Positions 1 through 64,000 of a DNA stretch of 64,000 nt are shown piece after piece (position 1 is the first letter of the stretch; each line of letters opens with the position of its first letter). The stretch lies in the NCBI GenBank assembly GCA_963575745.1, contig CAUYUJ010017922.1, positions 51,001-115,000 of the forward strand, given 5' to 3'. The DNA is from Prorocentrum cordatum. Its lineage: Eukaryota; Sar; Dinophyceae; Prorocentrales; Prorocentraceae. Made by a program: the position numbers and the translations under genes. The notes below the pieces were generated by a model. The model did not search any database. It saw only the letters and a program-made list of their open reading frames with translations, and had not been told where the DNA came from.

Positions 1-326
1 TGAACACTCGATTGTGAAATCCTTACGAAGCCGAGGGATTTTGAAGGATTCCGGCATGCGCGCGCGACGACGCGCGCGTGCGCATTTCGTTTTTTTTGTT
101 TTGTGTCAAGGCATTCCTGAAAACATATGATTATTGATAAACGAGTGCGCGCGCATAGTATCTGTTGCAGAGGATGGCGGGGGATGCCGATACTGGCCCC
201 CGTGGGATGGTGTAAATTCATATCCCGGATGGACGATGGGGCAGAATCGGATGTACATTGCAATACGAGAAGGGGGAACAGAAAATCCCGGGGGGGGTAA
301 AGTCGATTCTCTAGACATGCGTTGCA
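1..326. other. Non-coding start of window with an alternating-purine/pyrimidine hairpin
   Basis: No gene is supported here. Positions 56-85 form a near-perfect inverted repeat of CG/GC dinucleotides with ATGCGC at both ends. It could form a hairpin or Z-DNA. A related GTGCGCGCGCAT stretch follows at about 144-155. The rest is unique sequence. Confidence 0.5.
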
Positions 327-369
327 ATGAAAAGCAGTGCAATGCAGCGGCGACGGACGGCGGCGACGG

Positions 370-620
370 GCGGCGACGGCGACAACAGGCGCGGCGACCG
401 ACAGCCACGCCCAGACGACGGGCGGCGACGGACGGCGGCGGCGGGCGGCGGCGGTGACAAGAAGCGCGGCGACCGACAACCAGGCCCAGACGACGAGCGG
501 CGACGGGCCGGCGACGGCGACAACATAGCCGCCAGACCGACAGCCGGACCCAGACGAGGGGCGGCGACGAGGCGGCGAAAGCGACAGCGTAGCCGCCAGA
601 CCGACGGCCAGGGCCAGTTC
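370..620. repeat. GC-rich imperfect tandem repeat, 63-77 bp unit
   Basis: About four imperfect copies are recognised by GACCGACAGCC-like cores near 392, 468, 531 and 594. The core is followed by CCCAGACGA and GCGGCGACG. The block is open in several frames, giving Arg/Asp/Gly-rich translations, as expected for GC-rich repeats. I do not treat it as coding. Confidence 0.6.
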
Positions 621-663
621 CTTAGAAAAGAAAGGCCTTGCGAATTGGTTGCCGAGGTCGAAT

Positions 664-1251
664 ATGGCTGCCCATTCAAAGGCTTGGGGCTCACCGCGGG
701 GAACCGTGTGCCACGGCCCCACCAAGGGAAGGATCAAGCAGGTGGGCCCCAAAACGCAAGGAGAAATTGCTTGGAAAATAGCCACAACTTGTCCCACGCG
801 CCTGCGCCTACGATCATATACTGGGAGGCCTGGGGATCCGTTCCCCAAGCATACCAGCTCTCTAGATTATCTCCTAGCAACTGTCCTCGAAATCGATTCT
901 TCTGAGACTGAAGGAGCTACCTGGGCCCACTCAGAAGGGACGACCCTCCGCATCCAAAAGCACGGGGAGGTATCTTGTTTGGCAATAGCGTCGGGAACTG
1001 GCTCATCCGATTGTACGAACGCTGACGAAGCGGTGTCTTACTGGCATGTCCAACACTGGTGTAGCGGGGTGTTTGGACTCTTGCCACACCGAGCACATCT
1101 GACGTATGCCGACAGTTTCGCTTCAATTTTTCCCTTGAGTCCAGAAGCCACCCGTGGCGATCGTGACCTTCAGCTCCGATTGGAGCAGTGTGAGGAGGAA
1201 GGAGGAGGAGGAGAAAGAGGAGGAGAAGGAGGAGGGGGAGTTGAGGACTGA
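664..1251 (+). CDS. Hypothetical ORF, unrecognised, possibly not a gene
   Basis: An open frame of about 195 codons starts at ATG 664 (an in-frame non-ATG start exists at 649) and runs into a GAG microsatellite, where it ends. Up to about 1185 it covers ordinary-complexity sequence with mixed residues and several Cys and Trp. That makes it more protein-like than the surrounding low-complexity frames. No domain, signal peptide or membrane segment is recognisable. The Glu/Gly-rich end is purely microsatellite. No SL relic or clear splice acceptor marks its 5' end, and a second + frame (327-905) is open across part of it. Confidence 0.25.
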   Translation: MAAHSKAWGSPRGTVCHGPTKGRIKQVGPKTQGEIAWKIATTCPTRLRLRSYTGRPGDPFPKHTSSLDYLLATVLEIDSSETEGATWAHSEGTTLRIQKHGEVSCLAIASGTGSSDCTNADEAVSYWHVQHWCSGVFGLLPHRAHLTYADSFASIFPLSPEATRGDRDLQLRLEQCEEEGGGGERGGEGGGGVED

Positions 1252-1445
1252 GATCCTGGGCCGGGTCGTTTCCGCGGTGCGCCCCGCTGGACTCGCGGCC
1301 CGCAGTATGAGAAGGAGGAGGAGGAGGAGGAGGAGACGGAGGAGGAGAAGGAGGAGGAGGAGGAGGAAGAGGAGGAGGAGGAGGAGGACGAGAAGGAAGA
1401 GGAGGAGGCGGAGGAGGAGGAGGAGGAGGTGGGCGAAGGACGTAG
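1190..1445. repeat. GAG/GGA trinucleotide microsatellite
   Basis: Interrupted (GGA)n on the + strand. The interruption at about 1245-1310 is unique GC-rich sequence. Long open frames across it (poly-Arg, poly-Glu, poly-Ser/Pro) are repeat artefacts. Confidence 0.9.
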
Positions 1446-1764
1446 GAGAGGGGGAACGAGAGGGAGAAGGAGAGGGGGAGGGATAGGGGTGGAGAACGTG
1501 GACAATTGAAGATGGAAAAGGGGGGGGAGAAGAAACGAGGGGAGGGAGAGGGGGGACGCTCCATGCTCGCCCCCCGCAACCCGCACTGGGGCCGAAAACA
1601 TAGGAACACCCTAAAATCATATGTAGGCTTCCAGGGACACATGGAGCAGCAACGGCTCCGACCCCTGACTCAGCCCGAAGAAAAACGCTACTGGGATAGG
1701 AGGCCCAGGACGACGTTAAGAAAGGAATTCTGCTGGCACAAGAGCGAGGACAACTCCGCATACT
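1446..1764. other. Unique flank upstream of SL relic
   Basis: A G/A-rich stretch to about 1560 is followed by unique sequence up to the SL relic. Open frames exist on both strands but none is recognisable. If the downstream gene is a retroposed cDNA, this is the older flanking DNA and may supply its present promoter. Confidence 0.4.
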
Positions 1765-1786
1765 TCCGTAGCCATTTTGGCTCAAT
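1765..1786 (+). other. Spliced-leader relic upstream of LAGLIDADG-like gene
   Basis: Positions 1765-1785 match the dinoflagellate spliced leader (core CCGTAGCCATTTTGGCTCAA preceded by T, an allowed first base). Only the last base, normally G, is changed to T at 1786. The SL is added to mRNAs by trans-splicing and is not normally present in front of protein genes. A genomic copy 21 nt before a start codon therefore indicates that the gene passed through a spliced mRNA and was reinserted. A 21-nt match by chance in 64 kb is extremely unlikely. Confidence 0.93.
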
Positions 1787-1807
1787 CATTTGTTTCGGTC
1801 CAAAACG

Positions 1808-2713
1808 ATGCTGACCCGAGCGTTGACGCAGCACACCAGATCAACGAGATATGTGGCGTCACACCCACATTGGCGAGGTGGCTTTTTTGATGGGGACGGT
1901 TGCATGACCGTTACAGGGACTTGTAGAAAATCGAGGCCAGTAGCCTCGATTGGTCTCTCTCTTACTGCCGAGGGCCTCTTGGTCACGAGCCATTTCTATG
2001 CATTGTATGGTGGCACGAGATGTACTTCGTTTTCAACTGCGCAGCGCAACCCGAAACATCGGCCAGTCTGCCGGTGGTCCGTAACGGGACCCGCAGTGTT
2101 CTCGGCCCTTGATGACTTGGACCGCAGCCTGATTATTAAGAAGCCACAGTCACGCCTGCTGCTTGCGCAAAAGCATCTTTTTCTTGGTATACAAAGCCGC
2201 GGTGTTCCTCTCAGTGAGGAGGTGGTTCAGGAGCGCAGCTCATTGCAGTTGAGCTTGAGACAAGTCCGGGCGCAATCTCAAGTGACATCAAGTGACGAGT
2301 ACATCGCACAATTGATGAACGGTAGCCCAAGTGATGAAGAGCAGTCGGCTTATGCAGCAGGTTTCTGCGATGCTGACGCATATTTCGGGTGTGTCCTGGC
2401 AAGTGGTAAGTTCAGGTACACAGTCCAAATAGTTCAAAAGAATCGTGCGTTTCTCCGGGCGTTCAAACATATAATTCTTCGTGGCAGGGGATCAAATGTG
2501 TTCACTCGGCGTGATGGCACGAGTTGTTTATCCATCAGCATCGAAAGCGACATTCAATCTTTCTGCGCTCGAATACGAACTTTTTCGATAGTGAAAGCGA
2601 AGCAACTTGATGTGATAATGTCCGAGCCACCAAGCGCGAGAGCTAGAGAAATTTTACGCGGGATGCATGGGGGGCAGGGCAAGAAAATGCACGAGTCGTG
2701 CGGTCAAGAATAG
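1808..2713 (+). CDS. Two-motif LAGLIDADG homing-endonuclease-like protein
   Basis: A single-exon ORF of 301 codons. I chose ATG 1808, the first ATG after the SL relic; an in-frame TTG at 1790 is less likely. Two LAGLIDADG-type motifs are visible: WRGGFFDGDG at residues 22-31 and YAAGFCDADA at 182-191. The ~150-residue spacing is typical of monomeric double-motif enzymes. The acidic residue near the end of each motif, which binds metal in this family, is kept in both (GDG, DAD). The final Gly of motif 2 is Ala. A KPQSRLLLAQKHLFL segment at 112-126 resembles the Lys/Leu-rich helix that often follows the first half. Family members cut long DNA sites, or act as intron maturases. Here the gene is not inside a recognisable intron or organelle context. 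It has no stop or frameshift. Base composition is lower in GC than the flanks. No target-site duplication or poly(A) was found. Confidence 0.8.
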   Translation: MLTRALTQHTRSTRYVASHPHWRGGFFDGDGCMTVTGTCRKSRPVASIGLSLTAEGLLVTSHFYALYGGTRCTSFSTAQRNPKHRPVCRWSVTGPAVFSALDDLDRSLIIKKPQSRLLLAQKHLFLGIQSRGVPLSEEVVQERSSLQLSLRQVRAQSQVTSSDEYIAQLMNGSPSDEEQSAYAAGFCDADAYFGCVLASGKFRYTVQIVQKNRAFLRAFKHIILRGRGSNVFTRRDGTSCLSISIESDIQSFCARIRTFSIVKAKQLDVIMSEPPSARAREILRGMHGGQGKKMHESCGQE

Positions 2714-3395
2714 AATGTTTGGATGTATCGTTTCGATTCGGCACCGTTTGCGTCGCAGAATGCGTGAGGCCCGAGCCCTCTGCGTAGCTTTGATTTGATT
2801 TGGACATGTTCAGTTCACTATTAACGGCTCCACTGTGCTTCTGTCAGATTGGTGCTACCGATGGGGTGGTTCGTATTCGTGAACTGTGAAGAGTTGCCAG
2901 AGAGGAAGAAACGACATGTTGTGCCGAGGCCATAGTAGGGTGTTTGCATGATTTCTAGTTTTGAAGAGCCAGTCGTCACGGCCGGCATGTTTTGAAAGTA
3001 GGTGCGCCAGCCGAGACTGAGAGCATTCGGATCGCTACGGTCTGGACGACACGCACTGTTAGGATGGAGCATGTTGTGCTCGCTGCATGCGCAGCAGTGA
3101 CTGTAATATGACGAAGTTGCAGATCGCGGTCATCCCTTCCATGTGCAGATCCAGGTACCGAGATAAGCCACACGAGCCTCGTGAAGGCATCTGGGCAGAG
3201 CTCCGCCCAGCCTCGAGCAGGCGTGGTGCAGCATTTCTCAGCGACAGCCAGCAAGACCAGCACGAGCGCGTGGGCGGCAGTGGCTGTCCTAATCTGAGCG
3301 CGCATCCGAAGTAGAAATTATTCGTGGGATTACGTACACAGCGTTCATTTCTAATTATTCGAGGGTTCTTTGATTTTGGGGGGGGCCAAGATCCT
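2714..3395. other. Unique sequence without a supported gene
   Basis: This is the 3' flank of the LAGLIDADG-like gene. Short open frames occur on the minus strand, but none shows a recognisable domain. No poly(A) tract is visible to mark the end of a retroposed copy. Confidence 0.4.
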
Positions 3396-3462
3396 TTCAT
3401 TCCTAATTGTTCTATCCTGGGCCTCTTCCTGGCCACTAGGGGGCCAGGAACAATTAGAAACG
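3396..3462. repeat. Inverted repeat / hairpin (foldback)
   Basis: A left arm CTAATTGTTC...CCTGG near 3397-3416 pairs with a right arm CCAGGAACAATTAG near 3443-3456. The loop is GC-rich and itself contains complementary GGCC blocks. Related ATTAGAAA/TTTCTAAT words lie just outside (about 3348, 3457 and 3470), so the foldback may extend over 3340-3480. It could be a MITE-like element or a structured RNA. Confidence 0.55.
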
Positions 3463-3915
3463 AGCACAATTAGAAATGAGCACGATCAGAATTGAGCGAC
3501 GTGTATTCACCGAGTTGCCTCCACGCGTTTCTGCGCGTAAAGCTGGCCGTGGATGCTTCTGGCCTCCTCGCCCAAGTTCTACCGTGAGGGTTGGCCAAGC
3601 TGTGCAGGCTCGTGTGCTTGTCCAGCGTCCCCCTGGGCCTCCGGACGGACCCCCGGCCCGCGATCGGGAGCGCAGCGCCAGAGACCTACGGTCGGCAGTT
3701 TTCGGTCAACGTGTCTCGCCGCTGGCTCTGGCCCACCACGCTGCGGCGCGACACGCTCATCACTTCTCGACTGAGAGCGTCGGCGTCGTGAGCCTTTCCT
3801 GGCCTCCCGCCCCGCGAAGCGGAGCGGCACGCTACCCGCTCGCAGGGCGCGGCGTGTCGCCGCCGCCGCGACACGCCAAGCAAAAGTTCCCGGCCGTAGG
3901 ATGTGGCGCCACGCT

Positions 3916-4112
3916 CGGGCCGGGCGAAAGGGGGGGATTGGGAAAGGGGGGGTTACGAAATTTGCTGCATGCAGCTGGTTTCGGCCTCACCGAAGGGCCC
4001 ATTCCTCGATACATGGGCGCCTCCCGGCGCCGGGAGGCGCCGGGAAAATCAGCTACGTGAGCTGATTCTCAAACCCCCCCTTTGCTATCCCCCCCTTTCG
4101 CCCGACCCGACA
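3916..4112. repeat. Nested foldback element with 26-bp perfect palindrome
   Basis: Outer arms (about 3918-3951 and 4072-4107) share CGGGCGAAAGGGGGG followed by an A/G-rich run in inverted orientation. Inside are a 12-bp palindrome GCTGCATGCAGC at about 3964-3975, a 26-bp perfect palindrome at 4016-4041 (GGCGCCTCCC... mirrored), and an 8-bp stem AATCAGCT/AGCTGATT with a 5-nt loop at about 4047-4067. The nested symmetry suggests a foldback transposon or a strongly structured transcript. No ORF accounts for it. Confidence 0.7.
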
Positions 4113-4660
4113 CGCTCCCAAGGCCAGCTCAGGCCGCCGGCTTGACGTCTCCCCTGGAATTGGCGGAGCTCGGTCTGTCCCACAGGAGGCCTGATGGAAG
4201 GTCGGACGGCTTGGCCTCGATGCCCGTGGAACAGAATGGGGCAGAGAAGTACGCTTCGCCGAATAGCGCGTTCCAGAAGGGGCCTCACCCTCTGCGGAAG
4301 TTGGCGGAAGGCTGGCGGAAGTAAAACGGGGGCGATTCCGCCGGCGGAAGCAAAGCGAGACGCCAACGCTTGTGCATCCCAGGATTTGGGAATCAGCCAA
4401 ACGGCAGACTTGGTCGAGCTGTCAAAATTATGCAGAGGCTTGCCTGAGGGATGATTGCTTGCCTGGTGAAGAGGGGTGCTGGCCAGCGAAGGCGGAGGAG
4501 GAGGGGGAGAAGGAAAGTCTCCCTCCCTTCCCCTCACTGCCGCGAATGTGGCTCGCTCCATCTGCTCCCCGCAGTCCCCTCGCTCGCTGTGTGGAGGGGT
4601 GCCCGCGGTGCGACGCCGCATGCGGCTGGCTGAGTAGGGGCCCCTCGCCTGGCTTCCCCT
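4113..4660. other. GC-rich sequence without a supported gene
   Basis: Open frames exist on both strands, but none has a recognisable domain and all continue into the CTC microsatellite at 4663. Confidence 0.35.
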
Positions 4661-4662
4661 CC

Positions 4663-4856
4663 CCCCCCCCTCCTCCTCATCCTCCTGCCCTCCTCCTCCT
4701 CCTCCTCCTCCTCCTCCTCGTGCTCCTCCTTGTCCCTATACCTCCCTCTCTCCTCCTCCTCCTCCTCTCCTCCTCCTCCTCCCCCTCCTCCCCCTCCTCC
4801 TCCTCCTCCTCCTCCTCCTCCTCCTCCTCCTCCTCCTCCTCATCCCCCTCCTCCGA
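4663..4856. repeat. CTC trinucleotide microsatellite
   Basis: (CTC/CCT)n with CCC, CTG and TTG interruptions. Its translations (poly-Leu, Ser, Pro; poly-Glu on the other strand) are artefacts. Confidence 0.95.
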
Positions 4857-4879
4857 GCGGCGCGGGCCCCCCGCGCCCA

Positions 4880-5242
4880 GGCGCTGGTTCGAGCAACCCA
4901 GCAGCCCCGGCGGCGGGCGGGCCCCAGCTTTGCGCGGCGCTGCCCTTCGCGCGCCTTCGCCCAGCTGCAAGGCCAGCTGCCTGGCCGCCCGCCCGTTGGC
5001 GGCGGCGATCCTGACGACGGCGACGACGACGGCGACGACGACGGCGACGACGACGGCGGCGGCGACGACCGCGGCGACGGCGGCGTCGTCGGTCACGACG
5101 ACGGCGGCGTCGGCGGTCCGGGCAACGATCATGACGGCGGCGACAACGGTGATCAAGACGGTGGCGTCGGCGTCGTCGGCGGCGGCGGCGGCGACGGCGG
5201 CGGCGGCGGCAACGGCGTCGGCGGTGGCGGCGGCGGCGACAA

Positions 5243-5312
<70 letters not shown>

Positions 5313-5328
5313 TACGACTACGACTACA

Positions 5329-5398
<70 letters not shown>

Positions 5399-5536
5399 CG
5401 GGGGCGGCGGCGGCGGTGGCGGCGGCGCGTCGACGCAGCAGTGCAAACACTTGGGGCAATCCCTGCTAGAGATGTGTGATGTCTGCGTTCCTTGGGAGTC
5501 AGCCGAGGTGGTTCTGCTCGCCGGGAGCGGGAACTA
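4880..5536 (+). CDS. Candidate Asp/Gly-rich coding segment across a GAC repeat
   Basis: One + frame stays open from about 4889 through a (GAC)n/(GGC)n tract and ends with a unique C-terminal stretch at about 5434-5536. That tail contains CKHLGQSLLEMCDVCVPW, then a TAG stop. Read this way the microsatellite is poly-Asp with Gly, interrupted by Tyr-Asp at about 5310. The tail, with three Cys and a Trp, looks more like protein than the other frames. The start may be a 3' splice site (AG|G near 4889). Another frame reads poly-Thr and the minus strand reads poly-Val, so the choice is uncertain. No family is recognised. Confidence 0.22.
5001..5420. repeat. GAC/ACG and GGC trinucleotide microsatellite
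   Basis: About 420 bp of ACG/GAC repeats mixed with GGC. Near-pure GAC runs lie at about 5238-5395, interrupted by GACTAC units at about 5309-5328. Confidence 0.95.
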
Positions 5537-6425
5537 GAAGCAGAGTTTGCATTATTTTGTTAGGACGCGCCTGGGACGGAGCCCACATGGTATTATGGTA
5601 GCGTCTTAGACTCGGCGGCAGTTTCGTAGTCACCGTCCTCTCCTTGCACGTGACCACTAGGCTTGCTATCGGCAGCGACCCCCTTTGCGCGCATTATGCG
5701 CACAAGAGGCTGCAAAGCATGCAAATCTGACGCCCGACATGCTTCGACCGATCCACTCACTGCCCACTTACACTCGAACTCAGTAGTCTCATATTTCTTG
5801 CTCCCAGAAAATTATCCGCATGCTTCGCATAGCCATCATTACCTGCCGAGTCGAGTTGGGCACTGGGCCTTCTGGAACTTTCGGATTCGAGCCGGCAGCG
5901 TTCCGGAACGCACACTGCCAGGCACAATTGCCAGAGGGAGTCATCTTCAGCGACGGTCCACACGGGAAGCACAGGATGATACAAGCCTTGGGTTCGTCGG
6001 CACCCAGTGGTCATGAGCTCATGTCAGAGATTGTTGGCGCTGCAGCTTCAACTGGTTCGGTGGCGATGAAGGCCAACGATGTGCTACAATTGTAGATTTG
6101 TCGCTGTCTTGGCTACAAGTTGGTTCCTGCGCGACGAGTTCGCAAAGATGGGACGAGAGGTGACTGGCAGCTCAGCGCAAGCCTGTATGTTGCCGTCGTC
6201 GATGCTTGGCAGCGTTTGCTTTTATTGGGGATGCTTCGGCAACTGTGCGTTCGGACCTGTTGTCTTGAGCCAGCTAATCTGGGTGCTCATGGCCTTTCTG
6301 CGCCACTCACTCGAATCGCTGCCAGTGGTGAACTTGGCCGAAACGGGCAGGCCCTAGTGAGGCCCAGGTATCCTTTGCCATCTCCACCATCATTCCCAGA
6401 ACATTCAAGCTTGGCCGTCCTCGCT
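5537..6425. other. Unique sequence, short ORFs only
   Basis: Lower-GC unique sequence. Overlapping + strand frames at 5663-6016, 5820-6095, 6079-6357 and 6120-6899 each look partly protein-like but none is recognisable. The pattern of short, mutually shifting frames could be a decayed gene or chance. I see no domain. Confidence 0.3.
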
Positions 6426-6439
6426 CCTCGTCCCTCGCC

Positions 6440-6695
6440 TCACCGCCCCCTCCTCCTCCTCCGCCGCCGTCTCCCCTTCCTCCTGAGGTCTCCGATAGCC
6501 CCTAGAGGTGGGAAGGCCAAAAACGTCCGGAAGTCTCGATCTGCGATCCCCCGTCCTCCACTTTGCCCTCCTCCTCCTCCGCCTCCTCCTCATCCTCCTC
6601 CCCCTCCTCATCCTCCTCCCCCTCCTCCTCCCCCTCCTCCTCCTCCTCCTCCTCATCATCATCAGCATCTTCATCATCTTCCTCCTCCCGCCCGC
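6440..6695. repeat. CTC/CAT trinucleotide microsatellite
   Basis: (CTC)n with CCC and CAT interruptions, ending in ATC/ATCTTC units. Open frames through it are repeat-driven. Confidence 0.9.
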
Positions 6696-7430
6696 ATCCC
6701 GTGGAATCGACAACCACACACCACTAGAGGCCGCGGGAGCGGCCCAGGCCCCCCATCCCCTCTCCTCCTCGCGCCTGGGAGCTCCACCCCGCGGCCTGGG
6801 TTGGCTGCGGAGCTGAGCCGTAGTGCCCCGTGGGCCTTCGGCCGGCGGTGGGCCAAGCCCCTTGTACTGGAGACCCTCGCAACGGCGGCGCAGGTGTGAC
6901 GCCTGGGGCGGGTCTCTGCCGCCGTTCATGTTGCGAGGTCCGACTGCGTGTGAATTCATGCAGGCACCTTGGGCACCTCCCTTCGGGTTGTGTCGCCCAG
7001 GTGTTCTATCCGGGCACAACAAGAAACACCTTGCTTGCCTCCAGGGTGCCCTGGGCTCTCTGGGTTTAGAGGGTGTTGCGATGGAGGGCGTGGCGCCCCC
7101 GCACCGAACATCACTGGACGTCCTGCGTCTCCGGGTTGAGATTTTTGTGAACGGTGTCTTGTGGACTGGCCTTGAACGTGTGTCAACAGATATTGGGGGC
7201 CCCGCGGGTGCGAGGGCCCGCCCGCAGCGGATCAGCCTGCCCTCAGGAGCAGGTGCCAATTCTCGAGTCTTCCTCGCGTTCCCGCGCCCTCCCTGCCACG
7301 GCGACGCATGTGAAAAGACAAAAGCATGTACATGAATATTCTGGACGAAAAATATACGGAGAGAAGAGGAAGAATGAGGAGGAGAAGTCAACCGAAGACA
7401 TGAACCCAGCGCGGCCCCAATGAGGGGAAC
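6696..7430. other. Unique sequence without a supported gene
   Basis: Moderate-GC unique sequence. The + frame 6823-7335 (170 codons) is open but unrecognised. A cccagc-gcggccccaat word at about 7406-7420 introduces the decamer repeat, as a similar word does at 35279-35297. Confidence 0.3.
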
Positions 7431-7435
7431 GCGTC

Positions 7436-7730
7436 CTGAGCGGCATTGCTTGGCATGGTGTGTCGTTATATTTATTTGCGTGGTATTGCATTGCTTGTTA
7501 GGGGAACGTGTCCTAAGCGGCATTGTTTGGCATTGTTTGTCGTCGTATTGATTTGCGTGACATTGCATTGCTTGGCGTTGCTTGGCGCTGCCTTGCTTGG
7601 CATTACTTGTTGTTGTTTGCCAGTGCTTGACAATGCCGGGCATTTCTTGGCATCGCTAGACGTTTGATTGGCGTTGGTTCACGTTGCTTTGCGGTGCTCG
7701 GCGCCGCTTGGCGTCAGTTGGCATTGCTGG
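7436..7730. repeat. Decamer-type minisatellite (TTGCTTGGCA)
   Basis: Degenerate 10-11 bp units built on GGCATTGCTT or GGCGTTGCTT. The same family, better preserved, lies at 35330-35520 and is preceded there by a similar introductory word, so these are two copies of one dispersed element. Confidence 0.8.
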
Positions 7731-8019
7731 GCGACCCCGGCACTGCCAAGAAACAAGACCGAGCATCGGGAGGAGTGCAGCAAGGAAGCAGAAGCCAGGC
7801 CACCCGAGGAAGGCCTCCTCCACAGCAGCAGGGGGAGAAGACCGAGCAACCAGAGGATGGCCTCCTCAAGAGTGGCAGGGAAGCCGGACTCGGCAACCCG
7901 AAGAAGACCTCTCCAAAAGCAGCTATGGCACGAGGCCTGTCGACCCGAGGAAGGCCAACCGGCGCAGCCCTGGTACCGACCAGCTCTTTGAAAAAAGGAT
8001 GAGCATAGTATAAACAACC
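7731..8019. other. Unique sequence, nothing recognised
   Basis: Several overlapping + frames are open (for example 7664-8002) with Glu/Arg/Pro-rich translations. Short AGGAAGGCC-like words recur. No gene is supported. Confidence 0.3.
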
Positions 8020-8335
8020 ATATTGTTATAGATAAAAGTGATAGTAGTACGAACACAACAATACAACAATAAGAGTAAGATTACTAAGATTAGTAATACT
8101 ACGAATCAGAATTATGATGATGATCCGAATAATGATGATGATAATAATAACAATAGTAAAAACAACAACCATAACAATAATAGAGTAATCGTATTAATTG
8201 TAATATGAAGAATAAAAATAATGAATAAAAATAATACGAATAAGCATAATATTACTAACCATAATAATAATAATACGAATAATAATAATATTCCGAAGAA
8301 GAAGAAGAAAGAAAAAAAAAAAAAAAAAAAAAAAA
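8020..8335. repeat. AAT-rich island ending in a 25-nt A run
   Basis: Strongly AT-rich sequence made of ATAATA/ATAACA/ACGAAT units, passing into AAG repeats and an A run at about 8311-8335, where GC-rich DNA resumes abruptly. Similar TAGTAT-rich sequence (opposite strand sense) occurs at 45440-46190. The A run could be a retroposed tail on the + strand. Confidence 0.75.
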
Positions 8336-8690
8336 ACTTGGGGCAAGCCTGACTGGGGAGCGCCCGCCCTGCCGCGCGGCCGCTCCCCGAGGACGACGGC
8401 GAGCAGTCCGACGGCGACGGCGGCTCCACCAGGGCGTCCACCAGGGCGTCCACCGGCAGCAGCCCGTCGTTCTCCGTGGACTCCTCGCCGCCGCCGCCGC
8501 CGCCCCTCGCCGCGCGAGCCTCGAGGATCGAGGCGATCCGGCGCTGTCCACCCCATCGTTCTCGGTGGATTCCTCGCCGCCGCCGCCGTCGCCCCTCGCC
8601 GCGCGAGCCTCGGGGATCGAGACGATCTCCGGCGCCGTCGGCCCCGTCCCGGAGATCCGATCCAGGCGCTGCAGAAGTGTTCACACACTG
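8336..8690 (-). CDS. Candidate minus-strand coding segment with duplicated ~89-bp block
   Basis: On the minus strand a block reading EARAARG, Gly-rich, EESTENDG occurs twice (about 8555-8634 and 8467-8546, ~89 bp apart). The second copy is followed by LLPVDALVDALVEPPSPSDC (about 8461 down to 8400) before the frame meets the T run at 8335. The two copies are in different frames, so a frame change or splice would be needed. The tail reads like real protein, but no domain is recognised. It may be a gene fragment or a GC-rich tandem duplication. Confidence 0.25.
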
Positions 8691-8794
8691 AGCGTTTCCG
8701 TCCGAGTTACAGGCCCAGGGCCCGCCACTCAGCGGCGAGCCTGGGGTTCAGTCGGGCGTGTCCCTCTACAGGAGGAGTATTCAAAAATAGAAAC

Positions 8795-8915
8795 AAAAAA
8801 ATGGAGACGACTTTTGTCTATTTTTGACTATTTGGGGGTCTCCTTTGACTATTTTTTATTTTTCGTGCAAAATCCGCCTGTATGGGGAAGGGGACATGCC
8901 CGACCTAAGCCTGGG
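8795..8915. repeat. Dispersed repeat, 'AAATCCGCCTGTA...GACATGCCCGAC' family
   Basis: A T-rich lead-in (TGACTATTT words) is followed by AAAATCCGCCTGTA and GGGGACATGCCCGAC. The same order occurs at about 39800-39915 and, inverted, at about 22198-22250. It is probably one end of a dispersed element. Confidence 0.65.
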
Positions 8916-8929
8916 GGGGGAGGTGAGAA

Positions 8930-9115
8930 GGGGCAGGCCTTCTCAGAAGGTTTGGAAGTCCCCCAGCCTTCTGAGAATTTCTCTGAGCCTTCCCCGAAGA
9001 TACAGAAAGCCTTCTCAGAAGGCCAGAAGCCTTCTGATAAGCCCCGCCGCCTTCCGAGAAGGCATGCTCCTTCTCGCTTCCCCCCCTCGCTCGCCGCTAA
9101 GTCACAGATCGATCC
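8930..9115. repeat. Dispersed palindromic repeat with CTTCTGAGAAG units (copy 1)
   Basis: Multiple CCTTCTCAGAAGG / CCTTCTGAGAA words, each a short palindrome, run up to a CTTCTCGCTTCCCCCC end. Copies 2 and 3 lie at 43080-43250 and 53515-53690 with the same order and end. Open frames across it are not conserved. Confidence 0.8.
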
Positions 9116-9500
9116 AGCGAAAAATGCAGCAGAAAGGTGGGGTTTAGAGGGCTCTGGTCGTGATGCTTCGCGATGTTGTTCGGGTGTTGCCAGAAGTGCC
9201 CCTGGCCAGAAGGCGCCCCTGGGATTTCCAGGGAGGCCCCCACGGCCTCCAGAGCACCCCATCACGAGGCCCAGAGGGCCCCCAGGGGCTCCAAGATGGA
9301 GCGAAAAGCTGGGGGGCACCTTGGGCCAGGGGCAGCTTCGGCAGCCTCCGAGTTGCAGGTCTCCGCAGCGTCGGATCTCGGGGGGCTCGGGCCTCCAGAA
9401 GACCTCCCCAAGGCCCCCCACGGCCCCCGGAGGCCCCCGGAGAGGCATGCGGGCGAGGAGGCGCTTCTCGTTCGCGCGCGCAGGGATCTGCCGCCAGGCA
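9116..9500. other. GC-rich sequence without a supported gene
   Basis: All six frames are largely open because the sequence is GC-rich with GGCCCCC/GGGGCTCC words. No recognisable protein. Confidence 0.35.
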
Positions 9501-9504
9501 GAGG

Positions 9505-9700
9505 ACGACGACGAGGAGGAGGACGACGAGGAGGAGGAGGAGGAGGAGGAGGGCGGGGGTAGAGGAGGAGGCAGGGACGAGGAAAAGACGGAGGAGGGAG
9601 GCAGGAGGGAGGGGAGAGCGGAGGAAGGAAGGCAGGAAGCAGGAGGAAGGAAAGAGAGGGTGAGTGAGGGAGAGAGGAGGAGGCGGAGGAGGAGGAGGGG
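9505..9700. repeat. GAG/GACGAG microsatellite
   Basis: Interrupted GAG repeat with GAC and GGC units. Confidence 0.9.
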
Positions 9701-9737
9701 AGACATCCTCCACCCCTCTTCCTTCTGAATAACTCTT

Positions 9738-10043
9738 CCTGTCGCACCCCCAAGCGTGTTCGTAGGCCGGGCCGGGCAGCTCACCAGAGACTTACAAACT
9801 ACCAGAGGCTATCGCTGGGATGTCCGCTCTCCTCTTCTCCCTCCAACAAAAAAACAGACTTACAAACTACCACCTCGAGGTCGCCAAGCTCCAACAGTTG
9901 CACGGATGGAGGGCCAGTGGTTTTCGAAAAGCGCGGTGCTCGACTCAGTGCCGCGCTCTTTCGCTAAAACGCGTCCTACGATTCCAGCGGTGGTGCAGAA
10001 GCAGGCGGGCACAGCGGGGGTGGCGGCAGCAGCAGGGAGGAAT
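9738..10043. repeat. Diverged left flank of the tandem array
   Basis: The segment 9935-10043 (GGTGCTCGACTC ... GGCGGCAGCAGCAGGGAGGAAT) has a diverged counterpart at 21385-21483 at the other edge of the array. Both are followed by the start word of the 1849-bp unit. An upstream GGAGGGC...GTTTTCGAAAA word resembles the 37430-37700 repeat. The array thus sits between two older, diverged copies of the same border. Confidence 0.6.
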
Positions 10044-11892
10044 ACAGTGAATGGTGGCAATTGGCGCCTTCAGGTCTTGAAGGTCTGAGTTGTGGAGCTA
10101 CGTTGGCACCCCTCCCTTCGGCCGCCTTCGTTGGCCGAGGGACCGTTGGGAGAGCCTCGGCCCCCTCCAGCGCCAATGACAGCTTCATGGATTAGTGTAC
10201 TGATGGGAGTGGGACCCCGGCAGCCTCTATGATGGTAGTTGCCGAGGGTGGCGCCTATGATGGTCACCACCAGAGGGGCTGAGGCCTATGATGGTCCTCG
10301 CCAGAGGAGGGGAGGGAGGGAAGGCCGATGACCGGGATCGTCTGGCCGTCCGTGATGCGTCCTGGTCCTGAGGCGGGAATTCCTGAAAGGAGGGGGCTAA
10401 ACAAAAAATAGCATACACAGCTTCGACACCGAACTGAGCAAGCCCTGCGCACTCGGTATCCCACGGGGGGGGGATGACGAGTGCGCACGCTCACGCTTTG
10501 GTGCCAGTTTGTTGCGCCCATTGGGGGCGGGCGAAACGAGCCCCCCCAGGGGCAAGCCAAGGGCCCTGGGGACAGCCGCGCCCCGCCGAGAGCAGGCCCG
10601 AGGAGGGGAAGGCATCCCCCGAGTCAAAAACCAGAACCCCGCGACCGAGCGCCCTGAGGTGAGGACAGATCCGGTGGCCAGCAAATCCTTCAGCAGGCTG
10701 CAGCGGAGGGCGGCATATGTCCGCCCCCGGCTGGGCGCAACAAAGTGGAGCCAACCCGAAGAACTCCCCCAGCGAGAGGTCCGGTTAGGCCACCTTCGTC
10801 GGACAGCCCTGCTCGCAGATTGTCGCGAGGCGGCCTCGAGGCACGGATAGGCCGGTACATCTAAAGTAGTGGACCCCAGACAGACGATTCGGTGATTTAT
10901 TTTCCGCCGACAGTGTTCCCCCAGGCCGGCGAAACCGAGGATATGCCAGTACAGCCAAACCAAAAAAATCCAAAGATTCACACCTGACAGAATGGACAGA
11001 GCCGCATTTCTATCCGAGGAGAGGCTCCTCATCTAAAGGTGCATTTGGGCTTTCACAAAAGCCTGTGGTTCATACTAGCTGGCCGTTCAACTCCCTAAAG
11101 CAATGCAATGGGAGTCCTGACGTGCCAGTATCAGCAGTTTCTCGAGGGGTCAAAAACGCCGCCCTGGGAAAGCAGGGAGGGGGGATTGGACACTCGGTTT
11201 GGCAAGCCCGTCCTCGAGGGAGGGGGGAATCTCAAGAGATTCTGCCTTATGCTTTCAACAACGTGCCTTCCGCGTTTTTGCAAGACCCCCTGATGAACCC
11301 AGCAGGGTGCCCGAACAATTGTCCTGGCAGGCGAGCTGAAGATTGACGCTGGCTTGTCGGAGCAAGCCCACCCCAGCCACCCCCACCATCCCCGTGAATG
11401 GGCGAACAGAGACGAAAAAGGAGGCCAGGCGGAGAGGAAGAAGAAAGAAGGGGGAGGGGAATGGCGGAGAGGAAGAAGAGGGAAGGGGGAGGGGAAGGGA
11501 GCGAAAAAGAGGGGGGGAAGGACGGGCAAGTTGGGTTGGGGACGGTAGGTGTTGATGTGCCCCAGCCTGCTGTTTATCGTCCTTGAGGTGCTCAGGGAAG
11601 GGGTTGGGAGCGGGAACGACCACATGAGCGACACCACGGCGGCACATATGACGCCGCGGCGGCACGGATCGAACCATCACGTGGGTAGGAGTTGGGGAGA
11701 GGGAGCGACCGCATGAGTGACACCACGCCGGCACATGTGCCGCCGTTTCGGCACGGGTCGACCCGTCACCGAATTTGGCATGTTGGAAAAATGGGGGGTG
11801 GCCAATGAACCATAATGCGGAGGTGAATTGATGTTGACAGGCACGACCAGCCAGCAGGGGAATAAATCCCGCTCACGGCCCCGAGGAGGACA
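10044..11892. repeat. Array unit 1 (1849 bp)
   Basis: Complete unit. It serves here as reference for the others. The minus-strand 211-codon frame is 10397-11032 and the GA-rich block is at about 11400-11525. Confidence 0.9.
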
Positions 11893-13570
11893 ACAGTGAA
11901 TGGTGGCAATTGGCGCCTTCAGGTCTTGAAGGTCTGAGTTGTGGAGCTACGTTGGCACCCCTCCCTTCGGCCGCCTTCGTTGGCCGAGGGACCGTTGGGA
12001 GAGCCTCGGCCCCCTCCAGCGCCAATGACAGCTTCATGGATTAGTGTACTGATGGGAGTGGGACCCCGGCAGCCTCTATGATGGTAGTTGCCGAGGGTGG
12101 CGCCTATGATGGTCACCACCAGAGGGGCTGAGGCCTATGATGGTCCTCGCCAGAGGAGGGGAGGGAGGGAAGGCCGATGACCGGGATCGTCTGGCCGTCC
12201 GTGATGCGTCCTGGTCCTGAGGCGGGAATTCCTGAAAGGAGGGGGCTAAACAAAAACTAGCATACACAGCTTCGACACCGAACTGAGCAAGCCCTGCGCA
12301 CTCGGTATCCCACGGGGGGGGGATGACGAGTGCGCACGCTCACGCTTTGGTGCCAGTTTGTTGCGCCCATTGGGGGCGGGCGAAACGAGCCCCCCCAGGG
12401 GCAAGCCAAGGGCCCTGGGGACAGCCGCGCCCCGCCGAGAGCAGGCCCGAGGAGGGGAAGGCATCCCCCGAGTCAAAAACCAGAACCCCGCGACCGAGCG
12501 CCCTGAGGTGAGGACAGATCCGGTGGCCAGCAAATCCTTCAGCAGGCTGCAGCGGAGGGCGGCATATGTCCGCCCCCGGCTGGGCGCAACAAAGTGGAGC
12601 CAACCCGAAGAACTCCCCCAGCGAGAGGTCCGGTTAGGCCACCTTCGTCGGACAGCCCTGCTCGCAGATTGTCGCGAGGCGGCCTCGAGGCACGGATAGG
12701 CCGGTACATCCAAAGTAGTGGACCCCAGACAGACGATTCGGTGATTTATTTTCCGCCGACAGTGTTCCCCCAGGCCGGCGAAACCGAGGATATGCCAGTA
12801 CAGCCAAACCAAAAAAATCCAAAGATTCACACCTGACAGAATGGACAGAGCCGCATTTCTATCCGAGGAGAGGCTCCTCATCTAAAGGTGCATTTGGGCT
12901 TTCACAAAAGCCTGTGGTTCATACTAGCTGGCCGTTCAACTCCCTAAAGCAATGCAATGGGAGTCCTGACGTGCCAGTATCAGCAGTTTCTCGAGGGGTC
13001 AAAAACGCCGCCCTGGGAAAGCAGGGAGGGGGGATTGGACACTCGGTTTGGCAAGCCCGTCCTCGGGGGAGGGGGGAATCTCAAGAGATTCTGCCTTATG
13101 CTTTCAACAACGTGCCTTCCGCGTTTTTGCAAGACCCCCTGATGAACCCAGCAGGGTGCCCGAACAATTGTCCTGGCAGGCGAGCTGAAGATTGACGCTG
13201 GCTTGTCGGAGCAAGCCCACCCCAGCCACCCCCACCATCCCCGTGAATGGGTGAACAGAGACGAAAAAGGAGGCCAGGCGGAGAGGAAGAAGAAAGAAGG
13301 GGGAGGGGAATGGCGGAGAGGAAGAAGAGGGAAGGGGGAGGGGAAGGGAGCGAAAAAGAGGGGGGGAAGGACGGGCAAGTTGGGTTGGGGACGGTAGGTG
13401 TTGATGTGCCCCAGCCTGCTGTTTATCGTCCTTGAGGTGCTCAGGGAAGGGGGTGGGAGCGGGAACGACCACATGAGCGACACCACGGCGGCACATATGA
13501 CGACGGATCGAACCATCACGTGAGGAGTTGGGGAGAGGGAGCCCGCATGAGTGACACCACGCCGGCACAT
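11893..13570. repeat. Array unit 2, truncated at its end
   Basis: Matches unit 1 up to about 13440. It then loses short blocks (near 13500-13550) and breaks at 13570, where it jumps to an internal point of the next unit. Confidence 0.85.
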
Positions 13571-14718
13571 GGGCCGGGCTAAACAAAAAATAGCCATACA
13601 CAGCTTCGACACCAGAACTGAGCAAGCCCTGCGCACTCGGTATCCCACGGGGGGGGATGACCGAGTGCGCACGCTCCTACGCTTTGGTGCCAGTTTGTTG
13701 CGCCCATTGGGGGCGGGCGAAACGAGCCCCCCCAGGGGCAAGCCAAGGGCCCTGGGGACAGCCGCGCCCCGCCGAGAGCAGGCCCGAGGAGGGGAAGGCA
13801 TCCCCCGAGTCAAAAACCAGAACCCCGCGACCGAGCGCCCTGAGGTGAGGACAGATCCGGTGGCCAGCAAATCCTTCAGCAGGCTGCAGCGGAGGGCGGC
13901 ATATGTCCGCCCCCGGCTGGGCGCAACAAAGTGGAGCCAACCCGAAGAACTCCCCCAGCGAGAGGTCCGGTTAGGCCACCTTCGTCGGATGCTTTGTCGC
14001 GAGGCGGCCTCGAGGCACGGATAGGCCGGTGCCTTCCCGCGACAGTGTTTATGCCAGTACAGCCAAACCCCAAAGATTCACACCTGACAGAATGGCATCT
14101 AAAGGTGCATTTGGGCTTTCACAAAAGATACCAATGGGAGTCCTGACGTGCCAGTATCAGCAGTTTCTCGAGGGGTCAAAAACGCCGCCCTGAAGCATTG
14201 GACAGGCCCACCCCTCCCCGTGAATGGGCGAACAGAGACGAAAAAGGAGGCCAGGCGGAGAGGAAGAAGAAAGAAGGGGGAGGGGAATGGCGGAGAGGAA
14301 GAAGAGGGAAGGGGGAGGGGAAGGGAGCGAAAAAGAGGGGGGGAAGGACGGGCAAGTTGGGTTGGGGACGGTAGGTGTTGATGTGCCCCAGCCTGCTGTT
14401 TATCGTCCTTGAGGTGCTCAGGGAAGGGGTTGGGAGCGGGAACGACCACATGAGCGACACCACGGCGGCACATATGACGCCGCGGCGGCACGGATCGAAC
14501 CATCACGTGGGTAGGAGTTGGGGAGAGGGAGCGACCGCATGAGTGACACCACGCCGGCACATGTGCCGCAGTTTCGGCACGGGTCGACCCGTCACCGAAT
14601 TTGGCATGTTGGAAAAATGGGGGGTGGCCAATGAACCATAATGCGGAGGTGATTTGACGTTGACAGGCACGACCAGCCAGCAGGGGAATAAATCCCGCTC
14701 ACGGCCCCGAGGAGGACA
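13571..14718. repeat. Array unit 3, partial with many small deletions
   Basis: Begins at the position equivalent to about 10393 of unit 1. Blocks are missing near 13990, 14030-14050, 14095, 14128 and 14190-14218, plus single-base changes. It resumes the normal unit from about 14220. Confidence 0.85.
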
Positions 14719-16826
14719 ACAGTGAATGGTGGCAATTGGCGCCTTCAGGTCTTGAAGGTCTGAGTTGTGGGCTACGTGGCACCCCCTTCGGCCGCTTCGT
14801 TGGCCGAGGGACCGTTGGGAGAGCCCTCGGCCCCCCCAGCGCCAATGACAGCTCCATGGATTAGTGTACTGATGGGAGTTGGGACCCCGGCAGCCTCTAT
14901 GATGGTAGTTGCCGAGGGTGGCGCCTATGATGGTCACCACCAGAGGGGCTGAGGCCTATGATGGTCCTCGCCAGAGGAGAGGGGAGGGAGGGAAGGCCGA
15001 TGACCGGGATCGTCTGGCCGTCCGTGTGCGCGTCCTGGTCCTGAGGCGGGAATTCCTGAAAGGAGGGGGGCTAAACAAAAAATAGCAATACACAGCTTCG
15101 ACACCGAACTGAGCAAGCCCTGCGCACTCGGTATCCCACGGGGGGGGGATGACGAGTGCGCACGCTCACGCTTTGGTGCCAGTTTGTTGCGCCCATTGGG
15201 GGCGGGCGAAACGAGCCCCCCCAGGGGCAAGCCAAGGGCCCTGGGGACAGCCGCGCCCCGCCGAGAGCAGGCCCGAGGAGGGGAAGGCATCCCCCGAGTC
15301 AAAAACCAGAACCCCGCGACCGAGCGCCCTGAGGTGAGGACAGATCCGGTGGCCAGCAAATCCTTCAGCAGGCTGCAGCGGAGGGCGGCATATGTCCGCC
15401 CCCGGCTGGGCGCAACAAAGTGGAGCCAACCCGAAGAACTTCCCCAGCGAGAGGTCCGTTAGGCCACCTTCGTTCGGTCGGACAGCCCTGCTCGCAGATT
15501 GTCCGAGGCGGCCTCGAGGACGGGGGAGGCCGGTACATGCCAAAGTGGAGTGGACCCCACAGACAGACGATTGATTGTATTTTTTTCGCGCCGACAGTGT
15601 TCCCCCAGGCCGGCGAAACCGAGGATATGGCTGCAGCGGAGGGCGGCATATGTCCGCCCCCGGCTGGGCGCAACAAAGTGGAGCCAACCCGAAGAACTTC
15701 CCCAGCGAGAGGTCCGGTTAGGCCACCTTCGTCGGACAGCCCTGCTCGCAGATTGTCGCGAGGCGGCCTCGAGGCACGGATAGGCCGGTACATCCAAAGT
15801 AGTGGACCCCAGACAGACGATTCGGTGATTTATTTTCCGCCGACAGTGTTCCCCCAGGCCGGCGAAACCGAGGATATGCCAGTACAGCCAAACCAAAAAA
15901 ATCCAAAGATTTACACCTGACAGAATGGACAGAGACCCATTTCTATCCGAGGAGAGGCTCCTCATCTAAAGGTGCATTTGGGCTTTCACAAAAGCCTGTG
16001 GTTCATACTAGCTGGCCGTTCAACTCCCTAAAGCAATGCAATGGGAGTCCTGACGTGCCAGTACCAGCAGTTTCTGGAGGGGTCAAAAAAAAACGCCCTG
16101 GGAAAGCAGGGAGGGGGGATTGGACACTCGGTTTGGCAAGCCCGTCCTCGGGGGAGGGGGGAATCTCAAGAGATTCTGCCTTATGCTTTCAACAACGTGC
16201 CTTCCGCGTTTTTGCAAGACCCCCTGATGAACCCAGCAGGGTGCCCGAACAATTGTCCTGGCAGGCGAGCTGAAGATTGAGGCTGGCTTGTCGGAGCAAG
16301 CCCACCCCAGCCACCCCCACCATCCCCGTGAATGGGCGAACAGAGACGAAAAAGGAGGCCAGGCGGAGAGGAAGAAGAAAGAAGGGGGAGGGGAATGGCG
16401 GAGAGGAAGAAGAGGGAAGGGGGAGGGGAAGGGAGCGAAAAAGAGGGGGGGAAGGACGGGCAAGTTGGGTTGGGGACGGTAGGTGTTGATGTGCCCCAGC
16501 CTGCTGTTTATCGTCCTTGAGGTGCTCAGGGAAGGGGGTGGGAGCGGGAACGACCACATGAGCGACACCACGGCGGCACATATGACGCCGCGGCGGCACG
16601 GATCGAACCATCACGTGGGTAGGAGTTGGGGAGAGGGAGCGACCGCATGAGTGACACCACGCCGGCACATGTGCCGCCGTTTCGGCACGGGTCGACCCGT
16701 CACCGAATTTGGCATGTTGGAAAAATGGGGGGTGGCCAATGAACCATAATGCGGAGGTGATTTGATGTTGACAGGCACGACCAGCCAGCAGGGGAATAAA
16801 TCCCGCTCACGGCCCCGAGGAGGACA
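14719..16826. repeat. Array unit 4 with 258-bp internal duplication
   Basis: The segment starting CTGCAGCGGAGGG is present at 15373 and again at 15631. The first copy has many small indels, the second is near-identical to other units. Small indels are also frequent at 14770-15100. Confidence 0.85.
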
Positions 16827-18675
16827 ACAGTGAATGGTGGCAATTGGCGCCTTCAGGTCTTGAAGGTCTGAGTTGTGGAGCTACGTTGGCACCCCTCCCT
16901 TCGGCCGCCTTCGTTGGCCGAGGGACCGTTGGGAGAGCCTCGGCCCCCTCCAGCGCCAATGACAGCTCCATGGATTAGTGTACTGATGGGAGTGGGACCC
17001 CGGCAGCCTCTATGATGGTAGTTGCCGAGGGTGGCGCCTATGATGGTCACCACCAGAGGGGCTGAGGCCTATGATGGTCCTCGCCAGAGGAGGGGAGGGA
17101 GGGAAGGCCGATGACCGGGATCGTCTGGCCGTCCGCGATGCGTCCTGGTCCTGAGGCGGGAATTCCTGAAAGGAGGGGGCTAAACAAAAAACAGCATACA
17201 CAGCTTCGACACCGAACTGAGCAAGCCCTGCGCACTCGGTATCCCACGGGGGGGGGATGACGAGTGCGCACGCTCACGCTTTGGTGCCAGTTTGTTGCGC
17301 CCATTGGGGGCGGGCGAAACGAGCCCCCCCAGGGGCAAGCCAAGGGCCCTGGGGACAGCCGCGCCCCGCCGAGAGCAGGCCCGAGGAGGGGAAGGCATCC
17401 CCCGAGTCAAAAACCAGAACCCCGCGACCGAGCGCCCTGAGGTGAGGACAGATCCGGTGGCCAGCAAATCCTTCAGCAGGCTGCAGCGGAGGGCGGCATA
17501 TGTCCGCCCCCGGCTGGGCGCAACAAAGTGGAGCCAACCCGAAGAACTCCCCCAGCGAGAGGTCCGGTTAGGCCACCTTCGTCGGACAGCCCTGCTCGCA
17601 GATTGTCGCGAGGCGGCCTCGAGGCACGGATAGGCCGGTACATCCAAAGTAGTGGACCCCAGACAGACGATTCGGTGATTTATTTTCCGCCGACAGTGTT
17701 CCCCCAGGCCGGCGAAACCGAGGATATGCCAGTACAGCCAAACCAAAAAAATCCAAAGATTTACACCTGACAGAATGGACAGAGACCCATTTCTATCCGA
17801 GGAGAGGCTCCTCATCTAAAGGTGCATTTGGGCTTTCACAAAAGCCTGTGGTTCATACTAGCTGGCCGTTCAACTCCCTAAAGCAATGCAATGGGAGTCC
17901 TGACGTGCCAGTATCAGCAGTTTCTCGAGGGGTCAAAAACGCCGCCCTGGGAAAGCAGGGAGGGGGGATTGGACACTCGGTTTGGCAAGCCCGTCCTCGG
18001 GGGAGGGGGGAATCTCAAGAGATTCTGCCTTATGCTTTCAACAACGTGCCTTCCGCGTTTTTGCAAGACCCCCTGATGAACCCAGCAGGGTGCCCGAACA
18101 ATTGTCCTGGCAGGCGAGCTGAAGATTGACGCTGGCTTGTCGGAGCAAGCCCACCCCAGCCACCCCCACCATCCCCGTGAATGGGTGAACAGAGACGAAA
18201 AAGGAGGCCAGGCGGAGAGGAAGAAGAAAGAAGGGGGAGGGGAATGGCGGAGAGGAAGAAGAGGGAAGGGGGAGGGGAAGGGAGCGAAAAAGAGGGGGGG
18301 AAGGACGGGCAAGTTGGGTTGGGGACGGTAGGTGTTGATGTGCCCCAGCCTGCTGTTTATCGTCCTTGAGGTGCTCAGGGAAGGGGTTGGGAGCGGGAAC
18401 GACCACATGAGCGACACCACGGCGGCACATATGACGCCGCGGCGGCACGGATCGAACCATCACGTGGGTAGGAGTTGGGGAGAGGGAGCGACCGCATGAG
18501 TGACACCACGCCGGCACATGTGCCGCAGTTTCGGCACGGGTCGACCCGTCACCGAATTTGGCATGTTGGAAAAATGGGGGGTGGCCAATGAACCATAATG
18601 CGGAGGTGATTTGACGTTGACAGGCACGACCAGCCAGCAGGGGAATAAATCCCGCTCACGGCCCCGAGGAGGACA
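16827..18675. repeat. Array unit 5 (1849 bp)
   Basis: Complete unit, near-identical to unit 1. The minus 211-codon frame is at 17180-17815. Confidence 0.9.
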
Positions 18676-20523
18676 ACAGTGAATGGTGGCAATTGGCGCC
18701 TTAAGGTCTTGAAGGTCTGAGTTGTGGAGCTACGTTGGCACCCCTCCCTTCGGCCGCCTTCGTTGGCCGAGGGACCGTTGGGAGAGCCTCGGCCCCCTCC
18801 AGCGCCAATGACAGCTTCATGGAGTAGTGTACTGATGGGAGTGGGACCCCGGCAGCCTCTATGATGGTAGTTGCCGAGGGTGGCGCCTATGATGGTCACC
18901 ACCAGAGGGGCTGAGGCCTATGATGGTCCTCGCCAGAGGAGGGGAGGGAGGGAAGGCCGATGACCGGGATCGTCTGGCCGTCCGTATGCGTCCTGGTCCT
19001 GAGGCGGGAATTCCTGAAAGGAGGGGGCTAAACAAAAAATAGCATACACAGCTTCGACACCGAACTGAGCAAGCCCTGCGCACTCGGTATCCCACGGGGG
19101 GGGGATGACGAGTGCGCACGCTCACGCTTTGGTGCCAGTTTGTTGCGCCCATTGGGGGCGGGCGAAACGAGCCCCCCCAGGGGCAAGCCAAGGGCCCTGG
19201 GGACAGCCGCGCCCCGCCGAGAGCAGGCCCGAGGAGGGGAAGGCATCCCCCGAGTCAAAAACCAGAACCCCGCGACCGAGCGCCCTGAGGTGAGGACAGA
19301 TCCGGTGGCCAGCAAATCCTTCAGCAGGCTGCAGCGGAGGGCGGCATATGTCCGCCCCCGGCTGGGCGCAACAAAGTGGAGCCAACCCGAAGAACTCCCC
19401 CAGCGAGAGGTCCGGTTAGGCCACCTTCGTCGGACAGCCCTGCTCGCAGATTGTCGCGAGGCGGCCTCGAGGCACGGATAGGCCGGTACATCTAAAGTAG
19501 TGGACCCCAGACAGACGATTCGGTGATTTATTTTCCGCCGACAGTGTTCCCCCAGGCCGGCGAAACCGAGGATATGCCAGTACAGCCAAACCAAAAAAAT
19601 CCAAAGATTTACACCTGACAGAATGGACAGAGCCGCATTTCTATCCGAGGAGAGGCTCCTCATCTAAAGGTGCATTTGGGCTTTCACAAAAGCCTGTGGT
19701 TCATACTAGCTGGCCGTTCAACTCCCTAAAGCAATGCAATGGGAGTCCTGACGTGCCAGTATCAGCAGTTTCTCGAGGGGTCAAAAACGCCGCCCTGGGA
19801 AAGCAGGGAGGGGGGATTGGACACTCGGTTTGGCAAGCCCGTCCTCGGGGGAGGGGGGAATCTCAAGAGATTCTGCCTTATGCTTTCAACAACGTGCCTT
19901 CCGCGTTTTTGCAAGACCCCCTGATGAACCCAGCAGGGTGCCCGAACAATTGTCCTGGCAGGCGAGCTGAAGATTGACGCTGGCTTGTCGGAGCAAGCCC
20001 ACCCCAGCCACCCCCACCACCCCCGTGAATGGGTGAACAGAGACGAAAAAGGAGGCCAGGCGGAGAGGAAGAAGAAAGAAGGGGGAGGGGAATGGCGGAG
20101 AGGAAGAAGAGGGAAGGGGGAGGGGAAGGGAGCGAAAAAGAAGGGGGGAAGGACGGGCAAGTTGGGTTGGGGACGGTAGGTGTTGATGTGCCCCAGCCTG
20201 CTGTTTATCGTCCTTGAGGTGCTCAGGGAAGGGGTTGGGAGCGGGAACGACCACATGAGCGACACCACGGCGGCACATATGACGCCGCGGCGGCACGGAT
20301 CGAACCATCACGTGGGTAGGAGTTGGGGAGAGGGAGCGACCGCATGAGTGACACCACGCCGGCACATGTGCCGCAGTTTCGGCACGGGTCGACCCGTCAC
20401 CGAATTTGGCATGTTGGAAAAATGGGGGGTGGCCAATGAACCATAATGCGGAGGTGATTTGATGTTGACAGGCACGACCAGCCAGCAGGGGAATAAATCC
20501 CGCTCACGGCCCCGAGGAGGACA
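18676..20523. repeat. Array unit 6 (1848 bp)
   Basis: Complete unit. The minus 211-codon frame is at 19028-19663. One base shorter than units 1 and 5. Confidence 0.9.
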
Positions 20524-21318
20524 ACAGTGAATGGTGGCAATTGGCGCCTTAAGGTCTTGAAGGTCTGAGTTGTGGAGCTACGTTGGCACCCCTCCCTTCG
20601 GCCGCCTTCGTTGGCCGGGGGACCGTTGGGAGAGCCTCGGCCCCCTCCAGCGCCAATGACAGCTTCATGGATTAGTGTACTGATGGGAGTGGGACCCCGG
20701 CAGCCTCTATGATGGTAGTTGCCGAGGGTGGCGCCTATGATGGTCACCACCAGAGGGGCTGAGGCCTATGATGGTCCTCGCCAGAGGAGGGGAGGGAGGG
20801 AAGGCCGATGACCGGGATCGTCTGGCCGTCCGTATGCGTCCTGGTCCTGAGGCGGGAATTCCTGAAAGGAGGGGGCTAAACAAAAAATAGCATACACAGC
20901 TTCGACACCGAACTGAGCAAGCCCTGCGCACTCGGTATCCCACGGGGGGGGATGACGAGTGCGCACGCTCACGCTTTGATGCCAGTTTGTTGCGCCCATT
21001 GGGGGCGGGCGAAACGAGCCCCCCCAGGGGCAAGCCAAGGGCCCTGGGGACAGCCGCGCCCCGCCGAGAGCAGGCCCGAGGAGGGGAAGGCATCCCCCGA
21101 GTCAAAAACCAGAACCCCGCGACCGAGCGCCCTGAGGTGAGGACAGATCCGGTGGCCAGCAAATCCTTCAGCAGGCTGCAGCGGAGGGCGGCATATGTCC
21201 GCCCCCGGCTGGGCGCAACAAAGTGGAGCCAACCCGAAGAAGTTCCCCAGCGAGAGGTCCGGTTAGGCCACCTTCGTCGGACAGCCCTGCTCGCAGATTG
21301 TCGCGAGGCGGCCTCGAG
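20524..21318. repeat. Array unit 7, 5' partial copy
   Basis: Follows the unit to the CGAGGCGGCCTCGAGGC word, then switches at 21318 to a diverged border sequence. That border includes GGGGACAGCCGCGCCCC again and a diverged second start word at about 21485. Confidence 0.85.
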
Positions 21319-22197
21319 GCCCCGGGGACAGCCGCGCCCCGCCGAGAGCAGGCCCAAAGAGGGGGAGGCATCCTGCTCGACTCCCCGCCGCGCACCCTCG
21401 CTGAAGCGCTTCCTGCGGTTCCGGCGGTGGGGGGCAGCGGCAGGCGGGCGCAGCGGGGGCGGCGGCAGCAGCAGGGAGGAATAGCAGTGCATGGTGGCAA
21501 GTGGCGCCTTCAGGTCTTGAAGGGCTGAGCTGTGGAGCTACGTTGGCACCCCTGCCTACCGCCGCCCTCGTGGGCCGAGGGGCCGTGATTGGGGAGGGCC
21601 TCGGCCCCCTCCAGCGCCGACGACGGCCTCGTGGATTGGTGTAGTTACTGATGGGAGTGGGACCCTGTCAGCCTCAGGCGGGCGGGGCCCCGGGCGGGCA
21701 CGGGCCCGCGCCCGCCGCAGGCGCGCGCGCGCGCGCGAACGCGCCAGTGGAAACGGGACAGCCGCGATCGGGCATTGCGCCGCGGGTGGCGGAGGAGGCA
21801 GCGGCAGGCGCGGCGGGGGCGGCGGCAGCAGCAGGGGGGAGGCCCTTGGGCAGGGCCCGGCCCTTGAAGGGTCGTGCCTCGGCGACGTCGCGGGCCGACC
21901 TCGTACCGCCCTCGTGCTGCAGCGAGGGCGGAGCGAAGACGGCACGAGGGAGCACGAGGACAGCGCGCAGACGAAGAGTGTTGCTTGGGTCGATCCCGTG
22001 CGGGGCGGGGCCGGCGGCGGGGGCCTGGCGCAGTCGGCCCCGGAGCCTCCCCCGTGCGGGGCGGGGCCGGCGGCGGGTGCGGGCCCCACGCCACGGCGCT
22101 CGCAGGCACCGCGCCGCGGCGCGCGGGGGGGCCCCGCGCCAAAGGCGCTCGAAGGGTCCCCCGGGCGGGCAGGGGGCCCCTCGGCTTGCCCGTGCTG
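21319..22197. other. Right border of array and GC-rich sequence
   Basis: 21319-21640 resembles diverged array sequence. 21650-22197 is very GC-rich and open in all frames, with GGGGCGGGGCCGGCGGCGG repeated at about 22002 and 22059. No gene is supported. Confidence 0.4.
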
Positions 22198-22384
22198 AGA
22201 GTGAGGTCGGGCACGCCCTCCTCCAGGCGGATTTTGGACGGAAAAGGAACAAGAGCCCAAAAAAGATGCAGGAACAGCCAAGAAGCAGTCGAAGGATCGT
22301 CCCCATCATGAAAAGATCCTTCCTGTTGGGGTACATGCCCCCCATCCTGAATAGATCCTTCCTGTTGGGGTACATGCCCGACTG
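22198..22384. repeat. Inverted copy of the CCGCCTG/GCCCGAC family plus a 42-bp tandem duplication
   Basis: 22198-22250 is the reverse complement of the family seen at 8850-8900. At about 22300-22384 the word GATCCTTCCTGTTGGGGTAC, with ATGCCC after it, occurs twice, 42 bp apart. Confidence 0.65.
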
Positions 22385-22740
22385 AAGCTCAGAGGGAGCC
22401 GGTGGGAGCTGGAGGAAGCGAGTTTTCCAAGCTCATGTGGGGTCTTGGCGTTGCAGGGTGGCCGCGCCGCGGTGGAGCCGAGGCCAGCCGAGGCAGCGTC
22501 GCGGCGCGCTCGGTTTGCGAGCCTTGCTGCGCGCCGCGAGTACAGATGTTACTTGTACCTTCGGCTTGTCTGGGAGCCTTGCTTCGCGCCGTGTTTGGGA
22601 ACTGTGCTCGGCGCCGTGGGTAGAGACGTTGCTGCACTTTGCTTTGCGCCGCGTTGGGGAACTTTGTCTCGGCTGCCGACGGCAGCCGCCCCCAGGCCCG
22701 AGCCCCGCGCGGGGCCAGGGGAGACCTCCCTGAGCGGCCC
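22385..22740. repeat. Degenerate GC-rich minisatellite
   Basis: Words of the type GCTTTGCGCCGCG-TTGGGGAACTTTG recur about every 40-50 bp between 22500 and 22680. No gene supported. Confidence 0.45.
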
Positions 22741-22845
22741 CTCCTCCTCCTCCTCCTCCTCCTCTTCCTCCTCCTCCTCCCTCCTCCTCCTCCTCCTCCT
22801 CCTCCCTCCTCCTCCTCCTCCTCCTCCTCCTCCTCCTCCTCCTCC

Positions 22846-22875
<30 letters not shown>
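22741..22875. repeat. CTC microsatellite followed by GA repeat
   Basis: (CTC)n with C insertions, then (GA)n at 22850-22875. Confidence 0.95.
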
Positions 22876-22880
<5 letters not shown>

Positions 22881-23139
22881 GACGCCCAAAGTCTTACGAG
22901 AAAATCCATGCGGAAGCCTGTCGCCGTGCTCGGGCTCTGGGGGCCCTTACGGGGCTTCGCGGGACCGTCACACGACGGCACGGGGCGAGAGAAGCAGGCC
23001 CCGGGGAAGGTCGAGAGCGCATCCCAGCGGGGGCGTCGAGAGCGCATCCCGGGGGTGCGTCGAGGGAGGTGGTCCGACGTCGACGGGGAGTGCGCCCGCT
23101 GACATCGACGAGCACCACGCAGCATATGCACAGATCCTC

Positions 23140-23285
23140 GGAGGCCACCCCCTCCCTGGCGCGCTCCGCGCGCCAGGAGGAGGAGGAGGAGGAGGAGGAG
23201 GAGGAGGAGGAGGAGGAGGAGGAGGAGGAGGAGGGAGGAGGAGGAGGAGGCCACCCCCTCCCTGGCGCGCTCCGCGCGCCAGGGG
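23140..23285. repeat. GGA microsatellite bracketed by 36-bp direct repeats
   Basis: The word GGAGGCCACCCCCTCCCTGG, continuing CGCGCTCCGCGCGCCAG, occurs at about 23140-23176 and again at about 23247-23283. A pure GGA tract lies between. The pattern fits unequal exchange or repeat-mediated insertion. Confidence 0.8.
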
Positions 23286-23469
23286 CGGCGCTGGAGGCTC
23301 CGCCAGGAGGTCCCAGCGCGGATCCCAGAGATCGGCGCGGGCTCCCCGGGCCCACGCTGCACAAGAATCGCGCCGCCGGGGGTCGTGGGGGAGGGCCCCG
23401 GACACCGCGGGGCCGCTTCTGCTGCCAGCTCCGCTCTGCCGTTTGGGAGGCCCTAAAACGGCGCGAAGA
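23286..23469. other. GC-rich sequence, nothing recognised
   Basis: No gene or motif recognised. Confidence 0.3.
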
Positions 23470-23645
23470 TCGGGACAAAATCGGATCGGGATAACTCGAA
23501 ATCTCTGAGAACCGGCGGATTTGGAGGATGTATTGGGCGCCGCGGCCGCTCCAGAGCGTTCCGGAACGCTCTGAGAGCGCTCCGGAACGCTCTGGAGCGA
23601 TTTATCCCGATCCTAGCCCTGTTTTAGGCCCGTTCCGGCGCCGTG
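23470..23645 (+). repeat. Palindrome-rich dispersed repeat (copy 1)
   Basis: Contains AGAGCGTTCCGGAACGCTCT, a perfect 20-bp palindrome, followed by a second imperfect one (AGAGCGCTCCGGAACGCTCT). It is preceded by CGGATCGGGATAACTCGAAATC and GGCGGATTTGGAGGATGTAT. An inverted, diverged copy with the same order lies at 39025-39195. Confidence 0.8.
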
Positions 23646-23889
23646 TTTTTCTTTGGTTCCGTCGTTGTTTTCTGGCTTTGGTTTCGGCTCCGATCCCGGA
23701 GGAGTTTCTAGAAACAGTTTCTCTGTCTCCCATGTTCCAGAAAGTTTTTTTTGAAAACGACAGAATATTGCCCCCCCCTTTCCTGGGGCCCTTTTGCGGG
23801 GGAAATAAAGCGAGGAGGAGGAAGAAGGAAAAGAGGAGGAGGAGGAGGAGGAGGAGGAAGAATAATTACAAAAAATAGTCACTGCGTGA

Positions 23890-24284
23890 AGCTCCCCAGA
23901 TGCGCATCCACTAGCACGGACCTGTCCACCGTGAGCTTGTAGGCGCAATAGCTTTCGAATATAAACGAGCTTGAGTATTGACGGTCTGGGAGCGAATCTA
24001 ATTGTGAATGAGTTGGAGTGCGAATGAGTCTCAGTACTATGAGCGCGTCTGTGCGCATGAGCCTGGGGCCTCCTGAAACCTCCTAGGGTTTCCTGGGGCC
24101 TCCTGGAGCCTCTTGGAGCCTCCTGGGGCCTCTTGGGGCTTCCTGCGGCCTCCTGAAGCCTCCTGTTGCCTCGCGTGGCCTCCTGGGGCCTCCTGGAGCC
24201 TCCTGGAGCCCCCTGGGGCCTCCTGGGGAGGATTCGTGCCCCAGGAAAGGCCCAATATATAGGAACAGGCGTAAAACATGTCGG
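23890..24284. repeat. Dispersed complex repeat with CCTCCTGGGG minisatellite (copy 1)
   Basis: Order: GCATCCACTAGCACGGACCTGTCC, GAATATAAACG, GAATGAGTTGGAGTG, then (CCTCCTGGGGCCT)n at 24060-24225, then CCCAATATATAGGAACA..GTAAAACAT. The same order occurs at about 26290-26700 and 28175-28620. This copy is interrupted at 24295 by a retroposed mRNA. Confidence 0.8.
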
Positions 24285-24295
24285 ATTGGAGCCAC
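24285..24295. repeat. Target-site duplication, left copy
   Basis: ATTGGAGCCAC here matches ACTGGAGCCAC at 25481-25491 at 10 of 11 positions. The two flank the retroposed mRNA exactly at its poly(A) and SL ends. Confidence 0.8.
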
Positions 24296-24513
24296 TTTTT
24301 TTTTAAATGAGCATGAGCAGCCCGCGCAACGCGAGCCGATCCCGTTCGCCCCCTCCGCCGCTCCGCAGCGGCCGCGTCTTACTCCTGCGCGGCGTGCACG
24401 ACCAGGGCGTGCGCACGAGGGCGCCTCGCGGCGCCGCGCTGCCCCAGGAGCCCGATGGCGGAGGGGCCCCCTGGCGCCAGGCCCGCCCCTACCCGCGGGC
24501 CAGCCCGTAGGGC

Positions 24514-25377
24514 CTAGGCGGGGCGCCAGCGGACGGCCTCCAGCATGCGCCGAAGGTCGTCGCTCGCCTCGGGGCGCCAATCGGCCGCCCTCCGCAGGAC
24601 GCCGTCCGCCGAGGCGAACGCGTCCTCGAGGGCAGCCGCCGCCCCCGCCGCCGCGTCCGAGGCAGCAGCACCGCTGCCAGGCTCCGCCGCCGCCACCGTC
24701 GCGTCCGCCTGCCCCTTCGCCCCCGGGTCCCTCGCGAGTGCCAGCACCGTGCCCGCGGCCGCGCCGGCCGCGCCAGCGCCCTCCGCGTCCACGACCCACC
24801 GGCCCTCGCGCCCAGGGGCGTGTTCGGGCCTCCGCCTGCGCCTCCGCGGCCAGGCAGGGGCGGCAGCTCCTCCCACTCCAGCGGGATCCGCCGCCGCCGC
24901 ACCCGAGGCGGCCCGACGAACGTCGTCCGCCCACTCGTCATCGAGGTCGTCCATGTCGTCGTCGGCGGTGGCCGCCGCTGCAGCCGCAACAGCAGCTGCA
25001 CCAGCGGCAGCTCCAGCGACCGCCCCAGCGGGCACCACCTCCACGACCATGTTGTTCTCCTCCTGGGCGGCCGCGCGCCGCGCAGCACGGCGCTGGCGGC
25101 GGCGGCGGCGCTTCGCGGCTCGCGCCGCAGGGTCAGCCCCAGCAGCACCAGCTCGGTCAGGAGGATCAGGGCGAGCAGCACCAGCAGCAGCAGCGGGCGG
25201 CGGCGGCACGGCGCCCTCGGCCCCGCTGCCCACCCCGAAAAGGGTGGCCGACACAGCCGACCGCGCCACAGCCGCGACCGTGCGCCGCGGCGCACTCGCA
25301 GAGACGGCCCCGCGGACCGCCGCCTCAACCAGGAGGGCGGCGTCGCGGGCCGACCAAGCCCCTCTAGGCGCCGCCAT
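24514..25377 (-). CDS. Intronless Ala-rich protein of a retroposed gene, function unknown
   Basis: The ORF is 287 codons and starts at the first ATG after the two SL relics (25377). No stop or frameshift breaks it. Features: an Ala/Arg-rich N-terminal third; a strongly basic run at about residues 90-101 (KRRRRRQRRAAR); the word ENNMVVEVVP at 107-116; an Ala-rich linker; an acidic stretch DDDMDDLDDEWADD at 139-152; a second basic run at 178-183; and a C-terminal helix-like DDLRRMLEAVRW. No domain is recognised. The basic run could be a nuclear localisation or RNA-binding patch. Upstream, the frame also reads through the SL relics as two WLK repeats, so translation might begin earlier. Whether it is expressed is unknown. 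Strong GC3 bias matches an originally functional dinoflagellate gene. Confidence 0.6.
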   Translation of the reverse strand: MAAPRGAWSARDAALLVEAAVRGAVSASAPRRTVAAVARSAVSATLFGVGSGAEGAVPPPPAAAAGAARPDPPDRAGAAGADPAARAAKRRRRRQRRAARRAAAQEENNMVVEVVPAGAVAGAAAGAAAVAAAAAATADDDMDDLDDEWADDVRRAASGAAAADPAGVGGAAAPAWPRRRRRRPEHAPGREGRWVVDAEGAGAAGAAAGTVLALARDPGAKGQADATVAAAEPGSGAAASDAAAGAAAALEDAFASADGVLRRAADWRPEASDDLRRMLEAVRWRPA

Positions 25378-25428
25378 CCGCGCCACGGGCGAAGGGCCGC
25401 GCCGATAGGCTTTCGCCAGAGGCGGACC

Positions 25429-25453
25429 CTTGAGCCAGGACACGGGGCGACGG
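25429..25453 (-). other. Inner, older spliced-leader relic
   Basis: The minus strand reads CCGT-c-GCC, a short insertion, then TCCTGGCTCAAG. This keeps both ends of the SL with substitutions and about four extra bases. It lies directly downstream of the better-preserved relic, as expected if the first-inserted leader is now older. Confidence 0.6.
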
Positions 25454-25464
25454 CCGTGCGAACG

Positions 25465-25480
25465 CTTGAGCCAAAATGGG
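25465..25480 (-). other. Outer spliced-leader relic, 5' truncated
   Basis: CCATTTTGGCTCAAG on the minus strand equals the last 15 nt of the SL. The SL's 5' part is missing at the exact junction with the target-site duplication, consistent with incomplete reverse transcription. Confidence 0.85.
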
Positions 25481-25491
25481 ACTGGAGCCAC
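25481..25491. repeat. Target-site duplication, right copy
   Basis: ACTGGAGCCAC, the partner of 24285-24295. Beyond it the interrupted repeat resumes with GGGCAATCCATAGGAACAC, as in the uninterrupted copy at about 26615. Confidence 0.8.
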
Positions 25492-26275
25492 ACGATAAGG
25501 GCAATCCATAGGAACACAAGTAAAACACCAAGGACTGGCGCTCCAGAGGAGGCCCAGTCGATCGGAACCCACGTAAAGCATGCAGGATTGCACACACAGG
25601 AAAAGGACAAAATATGGAAACATTCGTAAAACACAACTGATGCGTGCTCCAGGGGGGGGTGGCCAAATCTACAGGAACCGACGCAAAACACATGGGATTA
25701 GAGCCACTCCTGGAGCATCCTGGAACCTCCTGAGGTCTCCTGGAGTTTCATGGGGCCTCCCGGAGCTTCTTCGGGCATCCTGTGGCCTCTTGAGCCTTCC
25801 TGTAACCTCCTGATGCCTCCTAGGACCTCCTGGGGCCTCCTCGAGCCTGCTGGAGCCTCTCGTGGCATTATATGGAGGATCCGTGCCCACGAGCCTAGCC
25901 AACAACACAGGCAAACCGATCGAGACATCCTCAAGATCTGGCCCCCCTTAGGGGCGAAAATTAGCGCCTCGCTCGAGACATTCTCAAAATCTGCTCCGAA
26001 TGCGGAGGATGTTGGGGCCAGAAACAGACAAGGCGCTCGAGACATTCCCGCCATTTTGGCGCGAACGGAGGAGTGAGATACCCCCTGGCGGTTCCCCCTT
26101 GGGAGTATTAAAACCCGCGCCTCGCTCGAGACATCCTCAGAATTTCCCCTTTCATTATCACCACCAAGATCATCATCATCAACAGCAGCAGCAACAGCAG
26201 CACAACATGACCTCACATAGCATAACAGCATGTCATCACATATCAGAACATCTCGTAGCATAATTATTCACTGCG
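25492..26275. repeat. Dispersed complex repeat, continuation
   Basis: Contains ATAGGAAC..GTAAAACA words, a CCTCCTGGGG minisatellite at 25700-25865, and two units of a GAGACATCCTCAAAATCTG repeat at about 25915-26145. A CAN-rich tail (ATCATC/CAGCAG) lies at 26155-26205. No gene. Confidence 0.7.
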
Positions 26276-27700
26276 TGGAGCTCCCCATATGTGCATCTAC
26301 TCGCATGGACCTGTCCGCCGTGAATGTCTAGGCGCAAGAGCTTTCGAATATTAACGGGCGTCAGTTGTGACGGTCTGGACATCAATCTAACTGCGAATGA
26401 ATTGGAGTGTGAATGAGCCTCAGTAGTACGAGCGCGTCTCTGTGCATGAGCCTGGGGCCTCCTGGGGCCTCCTGAAACCTACTGGGGCTTCCTGGGGTCT
26501 CCAGGAGCCTCTTGGGACCTCCTGGGACCTCCTAGGAAGGTTTCGTGCCCCAGGAGAGGCGCAATCTATAGCAACAGACGTACATAAAACATTGCGGATT
26601 AGAGCCACAGGAGAAGGGCAATCTATAGGAACACGCGTAAAACACCAAGGACTCGTGCCCCAGGAGAGGCCCAAAACATAGGAACATGAGTAAAACATTT
26701 AGGATTGTGTACACAGGAGAAGGACCATCTATAGAAACATACGTAGAACATCAAAGAATCGTGCTCCAGGTGAGGCCCAATCGATAGGAGCATACGTAAA
26801 ACACATGGGATTGGAGCCACTCCTGTTGCCTTCTGAGGCCTCCTGCTCCTGGGGCCTCTCGGGGCCTCCTGTTGCCTTCCGAGGCCTCCTGGCGCTTCCT
26901 GTTGCCTCCTGGGGCCTCCTGTGGTTTCCTGAGGCCTTCTGGAGCTTCCTGGGGCCTCCTGGAGCCTCTTGGGACATCCTGTGGCCTCTTGAGTTTTTCT
27001 GTGGCCTCCTGATGCCTCCTGGGACCTCATGTGGTCTCCTGGGGCCTCCTGGAGCCTGTTGGAGCCTCCTGTGGCATCCTGAGAAGAATCTGCGCCCACG
27101 AGCCTGGCCACCAAAACAAGCAAACCGATCGAGACATCCTCAAAATCTGGCCCACCTGGGGGGTGAAAATGAGCGCCTCGCTCGAGACATCCTCCAAATC
27201 TGCTCCGAAAGCGAAGGATGTTGAGCCCAGAAACAAGCAAACCGCCTGAGACATCCCCACAAAATGGCCGCGAACGAGCCCGTGCAACCACCCCTGGCGG
27301 CTCCCCTTAGGGCCACGAGCCTGGCCACGAAAACAAGCAAACCGATCGAGACATCCTCAAAATCTGGCCCACCTGGGGGGGAAAATGAGCGCCTCGCTCG
27401 AGACATCCTCCAAATCTGCTCCGAAAGCGAAGGATGTTGAGCCCAGAAATGACCAAACCGCCTGAGACATCCCCACAAAATTCCGCGAACGGGACCCCGT
27501 GAAATACCCCCCCGCCGCCCCCCTTAGAGTGCTGAGACGAGCGAATCGCCTGAGACATCCTCCAAATCTGCTCCGAAAACGAAACATGTTGGATCAGAAA
27601 ATGGCCAAACCGCCTGAGACATCCCCACAAAATTCCGCGAACGGGACCCCGTGAAATACCCCCCCGCCGCCCCCCTTAGATTGCTGAGACGAGCGAATCG
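26276..27700. repeat. Segmental duplication copy A (~1.4 kb, partner about 1886 bp downstream)
   Basis: Shares order and high identity with 28175-29400: GCATGGACCTGTCCGCCGTG, a CCTCCTGGGG minisatellite, four ATAGGAAC/GTAAAAC units, a second CCTCCTG minisatellite (26820-27075), then several ~165-bp units with GAGACATCCTC. It includes at 26598-26660 the uninterrupted version of the retrogene insertion site. Confidence 0.85.
27080..27700. repeat. Tandem ~110-170-bp units, GAGACATCCTC(C/A)AAATCTG
   Basis: Units contain CGAGACATCC, CTCCGAAAGCGAAGGATGTTG and CGCGAACG words. At least five units lie here. Others are at 25915-26145, 29035-29390 and 30465-30960. Frames are open on the minus strand but shift between units. 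Confidence 0.8.
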
Positions 27701-27870
27701 CCTGAGTCTGAGTGATGACTGAGTCTGAGTGATGAGAGAGCATGAGTGAGTCTGAGTGATGAGTGAATCTGAGTGGTGAGTCTGAGTGATGAGTGGTGTG
27801 TCTGAGTGAGGACTGAGTCTGAGTGATGAGTGAGTCTTGATGAGTGAGTCTGAGTGATGAGTGAGTGGGG
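27700..27870. repeat. GAGTCTGAGTGAT minisatellite
   Basis: Units of 12-14 bp, TGAGTCTGAGTGA. Related arrays lie at 29395-29495 and 29935-30470. Confidence 0.85.
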
Positions 27871-28172
27871 AATCAAAAACCCCATCTTTGGATATGGGGA
27901 ATCAAGAACCCCATCTTAGGATATGGGGAATAACTTACGTGTGTGTCTGAGTGATGGGTGTGGTGTTCTGTCCTGTTCTGTGTCCTTCCGGCGCGGTCCG
28001 CCAATAACAAGAACCCCATCTTTGGATATGGGGAATCAAAAACCCCATCTTTGGATATGGGGAATCAAGAACCCCATCTTAGGATATGGGGAATAACTTA
28101 CGTGTGTGTCTGAGTGATGGGTGTGGTGTTCTGTCCTGTTCTGTGTCCTTCCGGCGCGGTCCGCCAATAACA
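27866..28172. repeat. Hairpin repeat CCCCATCTTTGGATATGGGG and 'GTGTTCTGTCC' block
   Basis: CCCCAT...ATGGGG hairpins with an 8-nt loop recur at about 27882, 27912, 28014, 28043 and 28073. A GTGTGGTGTTCTGTCCTG, TGTCCTTCCGGCGCGGTCC block occurs after each cluster (27957, 28120, 29495). Variants lie at 29550 and 31285-31370. Confidence 0.8.
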
Positions 28173-28557
28173 AGAAGTGCATCTATTCGCATGGACCTGT
28201 CCGCCGTGAATGTCTAGGCGCAAGAGCTTTCGAATATACACGGGCTTCAGTTGTGACGGTCAGGACATAAATCTAACTGCGAATGAATTGGAGTGTGAAT
28301 GAGCCTCAGTAGTACAAGCGCGTCTTTGTGCATGAGCCTCGGGCCTCCTGGGGCCTCCTGAAACCTACTGGGGCTTCCTGGGGTCTCCAGGAGCCTCTTG
28401 GGGCCTCCTGGGACCTCCTAGGGAGGTTTCGTGCCCCAGGAGAGGCGCAATATATAGCAACAGACGTACATAAACCATTGCGGATTCGTGCCACAGGAGA
28501 AGGGCAATCTATAGGAACACGCGTCAACACACAAAGGACTCGTGCCCCAGGAGAGGC

Positions 28558-28591
<34 letters not shown>

Positions 28592-29400
28592 AACATTAGT
28601 AAAATATGTAGGATTGTGTACACTGGAGAAGGACAATCTATAGAAACATACGTAAAACATCAAAAGACTCGTGCTCCAGGTGAGGCCCAATCGATAGGAG
28701 CATACGTAAAACACATGGGATTGGAGCCACTCCTGTTGCCTTCTGAAGCCTCCTGCTCCTGGGGCCTCTCGGGGCCTCCTGTTGCCTTCCGAGGCCTCCT
28801 GGCGCTTCCTGTTGCCTCGTGGGGCCTCCTGTGGTTTCCTGAGGCCGTCCGGAGCTTCCTGGGGCCTCCTGGAGCCTCTTGGGACATCCTGTGGCCTCTT
28901 GAGTCTTTCTGTGGCCTCCTGATGCCTCCTGGGACCTCATGATGTCTCCTGGGGCCTCCTGGAGCCTGTTGGAGCCTCCTGTGGCATCCAGAGAAGAATA
29001 TGCGCCCACGAGCCTGGCCACCAAAACAAGCAAACCGATCGAGACATCCTCAAAATCTGGCCCACCTGGGGGGTGAAAATGAGCGCCTCGCTCGAGACAT
29101 CCTCCAAATCTGCTCCGAAAGCGAAGGATGCTGGCACAGAAAACAGGCAAACCGCTCGAGACATCCCCACAAAATTCCGCGAACGGGACCCCGTGAAATA
29201 CCCCCCCGCCGCCCCCCTTAGAGTGCTGAGACGAGCGAATCGCCTGAGACATCCTCCAAATCTGCTCCGAAAACGAAACATGTTGGATCAGAAAATGGCC
29301 AAACCGCCTGAGACATCCCCACAAAATTCCGCGAACGGGACCCCGTGAAATACCCCCCCGCCGCCCCCCTTAGATTGCTGAGACGAGCGAATCGCCTGAG
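28173..29400. repeat. Segmental duplication copy B
   Basis: Partner of 26276-27700. Differences include an expanded (TA)n at 28561-28589 where copy A reads CCCAAAACATAGG. Confidence 0.85.
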
Positions 29401-30465
29401 TCTGAGTGATGACTGAGTCTGAGTGATGAGAGAGCATGAGTGAGTCTGAGTGATGAGTGAATCTGAGTGGTGAGTCTGAGTGATGAGTGGTGGGTGTGGT
29501 GTTCTGTCCTGTTCTGTGTCCTTCCGGCGCGGTCCGCCAATAACAAGAACCCCATCTTTGGATATGGGGAATAAAACATAGCATAACATAACATGATGTA
29601 CCATATCGTAACATAACCTAACATGAGGAAGGGGAGGGAGGGTTGTGTGTGTGTGAGGAGATTGGCGCGGCCGTAGCAGTGAATATTCATTTCGTGGAGC
29701 TCCCCATCTGTGTATGTCATACTCCTGTCGCTTCTCGCTGACGAACTGAGTCTGTGAGGATCTGGGTGTGGGAGCGAGTTAGCGTGGACAACGGGCGCGA
29801 CACAACGACGACGGCGACAGCGACGACTTCAGCGACTGCAGATGGCATCCTCCAAGAGAGATGAGGGAAGTGAAAGAGCGAGGGGGCATTGGACCATCAA
29901 AAGGGAGAAGACTGAGTGAATGTGACCATGGGCTATCTGAGTGTGAGCGAGTCTGAATGTGAATGATTTGGGTACAATTGACTGTGAGTGTCAGGAAGTC
30001 TAAGTATGAAAGAGTTTGCGTACGAGTGGGTCTGAAAATGCGTAAGTCTGAGTACGAGCGAGTCTAAGTGAGAGTGGGTCTGCGTGTCGGTAAGCCTGGG
30101 TGTGAGTGGGTATCAGTATGGTTAAAAAGAGTACGAGTCTGAGTTTGTATGGGTCTGAGTACGAATGAGTCTGGTTACGAGTGAATTTGAGGGCGGTGGG
30201 ACTGAGCGTGAGTGATTATGAGTGCGAGTAAGTCTGAGCGTGCGTCTGAGTATGCGTATAATGAGCACGAAACTGAGTCTGATTGGGCCTGAGTACGAGC
30301 GAGTCTGACTACGAGTGGGTCTGAGGGTGGGTGGGTCTAAGTGTGAGTGAGTTTGAGTGTGCGCAAGTCTGGGTGTGAGTGAGTCTGAGGATGAGTTTGA
30401 TGAGTACGAGTTTGAGTATGAGTGAGTCTGAGCACGAGTAGGTTAGAGCACCAGTGAGTCTGGGA
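29401..30465. repeat. GAGTCTGAGTACGAGTG-type minisatellite region
   Basis: Short hairpin and GAGTCTG repeats to about 29570. 29570-29935 is mostly unique sequence. 29935-30465 is a degenerate 12-14 bp array (TCTGAGTACGAGTG). No gene is supported. Confidence 0.65.
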
Positions 30466-30961
30466 CATCCTCGCAATCTGGGCTCCTTGGGATGTGAAAA
30501 CCAGCGCCTCGCCCAAGGCATCCTCAGAATATGCTTTGAACGCAAACGGGTCTGGCACGCAAAACAAACAAACCGGCCGAGGCATCCTCGCAATGTGTGC
30601 CCCCAACGTTGCGAAAACCAGCGCCTCGCCCAAGACATCCTCAGAATCTGCTCCGAAAGCGGAGCATGTTGGAAACCCAAACATGCAATCCGTTCGAGAC
30701 ATCCCCGCAATCTGGGCGCGAACGGAGGAAAGAGATACCCCTTGGCGGCCCCATCCCTGAAGGCGAAAACCAGCGCCTCGCTCGAGACATCCTCAAAATC
30801 CGCTCCGAAAGCGGAGGATGCTGGGAACCAAAACAAGAGAACCGCTCGAGACATCCCCGCAATCTGGACGCGAACGGAGAAGTGAGATACCTTCTGGCGG
30901 CTGCCCCTTGGGGCTGCTGAAACCCGCGCCTCGCTCGAGACATCCTCAGAATCTGCTCCGC

Positions 30962-31007
<46 letters not shown>

Positions 31008-31240
31008 AGCATCAGCAGCAGCAGCAGCATCAGCATCAGCATCATCATCGTCATCGTCATCACCATCGTGACACAACTAACATAACAAACCATGCCATGA
31101 CAACACACAAATGTACATCATAGCAGCACAAACCATAACATAGCACAACACAGCATACCAAGCATATCTCTTCATACCATAGCATAATATAGCCTTGCAT
31201 AGCAGATCAGAACATAGCATAACATAACATGTTAAGGAAA
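30466..31240. repeat. GAGACATCCTC units, ATC/AGC microsatellite and CATAGCA-rich tail
   Basis: Four ~110-150-bp units end at 30960. They are followed by (ATC)n(AGC)n to about 31065 and a stretch rich in ACATAGCAT/CATAACA words, as also at 26205-26260 and 29575-29625. This order repeats, so it is a structured repeat. Confidence 0.75.
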
Positions 31241-32110
31241 AGGAGGAGGGAGGGGTGAAGGAGTCGGCGCGGTCGGTAATAACAAGAACCACATCCTTTT
31301 GATATTGCGAACAAGAAACCCCCTCCTCTGGATATGAGGAACAAGAGTCCCATCTGTTGGATGTGGGAAATACGATACCAGAATATGCCACGCCACAACA
31401 ACAGTATAAGGTAGCATAGCACAGTATACCATAACATATCATAACAACATTACATGAGGAAGAGGAGGAGAGAGGGGTGAAGGAGTCAGCGCGGTTGGAA
31501 TAACAACAAGAACCCCATCCTTTGGACTTGGTGAATGAAGATATCAAAAGCATGTTGATGGCGACAACAACGCAGAGTAGGAGAATCGGGAGCGAGAGCC
31601 CCAGCAAGATCATGAGCAGAAGAAGTTGCACGATCAGGACCAAGACCAAGACGGTGAAGCAGAGGAGAAGGATCCGCACGAGAGGGGGGAGCATGTTTAT
31701 GTCGGCAACAGCCCCGATGTTCTCCCACGATTGCGCCCGCAAAGTGGGAGACACGATGGAACACTTGGGGAACCTTTCTTGGGCGTCGCGTAGTGGGGGA
31801 GCGATAAACGGGGGCCAGCGAGGGCTGCAGAAAAGGGGCCCTTTTAGGGTCCCTGAAGGGGCCGTAAAGGGCCTAAAAGGAGCCTGTAAGGCCCGAAAAG
31901 TGTACCTTTCCTCCTTCCCATTCATTGCCATCTGCCACCAATTTGGCGACGCCCACATTGCGAGCAGGATTCTCCCGATCAGAGCCCTCTTAGGGGCCTT
32001 CACAGACGCAGGAAGGCAGGCAGGCGAGAGAGAACCAAAGAGAGCCAGAGGGAGGGCGGGAGAGAGGGCGGATGAGAAAGGAGAAGGGGGGGGTAAGAGA
32101 GGGATAGATG
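31241..32110. other. Hairpin-repeat variants, then unique sequence with an ambiguous open stretch
   Basis: 31285-31375 contains diverged CCCCATC-type hairpin units. At about 31590-31780 one + frame reads as highly charged, Gln/Asp/Glu/Lys-rich. The opposite strand reads as ~60 hydrophobic residues (RILLLCFTVLVLVLIVQLLL region). Neither has a start, splice or family support. 31830-31900 has short AAAGGGGCC inverted words. No gene called. Confidence 0.35.
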
Positions 32111-32114
32111 GAGG

Positions 32115-32748
32115 GAGGGAGGGAAAGGCGAGACAGAGGGAGAGAGAGAGACACAGACACACGCACACACACACACACAAGCACACACACACACACACAC
32201 GCGCGCACACACATACACATATCTATATATACACATATGTATATGTGTATATATAGACATATACATACATATACATATACATATATATACACACATACGT
32301 GTATATCGACATACAAGTACCAAAGATCAGGGACAGGGAAAGAGAGGTAGAGGGTGAGGAAGGGAGAAGGTGACAGAGAGCCGGAGGGGAGGAGGGAGGG
32401 AGAAGAAGAGGTACACAGAGAGAGAGAGGGAGTGAAAGTGAGAGAGAGAGAGAAAGAGTTGTTGGTAGAGAGGGGAGGGAGAGAGCGAGAGAGAGAAATT
32501 GAACACATGTATATATATATATGTAAATATAAAAATAGCTATATGTGTATACATATGTGTGTATGTGTATGTATGTGTGTATGATTGTATGTTTGTATGT
32601 GCGTACGTATGTATGTATAGATGTACGTATGTATGTATGCTTTCTATACATACATACATACATACATACATGCATACATACATACATACATACATGCATG
32701 CATACATACATACATACATACATGCATACATGCATGCATGCATGCATG

Positions 32749-32790
<42 letters not shown>
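32115..32790. repeat. Dense microsatellite block with a GTAT/ATAC inverted repeat
   Basis: (GA)n, (CA)n at 32158-32215, (TA)/(CATA)n to 32315, (GA)n at 32400-32500, then (GTAT)n at about 32565-32640 facing (ATAC)n at about 32645-32755 and (TA)n at 32754-32786. The GTAT and ATAC halves are complementary and could form a long hairpin. Confidence 0.9.
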
Positions 32791-32793
<3 letters not shown>

Positions 32794-33000
32794 CAGTAAG
32801 GGTTTCGTCCCCTGCCGCTGGTCCCCTCTCTATCAGAATGGGATATATCAGAGTCGCGTCGGTGCGTCTCGGCGCTGCCTTGGCGCATCGGATAACAGCA
32901 TGCGGGGCGGATAGGAATCATCAGCGCATTTGAGACGTTGGCGTTATCCTGGTGGCCGTAGGTCCATCCCCCCACCGTGCCTGGGTTGTGGGTCTGAGGC
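32791..33000. other. Unique sequence, nothing recognised
   Basis: No gene or motif recognised. Confidence 0.3.
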
Positions 33001-33560
33001 ATTTTGTAGATGTGTTGGGGGGTCGTAGGGGAGCCTCTCGGGGACCTCTTGGAGGCGATTTGGGCGCCTCTCATGGGGCCTCGTGGGGTATCTTCTGGGT
33101 CTCTTGGAGGCCTCTTGGGCGCGTCTTGGGCGCCTCTTGGGGCCTCTTGGCGGCCTCTTGGGGCCTCCTGAGGGCTTCTCGGGGCACAATTATCGAATGT
33201 TCGGTTCGTGGTCCCCTGCTTGGGCCCCTCTTGGGGCCGTCTTGGGCCCTGTTGGGCCGTATTGAGCGCTTCTGGGGCCATCTTGGAGCCCTCTTTTGGG
33301 CCGTCTTGGAGCCCTCTTGGAGGCGTCTTGGGCTGTCTTGGGGCGGTCTTGGGAGCTTCTTGAGCCGTCTTGGGTATCGGAAAGCCGAAATGTGAGAAGG
33401 CCAAACTCCTTCAAAAACTTTCGTAAAATCTACGATTTGGGCCTTTTGGGGCTCTCTCGGGAGGCCTCTCGGAGCGTTGTTGGGGCCTCTTTGGGGCCTC
33501 TTGGGCCGTCTTGGAACCATCTTCGGGCGCCTTGAAGCATTCTGGGCCTCGGCAATGCGA
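33001..33560. repeat. GCCTCTTGGGG minisatellite
   Basis: 10-12-bp units GCCTCTTGGGG / GTCTTGGGC. The same family occurs at 49310-49620, 51110-51310, 55455-55690 and 62320-62420. It is often next to a TGAGAAGG..AAAACTTT or AAAATCT-type tail. Confidence 0.85.
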
Positions 33561-33955
33561 GTACTGTGTAATTTGCCAGAGTTTGTGATTTCGGGGACGC
33601 GAATATTATGTAATTTACAAGGGGTTGCTTTGGGGACGCACACACTCGGGGACGCGAACATTGTGTAGTTTACAAATGGTTATGGCCTCGGAGCACGAAT
33701 CTCAAGTATTCTCACGTGTCCCACGACCCCCCGGGCATCCTGAGGACGTGATTCGGGCGTGGTAACCCGGCGGTTTGGAGCTCCCCCCGCTCGCGCGGAC
33801 GGTAACAATTTACAGTAGGAAGCAGAAAGTGATATTATCACAATGGGAGCCGGAATTTGCAGCTGGAGCAGGGAGCAGCAAGCCTAAGCCTCGCAGCTTG
33901 ATGGCCCCGCAAGGGGGCCGGCGGATATATGTTTGAGCGTGAAACCCAGACAGTG
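33561..33955. other. Short GGGGACGCGAA..TTGTGTAATTTACAA repeats, then unique sequence
   Basis: Three short units with GGGACGCGAA(T/C)ATT and GTGTAATTTACAA lie at about 33560-33680. Remainder unique, no gene. Confidence 0.5.
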
Positions 33956-35055
33956 TGATATCGCCTTGTGGACGTGCAAGCTATGTGTTATGATCGATGT
34001 GTTATGATCTAAGTGGACGTGATCTATGTACTGTGGCTTGATCTCTGTAGTGTGAGCAGTGAGGTGTACGCTATGTGGCGCAATATATGTGGTGCACTGT
34101 ATGTAGTGCGAGCTATGCAGTCCTATGTGGCGTATGTAGCGCGAGCTAAATAGTGCAAGCTATGTGGTGCAATACCTGCGGTGGAATACATTTGGTGCGA
34201 GCTGCGTGCTGCAGTATAGATGGTGACAGCTGTTCCGTGCCATATGCGTGGCGTGAGCTACGTGGTGAACGCTACGCGGTGCAGTGTATGTGGTGTGAGC
34301 TGTGTGAACCATGCGGTGCAAGCCATGCGGAGGCAGTCTGAGCTGCGAGGTGCAAGCTACGTAGTGCAGTCCGTGTGGCGTGAGCTGTGTAGCGCACGCA
34401 CGGTGTGCCCACGAGACGCCCACGGGCCGCAGCGTGGCGAAGCCTCGGCGGAACCACCCAGCGCACGAGGCGCCCACGAGGCGCCCACGAGGCGGCAGCG
34501 GGGCGAAGCCTTGAGGCGGACCCACCCAGCGCATTTGGGCGCCCACGAGCGGCACCGCGGCGAAGCCTCGACGGACCCACCCTGCGAACAGGGCGCCCGC
34601 GAGGGTCGCCCCCCCCGGCGGCGGCGCGGCGAGCGCGAGCCCCCGCTCGGGGAGTGCGAGTTGGTGCACCGTCGAGGCGAAAGCTATGTGGTGCAAGCTG
34701 TGTGCTGCAATCTGCCTGGTCTGCCCCTGGCAGCGTTTTGTGACCATGAGGCTCTCAAGAGATACATGTTGGGGGCGCCAAACGGCAATTCTAGCTGAGA
34801 CGTCCCACCAAAATCGGCGCGAACGGGCTCGTGAGATCAGCCAGGGTGCGTGGTGCAAGGGACCCGGTGCCAGCTCGAAGGCGCGGCGAGCCGCAGGGTG
34901 AGAGCTAGGCGGCGGGAGCTCCGTGGTGCAAGCTGCGTGGTGAACACGCTGCGGGGCAAGCTGCACGGCGCAAGGTATGCGATGCGAGCCAAACTGGGCG
35001 GCCACGGGCGGCCGCAGGGCGGCCACGGCGCGGCCACGGCGCGGCCACGGGGCGG
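33956..35055. repeat. GCGAGCTATGTGGTGCAAG minisatellite with GC-rich insert
   Basis: Degenerate ~18-22-bp units lie at 33965-34400 and resume at 34670-34980. Between them (34400-34640) is GCGCCCACGAGGCG-rich sequence with GCGGCGAAGCCTCG units. GGGCGGCCACGG repeats lie at 35005-35060. Confidence 0.7.
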
Positions 35056-35124
35056 CCACCAACAAGAAGCTTCGGGCTGCCCACCCCATCCCCTAAGTTA
35101 CAGGCACTGTCTGGGGGGTCTGTA

Positions 35125-35275
35125 TATATATATAGAGAGAGAGAGAGAGAGACAAAGACAGAGACAGGGAGAAAGAGAGAGCGAGGGAAACCAAAAAGAT
35201 AGAGAGATAGAGAGAAAAAAACAGAGAAGGAAAGAAAGAAAGAGAGAGGGATAGAGAGAGAGGGAAACAACAATG
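35125..35275. repeat. GA-rich microsatellite
   Basis: (GA)n with AAAG interruptions. Preceded by a short (TA)n. Confidence 0.9.
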
Positions 35276-35329
35276 ATCCCAGCACGACCCCAATTAGGGG
35301 ACAGTTTCTTGTATGGGCGCATCGTTGGG

Positions 35330-35525
35330 CGCCTCGCTTGGCATTGCTTGACATTGGTTGGCATTGTTTGGCATCGCTTGGCATTGCTTGGCATCGCTTG
35401 GCATCGCTTGGCATTCCTTGGCATTCCTTGGCATTCCTTGGCATCGCTTGGCATCGCTTGGCATCGATTGGCATCGCCTGGCATTGCTTGGCATTGCTTG
35501 GAACTGCTTGGCATTACCTCCGAGG
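35330..35525. repeat. Decamer minisatellite GGCATTGCTT/GGCATCGCTT
   Basis: About 18 near-regular 10-bp units, one helical turn each. Better-preserved sister of 7436-7730. Confidence 0.9.
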
Positions 35526-35845
35526 AACGGGCAACGTAACGATAGGAGGCACCAGGGGCGGGGAACCCGAGGAACCCAGGGAACCCGAGGAACCTCCCGG
35601 CAACGGACACCGTAACAATAGGAGGCACCGGGGGCGGGGAACTCGAGGATCCCGAGGAACCCGAGGAACGTCCGAGCAACGGGCACAGTAGCAATAGGAG
35701 GCACCAAGCTATGACCAAGTGAGAACCTCTTAGGCAAGCCGAGTTGGGGGAAGAAAAACGAGAGAGGGAGAGAGAGAGAGGGGGAGACACAGAGGGGGGA
35801 GAACGAGAGAGAGGGAGAGACCGTGGGGAGCGAAGCGGAAGTTAA
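35526..35845. repeat. GGAGGCACC..GGGAACCCGAGGAAC repeats and GA tract
   Basis: Two and a half ~90-bp units (35545, 35620, 35695), each ending AATAGGAGGCACC, then a (GA)n tract to 35820. Confidence 0.75.
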
Positions 35846-36001
35846 GATATCGATTCTGAAGATGGAGATGTCGGCGGGGAGAAGCGGTGCAATGCTCGGC
35901 GCAGCCGTTTCCCAGACATGATTGCGGAGGGTTCTGGACTCCACATGTGAGTTCTGCCGACCAGAGGGCAGGTTTGAATCATATGCCTCTTGCGTGTTAG
36001 C

Positions 36002-36009
36002 CTTGGCAG
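36002..36009 (+). promoter_or_regulatory. Possible SL trans-splice acceptor upstream of LUC7
   Basis: A CCTTGGCAG ending at 36009, after a moderately pyrimidine-rich stretch (TGCCTCTTGCGTG), lies 37 nt before the start codon. It is a plausible AG acceptor for leader addition. No genomic SL copy is present, so this gene does not look retroposed. Confidence 0.3.
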
Positions 36010-36045
36010 AGTTCGCAGCATCTGGAGATCAAGGCGCTTGCAACC

Positions 36046-36707
36046 ATGATGGACGCCAAGGCGCTCCTGGATTCCCTCATGGGCCCATCGCGAGACAAGG
36101 ACCTCAAGGAGCAGCGGCGCAGCGATGGATGGAAGGAGGAGAACGTCTGCAAGCGGTATATCATTGGTTTCTGCCCCAACAATCAAAACGATTGCTGGTT
36201 CAACGCCAGGCGGAGAGATCTCGGATTGTGCACCAAGGTGCATTCCGAGGCATTGCGGAAGCAGTTCCAGGACCACCCGGATAGGGAGAAGCATCTCCCA
36301 GCCTATGAAAAAGAATTCCTCGCCTACCTGGAGTCTGTGATCTCAGAGGCGGATGCGAGCATCGCGCGGGAGAAGAAGAAGGCTGCGCCCGCGGGCGTCG
36401 AAACCCGCATCCCTGTTCACCTGAAGGGCACAGCGAAGGAGTTGAAGCAGCAGGCAGAGGATTGCCTCAAGCTCGCAGAGGAGGCCGCCGAAAAGGGGGA
36501 CGTCGAGGGGAGCAAGCGGCTCACTGCTCAGTCGGGCAAGCTGAAGGAGGACTTGGAGGACCTCAAGGCGAGGTACACCTACGAGTCGACGGGGGAGAAC
36601 GTATGCGAGGTGTGCGGGGTCCGCTGCCTGCCCGGGGAGCAGGCCGACTACGAGGCACACCTCGAGGGGAAGCTGCACCTGGGCTATAAGAAGATGCGCG
36701 ACAAGGC
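36046..36707 (+). CDS. LUC7: LUC7 exon 1 (both zinc fingers)
   Basis: The frame starts ATGATG, giving ALLDSLMGPSRD after the start. This matches the ALLDQLMG opening recalled for eukaryotic LUC7 proteins, so no upstream coding exon is needed. VCKRYIIGFCP and DLGLCTKVHSEAL are the hallmark first-finger segments. A Lys/Glu-rich helix follows at about 80-180, then ENVCEVCGVRCLPGEQ and HLEGKLHLGYKKMRDK. After 36707 the open frame continues to 36942, but it becomes Pro/Gly/Arg-rich and unlike the family. That fits read-through into an intron, and I place the exon end at a GC donor there. Confidence 0.93.
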
Positions 36708-39332
36708 GCGCTGCCCCCAAGCCCCCCCCCCAAGCCCTCCACGAGCAGGAGGAGGAGGCAGTGTGCGCGGGCACGCGGGTCGTTCCGGAATGGGCCTCGC
36801 CCGCGGCGCGTCGCAGCCCTCGGCGCGAGGCCCGCGGAAGCGAGAGGAGGGCGGCAGATCCGCGGGCGGAGGGCCGGGGAGGCAAGCGCGAGACGCCCGT
36901 TCCTCGGGGCTCGTCGAGGTTTCCAGGGTCCGCCACGTGTAGCGTCAAGGTTGTGAGGGCGCCAGGTATACACCTGCACCGACCCATGGGCCCCGCCTCG
37001 TCCGGGCCAGGATCGGTGCAGGTGTGCGGTTGGCGCTGGAGGCGGCCGTGCGCAGACACCCACCCATCCGACGCTGCATGTCTTGTTCGCATCAAGCCCG
37101 CGGGGCCTCGACCAGTGTTCCCCGTGGTCGGATCGTCAGCCTGGGCTGCTTCTGCGGTCGGCGTTCTCCTTCTCTTCCTCCTCCTCCTCCTTCTCCTCCT
37201 CCTCCTTCTCCTCCCCCTCCTCCTCCTCCTCCTCCTCCTCCTCCTCCTCCATTCCTTTCCCTTATATGTACATGTATAAATGTGTATATATATATATATA
37301 TATGTATTTTAACTTCTCCTTGTCGCACCCCGAGGCCAGTTTTTTTGGGCGGGCCGGGCGTTTCGCCTGAGACTTCTTCGTCATGTGTGACCCTGAAGCT
37401 TTAAAATTAACAACAGCTTCACAGATGGAGGGCGGGTCGTTTTCAAAATGTGGTTATCCCTTTGGCGCCGCGCACATTCGTTCTAAAAACTTGCAAGAGT
37501 TGCACGCACTGAGGGCGGGTCGTTTTCAAAATGTTGTTATCGCTTTGGCGTCGCGCACATCCGCTTCAAGAACTTCGCGGATTGAGGGCGACCCGTTTTC
37601 AAAATGTGATTCTCGCCTTAGCGCCGCGCACACTCGTTTTTAATTTGCAAGAGCTTCACGGATTGAGGGCGGTTTCTTTTCAAAATGTGGCTCTCGCTTT
37701 AGGGCCGCGCACATTGGTTTTTTAATGTGCAAGAGTTTCACGGGTTCCCATGAGCAACGTACCAGACATGGTGATTTGGAAGGATTTGGGATTATGAGTG
37801 CGGCTGCCAGCAAGTCGCCCAAGGCTGCCGTCAGGCTGTCAGGAACAGCCGTCCAGGTCGGCACTGGTTCGCGAAGCGCGCCTGCAAGGTCCAAAGTGTC
37901 CCACCACGGGAGCCCAGAGAGTTTGCCCTTCTCAGCCGCCACCGTGTGGCGGGGCTCCATGTCGCCCGCCGGCGTCCTCCTGCGCGTTCGCCGCCAGGCC
38001 AGCGGCCGTCGCCCCAGCCGCACCGCCCACCATGCAGGCTAGGACCTGCGCCCGCGCCTCCTCGGGCAGCGCCGCAAGGCCTTCCACTGTGCCTGCGGGG
38101 ATACCCCCTGGGATGCAGGCAGGGTGCCTGAAATAGCGATCCAGGTTGGCACGGCTGACCAGCCGCACCCTTCTGTGGCCGAACCCTTCGCAGCAGACGT
38201 AGCAGAGGCCCACGCGCCGGCGCACCGGCTGCAGGGTCGCCGTCCACGCGCGCACCTTGGCTCGTGCGGCGGCTCTGGGAACTGGGGCCGGCGCGGGAGG
38301 GGCACCACCCGCACCAGCGGCATTCCCCGGGGCAGCAGCGGCGCCGGATGCGCCGCCAAGGTGGGCTGCTCCAGGGGGCACGGCCGCCGCCGCCGCCTCG
38401 TCCCTCCCCATCATGTCGTCGTCGTCCCCCTCCTCGTCGTGGCCCACGACCATGTTCACGTCGCTCTCCATCGCGTGAGGGGCGGGAGGAAGGTGCGGAA
38501 TGGAAGGGGGAAGAATGGGTGAGGAGGGAGGCGGCCGGGCAACGGCTGCGCGCGATTTGAGCCTCCTCCTCCTCCGCCTCTTCCTCCTCCTCCTGCTCCT
38601 CCTCCTCCTCCTCTTCCTCCTCCTCCTCCTCCTCCTCCTCCTCCTCCTCCTCCCTCCTCCTCCTCTCCTCCTCCTCCTCCTCCTCCTCCTCCTCCTCCTC
38701 CTCCTCCTCTTCCTCCTCCTCATGCTCCTGCTCCTGCTCCTGCTCCTTCTCCTCGTCGTCCTCCTCCTCCCCCTCCTCCTCCTCCTCCTCTTCCTCCTCC
38801 TCCTCCTCGCCCTCGTCGTCGACCTCGTGGTCGTCCTCAGCGATCGGCGGCGGCGGTCCTCTGCAGTCCTCGATCCTGCAACCTCTGCCCCGAGTCCTCT
38901 ACCGCCAGGCGCAGGAGTTGCGGGAGAAGCGCCGGGCGAAGGAGACGGGCTCCAGGGAGGGCCCCAGGACCGGCTGGCTGAAAGTCGTCGTCTGCGCCGC
39001 TCGAGGATGCGATCGGGCGGGCCCAAGGGAAGATAAGTCGCTCCAGAGCGGTCCCCAACGCGTTTTCATAGCGCTCCCCAGAGCGCTCTAGAACGGCCGC
39101 GGCGCCCGATACATCCTCCAGAACCGCCGGATTTCAGAGATCTCTGAGTTGTCCCGGTCCGATCCTGTCCCGGTCCAGACTTCGTCTCATATGGGGATTT
39201 GAGCTTTGAACGTTCTTGGCCCCTTGGGGGCGTCTGGGACCTTTGAATCTCTGGGGGCTGTCAGAGGCATCGCAACGACCGGGGACTCCAGGACCAGCCC
39301 GCGAGACGACGACGACGACAACGACGACGCTT

Positions 39333-39381
<49 letters not shown>

Positions 39382-39402
39382 TTACGACGACGACGTCGAT
39401 GC

Positions 39403-39464
<62 letters not shown>

Positions 39465-39469
39465 TCGAC

Positions 39470-39520
<51 letters not shown>

Positions 39521-42500
39521 CAGCTCGCCATTTGCGTGTCGTTTGCGGCGGGCGTGAGATGGAGGAGGAGGAGGAGGAGGAGGAGGAGGAGGAGGAGGAG
39601 GAGGAGGAGGAGGAGGAGGAGGAGGGTGGGGAGGAGGAGGAGGAGGAGGAGGAGGAGGAGGCTGTCTTCCCTTCGTCGGGGCCTCCCGCGGGCCCCTCGC
39701 CGCCGCGGCCGGGCTCCGTCCGGAGTGCCGGTGGGAGCACGCTCCCAGAGGCTTCGTCGGGACTGCCCCTCCAGAGGAGGAAAATGCAGAAGTAGCCACA
39801 AAGATAGTCTGGGGACGATTGTTTGGCTATTTGTTACTAGGTTTGAGTTTGCCTTGACTATGCTTTCTATGTTTCGTCCGAACCAGAGTCCGCCTGTAGG
39901 GGACATGCCCGACTTAGCCCTAGAGAGGTCCAAGGCCCGTCGTGTGAGGGAAGGGGGGGCTTTGGCATGAAGAAGAAGGAGTGCTGAGGGAAAGAGTCCT
40001 GAGGTTTCTCGCGCTTGTGGGGCTTTCTACTTCCTTCCTCCTTCCTCCTCAAGTCCTCCTCCCTCCTTTCTCTTCTTCCCCCATTCCCCTTTCTCCTTCA
40101 TCCCTGATCCCTCCTCTCTCCTCGTCTTCCTCTGCCTCGCCCTCATCCGTAATAGTTTGGGCTCAAGCCCAGGTTACCAGTGGCTGCGGAATCACGCCGA
40201 ACGTCCAAGGCGTCATGGCGGGGTCCTCAGCGCACCGGCCGCGCTGACGCTGTGGGCCGTCCACATCACACTGGCGCTGCCTTCACTTCGCTCCGCCTCT
40301 GCGCTGGTCGTCCTTCGGCTCGTATTCCGTCTACGTGTTGCTCAGTGCACGGGTATGGACCTCGCTGCAGCAGATTCGGCGATCGAGCGGCGGTGCGCGG
40401 TGGCGCCCGCCGTGGCGTGTCCACCGGCCCCAGCGCTGAGTCACGCTGCCGACAGCGCAGCAGGTCGTCAGCTCCCGCGACCCGCCCCTAGCTGGGCCGC
40501 AGGCCCCGGGGTGCGGCCAAGACGCCCCCGCGCGCGCAGGGGTGGGCGTGCGCCGACGCAGCCGCTGCTGCTGGGCCACGGGGGCCTCCAGGCCCGCAGA
40601 CTCGTGGCCGACTCCAGGCACCCTGGACCAGAGCCTGCTGACGTCTCTCTCTTCTACTTCTGGCCGCCTCTCCACCCTGCAGCTTCCTTCCCGCCGACTT
40701 CTGCCCACCCTGAGATCCGACGTAGCGAAAAAATTGCAACATCGTGGAAATCCGCGCCCAGAGCCCCGGAGCCCATCTTTCTGCGTCATTTTTCAAGCCG
40801 GATCGATCTGCGAGGGTCCCGGGACCCGAAAAAATGCGAAAACGCCCGGCTCGAAAAAAATGAGTCGCCAGGATCTCAGGGGAGGAGGAGATGCGAGCTT
40901 CTCGACCCTCGGAGTCGTGGTCCTCCATGGAGGGCCCCTCTCCGTCCTGGCGCGCCCGCGCGCTGCCCGGCCGGCCTGCCGGCCCCGGGGGAGCGCGCGC
41001 CGCTGCGCCGCTGAAGGACGTGCGGGGCGGCGGGCGTGACGCTTCCGAGGGCGCCCCTCGCCCAAGCGAGTTGGGCCCGGAGCAGCATCGTCTACGGTGG
41101 GCTCGCGTCGTGTCGACCGGGGGCGACCCCGCCGCTGGCGTTCAACATTGGACGCCGGTGGCGGCCCAGAATCGGTGGATGTGGAACGATCAGACGGCTC
41201 GAAAACGGGCGATCGTTCAAGATGGAACGAGCCCCGCGGTGTCGGAAACCCAGGCCGAAGTTGGCATGACACGACCCTGCTATAGCCGATCCCCATCTCA
41301 GCCCCACCATCCCACCCCTCAGCTGGGGATATGCCCTATCGATCAAACGGTGCTCACTGGAGGCGATGCGTGTCGGCTCTTGCCCAGGCTGAGGTGGAGG
41401 CCGCCTGGGGTGGACCCAGGCCTGGTCGGCTCTTGCCGAGGCTCAGATCCCAGATCTCTGACGAAGTCATGTTGTTCAATCCCAGTCGCTGTCCTTCGTT
41501 TCGGCCTCTGGGGCTCGTTGTCTGGCCCCCAGGCCACCAAAGACAGAACGGAGCGAAAAACGACCCCAGGGCAAGGGCTCGGGCCCTCTGGGGCCGCGCA
41601 CGAAAATTGTCCTGGCGAAGGACCCAACCATATGCAGTTGTGAGTAACGCAATGGTAACTACCGTCCTCGGTGGAGCTCCGTTTGGGGCCACGAACCTTG
41701 TGAGAGGTGCGCAGAAATGGGGGTGGAACTGCATGCGAACTTTGCCACTGGAGCCTTTGGTGGAGCTCCCCATGGGGTCACGAACCGTGTGAGGGGTGCG
41801 CCGAAGCGGGGGTAGAACTGCATGCGAACTTTGCCACTCGGGCCCTCGGTGGAACTCCCTATGTGGCCACGACCGTGTGAGGGGTGCGCCGAAATGGGGG
41901 TGGAACTGCATGCGAACTTTGCCGCTGGGGCCTGCAGCAGAGCTCCCTATGGGGCCACGAACCGTGTGAGGGGTGCGCCGAAATCGGGTGGAACTGCATG
42001 CAATTTTTGCCACTGGGGCCTTCGGTGGATCTCCCTATAGGGCCACGAACCGTGTGAGGGGTGCGCCGAAATGAAATGGGGGTGGAACTGCGTGTGAACT
42101 TTGCCATTGGGGCCCTCGGTGGAGCTCCCTATGGGGCCACGAACTGTGTGAGCGGTGCGCCGGAATCGGTGTGGAACTGCATGCGAACTTCGCCATTGAG
42201 GCCTGCAGCAGAGCTCCCTATGGGGCCACGAACCGTGTGAGGGGTGCGCCGAAATGGAGGTGGAACTGAATGCGAACTTTGCCACTGGGGCCTTCGGTGG
42301 AGCTCCCCATGGGGCCACCAATCGTGCGAGAGGTGCGCCGAAACGGGGGTGGAACTGCATGCGAACCTTGCCACTGGGGCCCTCGGTGGAGCTCCTTATG
42401 GGGCCACGAACCGTGTGAGGTGTGCGCCGAAATTGGGAGTAACTGCATTCGAATTTTGCCACTGAGGCCTGCAGTAGAGCTCCATATGGGCTACGAACCG

Positions 42501-45500
42501 TGTGAGGGGTGCGCCGAAATGTGGTGAAACTGCATGCGAACTTTGCCGCTGGGGCCTTCGGTGGAGCTCCCTATGGGGCCACGAGCCGTGTGAGGGGTGC
42601 GCCGAAATGGGGGTGGACATGCATGCGAACTTTGCCACTGGGGCCTTCGGTGGAGCTCCATATGGGGCCACGAACCGTGTGAGGGGTGCGCCGAAGTGGG
42701 GGTGGAATTGCATGCGAACTTTGCCACTGGGGCCTTCCGTGGAGCTCCCTATGGGGTCACGAAACGTGTGAGGGGTGTGCCGAAGTGGGGTTGGAACCGC
42801 ATGCGAACTTTACCACTGGGTCCTTCGGTGGAGCTCCCTATGGGGCCACGAGCCGTGTGAGGGGTGGGCCAAAATGTGAGGTGGTGAGAGGAGGGAGGAG
42901 GGGGAGGAGGGCGGGAAGGAGGAACGCGGGGACCGTCTCTTCAAAACGAGGACCCAACACCACAGGATGGGTGGGAAAAACAGAGTCGCCCGATGTCTGG
43001 GAGTGAGGCTACCTGGGGGGCGAGCTTGGAGCAGGCGATGCTGGTCGGCTCTTGCCGAGGTTGCGGTGGAGGCCACCTCGGCGGCCTTCTCAGAGGGCGG
43101 CGGGACTTCTCAGAAGCCCTCCGGCCTTCTGAGAAGCCTCTTGCTGCGCCTGCCGGGAAGGCTCAGAAAGTTTCTCCGAAGGCCGGGGGCCTTCCGAGCC
43201 TTCCGAGAAGGCCCGCCCCTTCTCGCTTCCCCCCCTTCGCTCCGCCGCCGACACCCTGGGCGGGCCCCTGGCCCGATCGGCGCGCTCGAGCCCTGCGGCC
43301 GCCGCCGACCTCTGCCGGGGGAGGGGGCCGCCGCCGCGCGTCCAGCGCGGGGCACGCCCGTGCGCTGCGGGTGCTCCCCGCGGGCGCGTGGCCGTCCTCC
43401 GCGCCCGCTGGCGCGGGGCGCCCCGACGTCGCCCGTCCCGGCGCAGGCGGCTCGACCGCGGTGCCGCCTCGCCGGGGGAGCGAAGCCTTCCCTTGAGCAC
43501 AAATCCGAAGTCCAACGAGACCGGCAGTGCAACACAGTCGAGATCAGAAGTCGCAACACAGAGTCTATAGTTGAAGTGTTCGGATATTCAGCTGGTCCTT
43601 GGAGTAAGACGGTCTGCCTTTGTCGTTCTCGAGCGTGTCTGTTGTGCTTCTGGGTCGTGGAGCGGGAAGTCGATGCGCCTGAGCAAGAGGAGCCATGGGT
43701 GCGCTCGCTCCCGAGGCGGCTCGCGTCGGTGGCGACGGGGAGGTGAGGGAGGCTGCGAGGATGCAGGGCAGCCACGAGCCGACCGCGGTGCCGGCCCTTG
43801 GGCGCGGAGCAGCGAAGGGCGGCGGAGGAGCGCTCGGGCCGCGGGGGTCGAGGGAGCTGCCGCGTGCCACTTCCGTCCCCGAGGTGCCTGCGCGGGCCGC
43901 TGCCGCCTCCACCACTTGCAGGAGCCCACGGCTCGGCACGGTCACCAACAGTTGGCCCCGGGCTCGGAAGTTGATCCGCGGCGCCCGCGCACTGGCGCAG
44001 GCAGGCTGCCCGAGCTTCCTGGATGGAGGCCGCCGCGATGACCACGGGCGCGGCCGAGCCGAGGGGGCATGCACGAGCAGAGACGCGAGGGCTGCAGGCG
44101 GTGCCACCCCGCCGGTCCTGTCCACGGCCCCTCTGCGGGACCCGACTCGTGCACCGTCGTGGACGGCACGTGCGGGGGCAACGCTCCGCGACTTCGCCGG
44201 TGACGCGAGCGGGCGAAAGCCAACGCTGCCTCCGCGACGCTCTACTGTCCCGTGCCTCCCGCAGCCGAGGACGGAGGCCGAGGAGCTGGCGGTGGAAGGC
44301 ACCACTTGTGCACTTCTGGACGATAGTGGTGCTCTCAGCGCTGGCGATGACAGCAAAGCGGGCAGCCACTCCCTTACCGGACATCCGACGAGGCGAGTTG
44401 TTCAATGCGCGGCCCCAGAGGTCCCAGCCCCTCCCTCGGGGGTCGTTTTTCGTCCCGGATCCATGTTTAATGGCCCTGGGGCCCGATGACGGGCCCCAGA
44501 GGCCGAGAGCGTGGAAGAACGCCGGGCTCGCCGGAGGCCTGGGCTATTGGCGGGAGCGGGAATCCCAGAGGAAGCGTGCACTGCGGCACGGGCGGCCCCG
44601 ACGGCGGACACGAGAAACGCGGGCGGCCCCTCGAGGAACGAGGAGGCGCAGACCTCCCCGATCCCTCTCGAGCCGCTCCGACTTCTTGGGCAGCGACCCT
44701 CGGCGGCGCCGCCCACGGCGTGTGCCGACTGCGCCGCGGTGTGGCGTCTTGTTGCGCGGCGCTGCTGCTGCAGGTGCCGTTCCGAGCGGGCTCGCCGGCC
44801 GATGGCGCCGGCGGCCCCCGCCCCGTCCTCGCCCGCCTCTGGCCGCGACGGCGGCGCCGCGGGCTCGTCCGCCTCTGGCGCCAGCCGTCGGCGCCCCGGC
44901 GTGCTCTCCCGCGGCGCCGGCGGCGCCGCCCTCGGGGGCACGGGTGTTGCTGATCCTGAACGGTGGCCTGCGTCGGCTCGGGCTCCGACGCCCCCGACGC
45001 CTTTGCGCGGCAGCCCGTTCCCCGCGGAGCGGCGCCGAGTGGCTGCGGCGTGCTGGGCGCCCACGGCATCGAGCGGCGACGGCGTCGCCGTCGCCAGCGC
45101 CGCGGCGCGCATGCGGGTCGACAGAGCACAAGCAGATCTCGGGAGGCCTCCAGAGGTCCTAGGAGGCCTCGCGAGGTCTGCCTGGGGGATCTTGGTGTCC
45201 CAGGAGGCCCCAGGTAGTCTCAGGCGGCCTGGAGGCTTCAGGAGGTCCCAGCAGATGTGCAGGAGGTCCCAGGTGGTCCCCGAAGGTCCCTGGAGGTCCC
45301 GGGAGGCCCCTAGAGGTCCCTGTCTCGGGATTTCCCAGGAGGCCCCCGGAAGTCCAGGGAGGTCCTAGGAGGTCATCCGGAGGCCAGGACGGCCTTTGGA
45401 GGCGTTTGGGAGCCCAGAGGGAAGGCCAAAAATAGCAGAAAGTTGTATGTTCTTATCATTCGTATCCTTCTTATGTTTCGTCGCGCTATTAGTATTAGTT

Positions 45501-48500
45501 ATGCGATTGTTATTTCACGTAGTATTTGTGTCATTATTCGTCTTAGTAGTGTTCTTATTGTTATTAGTAGTAGTGGTATTAGGATGAGTCTTCGGGTGGT
45601 ATTACTTACATTGGTAATATATGTATTACAAGTATCATCATTATCCGTACTGTGTATACTTAGTAGTAATAGTATTAGTATTGGTAGAAGAATCATTGTT
45701 GTTACCGTTAGTAGTAGTGTTATTGTCATTGTGATTACTATTAGTCGTAACACTATTATTAGTGTTGTTTATTACGATTGCCGATCTTAGTGCCAGCATT
45801 CGTATTAGTAGTAAGATCAGTAGTGTTGTTGGTAGTATTTGTGTTATGTGTGCCGTTGTTGAGATTATTAATAGTGATATGAATCATTTGTTTATATTCG
45901 TAACAGTAGCAATACTATTAGTCATATGAGTATTAATGGTAGTAGTCGTAGTAATAGTAGAATTAGCAGTAGCATTAGCAATAGTATTGCTCTGAATAGT
46001 ATAGCGTTGGCTTGTATAATTATTTGTATTAATATGAGTGTTCGTACTAGTCATTCTCACTTGATTCATAGTAATGTTAGTCGCATGCTTAGTACGATCA
46101 GTAGCACCAGTATTGTTCCTCATCAGTTTAGTTCCTTTCAATAGTAGCATTATTGTTGATATTATTACTATTATTCCTTTGATTATGATTCGACGGCGAC
46201 GACGCCAGCGACGACGACGACGTCGACCATCGTCTTCAAACAGAGCCAAGGGAGCGCCTCCACCCTCCCCTCATCCTCATCCTCCCCCTTGGTTTAATCC
46301 TCACTATCCTTCTATATCATCCTCCTCTTCCGCTTGCTGCTGCTGGTCCTCCTCCTCCTCCTCCTCCTCCTCCTCCCCTTCCCCGATTGGCCCCATCCTC
46401 CCCGCCATTGGAGGAAGAGGCGGAGGAGGAGCAGGAGGAGGAGCAGGAGGAGGAGGAGGAGAGGCTACAGGAGGAGGAGGAGGAGGAGTAGGAGGAGGAT
46501 GGGGAAGGAGCGCTTTAAAGATCGGGGAGGCTGCTCCTCTTAGGCTCTCCCGAGCAGGCGGGAGGAGGAGCGCGGCGCCGACCGCGAGAGGCGCCGCAGC
46601 AGGAGCCGGGACAGGGACCGCCAGGCCGAGCGCGACGCGGGCCGGGACCTCCGGGCCGCCCAAAGCCGGAGACTACAGGGGGTGTGGTTACGCTGGGGTG
46701 TGGCGTGCGATTTGCATCATTGGGTGACAGCGCGGAGGCGTTTGCATGTTTGGCTGCGCAACGCATTGCGCAGCTCCCACAGGTCCCAAACTGAGCCTTT
46801 GGGTGGGGTCGAGCGCCGCGGCTGCGCGCGTGCTCGCGTCCGCACGTCAACAAAAAAACGATTGGCGTCATTGGGGCTTGGGAGGCACCACGCTGCCCTC
46901 GTCGGGCCTCCTCGGGACGCGACGGAGAGCTTTGTCGAGGTCCTCGCCAGCCCCCCAGGATGCGCGCTGCAAGCCACACCCTCTGATGGCAACACCCTTG
47001 AGAGTCGGCAGCAAAGGAGCGGGCAGAGCGGGTCGCCCCACTTGGGAGTCGGCTGTGGGTCCGAGGTGGCCCAGCACAGGTTCCAGCCAGCAGGAGCGGG
47101 GAGCGAGGTTCGAGGTGCTGGGGTTCGAGATGCCTTTGTCGGCCCCCCGGACCGTTTTCGGGCCCTGGCATTGTCAAAAACGGATCAGGGGTGAAAAATT
47201 GCACCAGAGAGGCCCCGGGAGAGTCCTGGGATCGATTCTGAGCGGGTTCGTTGCCCCTCCACCTTTTGACAGCTACTCTTTGGGCTCATCCAGCTCAGAC
47301 CCCCCGACCGTCTCCAAGCCCTGCTTCCCATGAGGACTGGGCGTTGCATTCTTGTTTCTCATCGAGTGTTTCCGATCGGTTTTGGGCCCCAGGACCATCA
47401 CAGATCGATTTGGGTTCAAAGATGTTGCAGACATGTTACACCATTGGGCTCGGGTCGTGATTTCCTGCGGAAATGCAAGAAATTGCTTCGCAATGTCGGA
47501 TCGCAGGGTGTCCTACTGGAGAAATCGCGACGGATGGTTTTCTCGCCAGATCTCAGGCGATGTGATGCCGGCGGCTGTTTACGGCGACCGTATTCAAGGG
47601 CCAGGACCACCCAAAATGGATCTGGGGGCGAAACGTGCCCCGACGAAACGGTCGAGATTTCTGGGGCCGCGGATGGACAAGTTCATCCCGGCGGATGGTC
47701 TCGACGCGAAGGAATCGCGACTGGTGGCTTTTGGCAATCTTCGACCTCCGGAGGTCCTCACTGGGGCCACGTGGTGAAAAGTTCACAAAGTCGGACTGCT
47801 GCGCGGGGAAAGCGGGTATTTCGCGATGCCCAGATCCCAGTCTATTTTAGCCGCCCTCTTGCTTCAAGAGTCGAGTGGTCTTCCCTCGTTCCTCCTCTTC
47901 AGGGGGCGGGCGAAAGCCCAGCCTACTTCCAACGCTTTCCTAATTACTTCATGTGTCGACCCACTTCTTCCGACCGACGTGTAGGGGTCTTTCCATGGGC
48001 TACACGAGCGAGGGTTGAGGTGTCTCGACGTTTGTCGCCCTTCTCGGGCCTCGGGGGGCCCCATGCAGCCCCCTGGAGACGCTTAGAGGCTTCCCACTGC
48101 AGCAGGATCGCGCCGCATCGTCGGTGCATCGGCGATGCGGCGTGACTTGGGGCCCGATTCCCGGACATGCGATGTTCTGACTTTTTTTTGCACGGGGCCC
48201 CCGGAAGTACCAGCCCTTTCCCCAGGGCCCGAGTTTCATCGGGAGTCGTCTTCTGACCGTCCTGGGGCCCGGCGAGGGCCCACACGGCCAGAAGACAGCC
48301 AAAAACCCTTCGTCGTGTTTTCTTGTTGCTTACGACGCGAACTCGTCTAGGATTGTCTCCGCCAATACGCATCGCAAGTGCATCGGCGATGCGGTGCGGT
48401 GCTGAGGCCCCGCTTGGATGACCTCCAGGACAGGGGCCGGGACCGGCGGCGCAGCAAGAGCCGAGACCGCCGCGAGCGGGACAGGCTCGCCCGCACACGC

Positions 48501-48837
48501 GCGCGGGTCGGCAGGAGAGAGCCGAGACGCCGCCATGAAGCAAGCGGGGAGGAGGAGGAGGAGGAGGAGGAGGAGGAGGAGGCGGAGGAGGAGGAGGAGG
48601 AGGAGTTCGGAGGGAAATGGGTCCTGAGGTTTTCTCCTGGGCCCCAGGACCGCCAAAAAACAACTCGGGATGAAGAGCTGGTCCTGGGGCAGGGCCCTGG
48701 GGTCCGGGACCCGTGCTCCTCGGGGCCCGCCTGCCTCGTGCCAAGGGCGACCGTGTGTGTTCCACCGTCTGGGGGCCCTCCTGAGGCAGGACTCGACTGG
48801 AAACGAACGCAGGGCGGCATACACACACACACACACA

Positions 48838-48905
<68 letters not shown>

Positions 48906-51900
48906 AACCTTCGGAGGCCCGCGCAGGATCACTTGGTCCCAGCGCCGAGCCATGATCCGCGCGGCCCGCCGAAAGCTGACTATTCGTCCTCCGCCTGCCG
49001 TTATTTAATCGCTTCGCTCATTCCGCCAGCCCATACAGTCTGGGAGGCATCGCGCTCTGGGCGGCGTGCGGAAGCCATTGTGTGAGAGGGCGCGGTGGTG
49101 AGAAGAACAGCTCACCCCACCCGGCGTTCCGGGCTTTCCGGCGTAAGGAGGGCTTCTTCGCGGCACTTGTGAACGCTCCTGGACAGTGCTTTTTGGGCAG
49201 GTTCTTGACGCTTGTTGCAAGTCTGTAGGGGCCCCGTTGGGAGTCTACCGAAAGGAGACCACATTGTAGCATCGCTTGCAGTTGCTTGCGTGCTCGGGGG
49301 GGCATTTGGGGGGCCTCCTGGGGCCGCTTGGGGGACTCTTGGGGGCCTCCTGAGGGCCTCGTGGGGGCCTCTTGGGGCTTCTTAGGGGCCTCTTGGGGCC
49401 TCGTGGGGGCCTCTTAGGGCCGAGGGCTCGAAATGTTGTTTCGTGTTCCCTCTCTGGGGCCCCTTTGGGGGCGTTCTTGGGGCGTTCTTGGACCGTCTTG
49501 GAGGCTTCTTGGGCCGTCTTCGAGCCCTCTTGGGCCATCTTGGGGCCTCTTGGGGGCATCTTGGGCCCTCTTGGGGCGATCTTGGGGGCCTCTTGGGCCG
49601 TCTTGGGGCGTCGGGAAGCCGAGAAGGTGGAATCTCCAAAATGTCTCAAAAACCTAAGGATTATCCCGGCAAAGCAACCTAACAGCGATGTGTAGAAGCA
49701 TATATGGAAGCATTCCCCTTAAGATGTAGGTGAAAATCCACTTGTAGAATTCTGCTGTTCTCGCAGTCGCAGCCTCAGTCTGCCTCGGCTTGCCTCGGCC
49801 TCAGCCTCAGCCTGCCTCGGCCTCAGCCTCAGCCTCAGCCTGCCTCAGCCTCAGCCTCAGCCTGCCTCAGCCTCAGCCTGCATCAGCCTCAGCCTCAGCC
49901 TGCCTCAGCCGCAGCCTGCCTCAGCCTCAGCCACAGCCTCAGCCTCAGCCTCAGCCTGCCTCAGCTTCAGCCTCGGCTTGCCTCGGCCTCAGCCTCAGCC
50001 TCAGCCTCAGCCTGCCTCAGCCTCAGCCTCAGCCTGCCTCGGCCTCAGCCTCAGCCTCAGCCGCAACTTGCCTCAGCCTCAGCCACAGCCTCAGCCTCAG
50101 CCTCAGCCTGCCTCAGCTTCAGCCTCAGCCTCAGCCTGCCTGGGCTTGCCTCGGCCTCCGCCTCAGCCTGTCTCGGCCTCAGCCTCAGCCTCAGCCTGCC
50201 TGAGCCTCAGCCTCAGCCTGCCTCAGCCTCAGCCTGCATCAGCCTCAGCCTCAGCCTGCCTCAGCCGCAGCTTGCCTCAGCCGCAGCCACAGCCCCAGCC
50301 CCAGCCTCAGCCTCAGCCTCAGCCTGCCTCAGCTTCAGCCTCAGCCTCAGCCTCAGCCTGCCTCGGCTTGCCTCCGCCTCAGCCTCAGCCTGCCTCGGCC
50401 TCAGCCTGAGCCTCAGCCTGCCTCGGCCTCAGCGTCAGCCTGTCAGCCTCAGCCCGCATCAGCCTCAGCCTCAGCCTCAGCCTGCCTCAGGCTCAGTCTC
50501 AGCCTGCCTCAGCCTCAGCCTGCCTCAGCCTCAGCCTCACAATTGGCTCCGGGTAATCAGAATGTAGCCTGGGAAAAATGTTCTCGGAACACGAAGAACA
50601 CGAAGTGGCCTACAGTTGGCTCCGGACATCCAAAATGTGGCCCGGGAGTGGAGTTCTGGGAACTCGAAGACCACGAAGTGGCCTACAGTTGGCTCCGGTC
50701 ACCCAAAATGTGGCCTGGGAGTGGAGTTTTGGAAACTCGAAGACCACGAAGTGGCCTACAGTTGGCTCCGGTCACCCAAAATGTGGCCCGGGAATGGAGT
50801 TCTGGGAACTCGAAGACCACGAAGTGGCCTACAGCTGGCTCCGGGCATCCAAAATGTACGCCGGGAATGGAGTTCTGGGAACTCGAAGACCACGAAGTGG
50901 CTTACAGTTGGCTCCGGGCATCCAAAATGCACGCCGGGAATGGAGTTCTAGCAGCGCCAAGAGCGATTTCGCGAGGATGTTCCAGGCGATTTGGGCTTCG
51001 GCGGCAGCCGCCCCGGGTCCCGCCCCGACCCCCCTGTGGAGTCATCTGCTGTTTTTTTTGACGCCACTAGAAACCTATCAGTCTTCGCTGTTAGGTAAAA
51101 AGCAATGAATTTTGCCTCGTGGGGCCCTCTTGGGAGTGCTCTTGGAGGCCTCTTGGAGCGTCTGGGGGCTATCTTGGGCGTCTTGGAGCGATCTTGTGGC
51201 ATGTCGGACCCCTCGTGTACCATCTTGGGGGCCTCTTGGGGGCCTCTTGGCCTTGCTTGGGGCTCTCGGGGACGTCTCGGAGCCTTGTTGGTGCGCTCAT
51301 GGAGCGCTCTGGTGGAGTCGCCCGGGGATCAGCCGGGACTCGCCCGGGGTACTTTTCGTCCGGGGACCCCCAGGGGCCGCCCCGCGCGCGCGAATTAGAG
51401 AATTGTTAACCAGTTACCGGAGATCTTAGCACGCCTCTGGCCCGTTGGGCCGGCGAATTCTGGTTGGGGCCAGTCTCGGGCCCCGGGGCCATCAAGACAC
51501 GGCTCGGAGTCCCGACGAGAAGCCCGCCCCGAGGGAAGGGGTCGAGGGGTCCGGGTGCCCGCGTCTCGAAGGATCGAGGGGTCCAGGGATCGAGGGGTCG
51601 AAGGAGCGAGGGGTCGAGGGATCCAGAGATCGAGGGTTCCAGGGGTCCAGGAATCGAGGGGTCGAGAGATCGAGGGGTCGAGGGGTCCAGGGAGTGAGGG
51701 GTCCAGGGATCGCGGGGTCCAGGTTCCGCGGCTGGTGCGTCAGGGAAGAGGGGGGCAGGGCAGGGGGGCGGGAGGGGAGGGGGGGGGGGGACGGCCCCGG
51801 AGAGGCCAGGGGCCCCCCCTTGGAACGTCGACGAGCGGGGCGACTGACTGGCTGCGACCTCTTCCTGCCTCGGCTGCAGGCCCCTTGAGATCCTGGCGTC

Positions 51901-52714
51901 GCACGTTCTGCACCCAGCGTTTTCGTCAGGCTTCGCGCCCAGGAACCCCCGCAGCTCCATCGGGGCTCGAGACATGGCGCAGAAAGATGGAGCGGGCGCC
52001 GGCCGTGATTAGTGCTACTGCTGTTTTCTGCAACGTCGGATCTCCGGGTCAGAGTGGCCCGTCGCTGGAGTGACTCTGGTGCGGGCCCAGCGGGGCTCCA
52101 GCTGACACCCCCGCGGCCCCGCCACGCACCGAGGGCCGCTCGTTGCCCGGGGCCACTCGTGGCGTGTGGGCGGCTGCTGCCGCCTCCTCCCCTGCTGCTC
52201 CGCGCGGAGCACCGGGAGAGGACAGGGAGCGTGTGATTTCTGGCCCAGGTTAGAGGAGGAGGAGGAGGAGGAGGAGGAGGAGGAGGAGGAGGAGGAGGGG
52301 AACATATTTGCAGGTAAAACATATTTTTCTTGCAGGAGGAGGAGGAGGAGGAGGAGGAGGAGGGGAACATCCCCCCCTCCTCTTGCACTGCTGTTTTCCA
52401 GGTAAAACATGTTTTTGTCGTAGAAGTCCCCCAAACCATCCTCTCCGAGCCTCCCAGATGAGGTCGGAGCAGATGGGGTCGGAGGATCGCCGATGTATCG
52501 ACGATGCGGCTCGAGGCGGAACCAGAAGTTCTCCACGCCCGTGACTCCGATGCATCGCCGACGTCGCCGATACGTCGGCGATGCACTGGAGATGTGGCAC
52601 GGTCCTCCCCCCCCACTCGGACCCCATCTGGGACGCCTCTATCCTTCGGAAGCTTCCAGGGAGGCCTCTCGGAGGGCATGAGGGCTACTCGGAGGCGGCT
52701 GGCCCAGAAGCGCC

Positions 52715-52762
<48 letters not shown>

Positions 52763-53342
52763 CTCGTCATCCCCGGAACCCTCCATGGGGCCCCGCGGCC
52801 ACGGCCACGGGGACCCCTTTCCAGCAAGCCAGCAGAAGAGAGCATCAACCGCTCCCCGCCGAAAGCCCATCTTCGCTCACAGGCATCCGACTGTAAAATG
52901 TTTGTTCAACGCGCAGCCCCAGGGCTCCCGACCCCATCCCCTGGGGTAGCCTTGCGTCTCGGGCCCAATCTGACGGCCTCAGGGCCCGCGAGCGGGCCCC
53001 AGAGGCCGACACGGAGCAGCACAGTTGGACCGAGGCACGAGATCGAGGTCGGTTTGGGGAGGGTGCCCTGATGTTTTTCGTGTCTGTTGGCTGCTCTTGT
53101 GCATCCCTGGGGGAGGAGGCACCCTCGATTGCTCTTGTGGTCTGGGGTGTTTCGGCCGGCGGAGGGCCCCACGGTCTTGAAGCTAGGCCCGACCGTAACG
53201 CCCGGACCCAAGAAAATCGGGTCATCGGAGATCTGGGACCCGCGATCTGGGAGGAGGCGGCCCCTCCAGCCCTGCCCCTCCGCTCGCCGCCCGCAGGCGC
53301 GGGGAGCGCGGGCGGAAGCCCGAGGACGAGGAGGAGAACTAG
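36046..53342 (+). CDS. LUC7: LUC7-type U1 snRNP splicing factor, four-exon gene model
   Basis: LUC7 proteins sit in the U1 snRNP and help select 5' splice sites. Proposed exons are 36046-36707, 46558-46624, 48429-48484 and 53297-53342. Together they are 831 nt, or 276 residues plus TAG, with the frame kept across all junctions. Residues 1-220 give the conserved domain with a CCCH finger (C35, C43, C62, H66) and a C2H2 finger (C187, C190, H205, H211). The remainder is an Arg/Ser/Asp/Glu-rich tail ending GRKPEDEEEN, as in this family. Every proposed donor is GC and every acceptor is AG|G, both described in dinoflagellate introns. An earlier GC donor for exon 1 at 36695/36696 is also in phase. 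The introns (about 9.85, 1.8 and 4.8 kb) hold repeats and a nested minus-strand ORF. Exon 1 is certain; exons 2-4 are inference. Confidence 0.72.
36970..37025. repeat. Perfect 13-bp inverted repeat in LUC7 intron 1
   Basis: ACACCTGCACCGA (36970-36982) and TCGGTGCAGGTGT (37013-37025) enclose a 30-nt GC-rich loop. It may form a hairpin close to the 5' splice site. Confidence 0.7.
37165..37305. repeat. CTC microsatellite and short (TA)n
   Basis: (CTC)n at 37165-37250 and (TA)n at 37282-37303. Confidence 0.9.
37415..37740. repeat. Four ~80-bp units, GAGGGCGGGTCGTTTTCAAAATG
   Basis: Core words at about 37428, 37505, 37584 and 37665, each followed by CGCCGCGCACA-TCG and TGCAAGAG..CACGGATT. Preceded at 37318 by TGTCGCACCCCGAGGCCAG, similar to a word at 9750, so the unit belongs to a dispersed family also next to the 10-kb array. 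Confidence 0.8.
37932..38471 (-). CDS. Nested ORF with C-C-H-C zinc-finger-like domain, unknown function
   Basis: A 179-codon ORF on the strand opposite to LUC7, inside its first intron. Features: an acidic N-terminus (MESDVNMVVGHDEEGDDDDM); an Ala/Pro/Gly-rich linker to about residue 70; then a compact block with LCYVCCEGF, RRVRLV, a YFRHPAC and LPEEARAQVLACM. C-x2-C plus H-x2-C, with a helix after, resembles a PARP-type zinc finger, though similarity is weak. It ends in a TGA. The next minus frame (about 37960 to 37780: LSGLPWWDTLDLAGALREPV) also looks like protein, so a frameshift may have cut a longer gene. Its MVV word and acidic run recall the retrogene at 24514-25377. It could be the ORF1 of a retroelement. 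A GGCTCAA word at 38557-38563 (-) is too short to call an SL relic. Confidence 0.45.
   Translation of the reverse strand: MESDVNMVVGHDEEGDDDDMMGRDEAAAAAVPPGAAHLGGASGAAAAPGNAAGAGGAPPAPAPVPRAAARAKVRAWTATLQPVRRRVGLCYVCCEGFGHRRVRLVSRANLDRYFRHPACIPGGIPAGTVEGLAALPEEARAQVLACMVGGAAGATAAGLAANAQEDAGGRHGAPPHGGG
38565..38818. repeat. CTC/TGCTCC microsatellite
   Basis: (CTC)n with TTC, CTG and CAT interruptions. Confidence 0.95.
39025..39195 (-). repeat. Palindrome-rich dispersed repeat (copy 2, inverted)
   Basis: Reverse-complement order of 23470-23645: CGCTCCAGAGCG, CAGAGCGCTCTAGAACG, GCGCCCGATACATCCTCC, CCGCCGGATTTCAGAGAT, CCGGTCCGATCC. Confidence 0.75.
39305..39522. repeat. GAC/ACG microsatellite
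   Basis: Nearly pure (GAC)n interrupted by TTACGACGACG and GTCGATGCC units. Confidence 0.95.
39556..39665. repeat. GGA microsatellite
   Basis: (GGA)n with one GTGGG interruption. Confidence 0.95.
40147..40167 (+). other. Possible strongly diverged spliced-leader relic
   Basis: CCGTA..TTT-GGCTCAAG is kept, matching 16 of 21 positions with both ends intact. An open frame starts within 15 nt but resembles no family. It may be an old retrogene scar or chance. Confidence 0.3.
40168..41668. other. Intronic GC-rich sequence, no gene supported
   Basis: Lies in LUC7 intron 1. Contains GGGTCCCGGGACCC and GGCCCCAGG-type words shared with 44400-44520, 47150-47420, 48200-48300 and 52900-53220, a loosely conserved dispersed family. 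Open frames are GC-driven. Confidence 0.35.
41670..42875. repeat. ~88-bp minisatellite, about 13-14 copies
   Basis: Unit: CCTTCGGTGGAGCTCCCTAT, GGGGCCACGAACCGTGTGAG, GGGTGCGCCGAAATGGGGGT, GGAACTGCATGCGAACTTTG, CCACTGGGG. Unit length varies 85-92, so frames rotate and a coding role is unlikely. Copies differ by scattered substitutions. Confidence 0.9.
43080..43250. repeat. Palindromic CTTCTGAGAAG repeat (copy 2)
   Basis: Same order as 8930-9115, ending CCGAGAAGGCCCGCCCCTTC then TCGCTTCCCCCC. Confidence 0.8.
43251..45135. other. Very GC-rich intronic sequence, no gene supported
   Basis: Open in most frames on both strands, with Ala/Arg/Gly/Pro translations. No domain, SL relic or splice pattern was recognised. 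Within LUC7 intron 1. Confidence 0.35.
45140..45420. repeat. AGGTCCCAGGAGGCC minisatellite
   Basis: 12-15-bp units, the opposite-strand relative of the GCCTCCTGGGG family. Confidence 0.8.
45435..46192. repeat. AT-rich TAGTATTAG island (~750 bp)
   Basis: Low-complexity TAGTA/GTATT/ATTAG sequence, sharply different in composition from its GC-rich flanks. Related to the AT-rich tract at 8020-8335. Confidence 0.85.
46330..46500. repeat. CTC then GGA microsatellites in inverted arrangement
   Basis: (CTC)n at 46350-46378 faces (GGA)n at 46408-46500. The two could pair as a hairpin just upstream of LUC7 exon 2. Confidence 0.85.
46558..46624 (+). CDS. LUC7: LUC7 exon 2 (RS/RE-rich, 67 nt)
   Basis: Acceptor CGAGCAG|G at 46557/46558. 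The frame set by exon 1 (2-nt carry-over) reads REEERGADRERRRSRSRDRD and ends ..RQ at CAG|GCCGAG. Other frames give no RS pattern. A longer version to about 46670 stays charged and cannot be excluded. Confidence 0.65.
46690..48420. other. LUC7 intron 2, dispersed GGCCCCAGGA-type repeats
   Basis: Contains several ~150-200-bp diverged units with TTTTGGGCCCCAGGACC, AAATCGATCTGGG and CCTCCGGAGGTC words. A GCATCGGCGATGCGG palindrome cluster lies at 48115-48140 and 48375-48400. No gene. Confidence 0.45.
48429..48484 (+). CDS. LUC7: LUC7 exon 3 (RS-rich, 56 nt)
   Basis: Acceptor CCTCCAG|G at 48428/48429. Reads DRGRDRRRSKSRDRRERD plus two bases, donor CAG|GCTCGC. Phase fits both neighbours. The charged reading continues past the donor, so the exact end is uncertain. 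Confidence 0.62.
48548..48606. repeat. GGA microsatellite
   Basis: (GGA)n with one GGC unit, about 60 bp after the proposed LUC7 exon 3. Confidence 0.95.
48821..48906. repeat. (CA)n and (CT)n microsatellite
   Basis: CA, CA, CT and CA runs in succession. Confidence 0.95.
48950..49300. other. Unique intronic sequence
   Basis: No gene recognised. Moderate GC, no repeats of note. Confidence 0.3.
49310..49625. repeat. GGGGGCCTCTTGGGG minisatellite
   Basis: Sister of 33001-33560. Both are followed by a CGGGAAGCCGAGAAGG / CGGAAAGCCGAAATGTG word. Confidence 0.85.
49762..50542. repeat. CAGCCT hexamer minisatellite (~780 bp)
   Basis: (CAGCCT)n with GCCT and GGCCTCAG variants arranged in higher-order blocks of about 188-240 bp. 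Open on + in Ala/Ser or Pro/Gln frames. Not a gene. Confidence 0.95.
50541..50952. repeat. ~73-bp minisatellite, about six copies
   Basis: Unit: TGGCTCCGG, CATCCAAAATGT, GGAGTTCTGGGAACTCGAAG, ACCACGAAGTGGCCTACAGT. GTTCTGGGAAC and CACGAAGTG are small palindromes. The period is not a multiple of three, so all + frames are open by rotation. Confidence 0.9.
51110..51320. repeat. GGGCCTCTTGG minisatellite
   Basis: Member of the family at 33001, 49310, 55455 and 62320. Confidence 0.75.
51545..51725. repeat. GATCGAGGGGTC minisatellite
   Basis: 12-14-bp units GGATCGAGGGGTC / CCAGGGATCGAGG. Frames open on both strands by repetition. Confidence 0.9.
51726..52245. other. GC-rich unique sequence in LUC7 intron 3
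   Basis: No gene supported. Confidence 0.3.
52250..52372. repeat. GGA microsatellite with duplicated GGGGAACAT-AGGTAAAACAT
   Basis: Two GGA tracts (52255-52298, 52336-52363), each followed by GGGGAACAT. AGGTAAAACAT follows at 52312 and 52400, so the block is a ~80-bp duplication. Confidence 0.8.
52455..52600. repeat. GCATCG-CGATGC palindrome cluster (copy A)
   Basis: Led by CAGATGAGGTCGGAGCAGATGG, then CGCCGATGTATCGACGATGCGG and GATGCATCGCCGACGTCGCC, GATACGTCGGCGATGCACTGG. Same lead and theme at 54520-54640. Confidence 0.75.
52712..52765. repeat. CGT microsatellite
   Basis: (CGT)n then CGCCGCC. Confidence 0.95.
53297..53342 (+). CDS. LUC7: LUC7 terminal exon 4 (46 nt, with stop)
   Basis: Acceptor CCGCAG|G at 53296/53297. 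With two bases from exon 3 it reads RRGERGRKPEDEEEN then TAG (53340-53342). An acidic end after an RS run is usual for this family. Its short length keeps it an inference. Confidence 0.55.
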
Positions 53343-53514
53343 CGGCCTGCCCAGAGGGCGCCGGCCTCTCCCTGAGGCGCCGCGAGCCCGTCGGGCCGGA
53401 GGCTTCTTGGCCCAAGTGCCAGGGCAGGTCTCTCCTCCCGCTCTTGCTCCTCGCATTCCCCAGACGGGGCATCAGCCGAGGGGCCAAGAGCGGCGGCGTG
53501 CCGATCGGGGGCAG

Positions 53515-53690
53515 TGAGAGGGGGCAGGCCTCCTCAGAAGGCGGCGGGGCTTCCCAGAAGCCGCCCGGCATTCTCATAAGCCCTCTGCGGCCTCGGGAAC
53601 GGCTCAGGAAGCTTCTCAAAAGGCCAGAGGCCTTCTGAGCCTTCTGAGAAGGCCCGCTCTGTCTGCCTTCCCCCCCCCCCCCAGGCACGC
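53515..53690. repeat. Palindromic CTTCTGAGAAG repeat (copy 3)
   Basis: Same order and ending as copies at 8930 and 43080. Lies downstream of the LUC7 stop, so it may be in the 3' UTR or beyond. Confidence 0.8.
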
Positions 53691-53935
53691 CGCCGCCAAG
53701 AACTAGGTGTGCTCGCGCGGGTCCAGCCGTCACCCCCCAGACATCCGCCGACATGGTGTTTTTGTCCAAGCCGCGACCCCAGAGGTGCCGACCGCCTCCC
53801 CACGGGCACAGCGTGTCGCCCCAGATCCGTTTTTTTGACGGCCACGGGGCCCGCAGTCCCCGAGGGCCAAAATAATGCCCCCGAGGCCACGCGAAGGGGG
53901 GGGATCGTCGAGGGCCCAGATTGGAAAAAAACGTA

Positions 53936-54092
53936 TCGCCTCCTCCTCCTCCTCCTCCTCCTCCTCCTCCTCCTCCTCCTCCTCACCTCCTCCTCCTCAC
54001 CTCCTCCTCCTCCTCCTCCTCCTCCTCCTCCTCCTCCTCCTCCGCCTCCGCCTCCGCCTCCGCCTCCGCCTCCGCCTCCGCCTCCCCTCGGA
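53936..54092. repeat. CTC and CCTCCG microsatellite
   Basis: (CTC)n passing into (CTCCGC)n at 54040-54085. Confidence 0.95.
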
Positions 54093-54519
54093 GGTCTGAG
54101 GCCTGGGGCCCTGCCCGCAGGGCCCCCGCCCACGGCGCCCCGCCTCTGCGGAGGCCCGGCCGTCGGCCACGGGGCCCCGCCCACGCGGCCTCCTCGTCCG
54201 CGGGCGTGTCGGGATTTGGCCCCGAAGGCCCACGGGGCCCACGGGGCCCACGCCGGGAGGGCCCCGCCCGGGCCCCTCCTCGTCCCGCACGCTTGCTGGG
54301 CCTCCCAGATCGGGGGCGGCAAAGAGGGGGGCGACGACGAGGGGGGGAGGGATTTCATGGCGTGGGCTACGATTTGTCCTCAGATTTCATGGCGCCTCTT
54401 CTGATTTCATTGCGTCCCTGCCCCCCCCCCCCCCCCTTGGGCCGCGCACATGCCGCTGGCCATGACTTGCACCCCCCCCTCTTGGACACCCCCCTCTTGC
54501 ACCTCATGGCCGCCCCCGA
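54093..54519. other. GC-rich sequence and a 16-nt C run
   Basis: No gene. A poly(C) run lies at about 54421-54437. Confidence 0.4.
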
Positions 54520-54640
54520 CCAGATGGGGTCCGAGCAGATGAGGTCGGAGGATCGCACCGCATCGCCGATGCATCGCCGATGTATCGCCGATGCATCGGC
54601 GATGCACTGGCGACGTCGGCGATGCATCGCCGTGGCCGTG
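54520..54640. repeat. GCATCG-CGATGC palindrome cluster (copy B)
   Basis: Within 80 bp, GCATCGCCGATG or its variants occur about seven times in both senses. Preceded by GATGGGGTCCGAGCAGATGA, GGTCGGAGGATCGC. Confidence 0.8.
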
Positions 54641-54779
54641 GCCCAGAGGGCCCCCGGCCCACAGGGCCCGCGCCCGGAGGGCCCCGCCTTTGGCCCTTCC
54701 TCGTCCCACACACTTTCTTGATGTGAATGCTCCTCTCCCTTTTGACACAAAAGGGGGTCCAGCTGAAAGGGGGTGGTAC

Positions 54780-54965
54780 AATAGATGTGGGGCAAGTGCA
54801 ATGCAAATGCACTGCGCCAGAGAGTTGTACTGCATTGTATTGCAGTTCATGTATTGCACGCGAAAACCCAGCAATACATTTGCGCCCAGGAATGTCTCGC
54901 ACGCCCCAAATCTATTGCAACCCCACAAATGTATTGCATCAAATCTATTGCACCACCCCCTTGTC
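54780..54965. repeat. ATTGCA/TGCAAT-rich stretch
   Basis: About a dozen ATTGCA, TGCAAT or TGCATTG words in 185 bp of otherwise unique sequence. No gene recognised. Confidence 0.5.
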
Positions 54966-55399
54966 GCTGGACCCGCTTTGGGGTCAACCCGATGCTCTCC
55001 CCTCTCCCTCGAAGACGCCCGGGGAGTAGCCCGCCCCCTCCGCGCATTTGGCCTGTCCGAAGGCCTGTCCGGTCGGAACGCTGTCGGTGCTCTCGCTGCA
55101 GCATTTGCCTCATTTCAAGGTCGGCGCTTCGCTCCCGTCGTTCAGAACGGCGCCCTCGCCCCAGCATGGGGCCACACTTCTGCATCCGAGTGCTTCCTCG
55201 TCGTTGTCGCCATTTTCCCCTCCCCCGCCTTCCTTTGGTCCTCCCGCTCCTCCCGCTCCTTCCGCTCATGCTGCTGCCGTTCCTCCTCGTTCTCCTCCCT
55301 CCTTGTCCTCCTCCTCCTCCTCGTCCTCCAGCTAATCCGCCACCTTCTCCCCAAATGTACACTGATTGCGAAGGCCTTACGGCCGGTGCCGCCGACCCT

Positions 55400-55423
55400 G
55401 AATGGCGACGACGACGACGACGA

Positions 55424-55456
<33 letters not shown>
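55400..55456. repeat. GAC microsatellite
   Basis: (GAC)n with GAT, directly followed by the GCCTCTTGGG minisatellite to about 55690. Confidence 0.95.
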
Positions 55457-55457
<1 letters not shown>

Positions 55458-55695
55458 CGCTCTTGGGGGCCTCTTGGGGGTAGTTTGTGGGCCTCTTGGG
55501 AAGCTCTTAGGGGCCGCTTGGAAGCCTCGTGGGGGCCTCTTGGGGCTTCCTGGGGGTCTCTTGGAGGGGGCCTGGGACGTCTTGGAGGCTTCTTGGACGG
55601 TCTTGGGGCTATCTTGGGCGTTTTCGGCCGAGCTGTGGGCGACTCGGGGCCCTCTTGGGCCGTCTCGGGGGTCATCTTGGGCATTCGGACCTCAT
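55455..55695. repeat. GCCTCTTGGGG minisatellite
   Basis: Fourth member of the family, followed by ATTTGGAGTGTTTTCGAGG. Confidence 0.8.
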
Positions 55696-56130
55696 TTGGA
55701 GTGTTTTCGAGGTTTCTAGGCCGCCCGAGGAAAAACGAATCTGCCCCCCCACCCCCCCCGGGACCCCCCACCCACCCACCTCCAGGACCCCCCCCCCCGG
55801 AAGGGATCAAAGGGAAGGGGCTTCCCTTCGACTCAATACGACTCTGCTAGATTTTTCTCTCGCTCACGAGCTTGAGAAGGAAGCTGCAGGGAAAGGGGAC
55901 GGAGGAGGCGACGACCGACGGAGACGACGACTCGAGCAGCCAAGCCCCTCGCACACGCCGATGTACACTGATTCAGTTTTAATGTTGCGCATAACACGAT
56001 TGGGGTCCTGTGAAGGGCTCCAGGTCTGCTATGACACCCATCGGCGGATGCCGAAGAAATCAGCGCAATGGGAAGGGAAGGGATGGGTGGGAAGGGATGG
56101 GTGGGAAGGGATGCCGCGACCGCACCTAGC
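55696..56130. other. Unique sequence, one charged open stretch
   Basis: The + frame at about 55852-56070 reads LAHELEKEAAGKGD, then Arg-rich, and MYTDSVLMLRITRLGSCEGL. ATGTACACTGATT also occurs at 55358. It may be a gene fragment. No family recognised. Confidence 0.25.
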
Positions 56131-57320
56131 TTGCCCCCCCATCTCGCGTTCCCCCCCCCTCGTTCCTCCCTCCTCCCCCTTTCCTCCCCCCTCTCTGCCG
56201 CCCTCCTGTCCCTCCCCCCCCCCTCCCCTTCACCTCCCCCTCCCCTTCCCCCCCCCCTGGCCCCCTTTCCCCCCTTCACCGTATACCCCCCCTCCTCATC
56301 CCGACCCATCCCCATCCCCCCTCTGGTCCCTCCCCCCTCCTCCATCCCTCCTCCCCCCTCCCTCGGCAACACCCGCCTCTCCCACCCCCGACCGAAAAGC
56401 CGCTCAAACCCGCCTCCCTTATCATGGCCAGGTTGTTCAAGCTGCATCTGGCCCCGAGGCCACGGGCACCCGCACCCCCCCGAGGCCACGGGCACCCGCA
56501 CCCCCTCGAGGTTCCGAAGCCATCCCCTCCCCCCCGATCGGAGCAGCCGTCGAGCTGACAAAAGGCCCCTTGCATCCGACGCTCGGGTTATTCCAATACG
56601 GGGTCCTCCTCCTCAGCTTCCTCATCCTTCTCCTTCTCTTCCTCCTCGTCCTCCTCCTCCTTCTCCTCCTCCTCCTGCTTCTTCTTCTCCTCCTCCTCCT
56701 CCTCCTCATCATCATCATCATCATCCTCATCCTCATCCTCCTTCTCCGTACTCCTCCCCTTACATCCGCCGCTCCTCCTCCTCCTACTCAACCACCTCCT
56801 CCTCCTCCTCCTTCTCCTCCTCCTCCTCCTCCTCCTCCTCCTCCTCCTCCTCCTCCTCCTCCTCCGTCTCATCCTCCTCCTCCTCCTCCTCCTCCTCCTC
56901 CTCCTCCCTCCCTCCCTCCCTCCCTCCTCCCTCCCTCCCTCCCTCCTCCTCTCTCCTCCTCCTCCTCCTCCTCCTCCTCCTTCCTCCTCCTCCTCCTCCT
57001 CCTTCGTCCTTCCTCCTTCCTCCTTCCTCCTCCTTCCTCCTCCTCCCTCCTCGCTCCTCCCTCCTCCCTCCTCCCTCCTCCCTCCTCCTCCTCCTCCTCC
57101 TCCTCCTCCTCCTCCTCCTCCTCCTCCTTCTCCTCCTCGTCCTCCTCCTCCTCCTCCGCCTGCGCCTCCGCCTCCGCCTCCGCTCCGCCTCCTCCTCCTC
57201 CTCCTCTCCTCCTCCTCCTCCTCCTCCTCCTCCTCCTCCTCCTCCTCCTTCTCCTCCTTCTCCTCCTCGTCATCCTCCTCCTTCCTCCTCCCCCCTCCTC
57301 TTGATCCTACTCACCGCTTC
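56130..57320. repeat. Polypyrimidine tract, CTC microsatellite (~1.2 kb)
   Basis: C-rich polypyrimidine to 56370, unique sequence with a duplicated GAGGCCACGGGCACCCGCAC (56456, 56480), then (CTC)n with TTC, CAT, CCCT and CTCCGC phases from 56600 to 57320. One strand is almost pure pyrimidine, so triplex or H-DNA is possible. Confidence 0.95.
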
Positions 57321-57329
57321 TCTTGATCC

Positions 57330-57869
57330 TCCTCCTACCTCTCGCTCCTCGGTGTCCACGGTCCAGCAGGAGCGCCATCCATACAGCCCCACCAGGAGCC
57401 CAACCTTGAGGCTTCTTAGTCTACCGAAAAACTCCTCCCCCCCTTGCTTAAGACTTTGCGAAATCCACTGCCGCCATTGCTTGATCCTCTGGGCCCGCGA
57501 GGTTAGGTCTTCAGCATCAACAATGACCCGAAAGGCCGCCGGCGCACCCTGCAGCTCCTCGTGGGAGACGTCGGCGCGCAGACGGAGACCTCCGTTGAAC
57601 ACAATCCATCCAGGGATACTTTCAAAGGCCTCGATGGGCGCCGTGAGCTTCCAAACCGGGTCTTGAACCCCAGAAGACATCCGGGGCTGCTCTTCCCCAT
57701 GAAGGTACGACAGCTCATCCAGCCAGACCTGGCACCCCCTGAGCGCCCAGGATTCAACGCTGCACTGCGGAAAGGGGCCTGAATCATGATGCTCCAAAAC
57801 CGGCTTTCCGACCACCTGATATTTAGTTTTTTTTCCAACAGCGTTTGGATTGATCAGAGGACTTGATGC
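57330..57869 (-). pseudogene. LINE remnant, segment after the endonuclease
   Basis: The minus frame runs from just past the in-frame TAG at 57870-57872 to the CTC tract. It contains VGKPVLEHHDSGPFPQCSVE, SWALRGCQVWLDELSYLHGE and WRQWISQSLKQGGEEFFGRL. Residue mix is that of a real protein, with Trp-rich helices. In LINE polyproteins the stretch between endonuclease and reverse transcriptase is variable like this. The element stops in the microsatellite before any RT motif. A short GRLRSLKVGLLVGLYGWRSC is the last unique segment. Confidence 0.55.
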
Positions 57870-58570
57870 CTAGCACGTCGCAGAGTCCCCGCTCCACGGC
57901 GTCGCAAATCTCCCCGCAGGGCGCCGAGAGACCTCAGTTGGCTGGCGACGCAGCCATTGAAACTTCATTTCAGAGGGGGCCCAGTCCTGCGGCGGAGGCG
58001 ATGGACCTGTAGGCTTGTCTAGTGGAAAGGGCTTCGGCATCTTCAACACCTTCTTCGCGTGTCGGCGCGCGAGCATGCCGAGCGAAAATGAAATTGGATA
58101 ATGAGTCTTGTCGCTGGAATTCCCGAGCCTAGCGCATGCCTTCACATCGCCGATGAGATCGTGAGACATAACGAAGTAGCCATGTCGTGCTAACCTGTCC
58201 CCGCACGACAGGCTGGCCTACCCGAATTGACCACTGCCCTGAGCTTTCCTAAGACAGGCATCTGATGAACCTCCGAGGGGGGCATCATTCCAGTCAGCAA
58301 CGATTACAGAGGGCCTCTGGGAACTGGAGAGAACTCCCCAAGCTGATGAAGCATCCGTTTACCCGTAGCTCCTTGGGCCCCTTTCTCCGTCAGGAAAGTA
58401 CAGACAGCACATGTAGACATCGCCTCGTACACAACCGTTAACCCAAACAACAATTGACCGAGCATAACGTAACAAGATACTACTCCAACAATTTCACTAA
58501 CGCCTATGCGCCGCTTCACTGCCACTCCAACTCCTGGGGGGGCTTCCCCCAGGTTCGTCTTGACCGCTGG
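57870..58570 (-). pseudogene. LINE-type AP endonuclease (EEP) remnant, frameshifted
   Basis: Family signatures appear in order on the minus strand but in shifting frames: GVGVAVKRRIG; RGDVYMCCLYFPDGE (the ..vYf..gE strand); GATGKRMLHQLGEF; PSVIVADWNDAP (the G-D-x-N strand); LARHGYFVMSHDLIGDVK (the DYF..S step); and THYPISFSL (the S-D-H step with its catalytic His). At least three frame changes, at about 58440, 58375 and 58320, and an in-frame TAG at 58218-58220 inactivate it. The N-terminal part with the catalytic Asn/Glu is missing. In intact LINEs this enzyme nicks target DNA before reverse transcription. Confidence 0.7.
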
Positions 58571-58585
58571 ACTGAGACGTAGCTT

Positions 58586-60009
58586 CTAACCCTCGTCGGC
58601 CGCTGACTTCTCAGCCTGTGAAACATTAGGCTTAGGGGGTTCTGCAGTCCCGGATACAAAGAACTTCGCTGCACCGAGAAAGATCGTCGGTGAACAAGGC
58701 CTGAGCTGCTGCCCAGCCTGACGCGCTGGCCGACTGCCGTCCACGACCTGCGTGCAGGGGCACTTCTGGCTGGGGCCTTCGGCCCCGCTGTGGCCAAAGA
58801 GACTGCGGTGAGCCGTCGACGGGCACCTCGGCGCCTCCCCTGCCCGCGCCAGGCCCCCTGCCCATGACGATGGGGCGGTCGCCACTCGGGCTGCGAGCGT
58901 GCTCGCGGAGCTCCGCCGACGACTTGGCCGTGCCTCTGCTCGCGGCTCAGCTCGCTGCTGGGGCCGCTGCACTGGCGGCGGGGCCCGCGGCCGCCGCGGC
59001 AGCGCCTGCCCCTGGGGCGCTCGGCGGCTGCGGCGCCAGGGCCTCGCCCGGGCCGTCCACGCCCGCTGCGCCCTGCGCCACTGGCCCGCCAGGTCCCTCT
59101 TGGCGCCGCCGCTTGGCCTGCAGACGAGCCTGGAGCTCCTGGTGCTCCTTCCGTGCTCCTTCCTGCACTGCTCCTCCTTCTGCTTGACGTCGCCGAACAT
59201 CGTCTGCGCCGGCGGCCGGAACTGCTCCCTGAGCTGCTCCTCACGCTTCTTCGCCTCCGCGTGGCCCAACTCCGCCACTCCGCGGCTTCCGCCAGGCCGA
59301 AGAGGTCCTCATCGCAAGACAGCTTCCACTCCTGCATCTTGCCCTCGAGCAAATCGCCCAGGCTGAGCGTGGGGATCTGCTGGTGGGGCTGCGGCGACGG
59401 TACGACCACTGCGTGCGGCTCCTTGATCGCATCCCTGTAGACGCACTCGTGACTCTCGATCTGGCCCAGCAGAGCCTTGACCTTCTGCTCCTGCGTGCTG
59501 ACCTGGCCCTGCAGCTGCTCGAGCGCACTCGATTCCTTGGCAGGGTCCGCCTCGAGCTGCTCGATGCACTTGCGAGGCCAGTCTGCCCTGATCTGGGGCG
59601 GCACGGAATGTTTATCTTTGATCGACAACACCTGCTGGTAGCACTCGACAAGGTTGGTATTGTTGCTCTTCTTGCTGGGCTCGACGAGTTGCTTGATCTC
59701 GCCAACCGACAGCTCTGGCACGAGGTCAGCTGCTGCTTGCTAGAGGCCGACAGGAAGGGGTGGGCCTCGCACATCACCACATGCACCACCGCCACCACCC
59801 AGGCCGAGACGAGACTCAACGTCCTTGCCCTTGCACTTGGTATCATTGGGTTTGTACGTCTTCCAGTGGCAGTAGCAGTGCTTGCACCAGGCCTCTGCTA
59901 TCGTAGTCTTCCCGCATCCACAGTGACTGCACTTCCAGGCTGTCACGTCATGCCAGCAACCTGGCATCCTGGTCGGCTTCGTGCAGGCCCCTCCGCTATG
60001 TTGAGCCAA
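58586..60009 (-). pseudogene. LINE ORF1-like frame with zinc ribbon and coiled coil
   Basis: The minus frame begins in the inner SL relic. The first ATG is about 13 codons in (TRMPGCWHD). WKCSHCGCGKTTIAEAWCKHC is a C-x2-C-x11-C-x2-C zinc ribbon, close to the RanBP2 type. After an in-frame TAG at 59740-59742 the same frame continues with VPELSVGEIKQLVEPSKK, then a long Glu/Gln-rich helix predicted to coil (SSALEQLQGQVSTQEQKVK) and SLGDLLEGKMQEWKLSCDED. Frame changes near 59270 and 59180 move to AEAKKREEQLREQFRPP and to RKEHQELQARLQAKRRR. An Ala/Pro-rich region ends at QAEKSAADEG with a stop at 58586. Zn finger plus coiled coil fits an RNA-binding ORF1. It is inactive as it stands. Confidence 0.6.
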
Positions 60010-60032
60010 AGGCTTGAGCCAAAATGGCTACG
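60001..60032 (-). other. Tandem spliced-leader relics at the 5' end of the LINE-like element
   Basis: CGTAGCCATTTTGGCTCAAG at 60032-60013 (-) is identical to SL nt 3-22. Directly after it, GCC-TTTGGCTCAA (60013-60001) is a shortened, altered second copy. The pattern implies at least two rounds of trans-splicing and reinsertion. Confidence 0.92.
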
Positions 60033-60034
60033 AA

Positions 60035-60400
60035 TATCCTCCTCCTCCTCCTCCTCCTTCTCCTCCTCCTCCTCATCCTCCTCCTCCTCCTCACCTCCTC
60101 CTCCTCCCTCCCTCTCCCTCCCTCCCTCCGTCCCTCCTCCTCCTACTCCTCCACCTCCTCCTCCTCCTCCACCACCACATCCTCCTCCTCCTCGTCCTCA
60201 CCCTCCTTCTCCTCGTCCTCCTCCTTCTCCTCGTCCTCCTCCCTCCTCCTCCCCCTCCCCCCTCCTCCTCCTCACCTCCTCCTCCTCCTCCCTCTCTCTC
60301 CCTCCCTCCCTCCCTCCCCCTCCCTCCCTCCCTCCCTCCCTCCCCTCCTCCTCCTCCTCCTCCTCCTCCTCCTCCTCCTCCTCCTCTCTCCTCCTCCTCC

Positions 60401-60457
<57 letters not shown>

Positions 60458-60480
60458 CTCCTCCTCCCCCCTCCTATTGA
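60035..60480. repeat. CTC/CCCT and CAT microsatellites
   Basis: (CTC)n, (CTCC)n with CAC and GTC variants, then (CAT)n at 60400-60455. Directly abuts the SL relics. Confidence 0.95.
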
Positions 60481-60675
60481 TCCTCCTCGTACCTCTCGTT
60501 CCTCCGCGCCCCGCGGCACGCGGTGCAGCGCAGCCCGCGAGACTCCGGCGGTCTGTCCGCGAGGCAGCGCCTGTGAAAAGGCCAAGCCCCGTCGGCCACA
60601 GCGGATCCCGCTCCTCCCAGCGCTTTCTCCCCAACATCTTCTTCCTGATCCCCTGTTCGCCTTCACCCTTGCTCC
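60481..60675. other. Unique GC-rich interval between microsatellites
   Basis: The + frame reads CSAARETPAVCPRGSACEKA. No family recognised. Confidence 0.3.
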
Positions 60676-60840
60676 TCCCTCCTCCTCCTCCTCCTCCTCC
60701 TCCTCCTCCTCCTCCTCCTCCTCCTCCTCCTCCTCCTCCTCCTCCTCCTCCTCCTCCCTCCACCTCCTCCTCCTCCTCATCCTCCTCCTCCTTCTCCTCC
60801 TCCCCCTCCTCCTCATCATCATCATCATCATCATCATCCT
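60676..60840. repeat. CTC and CAT microsatellites
   Basis: (CTC)n to about 60760, then CTC/CTT and (CAT)n at 60812-60836. Confidence 0.95.
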
Positions 60841-61365
60841 CCTCCTTCTCGTACCCCGCCTACTCGTACCCCGATTCCTCGCCCTCCTCCTTCGCTTTCC
60901 TGGTCTTCCTCCACCACCTCCCCCCGAGTCCCCGCTCCCGACTTCTTCATGCTCCCGCCCCCCTGCCCCAGAAAAAAAGTCCTCGCCTGTGGCGCATGTT
61001 GCCTTCTGCGGAGGATGGCAGACGTGTAAAAGCGGCGGCGGGCTCGCCAGTGGAAGGCCGGCGCAAGGTGGCGGAAGCAGAAGAGAGACGTCAATGTGTT
61101 TGGATCCAGCTTCGTCCCCAGCAGGCAGAAGATGAACCCATGATGGCCTCGCTCGGGCCCTCCAACCGAAGCCCCACGCGCCGCCACGCTGGTCCCGGGC
61201 AGGCTACAGTGCCGTTTTGAATACATGCTCTGCGTGCGGATCATTATGGAAAAATGGGTTTTAGTATTAAAAACGACGATGAGTTCATGCATACATTTAT
61301 CCATATATTAATCATGTGTTAAAAATCCTATGTGTTTTGAAAATCCTATGCATTAAAAGCTGCCC
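60841..61365. other. Unique sequence with a possible gene end
   Basis: The + frame at about 60990-61218 reads AEDGRRVKAAAGSPVEGRRK, VAEAEERRQCVWIQLRPQQA and stops at 61218. An abruptly AT-rich stretch (61225-61360) with CCTATG(T/C) repeats follows. It could be the last exon and 3' UTR of an unrecognised gene. Confidence 0.25.
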
Positions 61366-62315
61366 TGTATGCTGCCTGGCGGAAGGGGACGAGGAGGAGA
61401 CGAGCAGGCAGAGGGCGACGAACGCGCAGGCGGGAGGCCAGGGCCGGCGGGGCGGACGGGCAGCCAGATGCGGGGCCAGTCGGAGACAGCAGGGAGGGAG
61501 CAGGAGGAAAGGAACCAGAGGGAAGCCATTCGCCTACCAGTGCCCCCGATTAGTTGGTGCGGATCGCCTTTGCCTCGCCGCCGACGGAAAAGAGGTGCTT
61601 GGATCCTTGGTTTCTAGAGTCGGCCGTATGCCAGTCCGCCCTGTCAGCACCGTATCCACACATCCACAGCGCTTCGTGGCACCACGTCCAAACCTGCAAA
61701 GGGGTGGGGTCCCTGTCGGGAACCGTCATGCTTCATGTCCGCACTTCATCTTAGCGCTGGGGTCCCGTGGGGCCTGCGCTGGGACTCTGTGGGGCTCGCG
61801 CGTCGTCTGGCCGATCGCTTCCCGCATGGACCACGAACTGGCACAATGAGACACGCCCTTCACGTGCCTCGTGCCAGCCAGCCAATGGAGATTCCATATG
61901 CGGCCTCAGTGAGCGCGCTCGCGCATCCCGCCCCACCCCGCGTCGGCACACCAGTCGCACGCTTCGTGCTCCCAGAGGGGGCCCCACCGACGGCCCCAGC
62001 GGGCGCGCGGGCATGCCACCCCGCGTCAATTCCGAGACCACACACACACCCATCGTGCCCTCCTACGGACAGTGGGCGCGCGCGGGCGAGAATTCCACCC
62101 CACGCATATCCAGCTGTTCGGGCAAGTCCTGCCACCGTGCATGCCCAGCACTCTGGGTGGCGACTGATCGAGCAGCGCACGGGCAGCCATAGCGTGTGAC
62201 GCCCCGTGTCCCGCGGCTTGGGGGAGCCGTACGATGTGGCACGCTCTTCCGCGTCGTGTCGGGGTGTCTCTCTTTGCGTCCGTCGGCATATGTTTGCCGT
62301 CCTCGTCGTCCCTCC
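61366..62315. other. Unique sequence without a supported gene
   Basis: Open frames occur on both strands (for example + 61316-61849, 61735-62199), all unrecognised. Moderate-to-high GC. Confidence 0.3.
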
Positions 62316-62319
62316 TCAT

Positions 62320-62425
62320 CTCTTGAGGCCTCTCGGGGGGCTTTTGGAGGCCTCTTGGGGGGCGTTTTGGTGCCTCTCGGAGCTTCTTGGGGGCTCATTG
62401 GGCCCTCCTTGGACAGTCTGGCAAA
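62320..62425. repeat. GGCCTCTCGGGGGG minisatellite (short member)
   Basis: Fifth member of the GCCTCTTGGGG family. Followed by GGTGGGGATCCCC. Confidence 0.7.
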
Positions 62426-62539
62426 CGTGCGAAGTGTGTGCCGAAAGGGGTGGGGATCCCCCATGTGGTCGGGCCCACTGAGACCGTAGGTGGAGCTCCC
62501 TGTTGGCCTCAACTCTCAGAACTCGGGCGTCGACTCGTG

Positions 62540-62762
62540 ACATTCCTCGTCGGAGGGGGAGGAGGGAAGAAGGTGGAGCAGGAGGAGATGGAGCAGGAGG
62601 AGGAGGAGGAGGAGGCGGAGGAAGAGAAGGAGGAGATGGAGATGGAGGAGGAGGAGGAGGAGGAGAAGAAGAAGGAGGAGGAGGAGGAGATGGAGGAGGA
62701 GGAGGAGGAGAAGAAGAAGAAGGAGGGGGCGGAGGAGGAGGAGATAGACGGGAAGGACAGGG
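62540..62762. repeat. GAG/AAG/ATGGAG microsatellite
   Basis: Interrupted (GAG)n. Poly-Glu/Lys frames are artefacts. Confidence 0.95.
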
Positions 62763-62887
62763 GGCGGGGGAGCGAAGCGGGCGTAAACGGTCTGCCCACG
62801 CCCCACCCCACCCTGGCGCAAGGAGGTGGCGGGGCACGCGGAGGCGACGGTGCTGGTGGAGGTCTTCGACAGCGGCCTGCGGCGTCC

Positions 62888-62992
62888 TCGGCCTCCTCCT
62901 CCTCCTCCTCCTCCTCCTCCTCCTCCTCCTCATCCTCCTCCTCCTCCTCCTCCTCCTCCTCCTCCTCCTCCCCCTCCTCCTCCTCCCTCCAA
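62888..62992. repeat. CTC microsatellite
   Basis: (CTC)n, opposite sense to 62540-62762, so the two could pair. Confidence 0.95.
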
Positions 62993-63875
62993 GACGTGGG
63001 GCAGCTTGGGAGGACCGAGCCGGTTTCTTCGGGGAAGGGAAGGGCTTGAGAGGTCCAGGGGGCCATGCCTCGAAGGAACCGAGCAGCCGGATGTCTGGGT
63101 CCGACGCCTCGGCCGCGCCCGACCGAGATTGGCCCGAGAAGGCCGCGTCGCCTTCAGAGATGCCCGAAGTCCCCAGTCGTCTGCCGGAGGTGTTCCCAGG
63201 GAGTGGCTGCCACAGCAGCTCGTGCAGCAGCCCTGGGGTCGGGGCCCGAGGCCCGACGGGGCGGGACCCTATGGGGGCCGGGGCCCTGTGGGTCGGGACC
63301 GTGCGGGGCCAGGGGCCTGCGGCGGGCTGGGGGCCCTCGGGGGCTCCAGGCGGGCACCGCCTGCAAGCCCACCGGACGAGGCCGCGTCACTGGCCTGCTT
63401 GCTCGACATCGTCACTGCGCCCTGGCAGCGCCCGTGGGTGCGCCCTCGCCTCGGCCCCGGCTGCTGCCACGATCACCGCTGCCTCGGTCGGCCACCCCGG
63501 CCCGCTCGGCGCGGAACTCTCCCACGTCTGAGCGCTTTCCCCTCCCTCTCCCGCCGCGCGGCCGCCCTCGTCTTTTTTCCTTCCACTTGCACGCTGGACA
63601 ATTCTCGTTTCAATTGCCCCGAATAGCCGCACGCTGGAGAGCACCGCTTCTGCCTCGCCGCCGGCGGAGAGAAGTCCCCCGCTGTGGGGCTGCAAACCCG
63701 GCAGACGAGGCCGCGTCATTGGGAGGCCAGCTGCGGGAACCCTTCAGTGCGAGCACGGTTCGGGGAACATCCGCACGCGCACTCGAAAATACACTCGTCG
63801 ATGGTTGTTCCGTCGCAGAGCCGCCGGAACTGCATGATCGCGGCCGCTTCACCATCTTGCCAATGCACCTTTGAC
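62993..63875. other. GC-rich sequence, no gene supported
   Basis: Several frames stay open for over 200 codons because of GC content. A GACGAGGCCGCGTCA word occurs at 63374 and 63704 and a CTGCCTCGCCGCCGGCGGA word at 63652 recalls 61568. No domain. Confidence 0.35.
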
Positions 63876-63881
63876 GTGCAC

Positions 63882-63906
63882 GGCTCTCTCTCTCTCTCTC
63901 TATCTG

Positions 63907-63947
<41 letters not shown>

Positions 63948-63956
63948 TTCTCTCAG
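63882..63956. repeat. CT microsatellite
   Basis: (CT)n with short interruptions. Confidence 0.95.
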
Positions 63957-64000
63957 CGACGACGCAATGCTTCCCTCTAGGCGGCAGGGCCCCAGTACAA

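What the first reader, a model, noticed from the sequence alone, without database searches (positions are those of the whole stretch)
24285..25491. Complete retroposed trans-spliced mRNA: two SL relics, ORF, poly(A), TSD and a paralogous empty site in the same window
Seen: 5'-truncated SL at 25465-25480 (-), a second diverged SL at 25429-25453, an intact 287-codon intronless ORF, nine A at 24296-24304 (-), and an 11-bp flanking duplication (10/11). A repeat copy at about 26590-26660 shows the same flanks joined without the insert (ATTAGAGCCAC then AGGAGAAGGGCAATC); a second lies at about 28485. Known: SL relics mark mRNA recycling in dinoflagellates. Finding TSD, tail and an empty site together is unusually complete and shows that insertion used a LINE-like mechanism. 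The nested relics imply at least two cycles.
Basis: partly seen in the sequence, partly recalled or inferred. Interest (0 to 1): 0.9.

Follow-up and report, generated by a model that had tools for sequence, protein, structure and literature searches.

The report
Spliced-leader passenger of site-specific LINE
The insert is one copy of a jumping-gene family in a marine alga whose members start with the cell's own mRNA leader, land at the same DNA site again and again, and appear to borrow the copying machine of a larger jumping gene found at that site, which bears on the open question of what pastes messenger RNAs back into dinoflagellate genomes.

Summary
In detail: a 1,183-bp insert (24296-25478, minus strand) with a spliced-leader (SL) relic, nine A, a 13-bp target duplication (12/13) and empty copies of the site. 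The genome changes the interpretation: it is not a one-off mRNA retrocopy. Counting the window, 22 close copies (over 93% identical) were found; 19 adjoin the same target, GTGGCTCTAATCC or a close variant, in a dispersed repeat. Inserts average 97.6% identity, their 5' flanks 78.1%, so most insertions are independent. The site holds 54 SL-headed 5' junctions and 85 A-tail 3' junctions (controls 0) against 2,017 empty sites. Pairing gives 16 elements of 1.1-2.3 kb and 20 of 6.0-6.7 kb. The one large element read in full encodes an endonuclease and reverse transcriptase and ends in a hairpin tail that the window copy shares. Best reading: an SL-headed, protein-coding, non-autonomous passenger of an SL-headed, site-specific LINE. 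Not shown: transcription, activity, protein function. Organism inferred as Prorocentrum cordatum.

The parts
24296..25478 (-). Inserted element, 1,183 bp (5' end at 25478, A tail at 24296)
25465..25479 (-). 5' spliced-leader relic, SL nt 8-22; its first base overlaps the target duplication
25429..25445 (-). Inner SL-like stretch; TGGCTCAAG exact, rest diverged; could be a local duplication
24514..25377 (-). 287-aa ORF; N-terminal helical hairpin and basic RRRRRQRR helix (confident in the model), DDEWADD stretch, C-terminal helices (low confidence)
24317..24342 (-). 3'-terminal hairpin tail shared with the 6.4-kb LINE L079
24296..24304 (-). A9 tail
24283..24295 (.). Target duplication copy 1 (sense GTGGCTCCAATCC)
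25479..25491 (.). Target duplication copy 2 (sense GTGGCTCCAGTCC)
26590..26613 (-). Empty target site, identical over 24 nt to CTCCTGTGGCTCTAATCCGCAATG, the 24-mer counted as the empty site genome-wide
28476..28499 (-). Second empty target site, 2 mismatches

Best explanation
The insert is a copy of a non-autonomous, protein-coding retroelement. Its RNA is made like a cell mRNA: trans-spliced to the DinoSL and polyadenylated. A LINE with endonuclease and reverse transcriptase (and an RNase H-like region), which is itself SL-headed, nicks one site in a dispersed repeat (5'-GTGGCTCTAATCC/GCAATG-3'). The LINE enzyme recognises a shared 3'-terminal hairpin plus A tail on either RNA and primes cDNA from the nick (target-primed reverse transcription). 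cDNA synthesis runs to the SL or stops within it, and repair leaves the 13-bp duplication. An integrated SL brings two possible acceptor AGs: use of CTCAAG| restores one SL, use of CCGTAG|CC adds a 15-nt unit, so some copies have two or four units. Shown from sequence: recurrent site, duplication, A tail, SL heads, mostly independent insertions, LINE at the same site, shared tail, LINE domains in the one copy read. Inferred: transcription, trans-mobilisation by that LINE, nick position, hairpin recognition, acceptor choice.
For: Recurrent site: of 22 loci, 18 have the 5' junction at the target (14 of them the 3' junction too) and L046 the 3' junction alone; L031 and L049 are elsewhere, L050 is not at the target at its 3' end and its 5' side reads N (the table missed the diverged 3' target of L032). 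Independence: mean identity 97.6% in inserts (91 pairs), 78.1% in 5' flanks (105 pairs), 73.1% in 3' flanks (78 pairs); 5' flank less similar than insert in 80 of 91 pairs, 3' flank in 60 of 66. Genome-wide: 85 A-tail junctions, 54 SL junctions, 2,017 empty sites, 0 in each reversed-pattern control; 37 of 54 SL junctions pair on the same strand, none with the opposite strand. Of 20 of the 85 A-tail junctions read (chosen among those not known as window-family copies), 19 share A-type tails, also carried by short copies such as L036 and L041. L079: ORF2 meets the Pfam cut-off for the EEP endonuclease and is collinear with P0008, which carries RVT_1 and EEP. Tail of the window copy against the LINE tail: score 35, 0 of 2,000 shuffles, 0 of 2,095 interior 45-mers. 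Eight further 5' junctions, seven of them from 6-kb pairs, start with one SL and the same 5' UTR as L079.
Against: No RNA data, no activity test. Only one large element was read in full; for the others 'LINE' rests on length, on 5' ends (7 more read) or on 3' tails. The window copy's tail matches the LINE over about 37 nt only; the rest of its 3' UTR differs. Hairpin covariation is modest: 108 of 108 cells paired, but one pair with changes on both sides, and 31 of 500 shuffles reach the score. Pfam gave no RT hit at 0.01 for L079 itself; RT rests on homology to P0008 and motifs I recognised. 11 of 91 pairs of loci have 5' flanks over 97% identical; in 10 of these the tail or the number of SL units differs, but L037/L044 could be one duplicated insertion. 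The duplication at off-site L031 lies in a repeat of similar units and is weak evidence. In Symbiodiniaceae and Polarella LINEs are described as ancient remnants (PMC8045281, passages), so this activity may be confined to this lineage.
Confidence: 0.87

Rival explanations
1. One-off or repeated retroposition of a host gene's mRNA by a LINE, without any element of its own: a very productive retrogene family.
For: The ORF has relatives deposited as unnamed P. cordatum proteins and one from a Pyramimonas transcriptome; dN/dS about 0.32-0.37 against seven diverged relatives.
Against: Same target in 19 of 22 loci, LINE-like tail at its 3' end, three different 3' tails on one 5' body. No parent gene was recognised, but only 40 of 407 DNA and 136 of 249,965 protein candidates were scored, so this absence is weak.
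Confidence: 0.1
2. Spread by DNA-level amplification of the host repeat (tandem or segmental duplication of a unit that already held the insert).
For: The site lies in a repeat that is amplified in the window; 11 of 91 locus pairs have 5' flanks over 97% identical.
Against: Flanks are more diverged than inserts in 80 of 91 pairs; 5' ends (truncated SL, full SL, two or four units), tails and A-run lengths differ between copies; copies L031 and L049 lie elsewhere.
Confidence: 0.02
3. The retroposition was done by an LTR retroelement (Ty1/copia), as suggested for dinoflagellates in PMC6050394 (section 7 read).
For: Literature suggestion only.
Against: A tail, 13-bp duplication at a recurrent site, ends within the SL, tail sharing with an endonuclease/RT element at the same site.
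Confidence: 0.01

Closest known systems
SINE/LINE pairs that share a 3' tail (recalled: eel UnaL2 LINE and its SINEs)
   Same: Short element without RT, A-rich end, 3' tail and hairpin in common with a partner LINE, target duplication.
   Different: Here the passenger is SL-headed, about 1.2 kb, carries a conserved ORF, and shares one insertion site with the LINE. Whether any part is pol III-derived was not tested.
DinoSL-tagged retrogenes (Slamovits and Keeling 2008, recalled; PMC12014239 passages, PMC6050394 passages and section 7)
   Same: Genomic SL relics, tandem relics after several cycles, intronless copy.
   Different: Those are described as host-gene copies; what I read gives no enzyme, target site or tail. 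Here the family is mobile, site-specific and linked to a LINE.
Target-specific non-LTR elements such as R1/R2 and Utopia (PMC4640811, abstract in search listing only; R1/R2 recalled)
   Same: Insertion at one position of a repeated sequence, many empty sites left.
   Different: Target is a dispersed repeat without known gene, endonuclease is EEP type, and the 5' end is a trans-spliced leader.
SLACS/CZAR/CRE of trypanosomatids (recalled)
   Same: Site-specific LINEs connected with the spliced leader.
   Different: Those insert into SL RNA genes; here the SL is the element's own 5' end and the target is elsewhere.
SL-bearing transposon transcripts of Hydra (PMC12220107, one passage read)
   Same: Transposon RNAs are trans-spliced to SL.
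   Different: The passage concerns transcripts; it does not describe SL copied back as the genomic 5' end.

Membership tests
Non-autonomous passenger of a LINE (SINE-like) | Many copies with target duplications and A tails | tested here: met
Non-autonomous passenger of a LINE (SINE-like) | 3' end in common with an RT-encoding partner | tested here: met
   (about 37 nt in the window copy; longer in type-A copies)
Non-autonomous passenger of a LINE (SINE-like) | No RT of its own | tested here: met
   the 287-aa ORF has no Pfam family at 0.1
SINE in the strict sense | Pol III-transcribed small RNA head | not tested
   No pol III promoter search was run; the head is DinoSL
Processed host retrogene | Intron-bearing parent gene in the genome | tested here: inconclusive
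   none recognised; most candidates not scored, partial matches not examined for introns
Site-specific non-LTR retrotransposon (the partner) | Endonuclease and RT in one element at a constant site | tested here: met
   one copy read in full
SLACS/CRE group | Insertion into SL RNA genes (recalled) | tested here: not met
   target is a dispersed repeat
LINE-mediated insertion (TPRT) | Nicking and priming at the target | not testable with these tools
   needs biochemistry

The most novel reading that the evidence does not exclude
The genomic DinoSL is not a relic but the working 5' end of a whole class of mobile elements. Because the SL ends in AG and holds a second AG, an integrated SL is a portable trans-splice acceptor that rebuilds itself at each cycle, or adds a countable 15-nt unit. 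SL-headed LINEs and protein-coding passengers, which swap 3' tails and so switch partner LINE and target (one repeat site here, TCC/GGA microsatellites elsewhere), would account for much of the roughly 34,000 SL copies in this genome, and the 287-aa passenger protein would be kept by selection for mobility.
Probability: 0.45. Interest if true: 0.9.

Novelty: new variant of a known kind. Interest (0 to 1): 0.82.

Why it matters
Dinoflagellate genomes are thought to be swollen by mRNAs copied back into DNA, but the enzyme is unknown; PMC6050394 (section 7 read) says so and favours an LTR element. Here is a concrete candidate: a LINE with a candidate cut site, a candidate RNA tail and natural passengers, so the mechanism can be tested directly. 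It also warns that SL relics, used to count 'retrogenes', may often mark mobile elements. Empty and filled copies of one site give a built-in before/after comparison, and tandem SL units may count cycles.

Tried and rejected
ORF length as evidence of coding: rejected. DNA duplication of the host repeat: rejected for most pairs on flank divergence. A copy of the LINE L079 inside the window: none found by blastn or tblastn. Target duplications for the other two SL elements of the window: none convincing. Structure of the 287-aa protein: mean pLDDT 56.9, only the N-terminal hairpin and the basic helix are confident, so no fold search was run. Nei-Gojobori among near copies: too few changes to judge. 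Genome counts of the hairpin tail and of SL after GGA repeats: not completed. Literature: nine searches showed in their listings no title or abstract on SL-headed site-specific dinoflagellate LINEs; the library holds open papers only, and PMC5585692 is not held. Papers of which I saw passages found by word: PMC12014239, PMC6050394, PMC7245778, PMC10666404, PMC11453091, PMC12220107, PMC4558846, PMC8045281, PMC7789003; a whole section: PMC6050394 section 7, PMC7245778 section 7. Rows left out: one search used 15 of the 22 loci (L038 without insert comparison; L032 and L044 without 3' flank); one search used 12 distinct type I and type A tails of those, type B left out; one search leaves 17 of 54 5' junctions unpaired and its 4,447-bp pair looks like a mispairing across two copies; one search used 20 of the 100 SL places listed. 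In one search the row L048 re-reads the copy of L040; the copy that fetched L048 is its tandem neighbour, whose 5' end also adjoins the target.

Full report
What is there. The window segment 24296-25478 (minus strand) is a clean insertion of 1,183 bp. It begins with SL nt 8-22 (25465-25479), ends in A9 (24296-24304) and lies between 13-bp repeats that match at 12 of 13 positions. The surrounding repeat has a 53-bp period; the spacing across the insert is 1,249 bp, i.e. 53 plus 1,196, which is the insert plus one 13-bp duplication. The empty site is present at 26590-26613 without mismatch to the 24-nt empty-site pattern used for genome counts, and at 28476-28499 with two mismatches. Three SL matches (18 nt, up to 3 mismatches) were found in the window against 0.04 expected.

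The ORF. At 77% GC several frames stay open by chance, so length is no argument. The frame is supported by homologues (P0001-P0003, N-terminal 48 residues 63-77% identical), by differences at codon positions 1/2/3 of 13/13/38 of 100/102/102 against L056 (three other relatives alike), and by dN/dS of about 0.32-0.37 against seven diverged relatives (dS is near 1, so the ratio is rough). Among near copies the ratio ranges from about 0.5 to 2.3 on 3-13 silent changes and says little. A protein search of the genome gave 140 matches, 13 of them with stops; 136 of 249,965 first-look candidates were scored. The model is poor except for an N-terminal helical hairpin and a basic helix.

It is a family at one site. 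The genome (G000, 4.128 Gb, taken to be P. cordatum from its size, the 4.15 Gbp in the listing of PMC10449503, and the protein hits; inferred) holds the insert again in many places: 57 matches, of which the loci L029-L050, the window included, are close copies (40 of 407 candidates scored). In 18 of these 22 the 5' end adjoins GTGGCTCTAATCC or a close variant, within a few bases; in 14 of them the 3' end does too; in L046 only the 3' end does. L031 lies in another repeat with a 13-bp duplication (weak, the repeat has similar units), L049 elsewhere, and L050 is not at the target at its 3' end while its 5' side reads N. L045 and L047 look like second views of L030 and L041, and the row L048 re-reads L040, leaving about 15 distinct insertions by 5' junction. 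Inserts are 97.6% identical on average (91 pairs), 5' flanks 78.1% (105 pairs), 3' flanks 73.1% (78 pairs). In 11 of 91 pairs the 5' flanks exceed 97% identity; tail or SL number differs in 10 of these, not in L037/L044. L040 holds two copies in tandem at one site.

5' ends. Copies carry one truncated SL (window, L032, L035, L036, L041, L047), one full SL, two units (L031) or four units (L030, L042, L043). The 15-nt unit is what is expected if the AG in CCGTAG|CC is used as acceptor, the form called DinoRL in PMC12014239 (passages). SL itself ends in AG, so use of that AG would restore a single SL. L079 and seven other 6-kb elements, and one unpaired 5' junction with the same 5' UTR, have one SL each. 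This choice of acceptors is inference.

3' ends. Three tails occur on the same 5' body: I (window), A and B. Tails I and A share GGATCGG...CTGC, able to form a 9-bp hairpin with a 3-nt loop; all 108 pair cells are standard, against 31-51% when partners are slid, but only one pair shows changes on both sides and 31 of 500 shuffles reach the covariation score. Tail B has a hairpin of different sequence at the same place (seen, not tested).

The partner. A-tail junctions at the target: 85; SL junctions: 54; empty sites: 2,017; controls 0 (at most 2 mismatches for the first and third, exact for the second). So about 4% of such sites are filled. Pairing gives 37 elements: 16 of 1,148-2,309 bp, 20 of 5,970-6,688 bp, one odd 4,447; 17 5' junctions stay unpaired. 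Of 20 A-tail junctions read (of 85; known window-family copies left out), 19 have A-type tails and one tail B. The 6,403-bp element L079 starts with SL, has an ORF1 with a cysteine-rich start, and an ORF2 with an EEP endonuclease (Pfam 1.4e-5, above the cut-off) collinear with P0008, annotated with RVT_1 and EEP; the alignment also spans a region with RNase H-like motifs (my reading). Pfam found no RT in L079 at 0.01. Its last 37 nt before the A tail align with the window copy (score 35; 0 of 2,000 shuffles, best 24). Other short elements at the site encode the same ORF family (L082) or another ORF (L080, L083); diverged ORF relatives (52-57% identity) lie beside junctions of this site on contigs C6987, C14256, C15903, C16733, C17333 and C20099 (compared by eye).

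How it works, most likely: as given in the best explanation. Shown: structure, site, tail sharing, LINE domains in one copy. Inferred: that this LINE mobilises the passenger, by target-primed reverse transcription.

Wider pattern. SL with at most two mismatches occurs 33,832 times in the genome, 9 in the control. Of 20 exact SL loci read (from the first two contigs, not a random sample), 16 have a nearly pure purine or pyrimidine stretch just upstream, against 112 of 4,871 background blocks, and in several the microsatellite resumes 5-6.5 kb downstream. 2,162 SL copies follow CTCCTCCT with at most two mismatches, 3 in the control. Diverged relatives of the window ORF (L053, L055, L056) are SL-headed in or beside such TCC stretches. 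So the class seems larger than this family.

Novelty. PMC6050394 (section 7 read) states that the type of retroelement behind dinoflagellate retroposition is unknown and favours LTR elements. PMC12014239 (passages) leaves it open. PMC8045281 (passages) describes LINEs of Symbiodiniaceae and Polarella as ancient remnants. The nine literature searches listed under 'tried' showed nothing on SL-headed site-specific LINEs in dinoflagellates in their listings; the library is partial.

Noticed in passing
window 1766-1785 (+) and 1790-2713 (+): Full-length SL copy followed at once by an ORF with a LAGLIDADG endonuclease match (Pfam 3.3e-5, above cut-off): an SL-tagged homing-endonuclease-like gene. 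No convincing target duplication.
   Followed up: partly
window 57600-60032 (-): SL nt 3-22 plus a second TTTGGCTCAA, beside a GGA-rich stretch, followed by a degraded element with zinc-finger-like and endonuclease-like fragments (my reading; no Pfam hit for two of its ORFs).
   Followed up: partly
loci L001-L028: Most exact SL copies sampled abut TCC/GGA microsatellites, and several head stretches of several kb bounded by the same microsatellite.
   Followed up: partly
L028 about 3.9 kb downstream of its SL: A TCC stretch is followed by another SL-like sequence, as if two SL elements sit in tandem in one microsatellite.
   Followed up: no
L034 upstream of its 5' target copy; compare window 27866-28090: An A8 run after AATAACAAGAACCCCATCTTAGGATATGGGG directly precedes the target copy: another element with a different 3' hairpin may use the same site; a similar motif is repeated in the window.
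   Followed up: no
contigs C19177 and C19255 of G000: SL-headed junctions of this site follow one another at about 6.4-6.7 kb spacing (three on C19177, two on C19255), as if LINE copies stand in tandem.
   Followed up: no
window 25478-25479: The SL of the window copy starts at nt 8 or 9; position 8 is also a frequent start of full-length cDNAs in Polarella (PMC7245778 section 7), so RNA modification may stop reverse transcriptase in the cell too.
   Followed up: no
window 36046-36942 (+): ORF with a LUC7 domain (Pfam 4.1e-44).
   Followed up: no
protein P0004: Prorocentrum protein joining the ORF family's modules to an FHA domain, as if the element's ORF had been captured by, or taken from, a host gene.
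   Followed up: no
window 10400-20400: Tandem array of roughly 1.85-kb units with near-identical ORFs.
   Followed up: no
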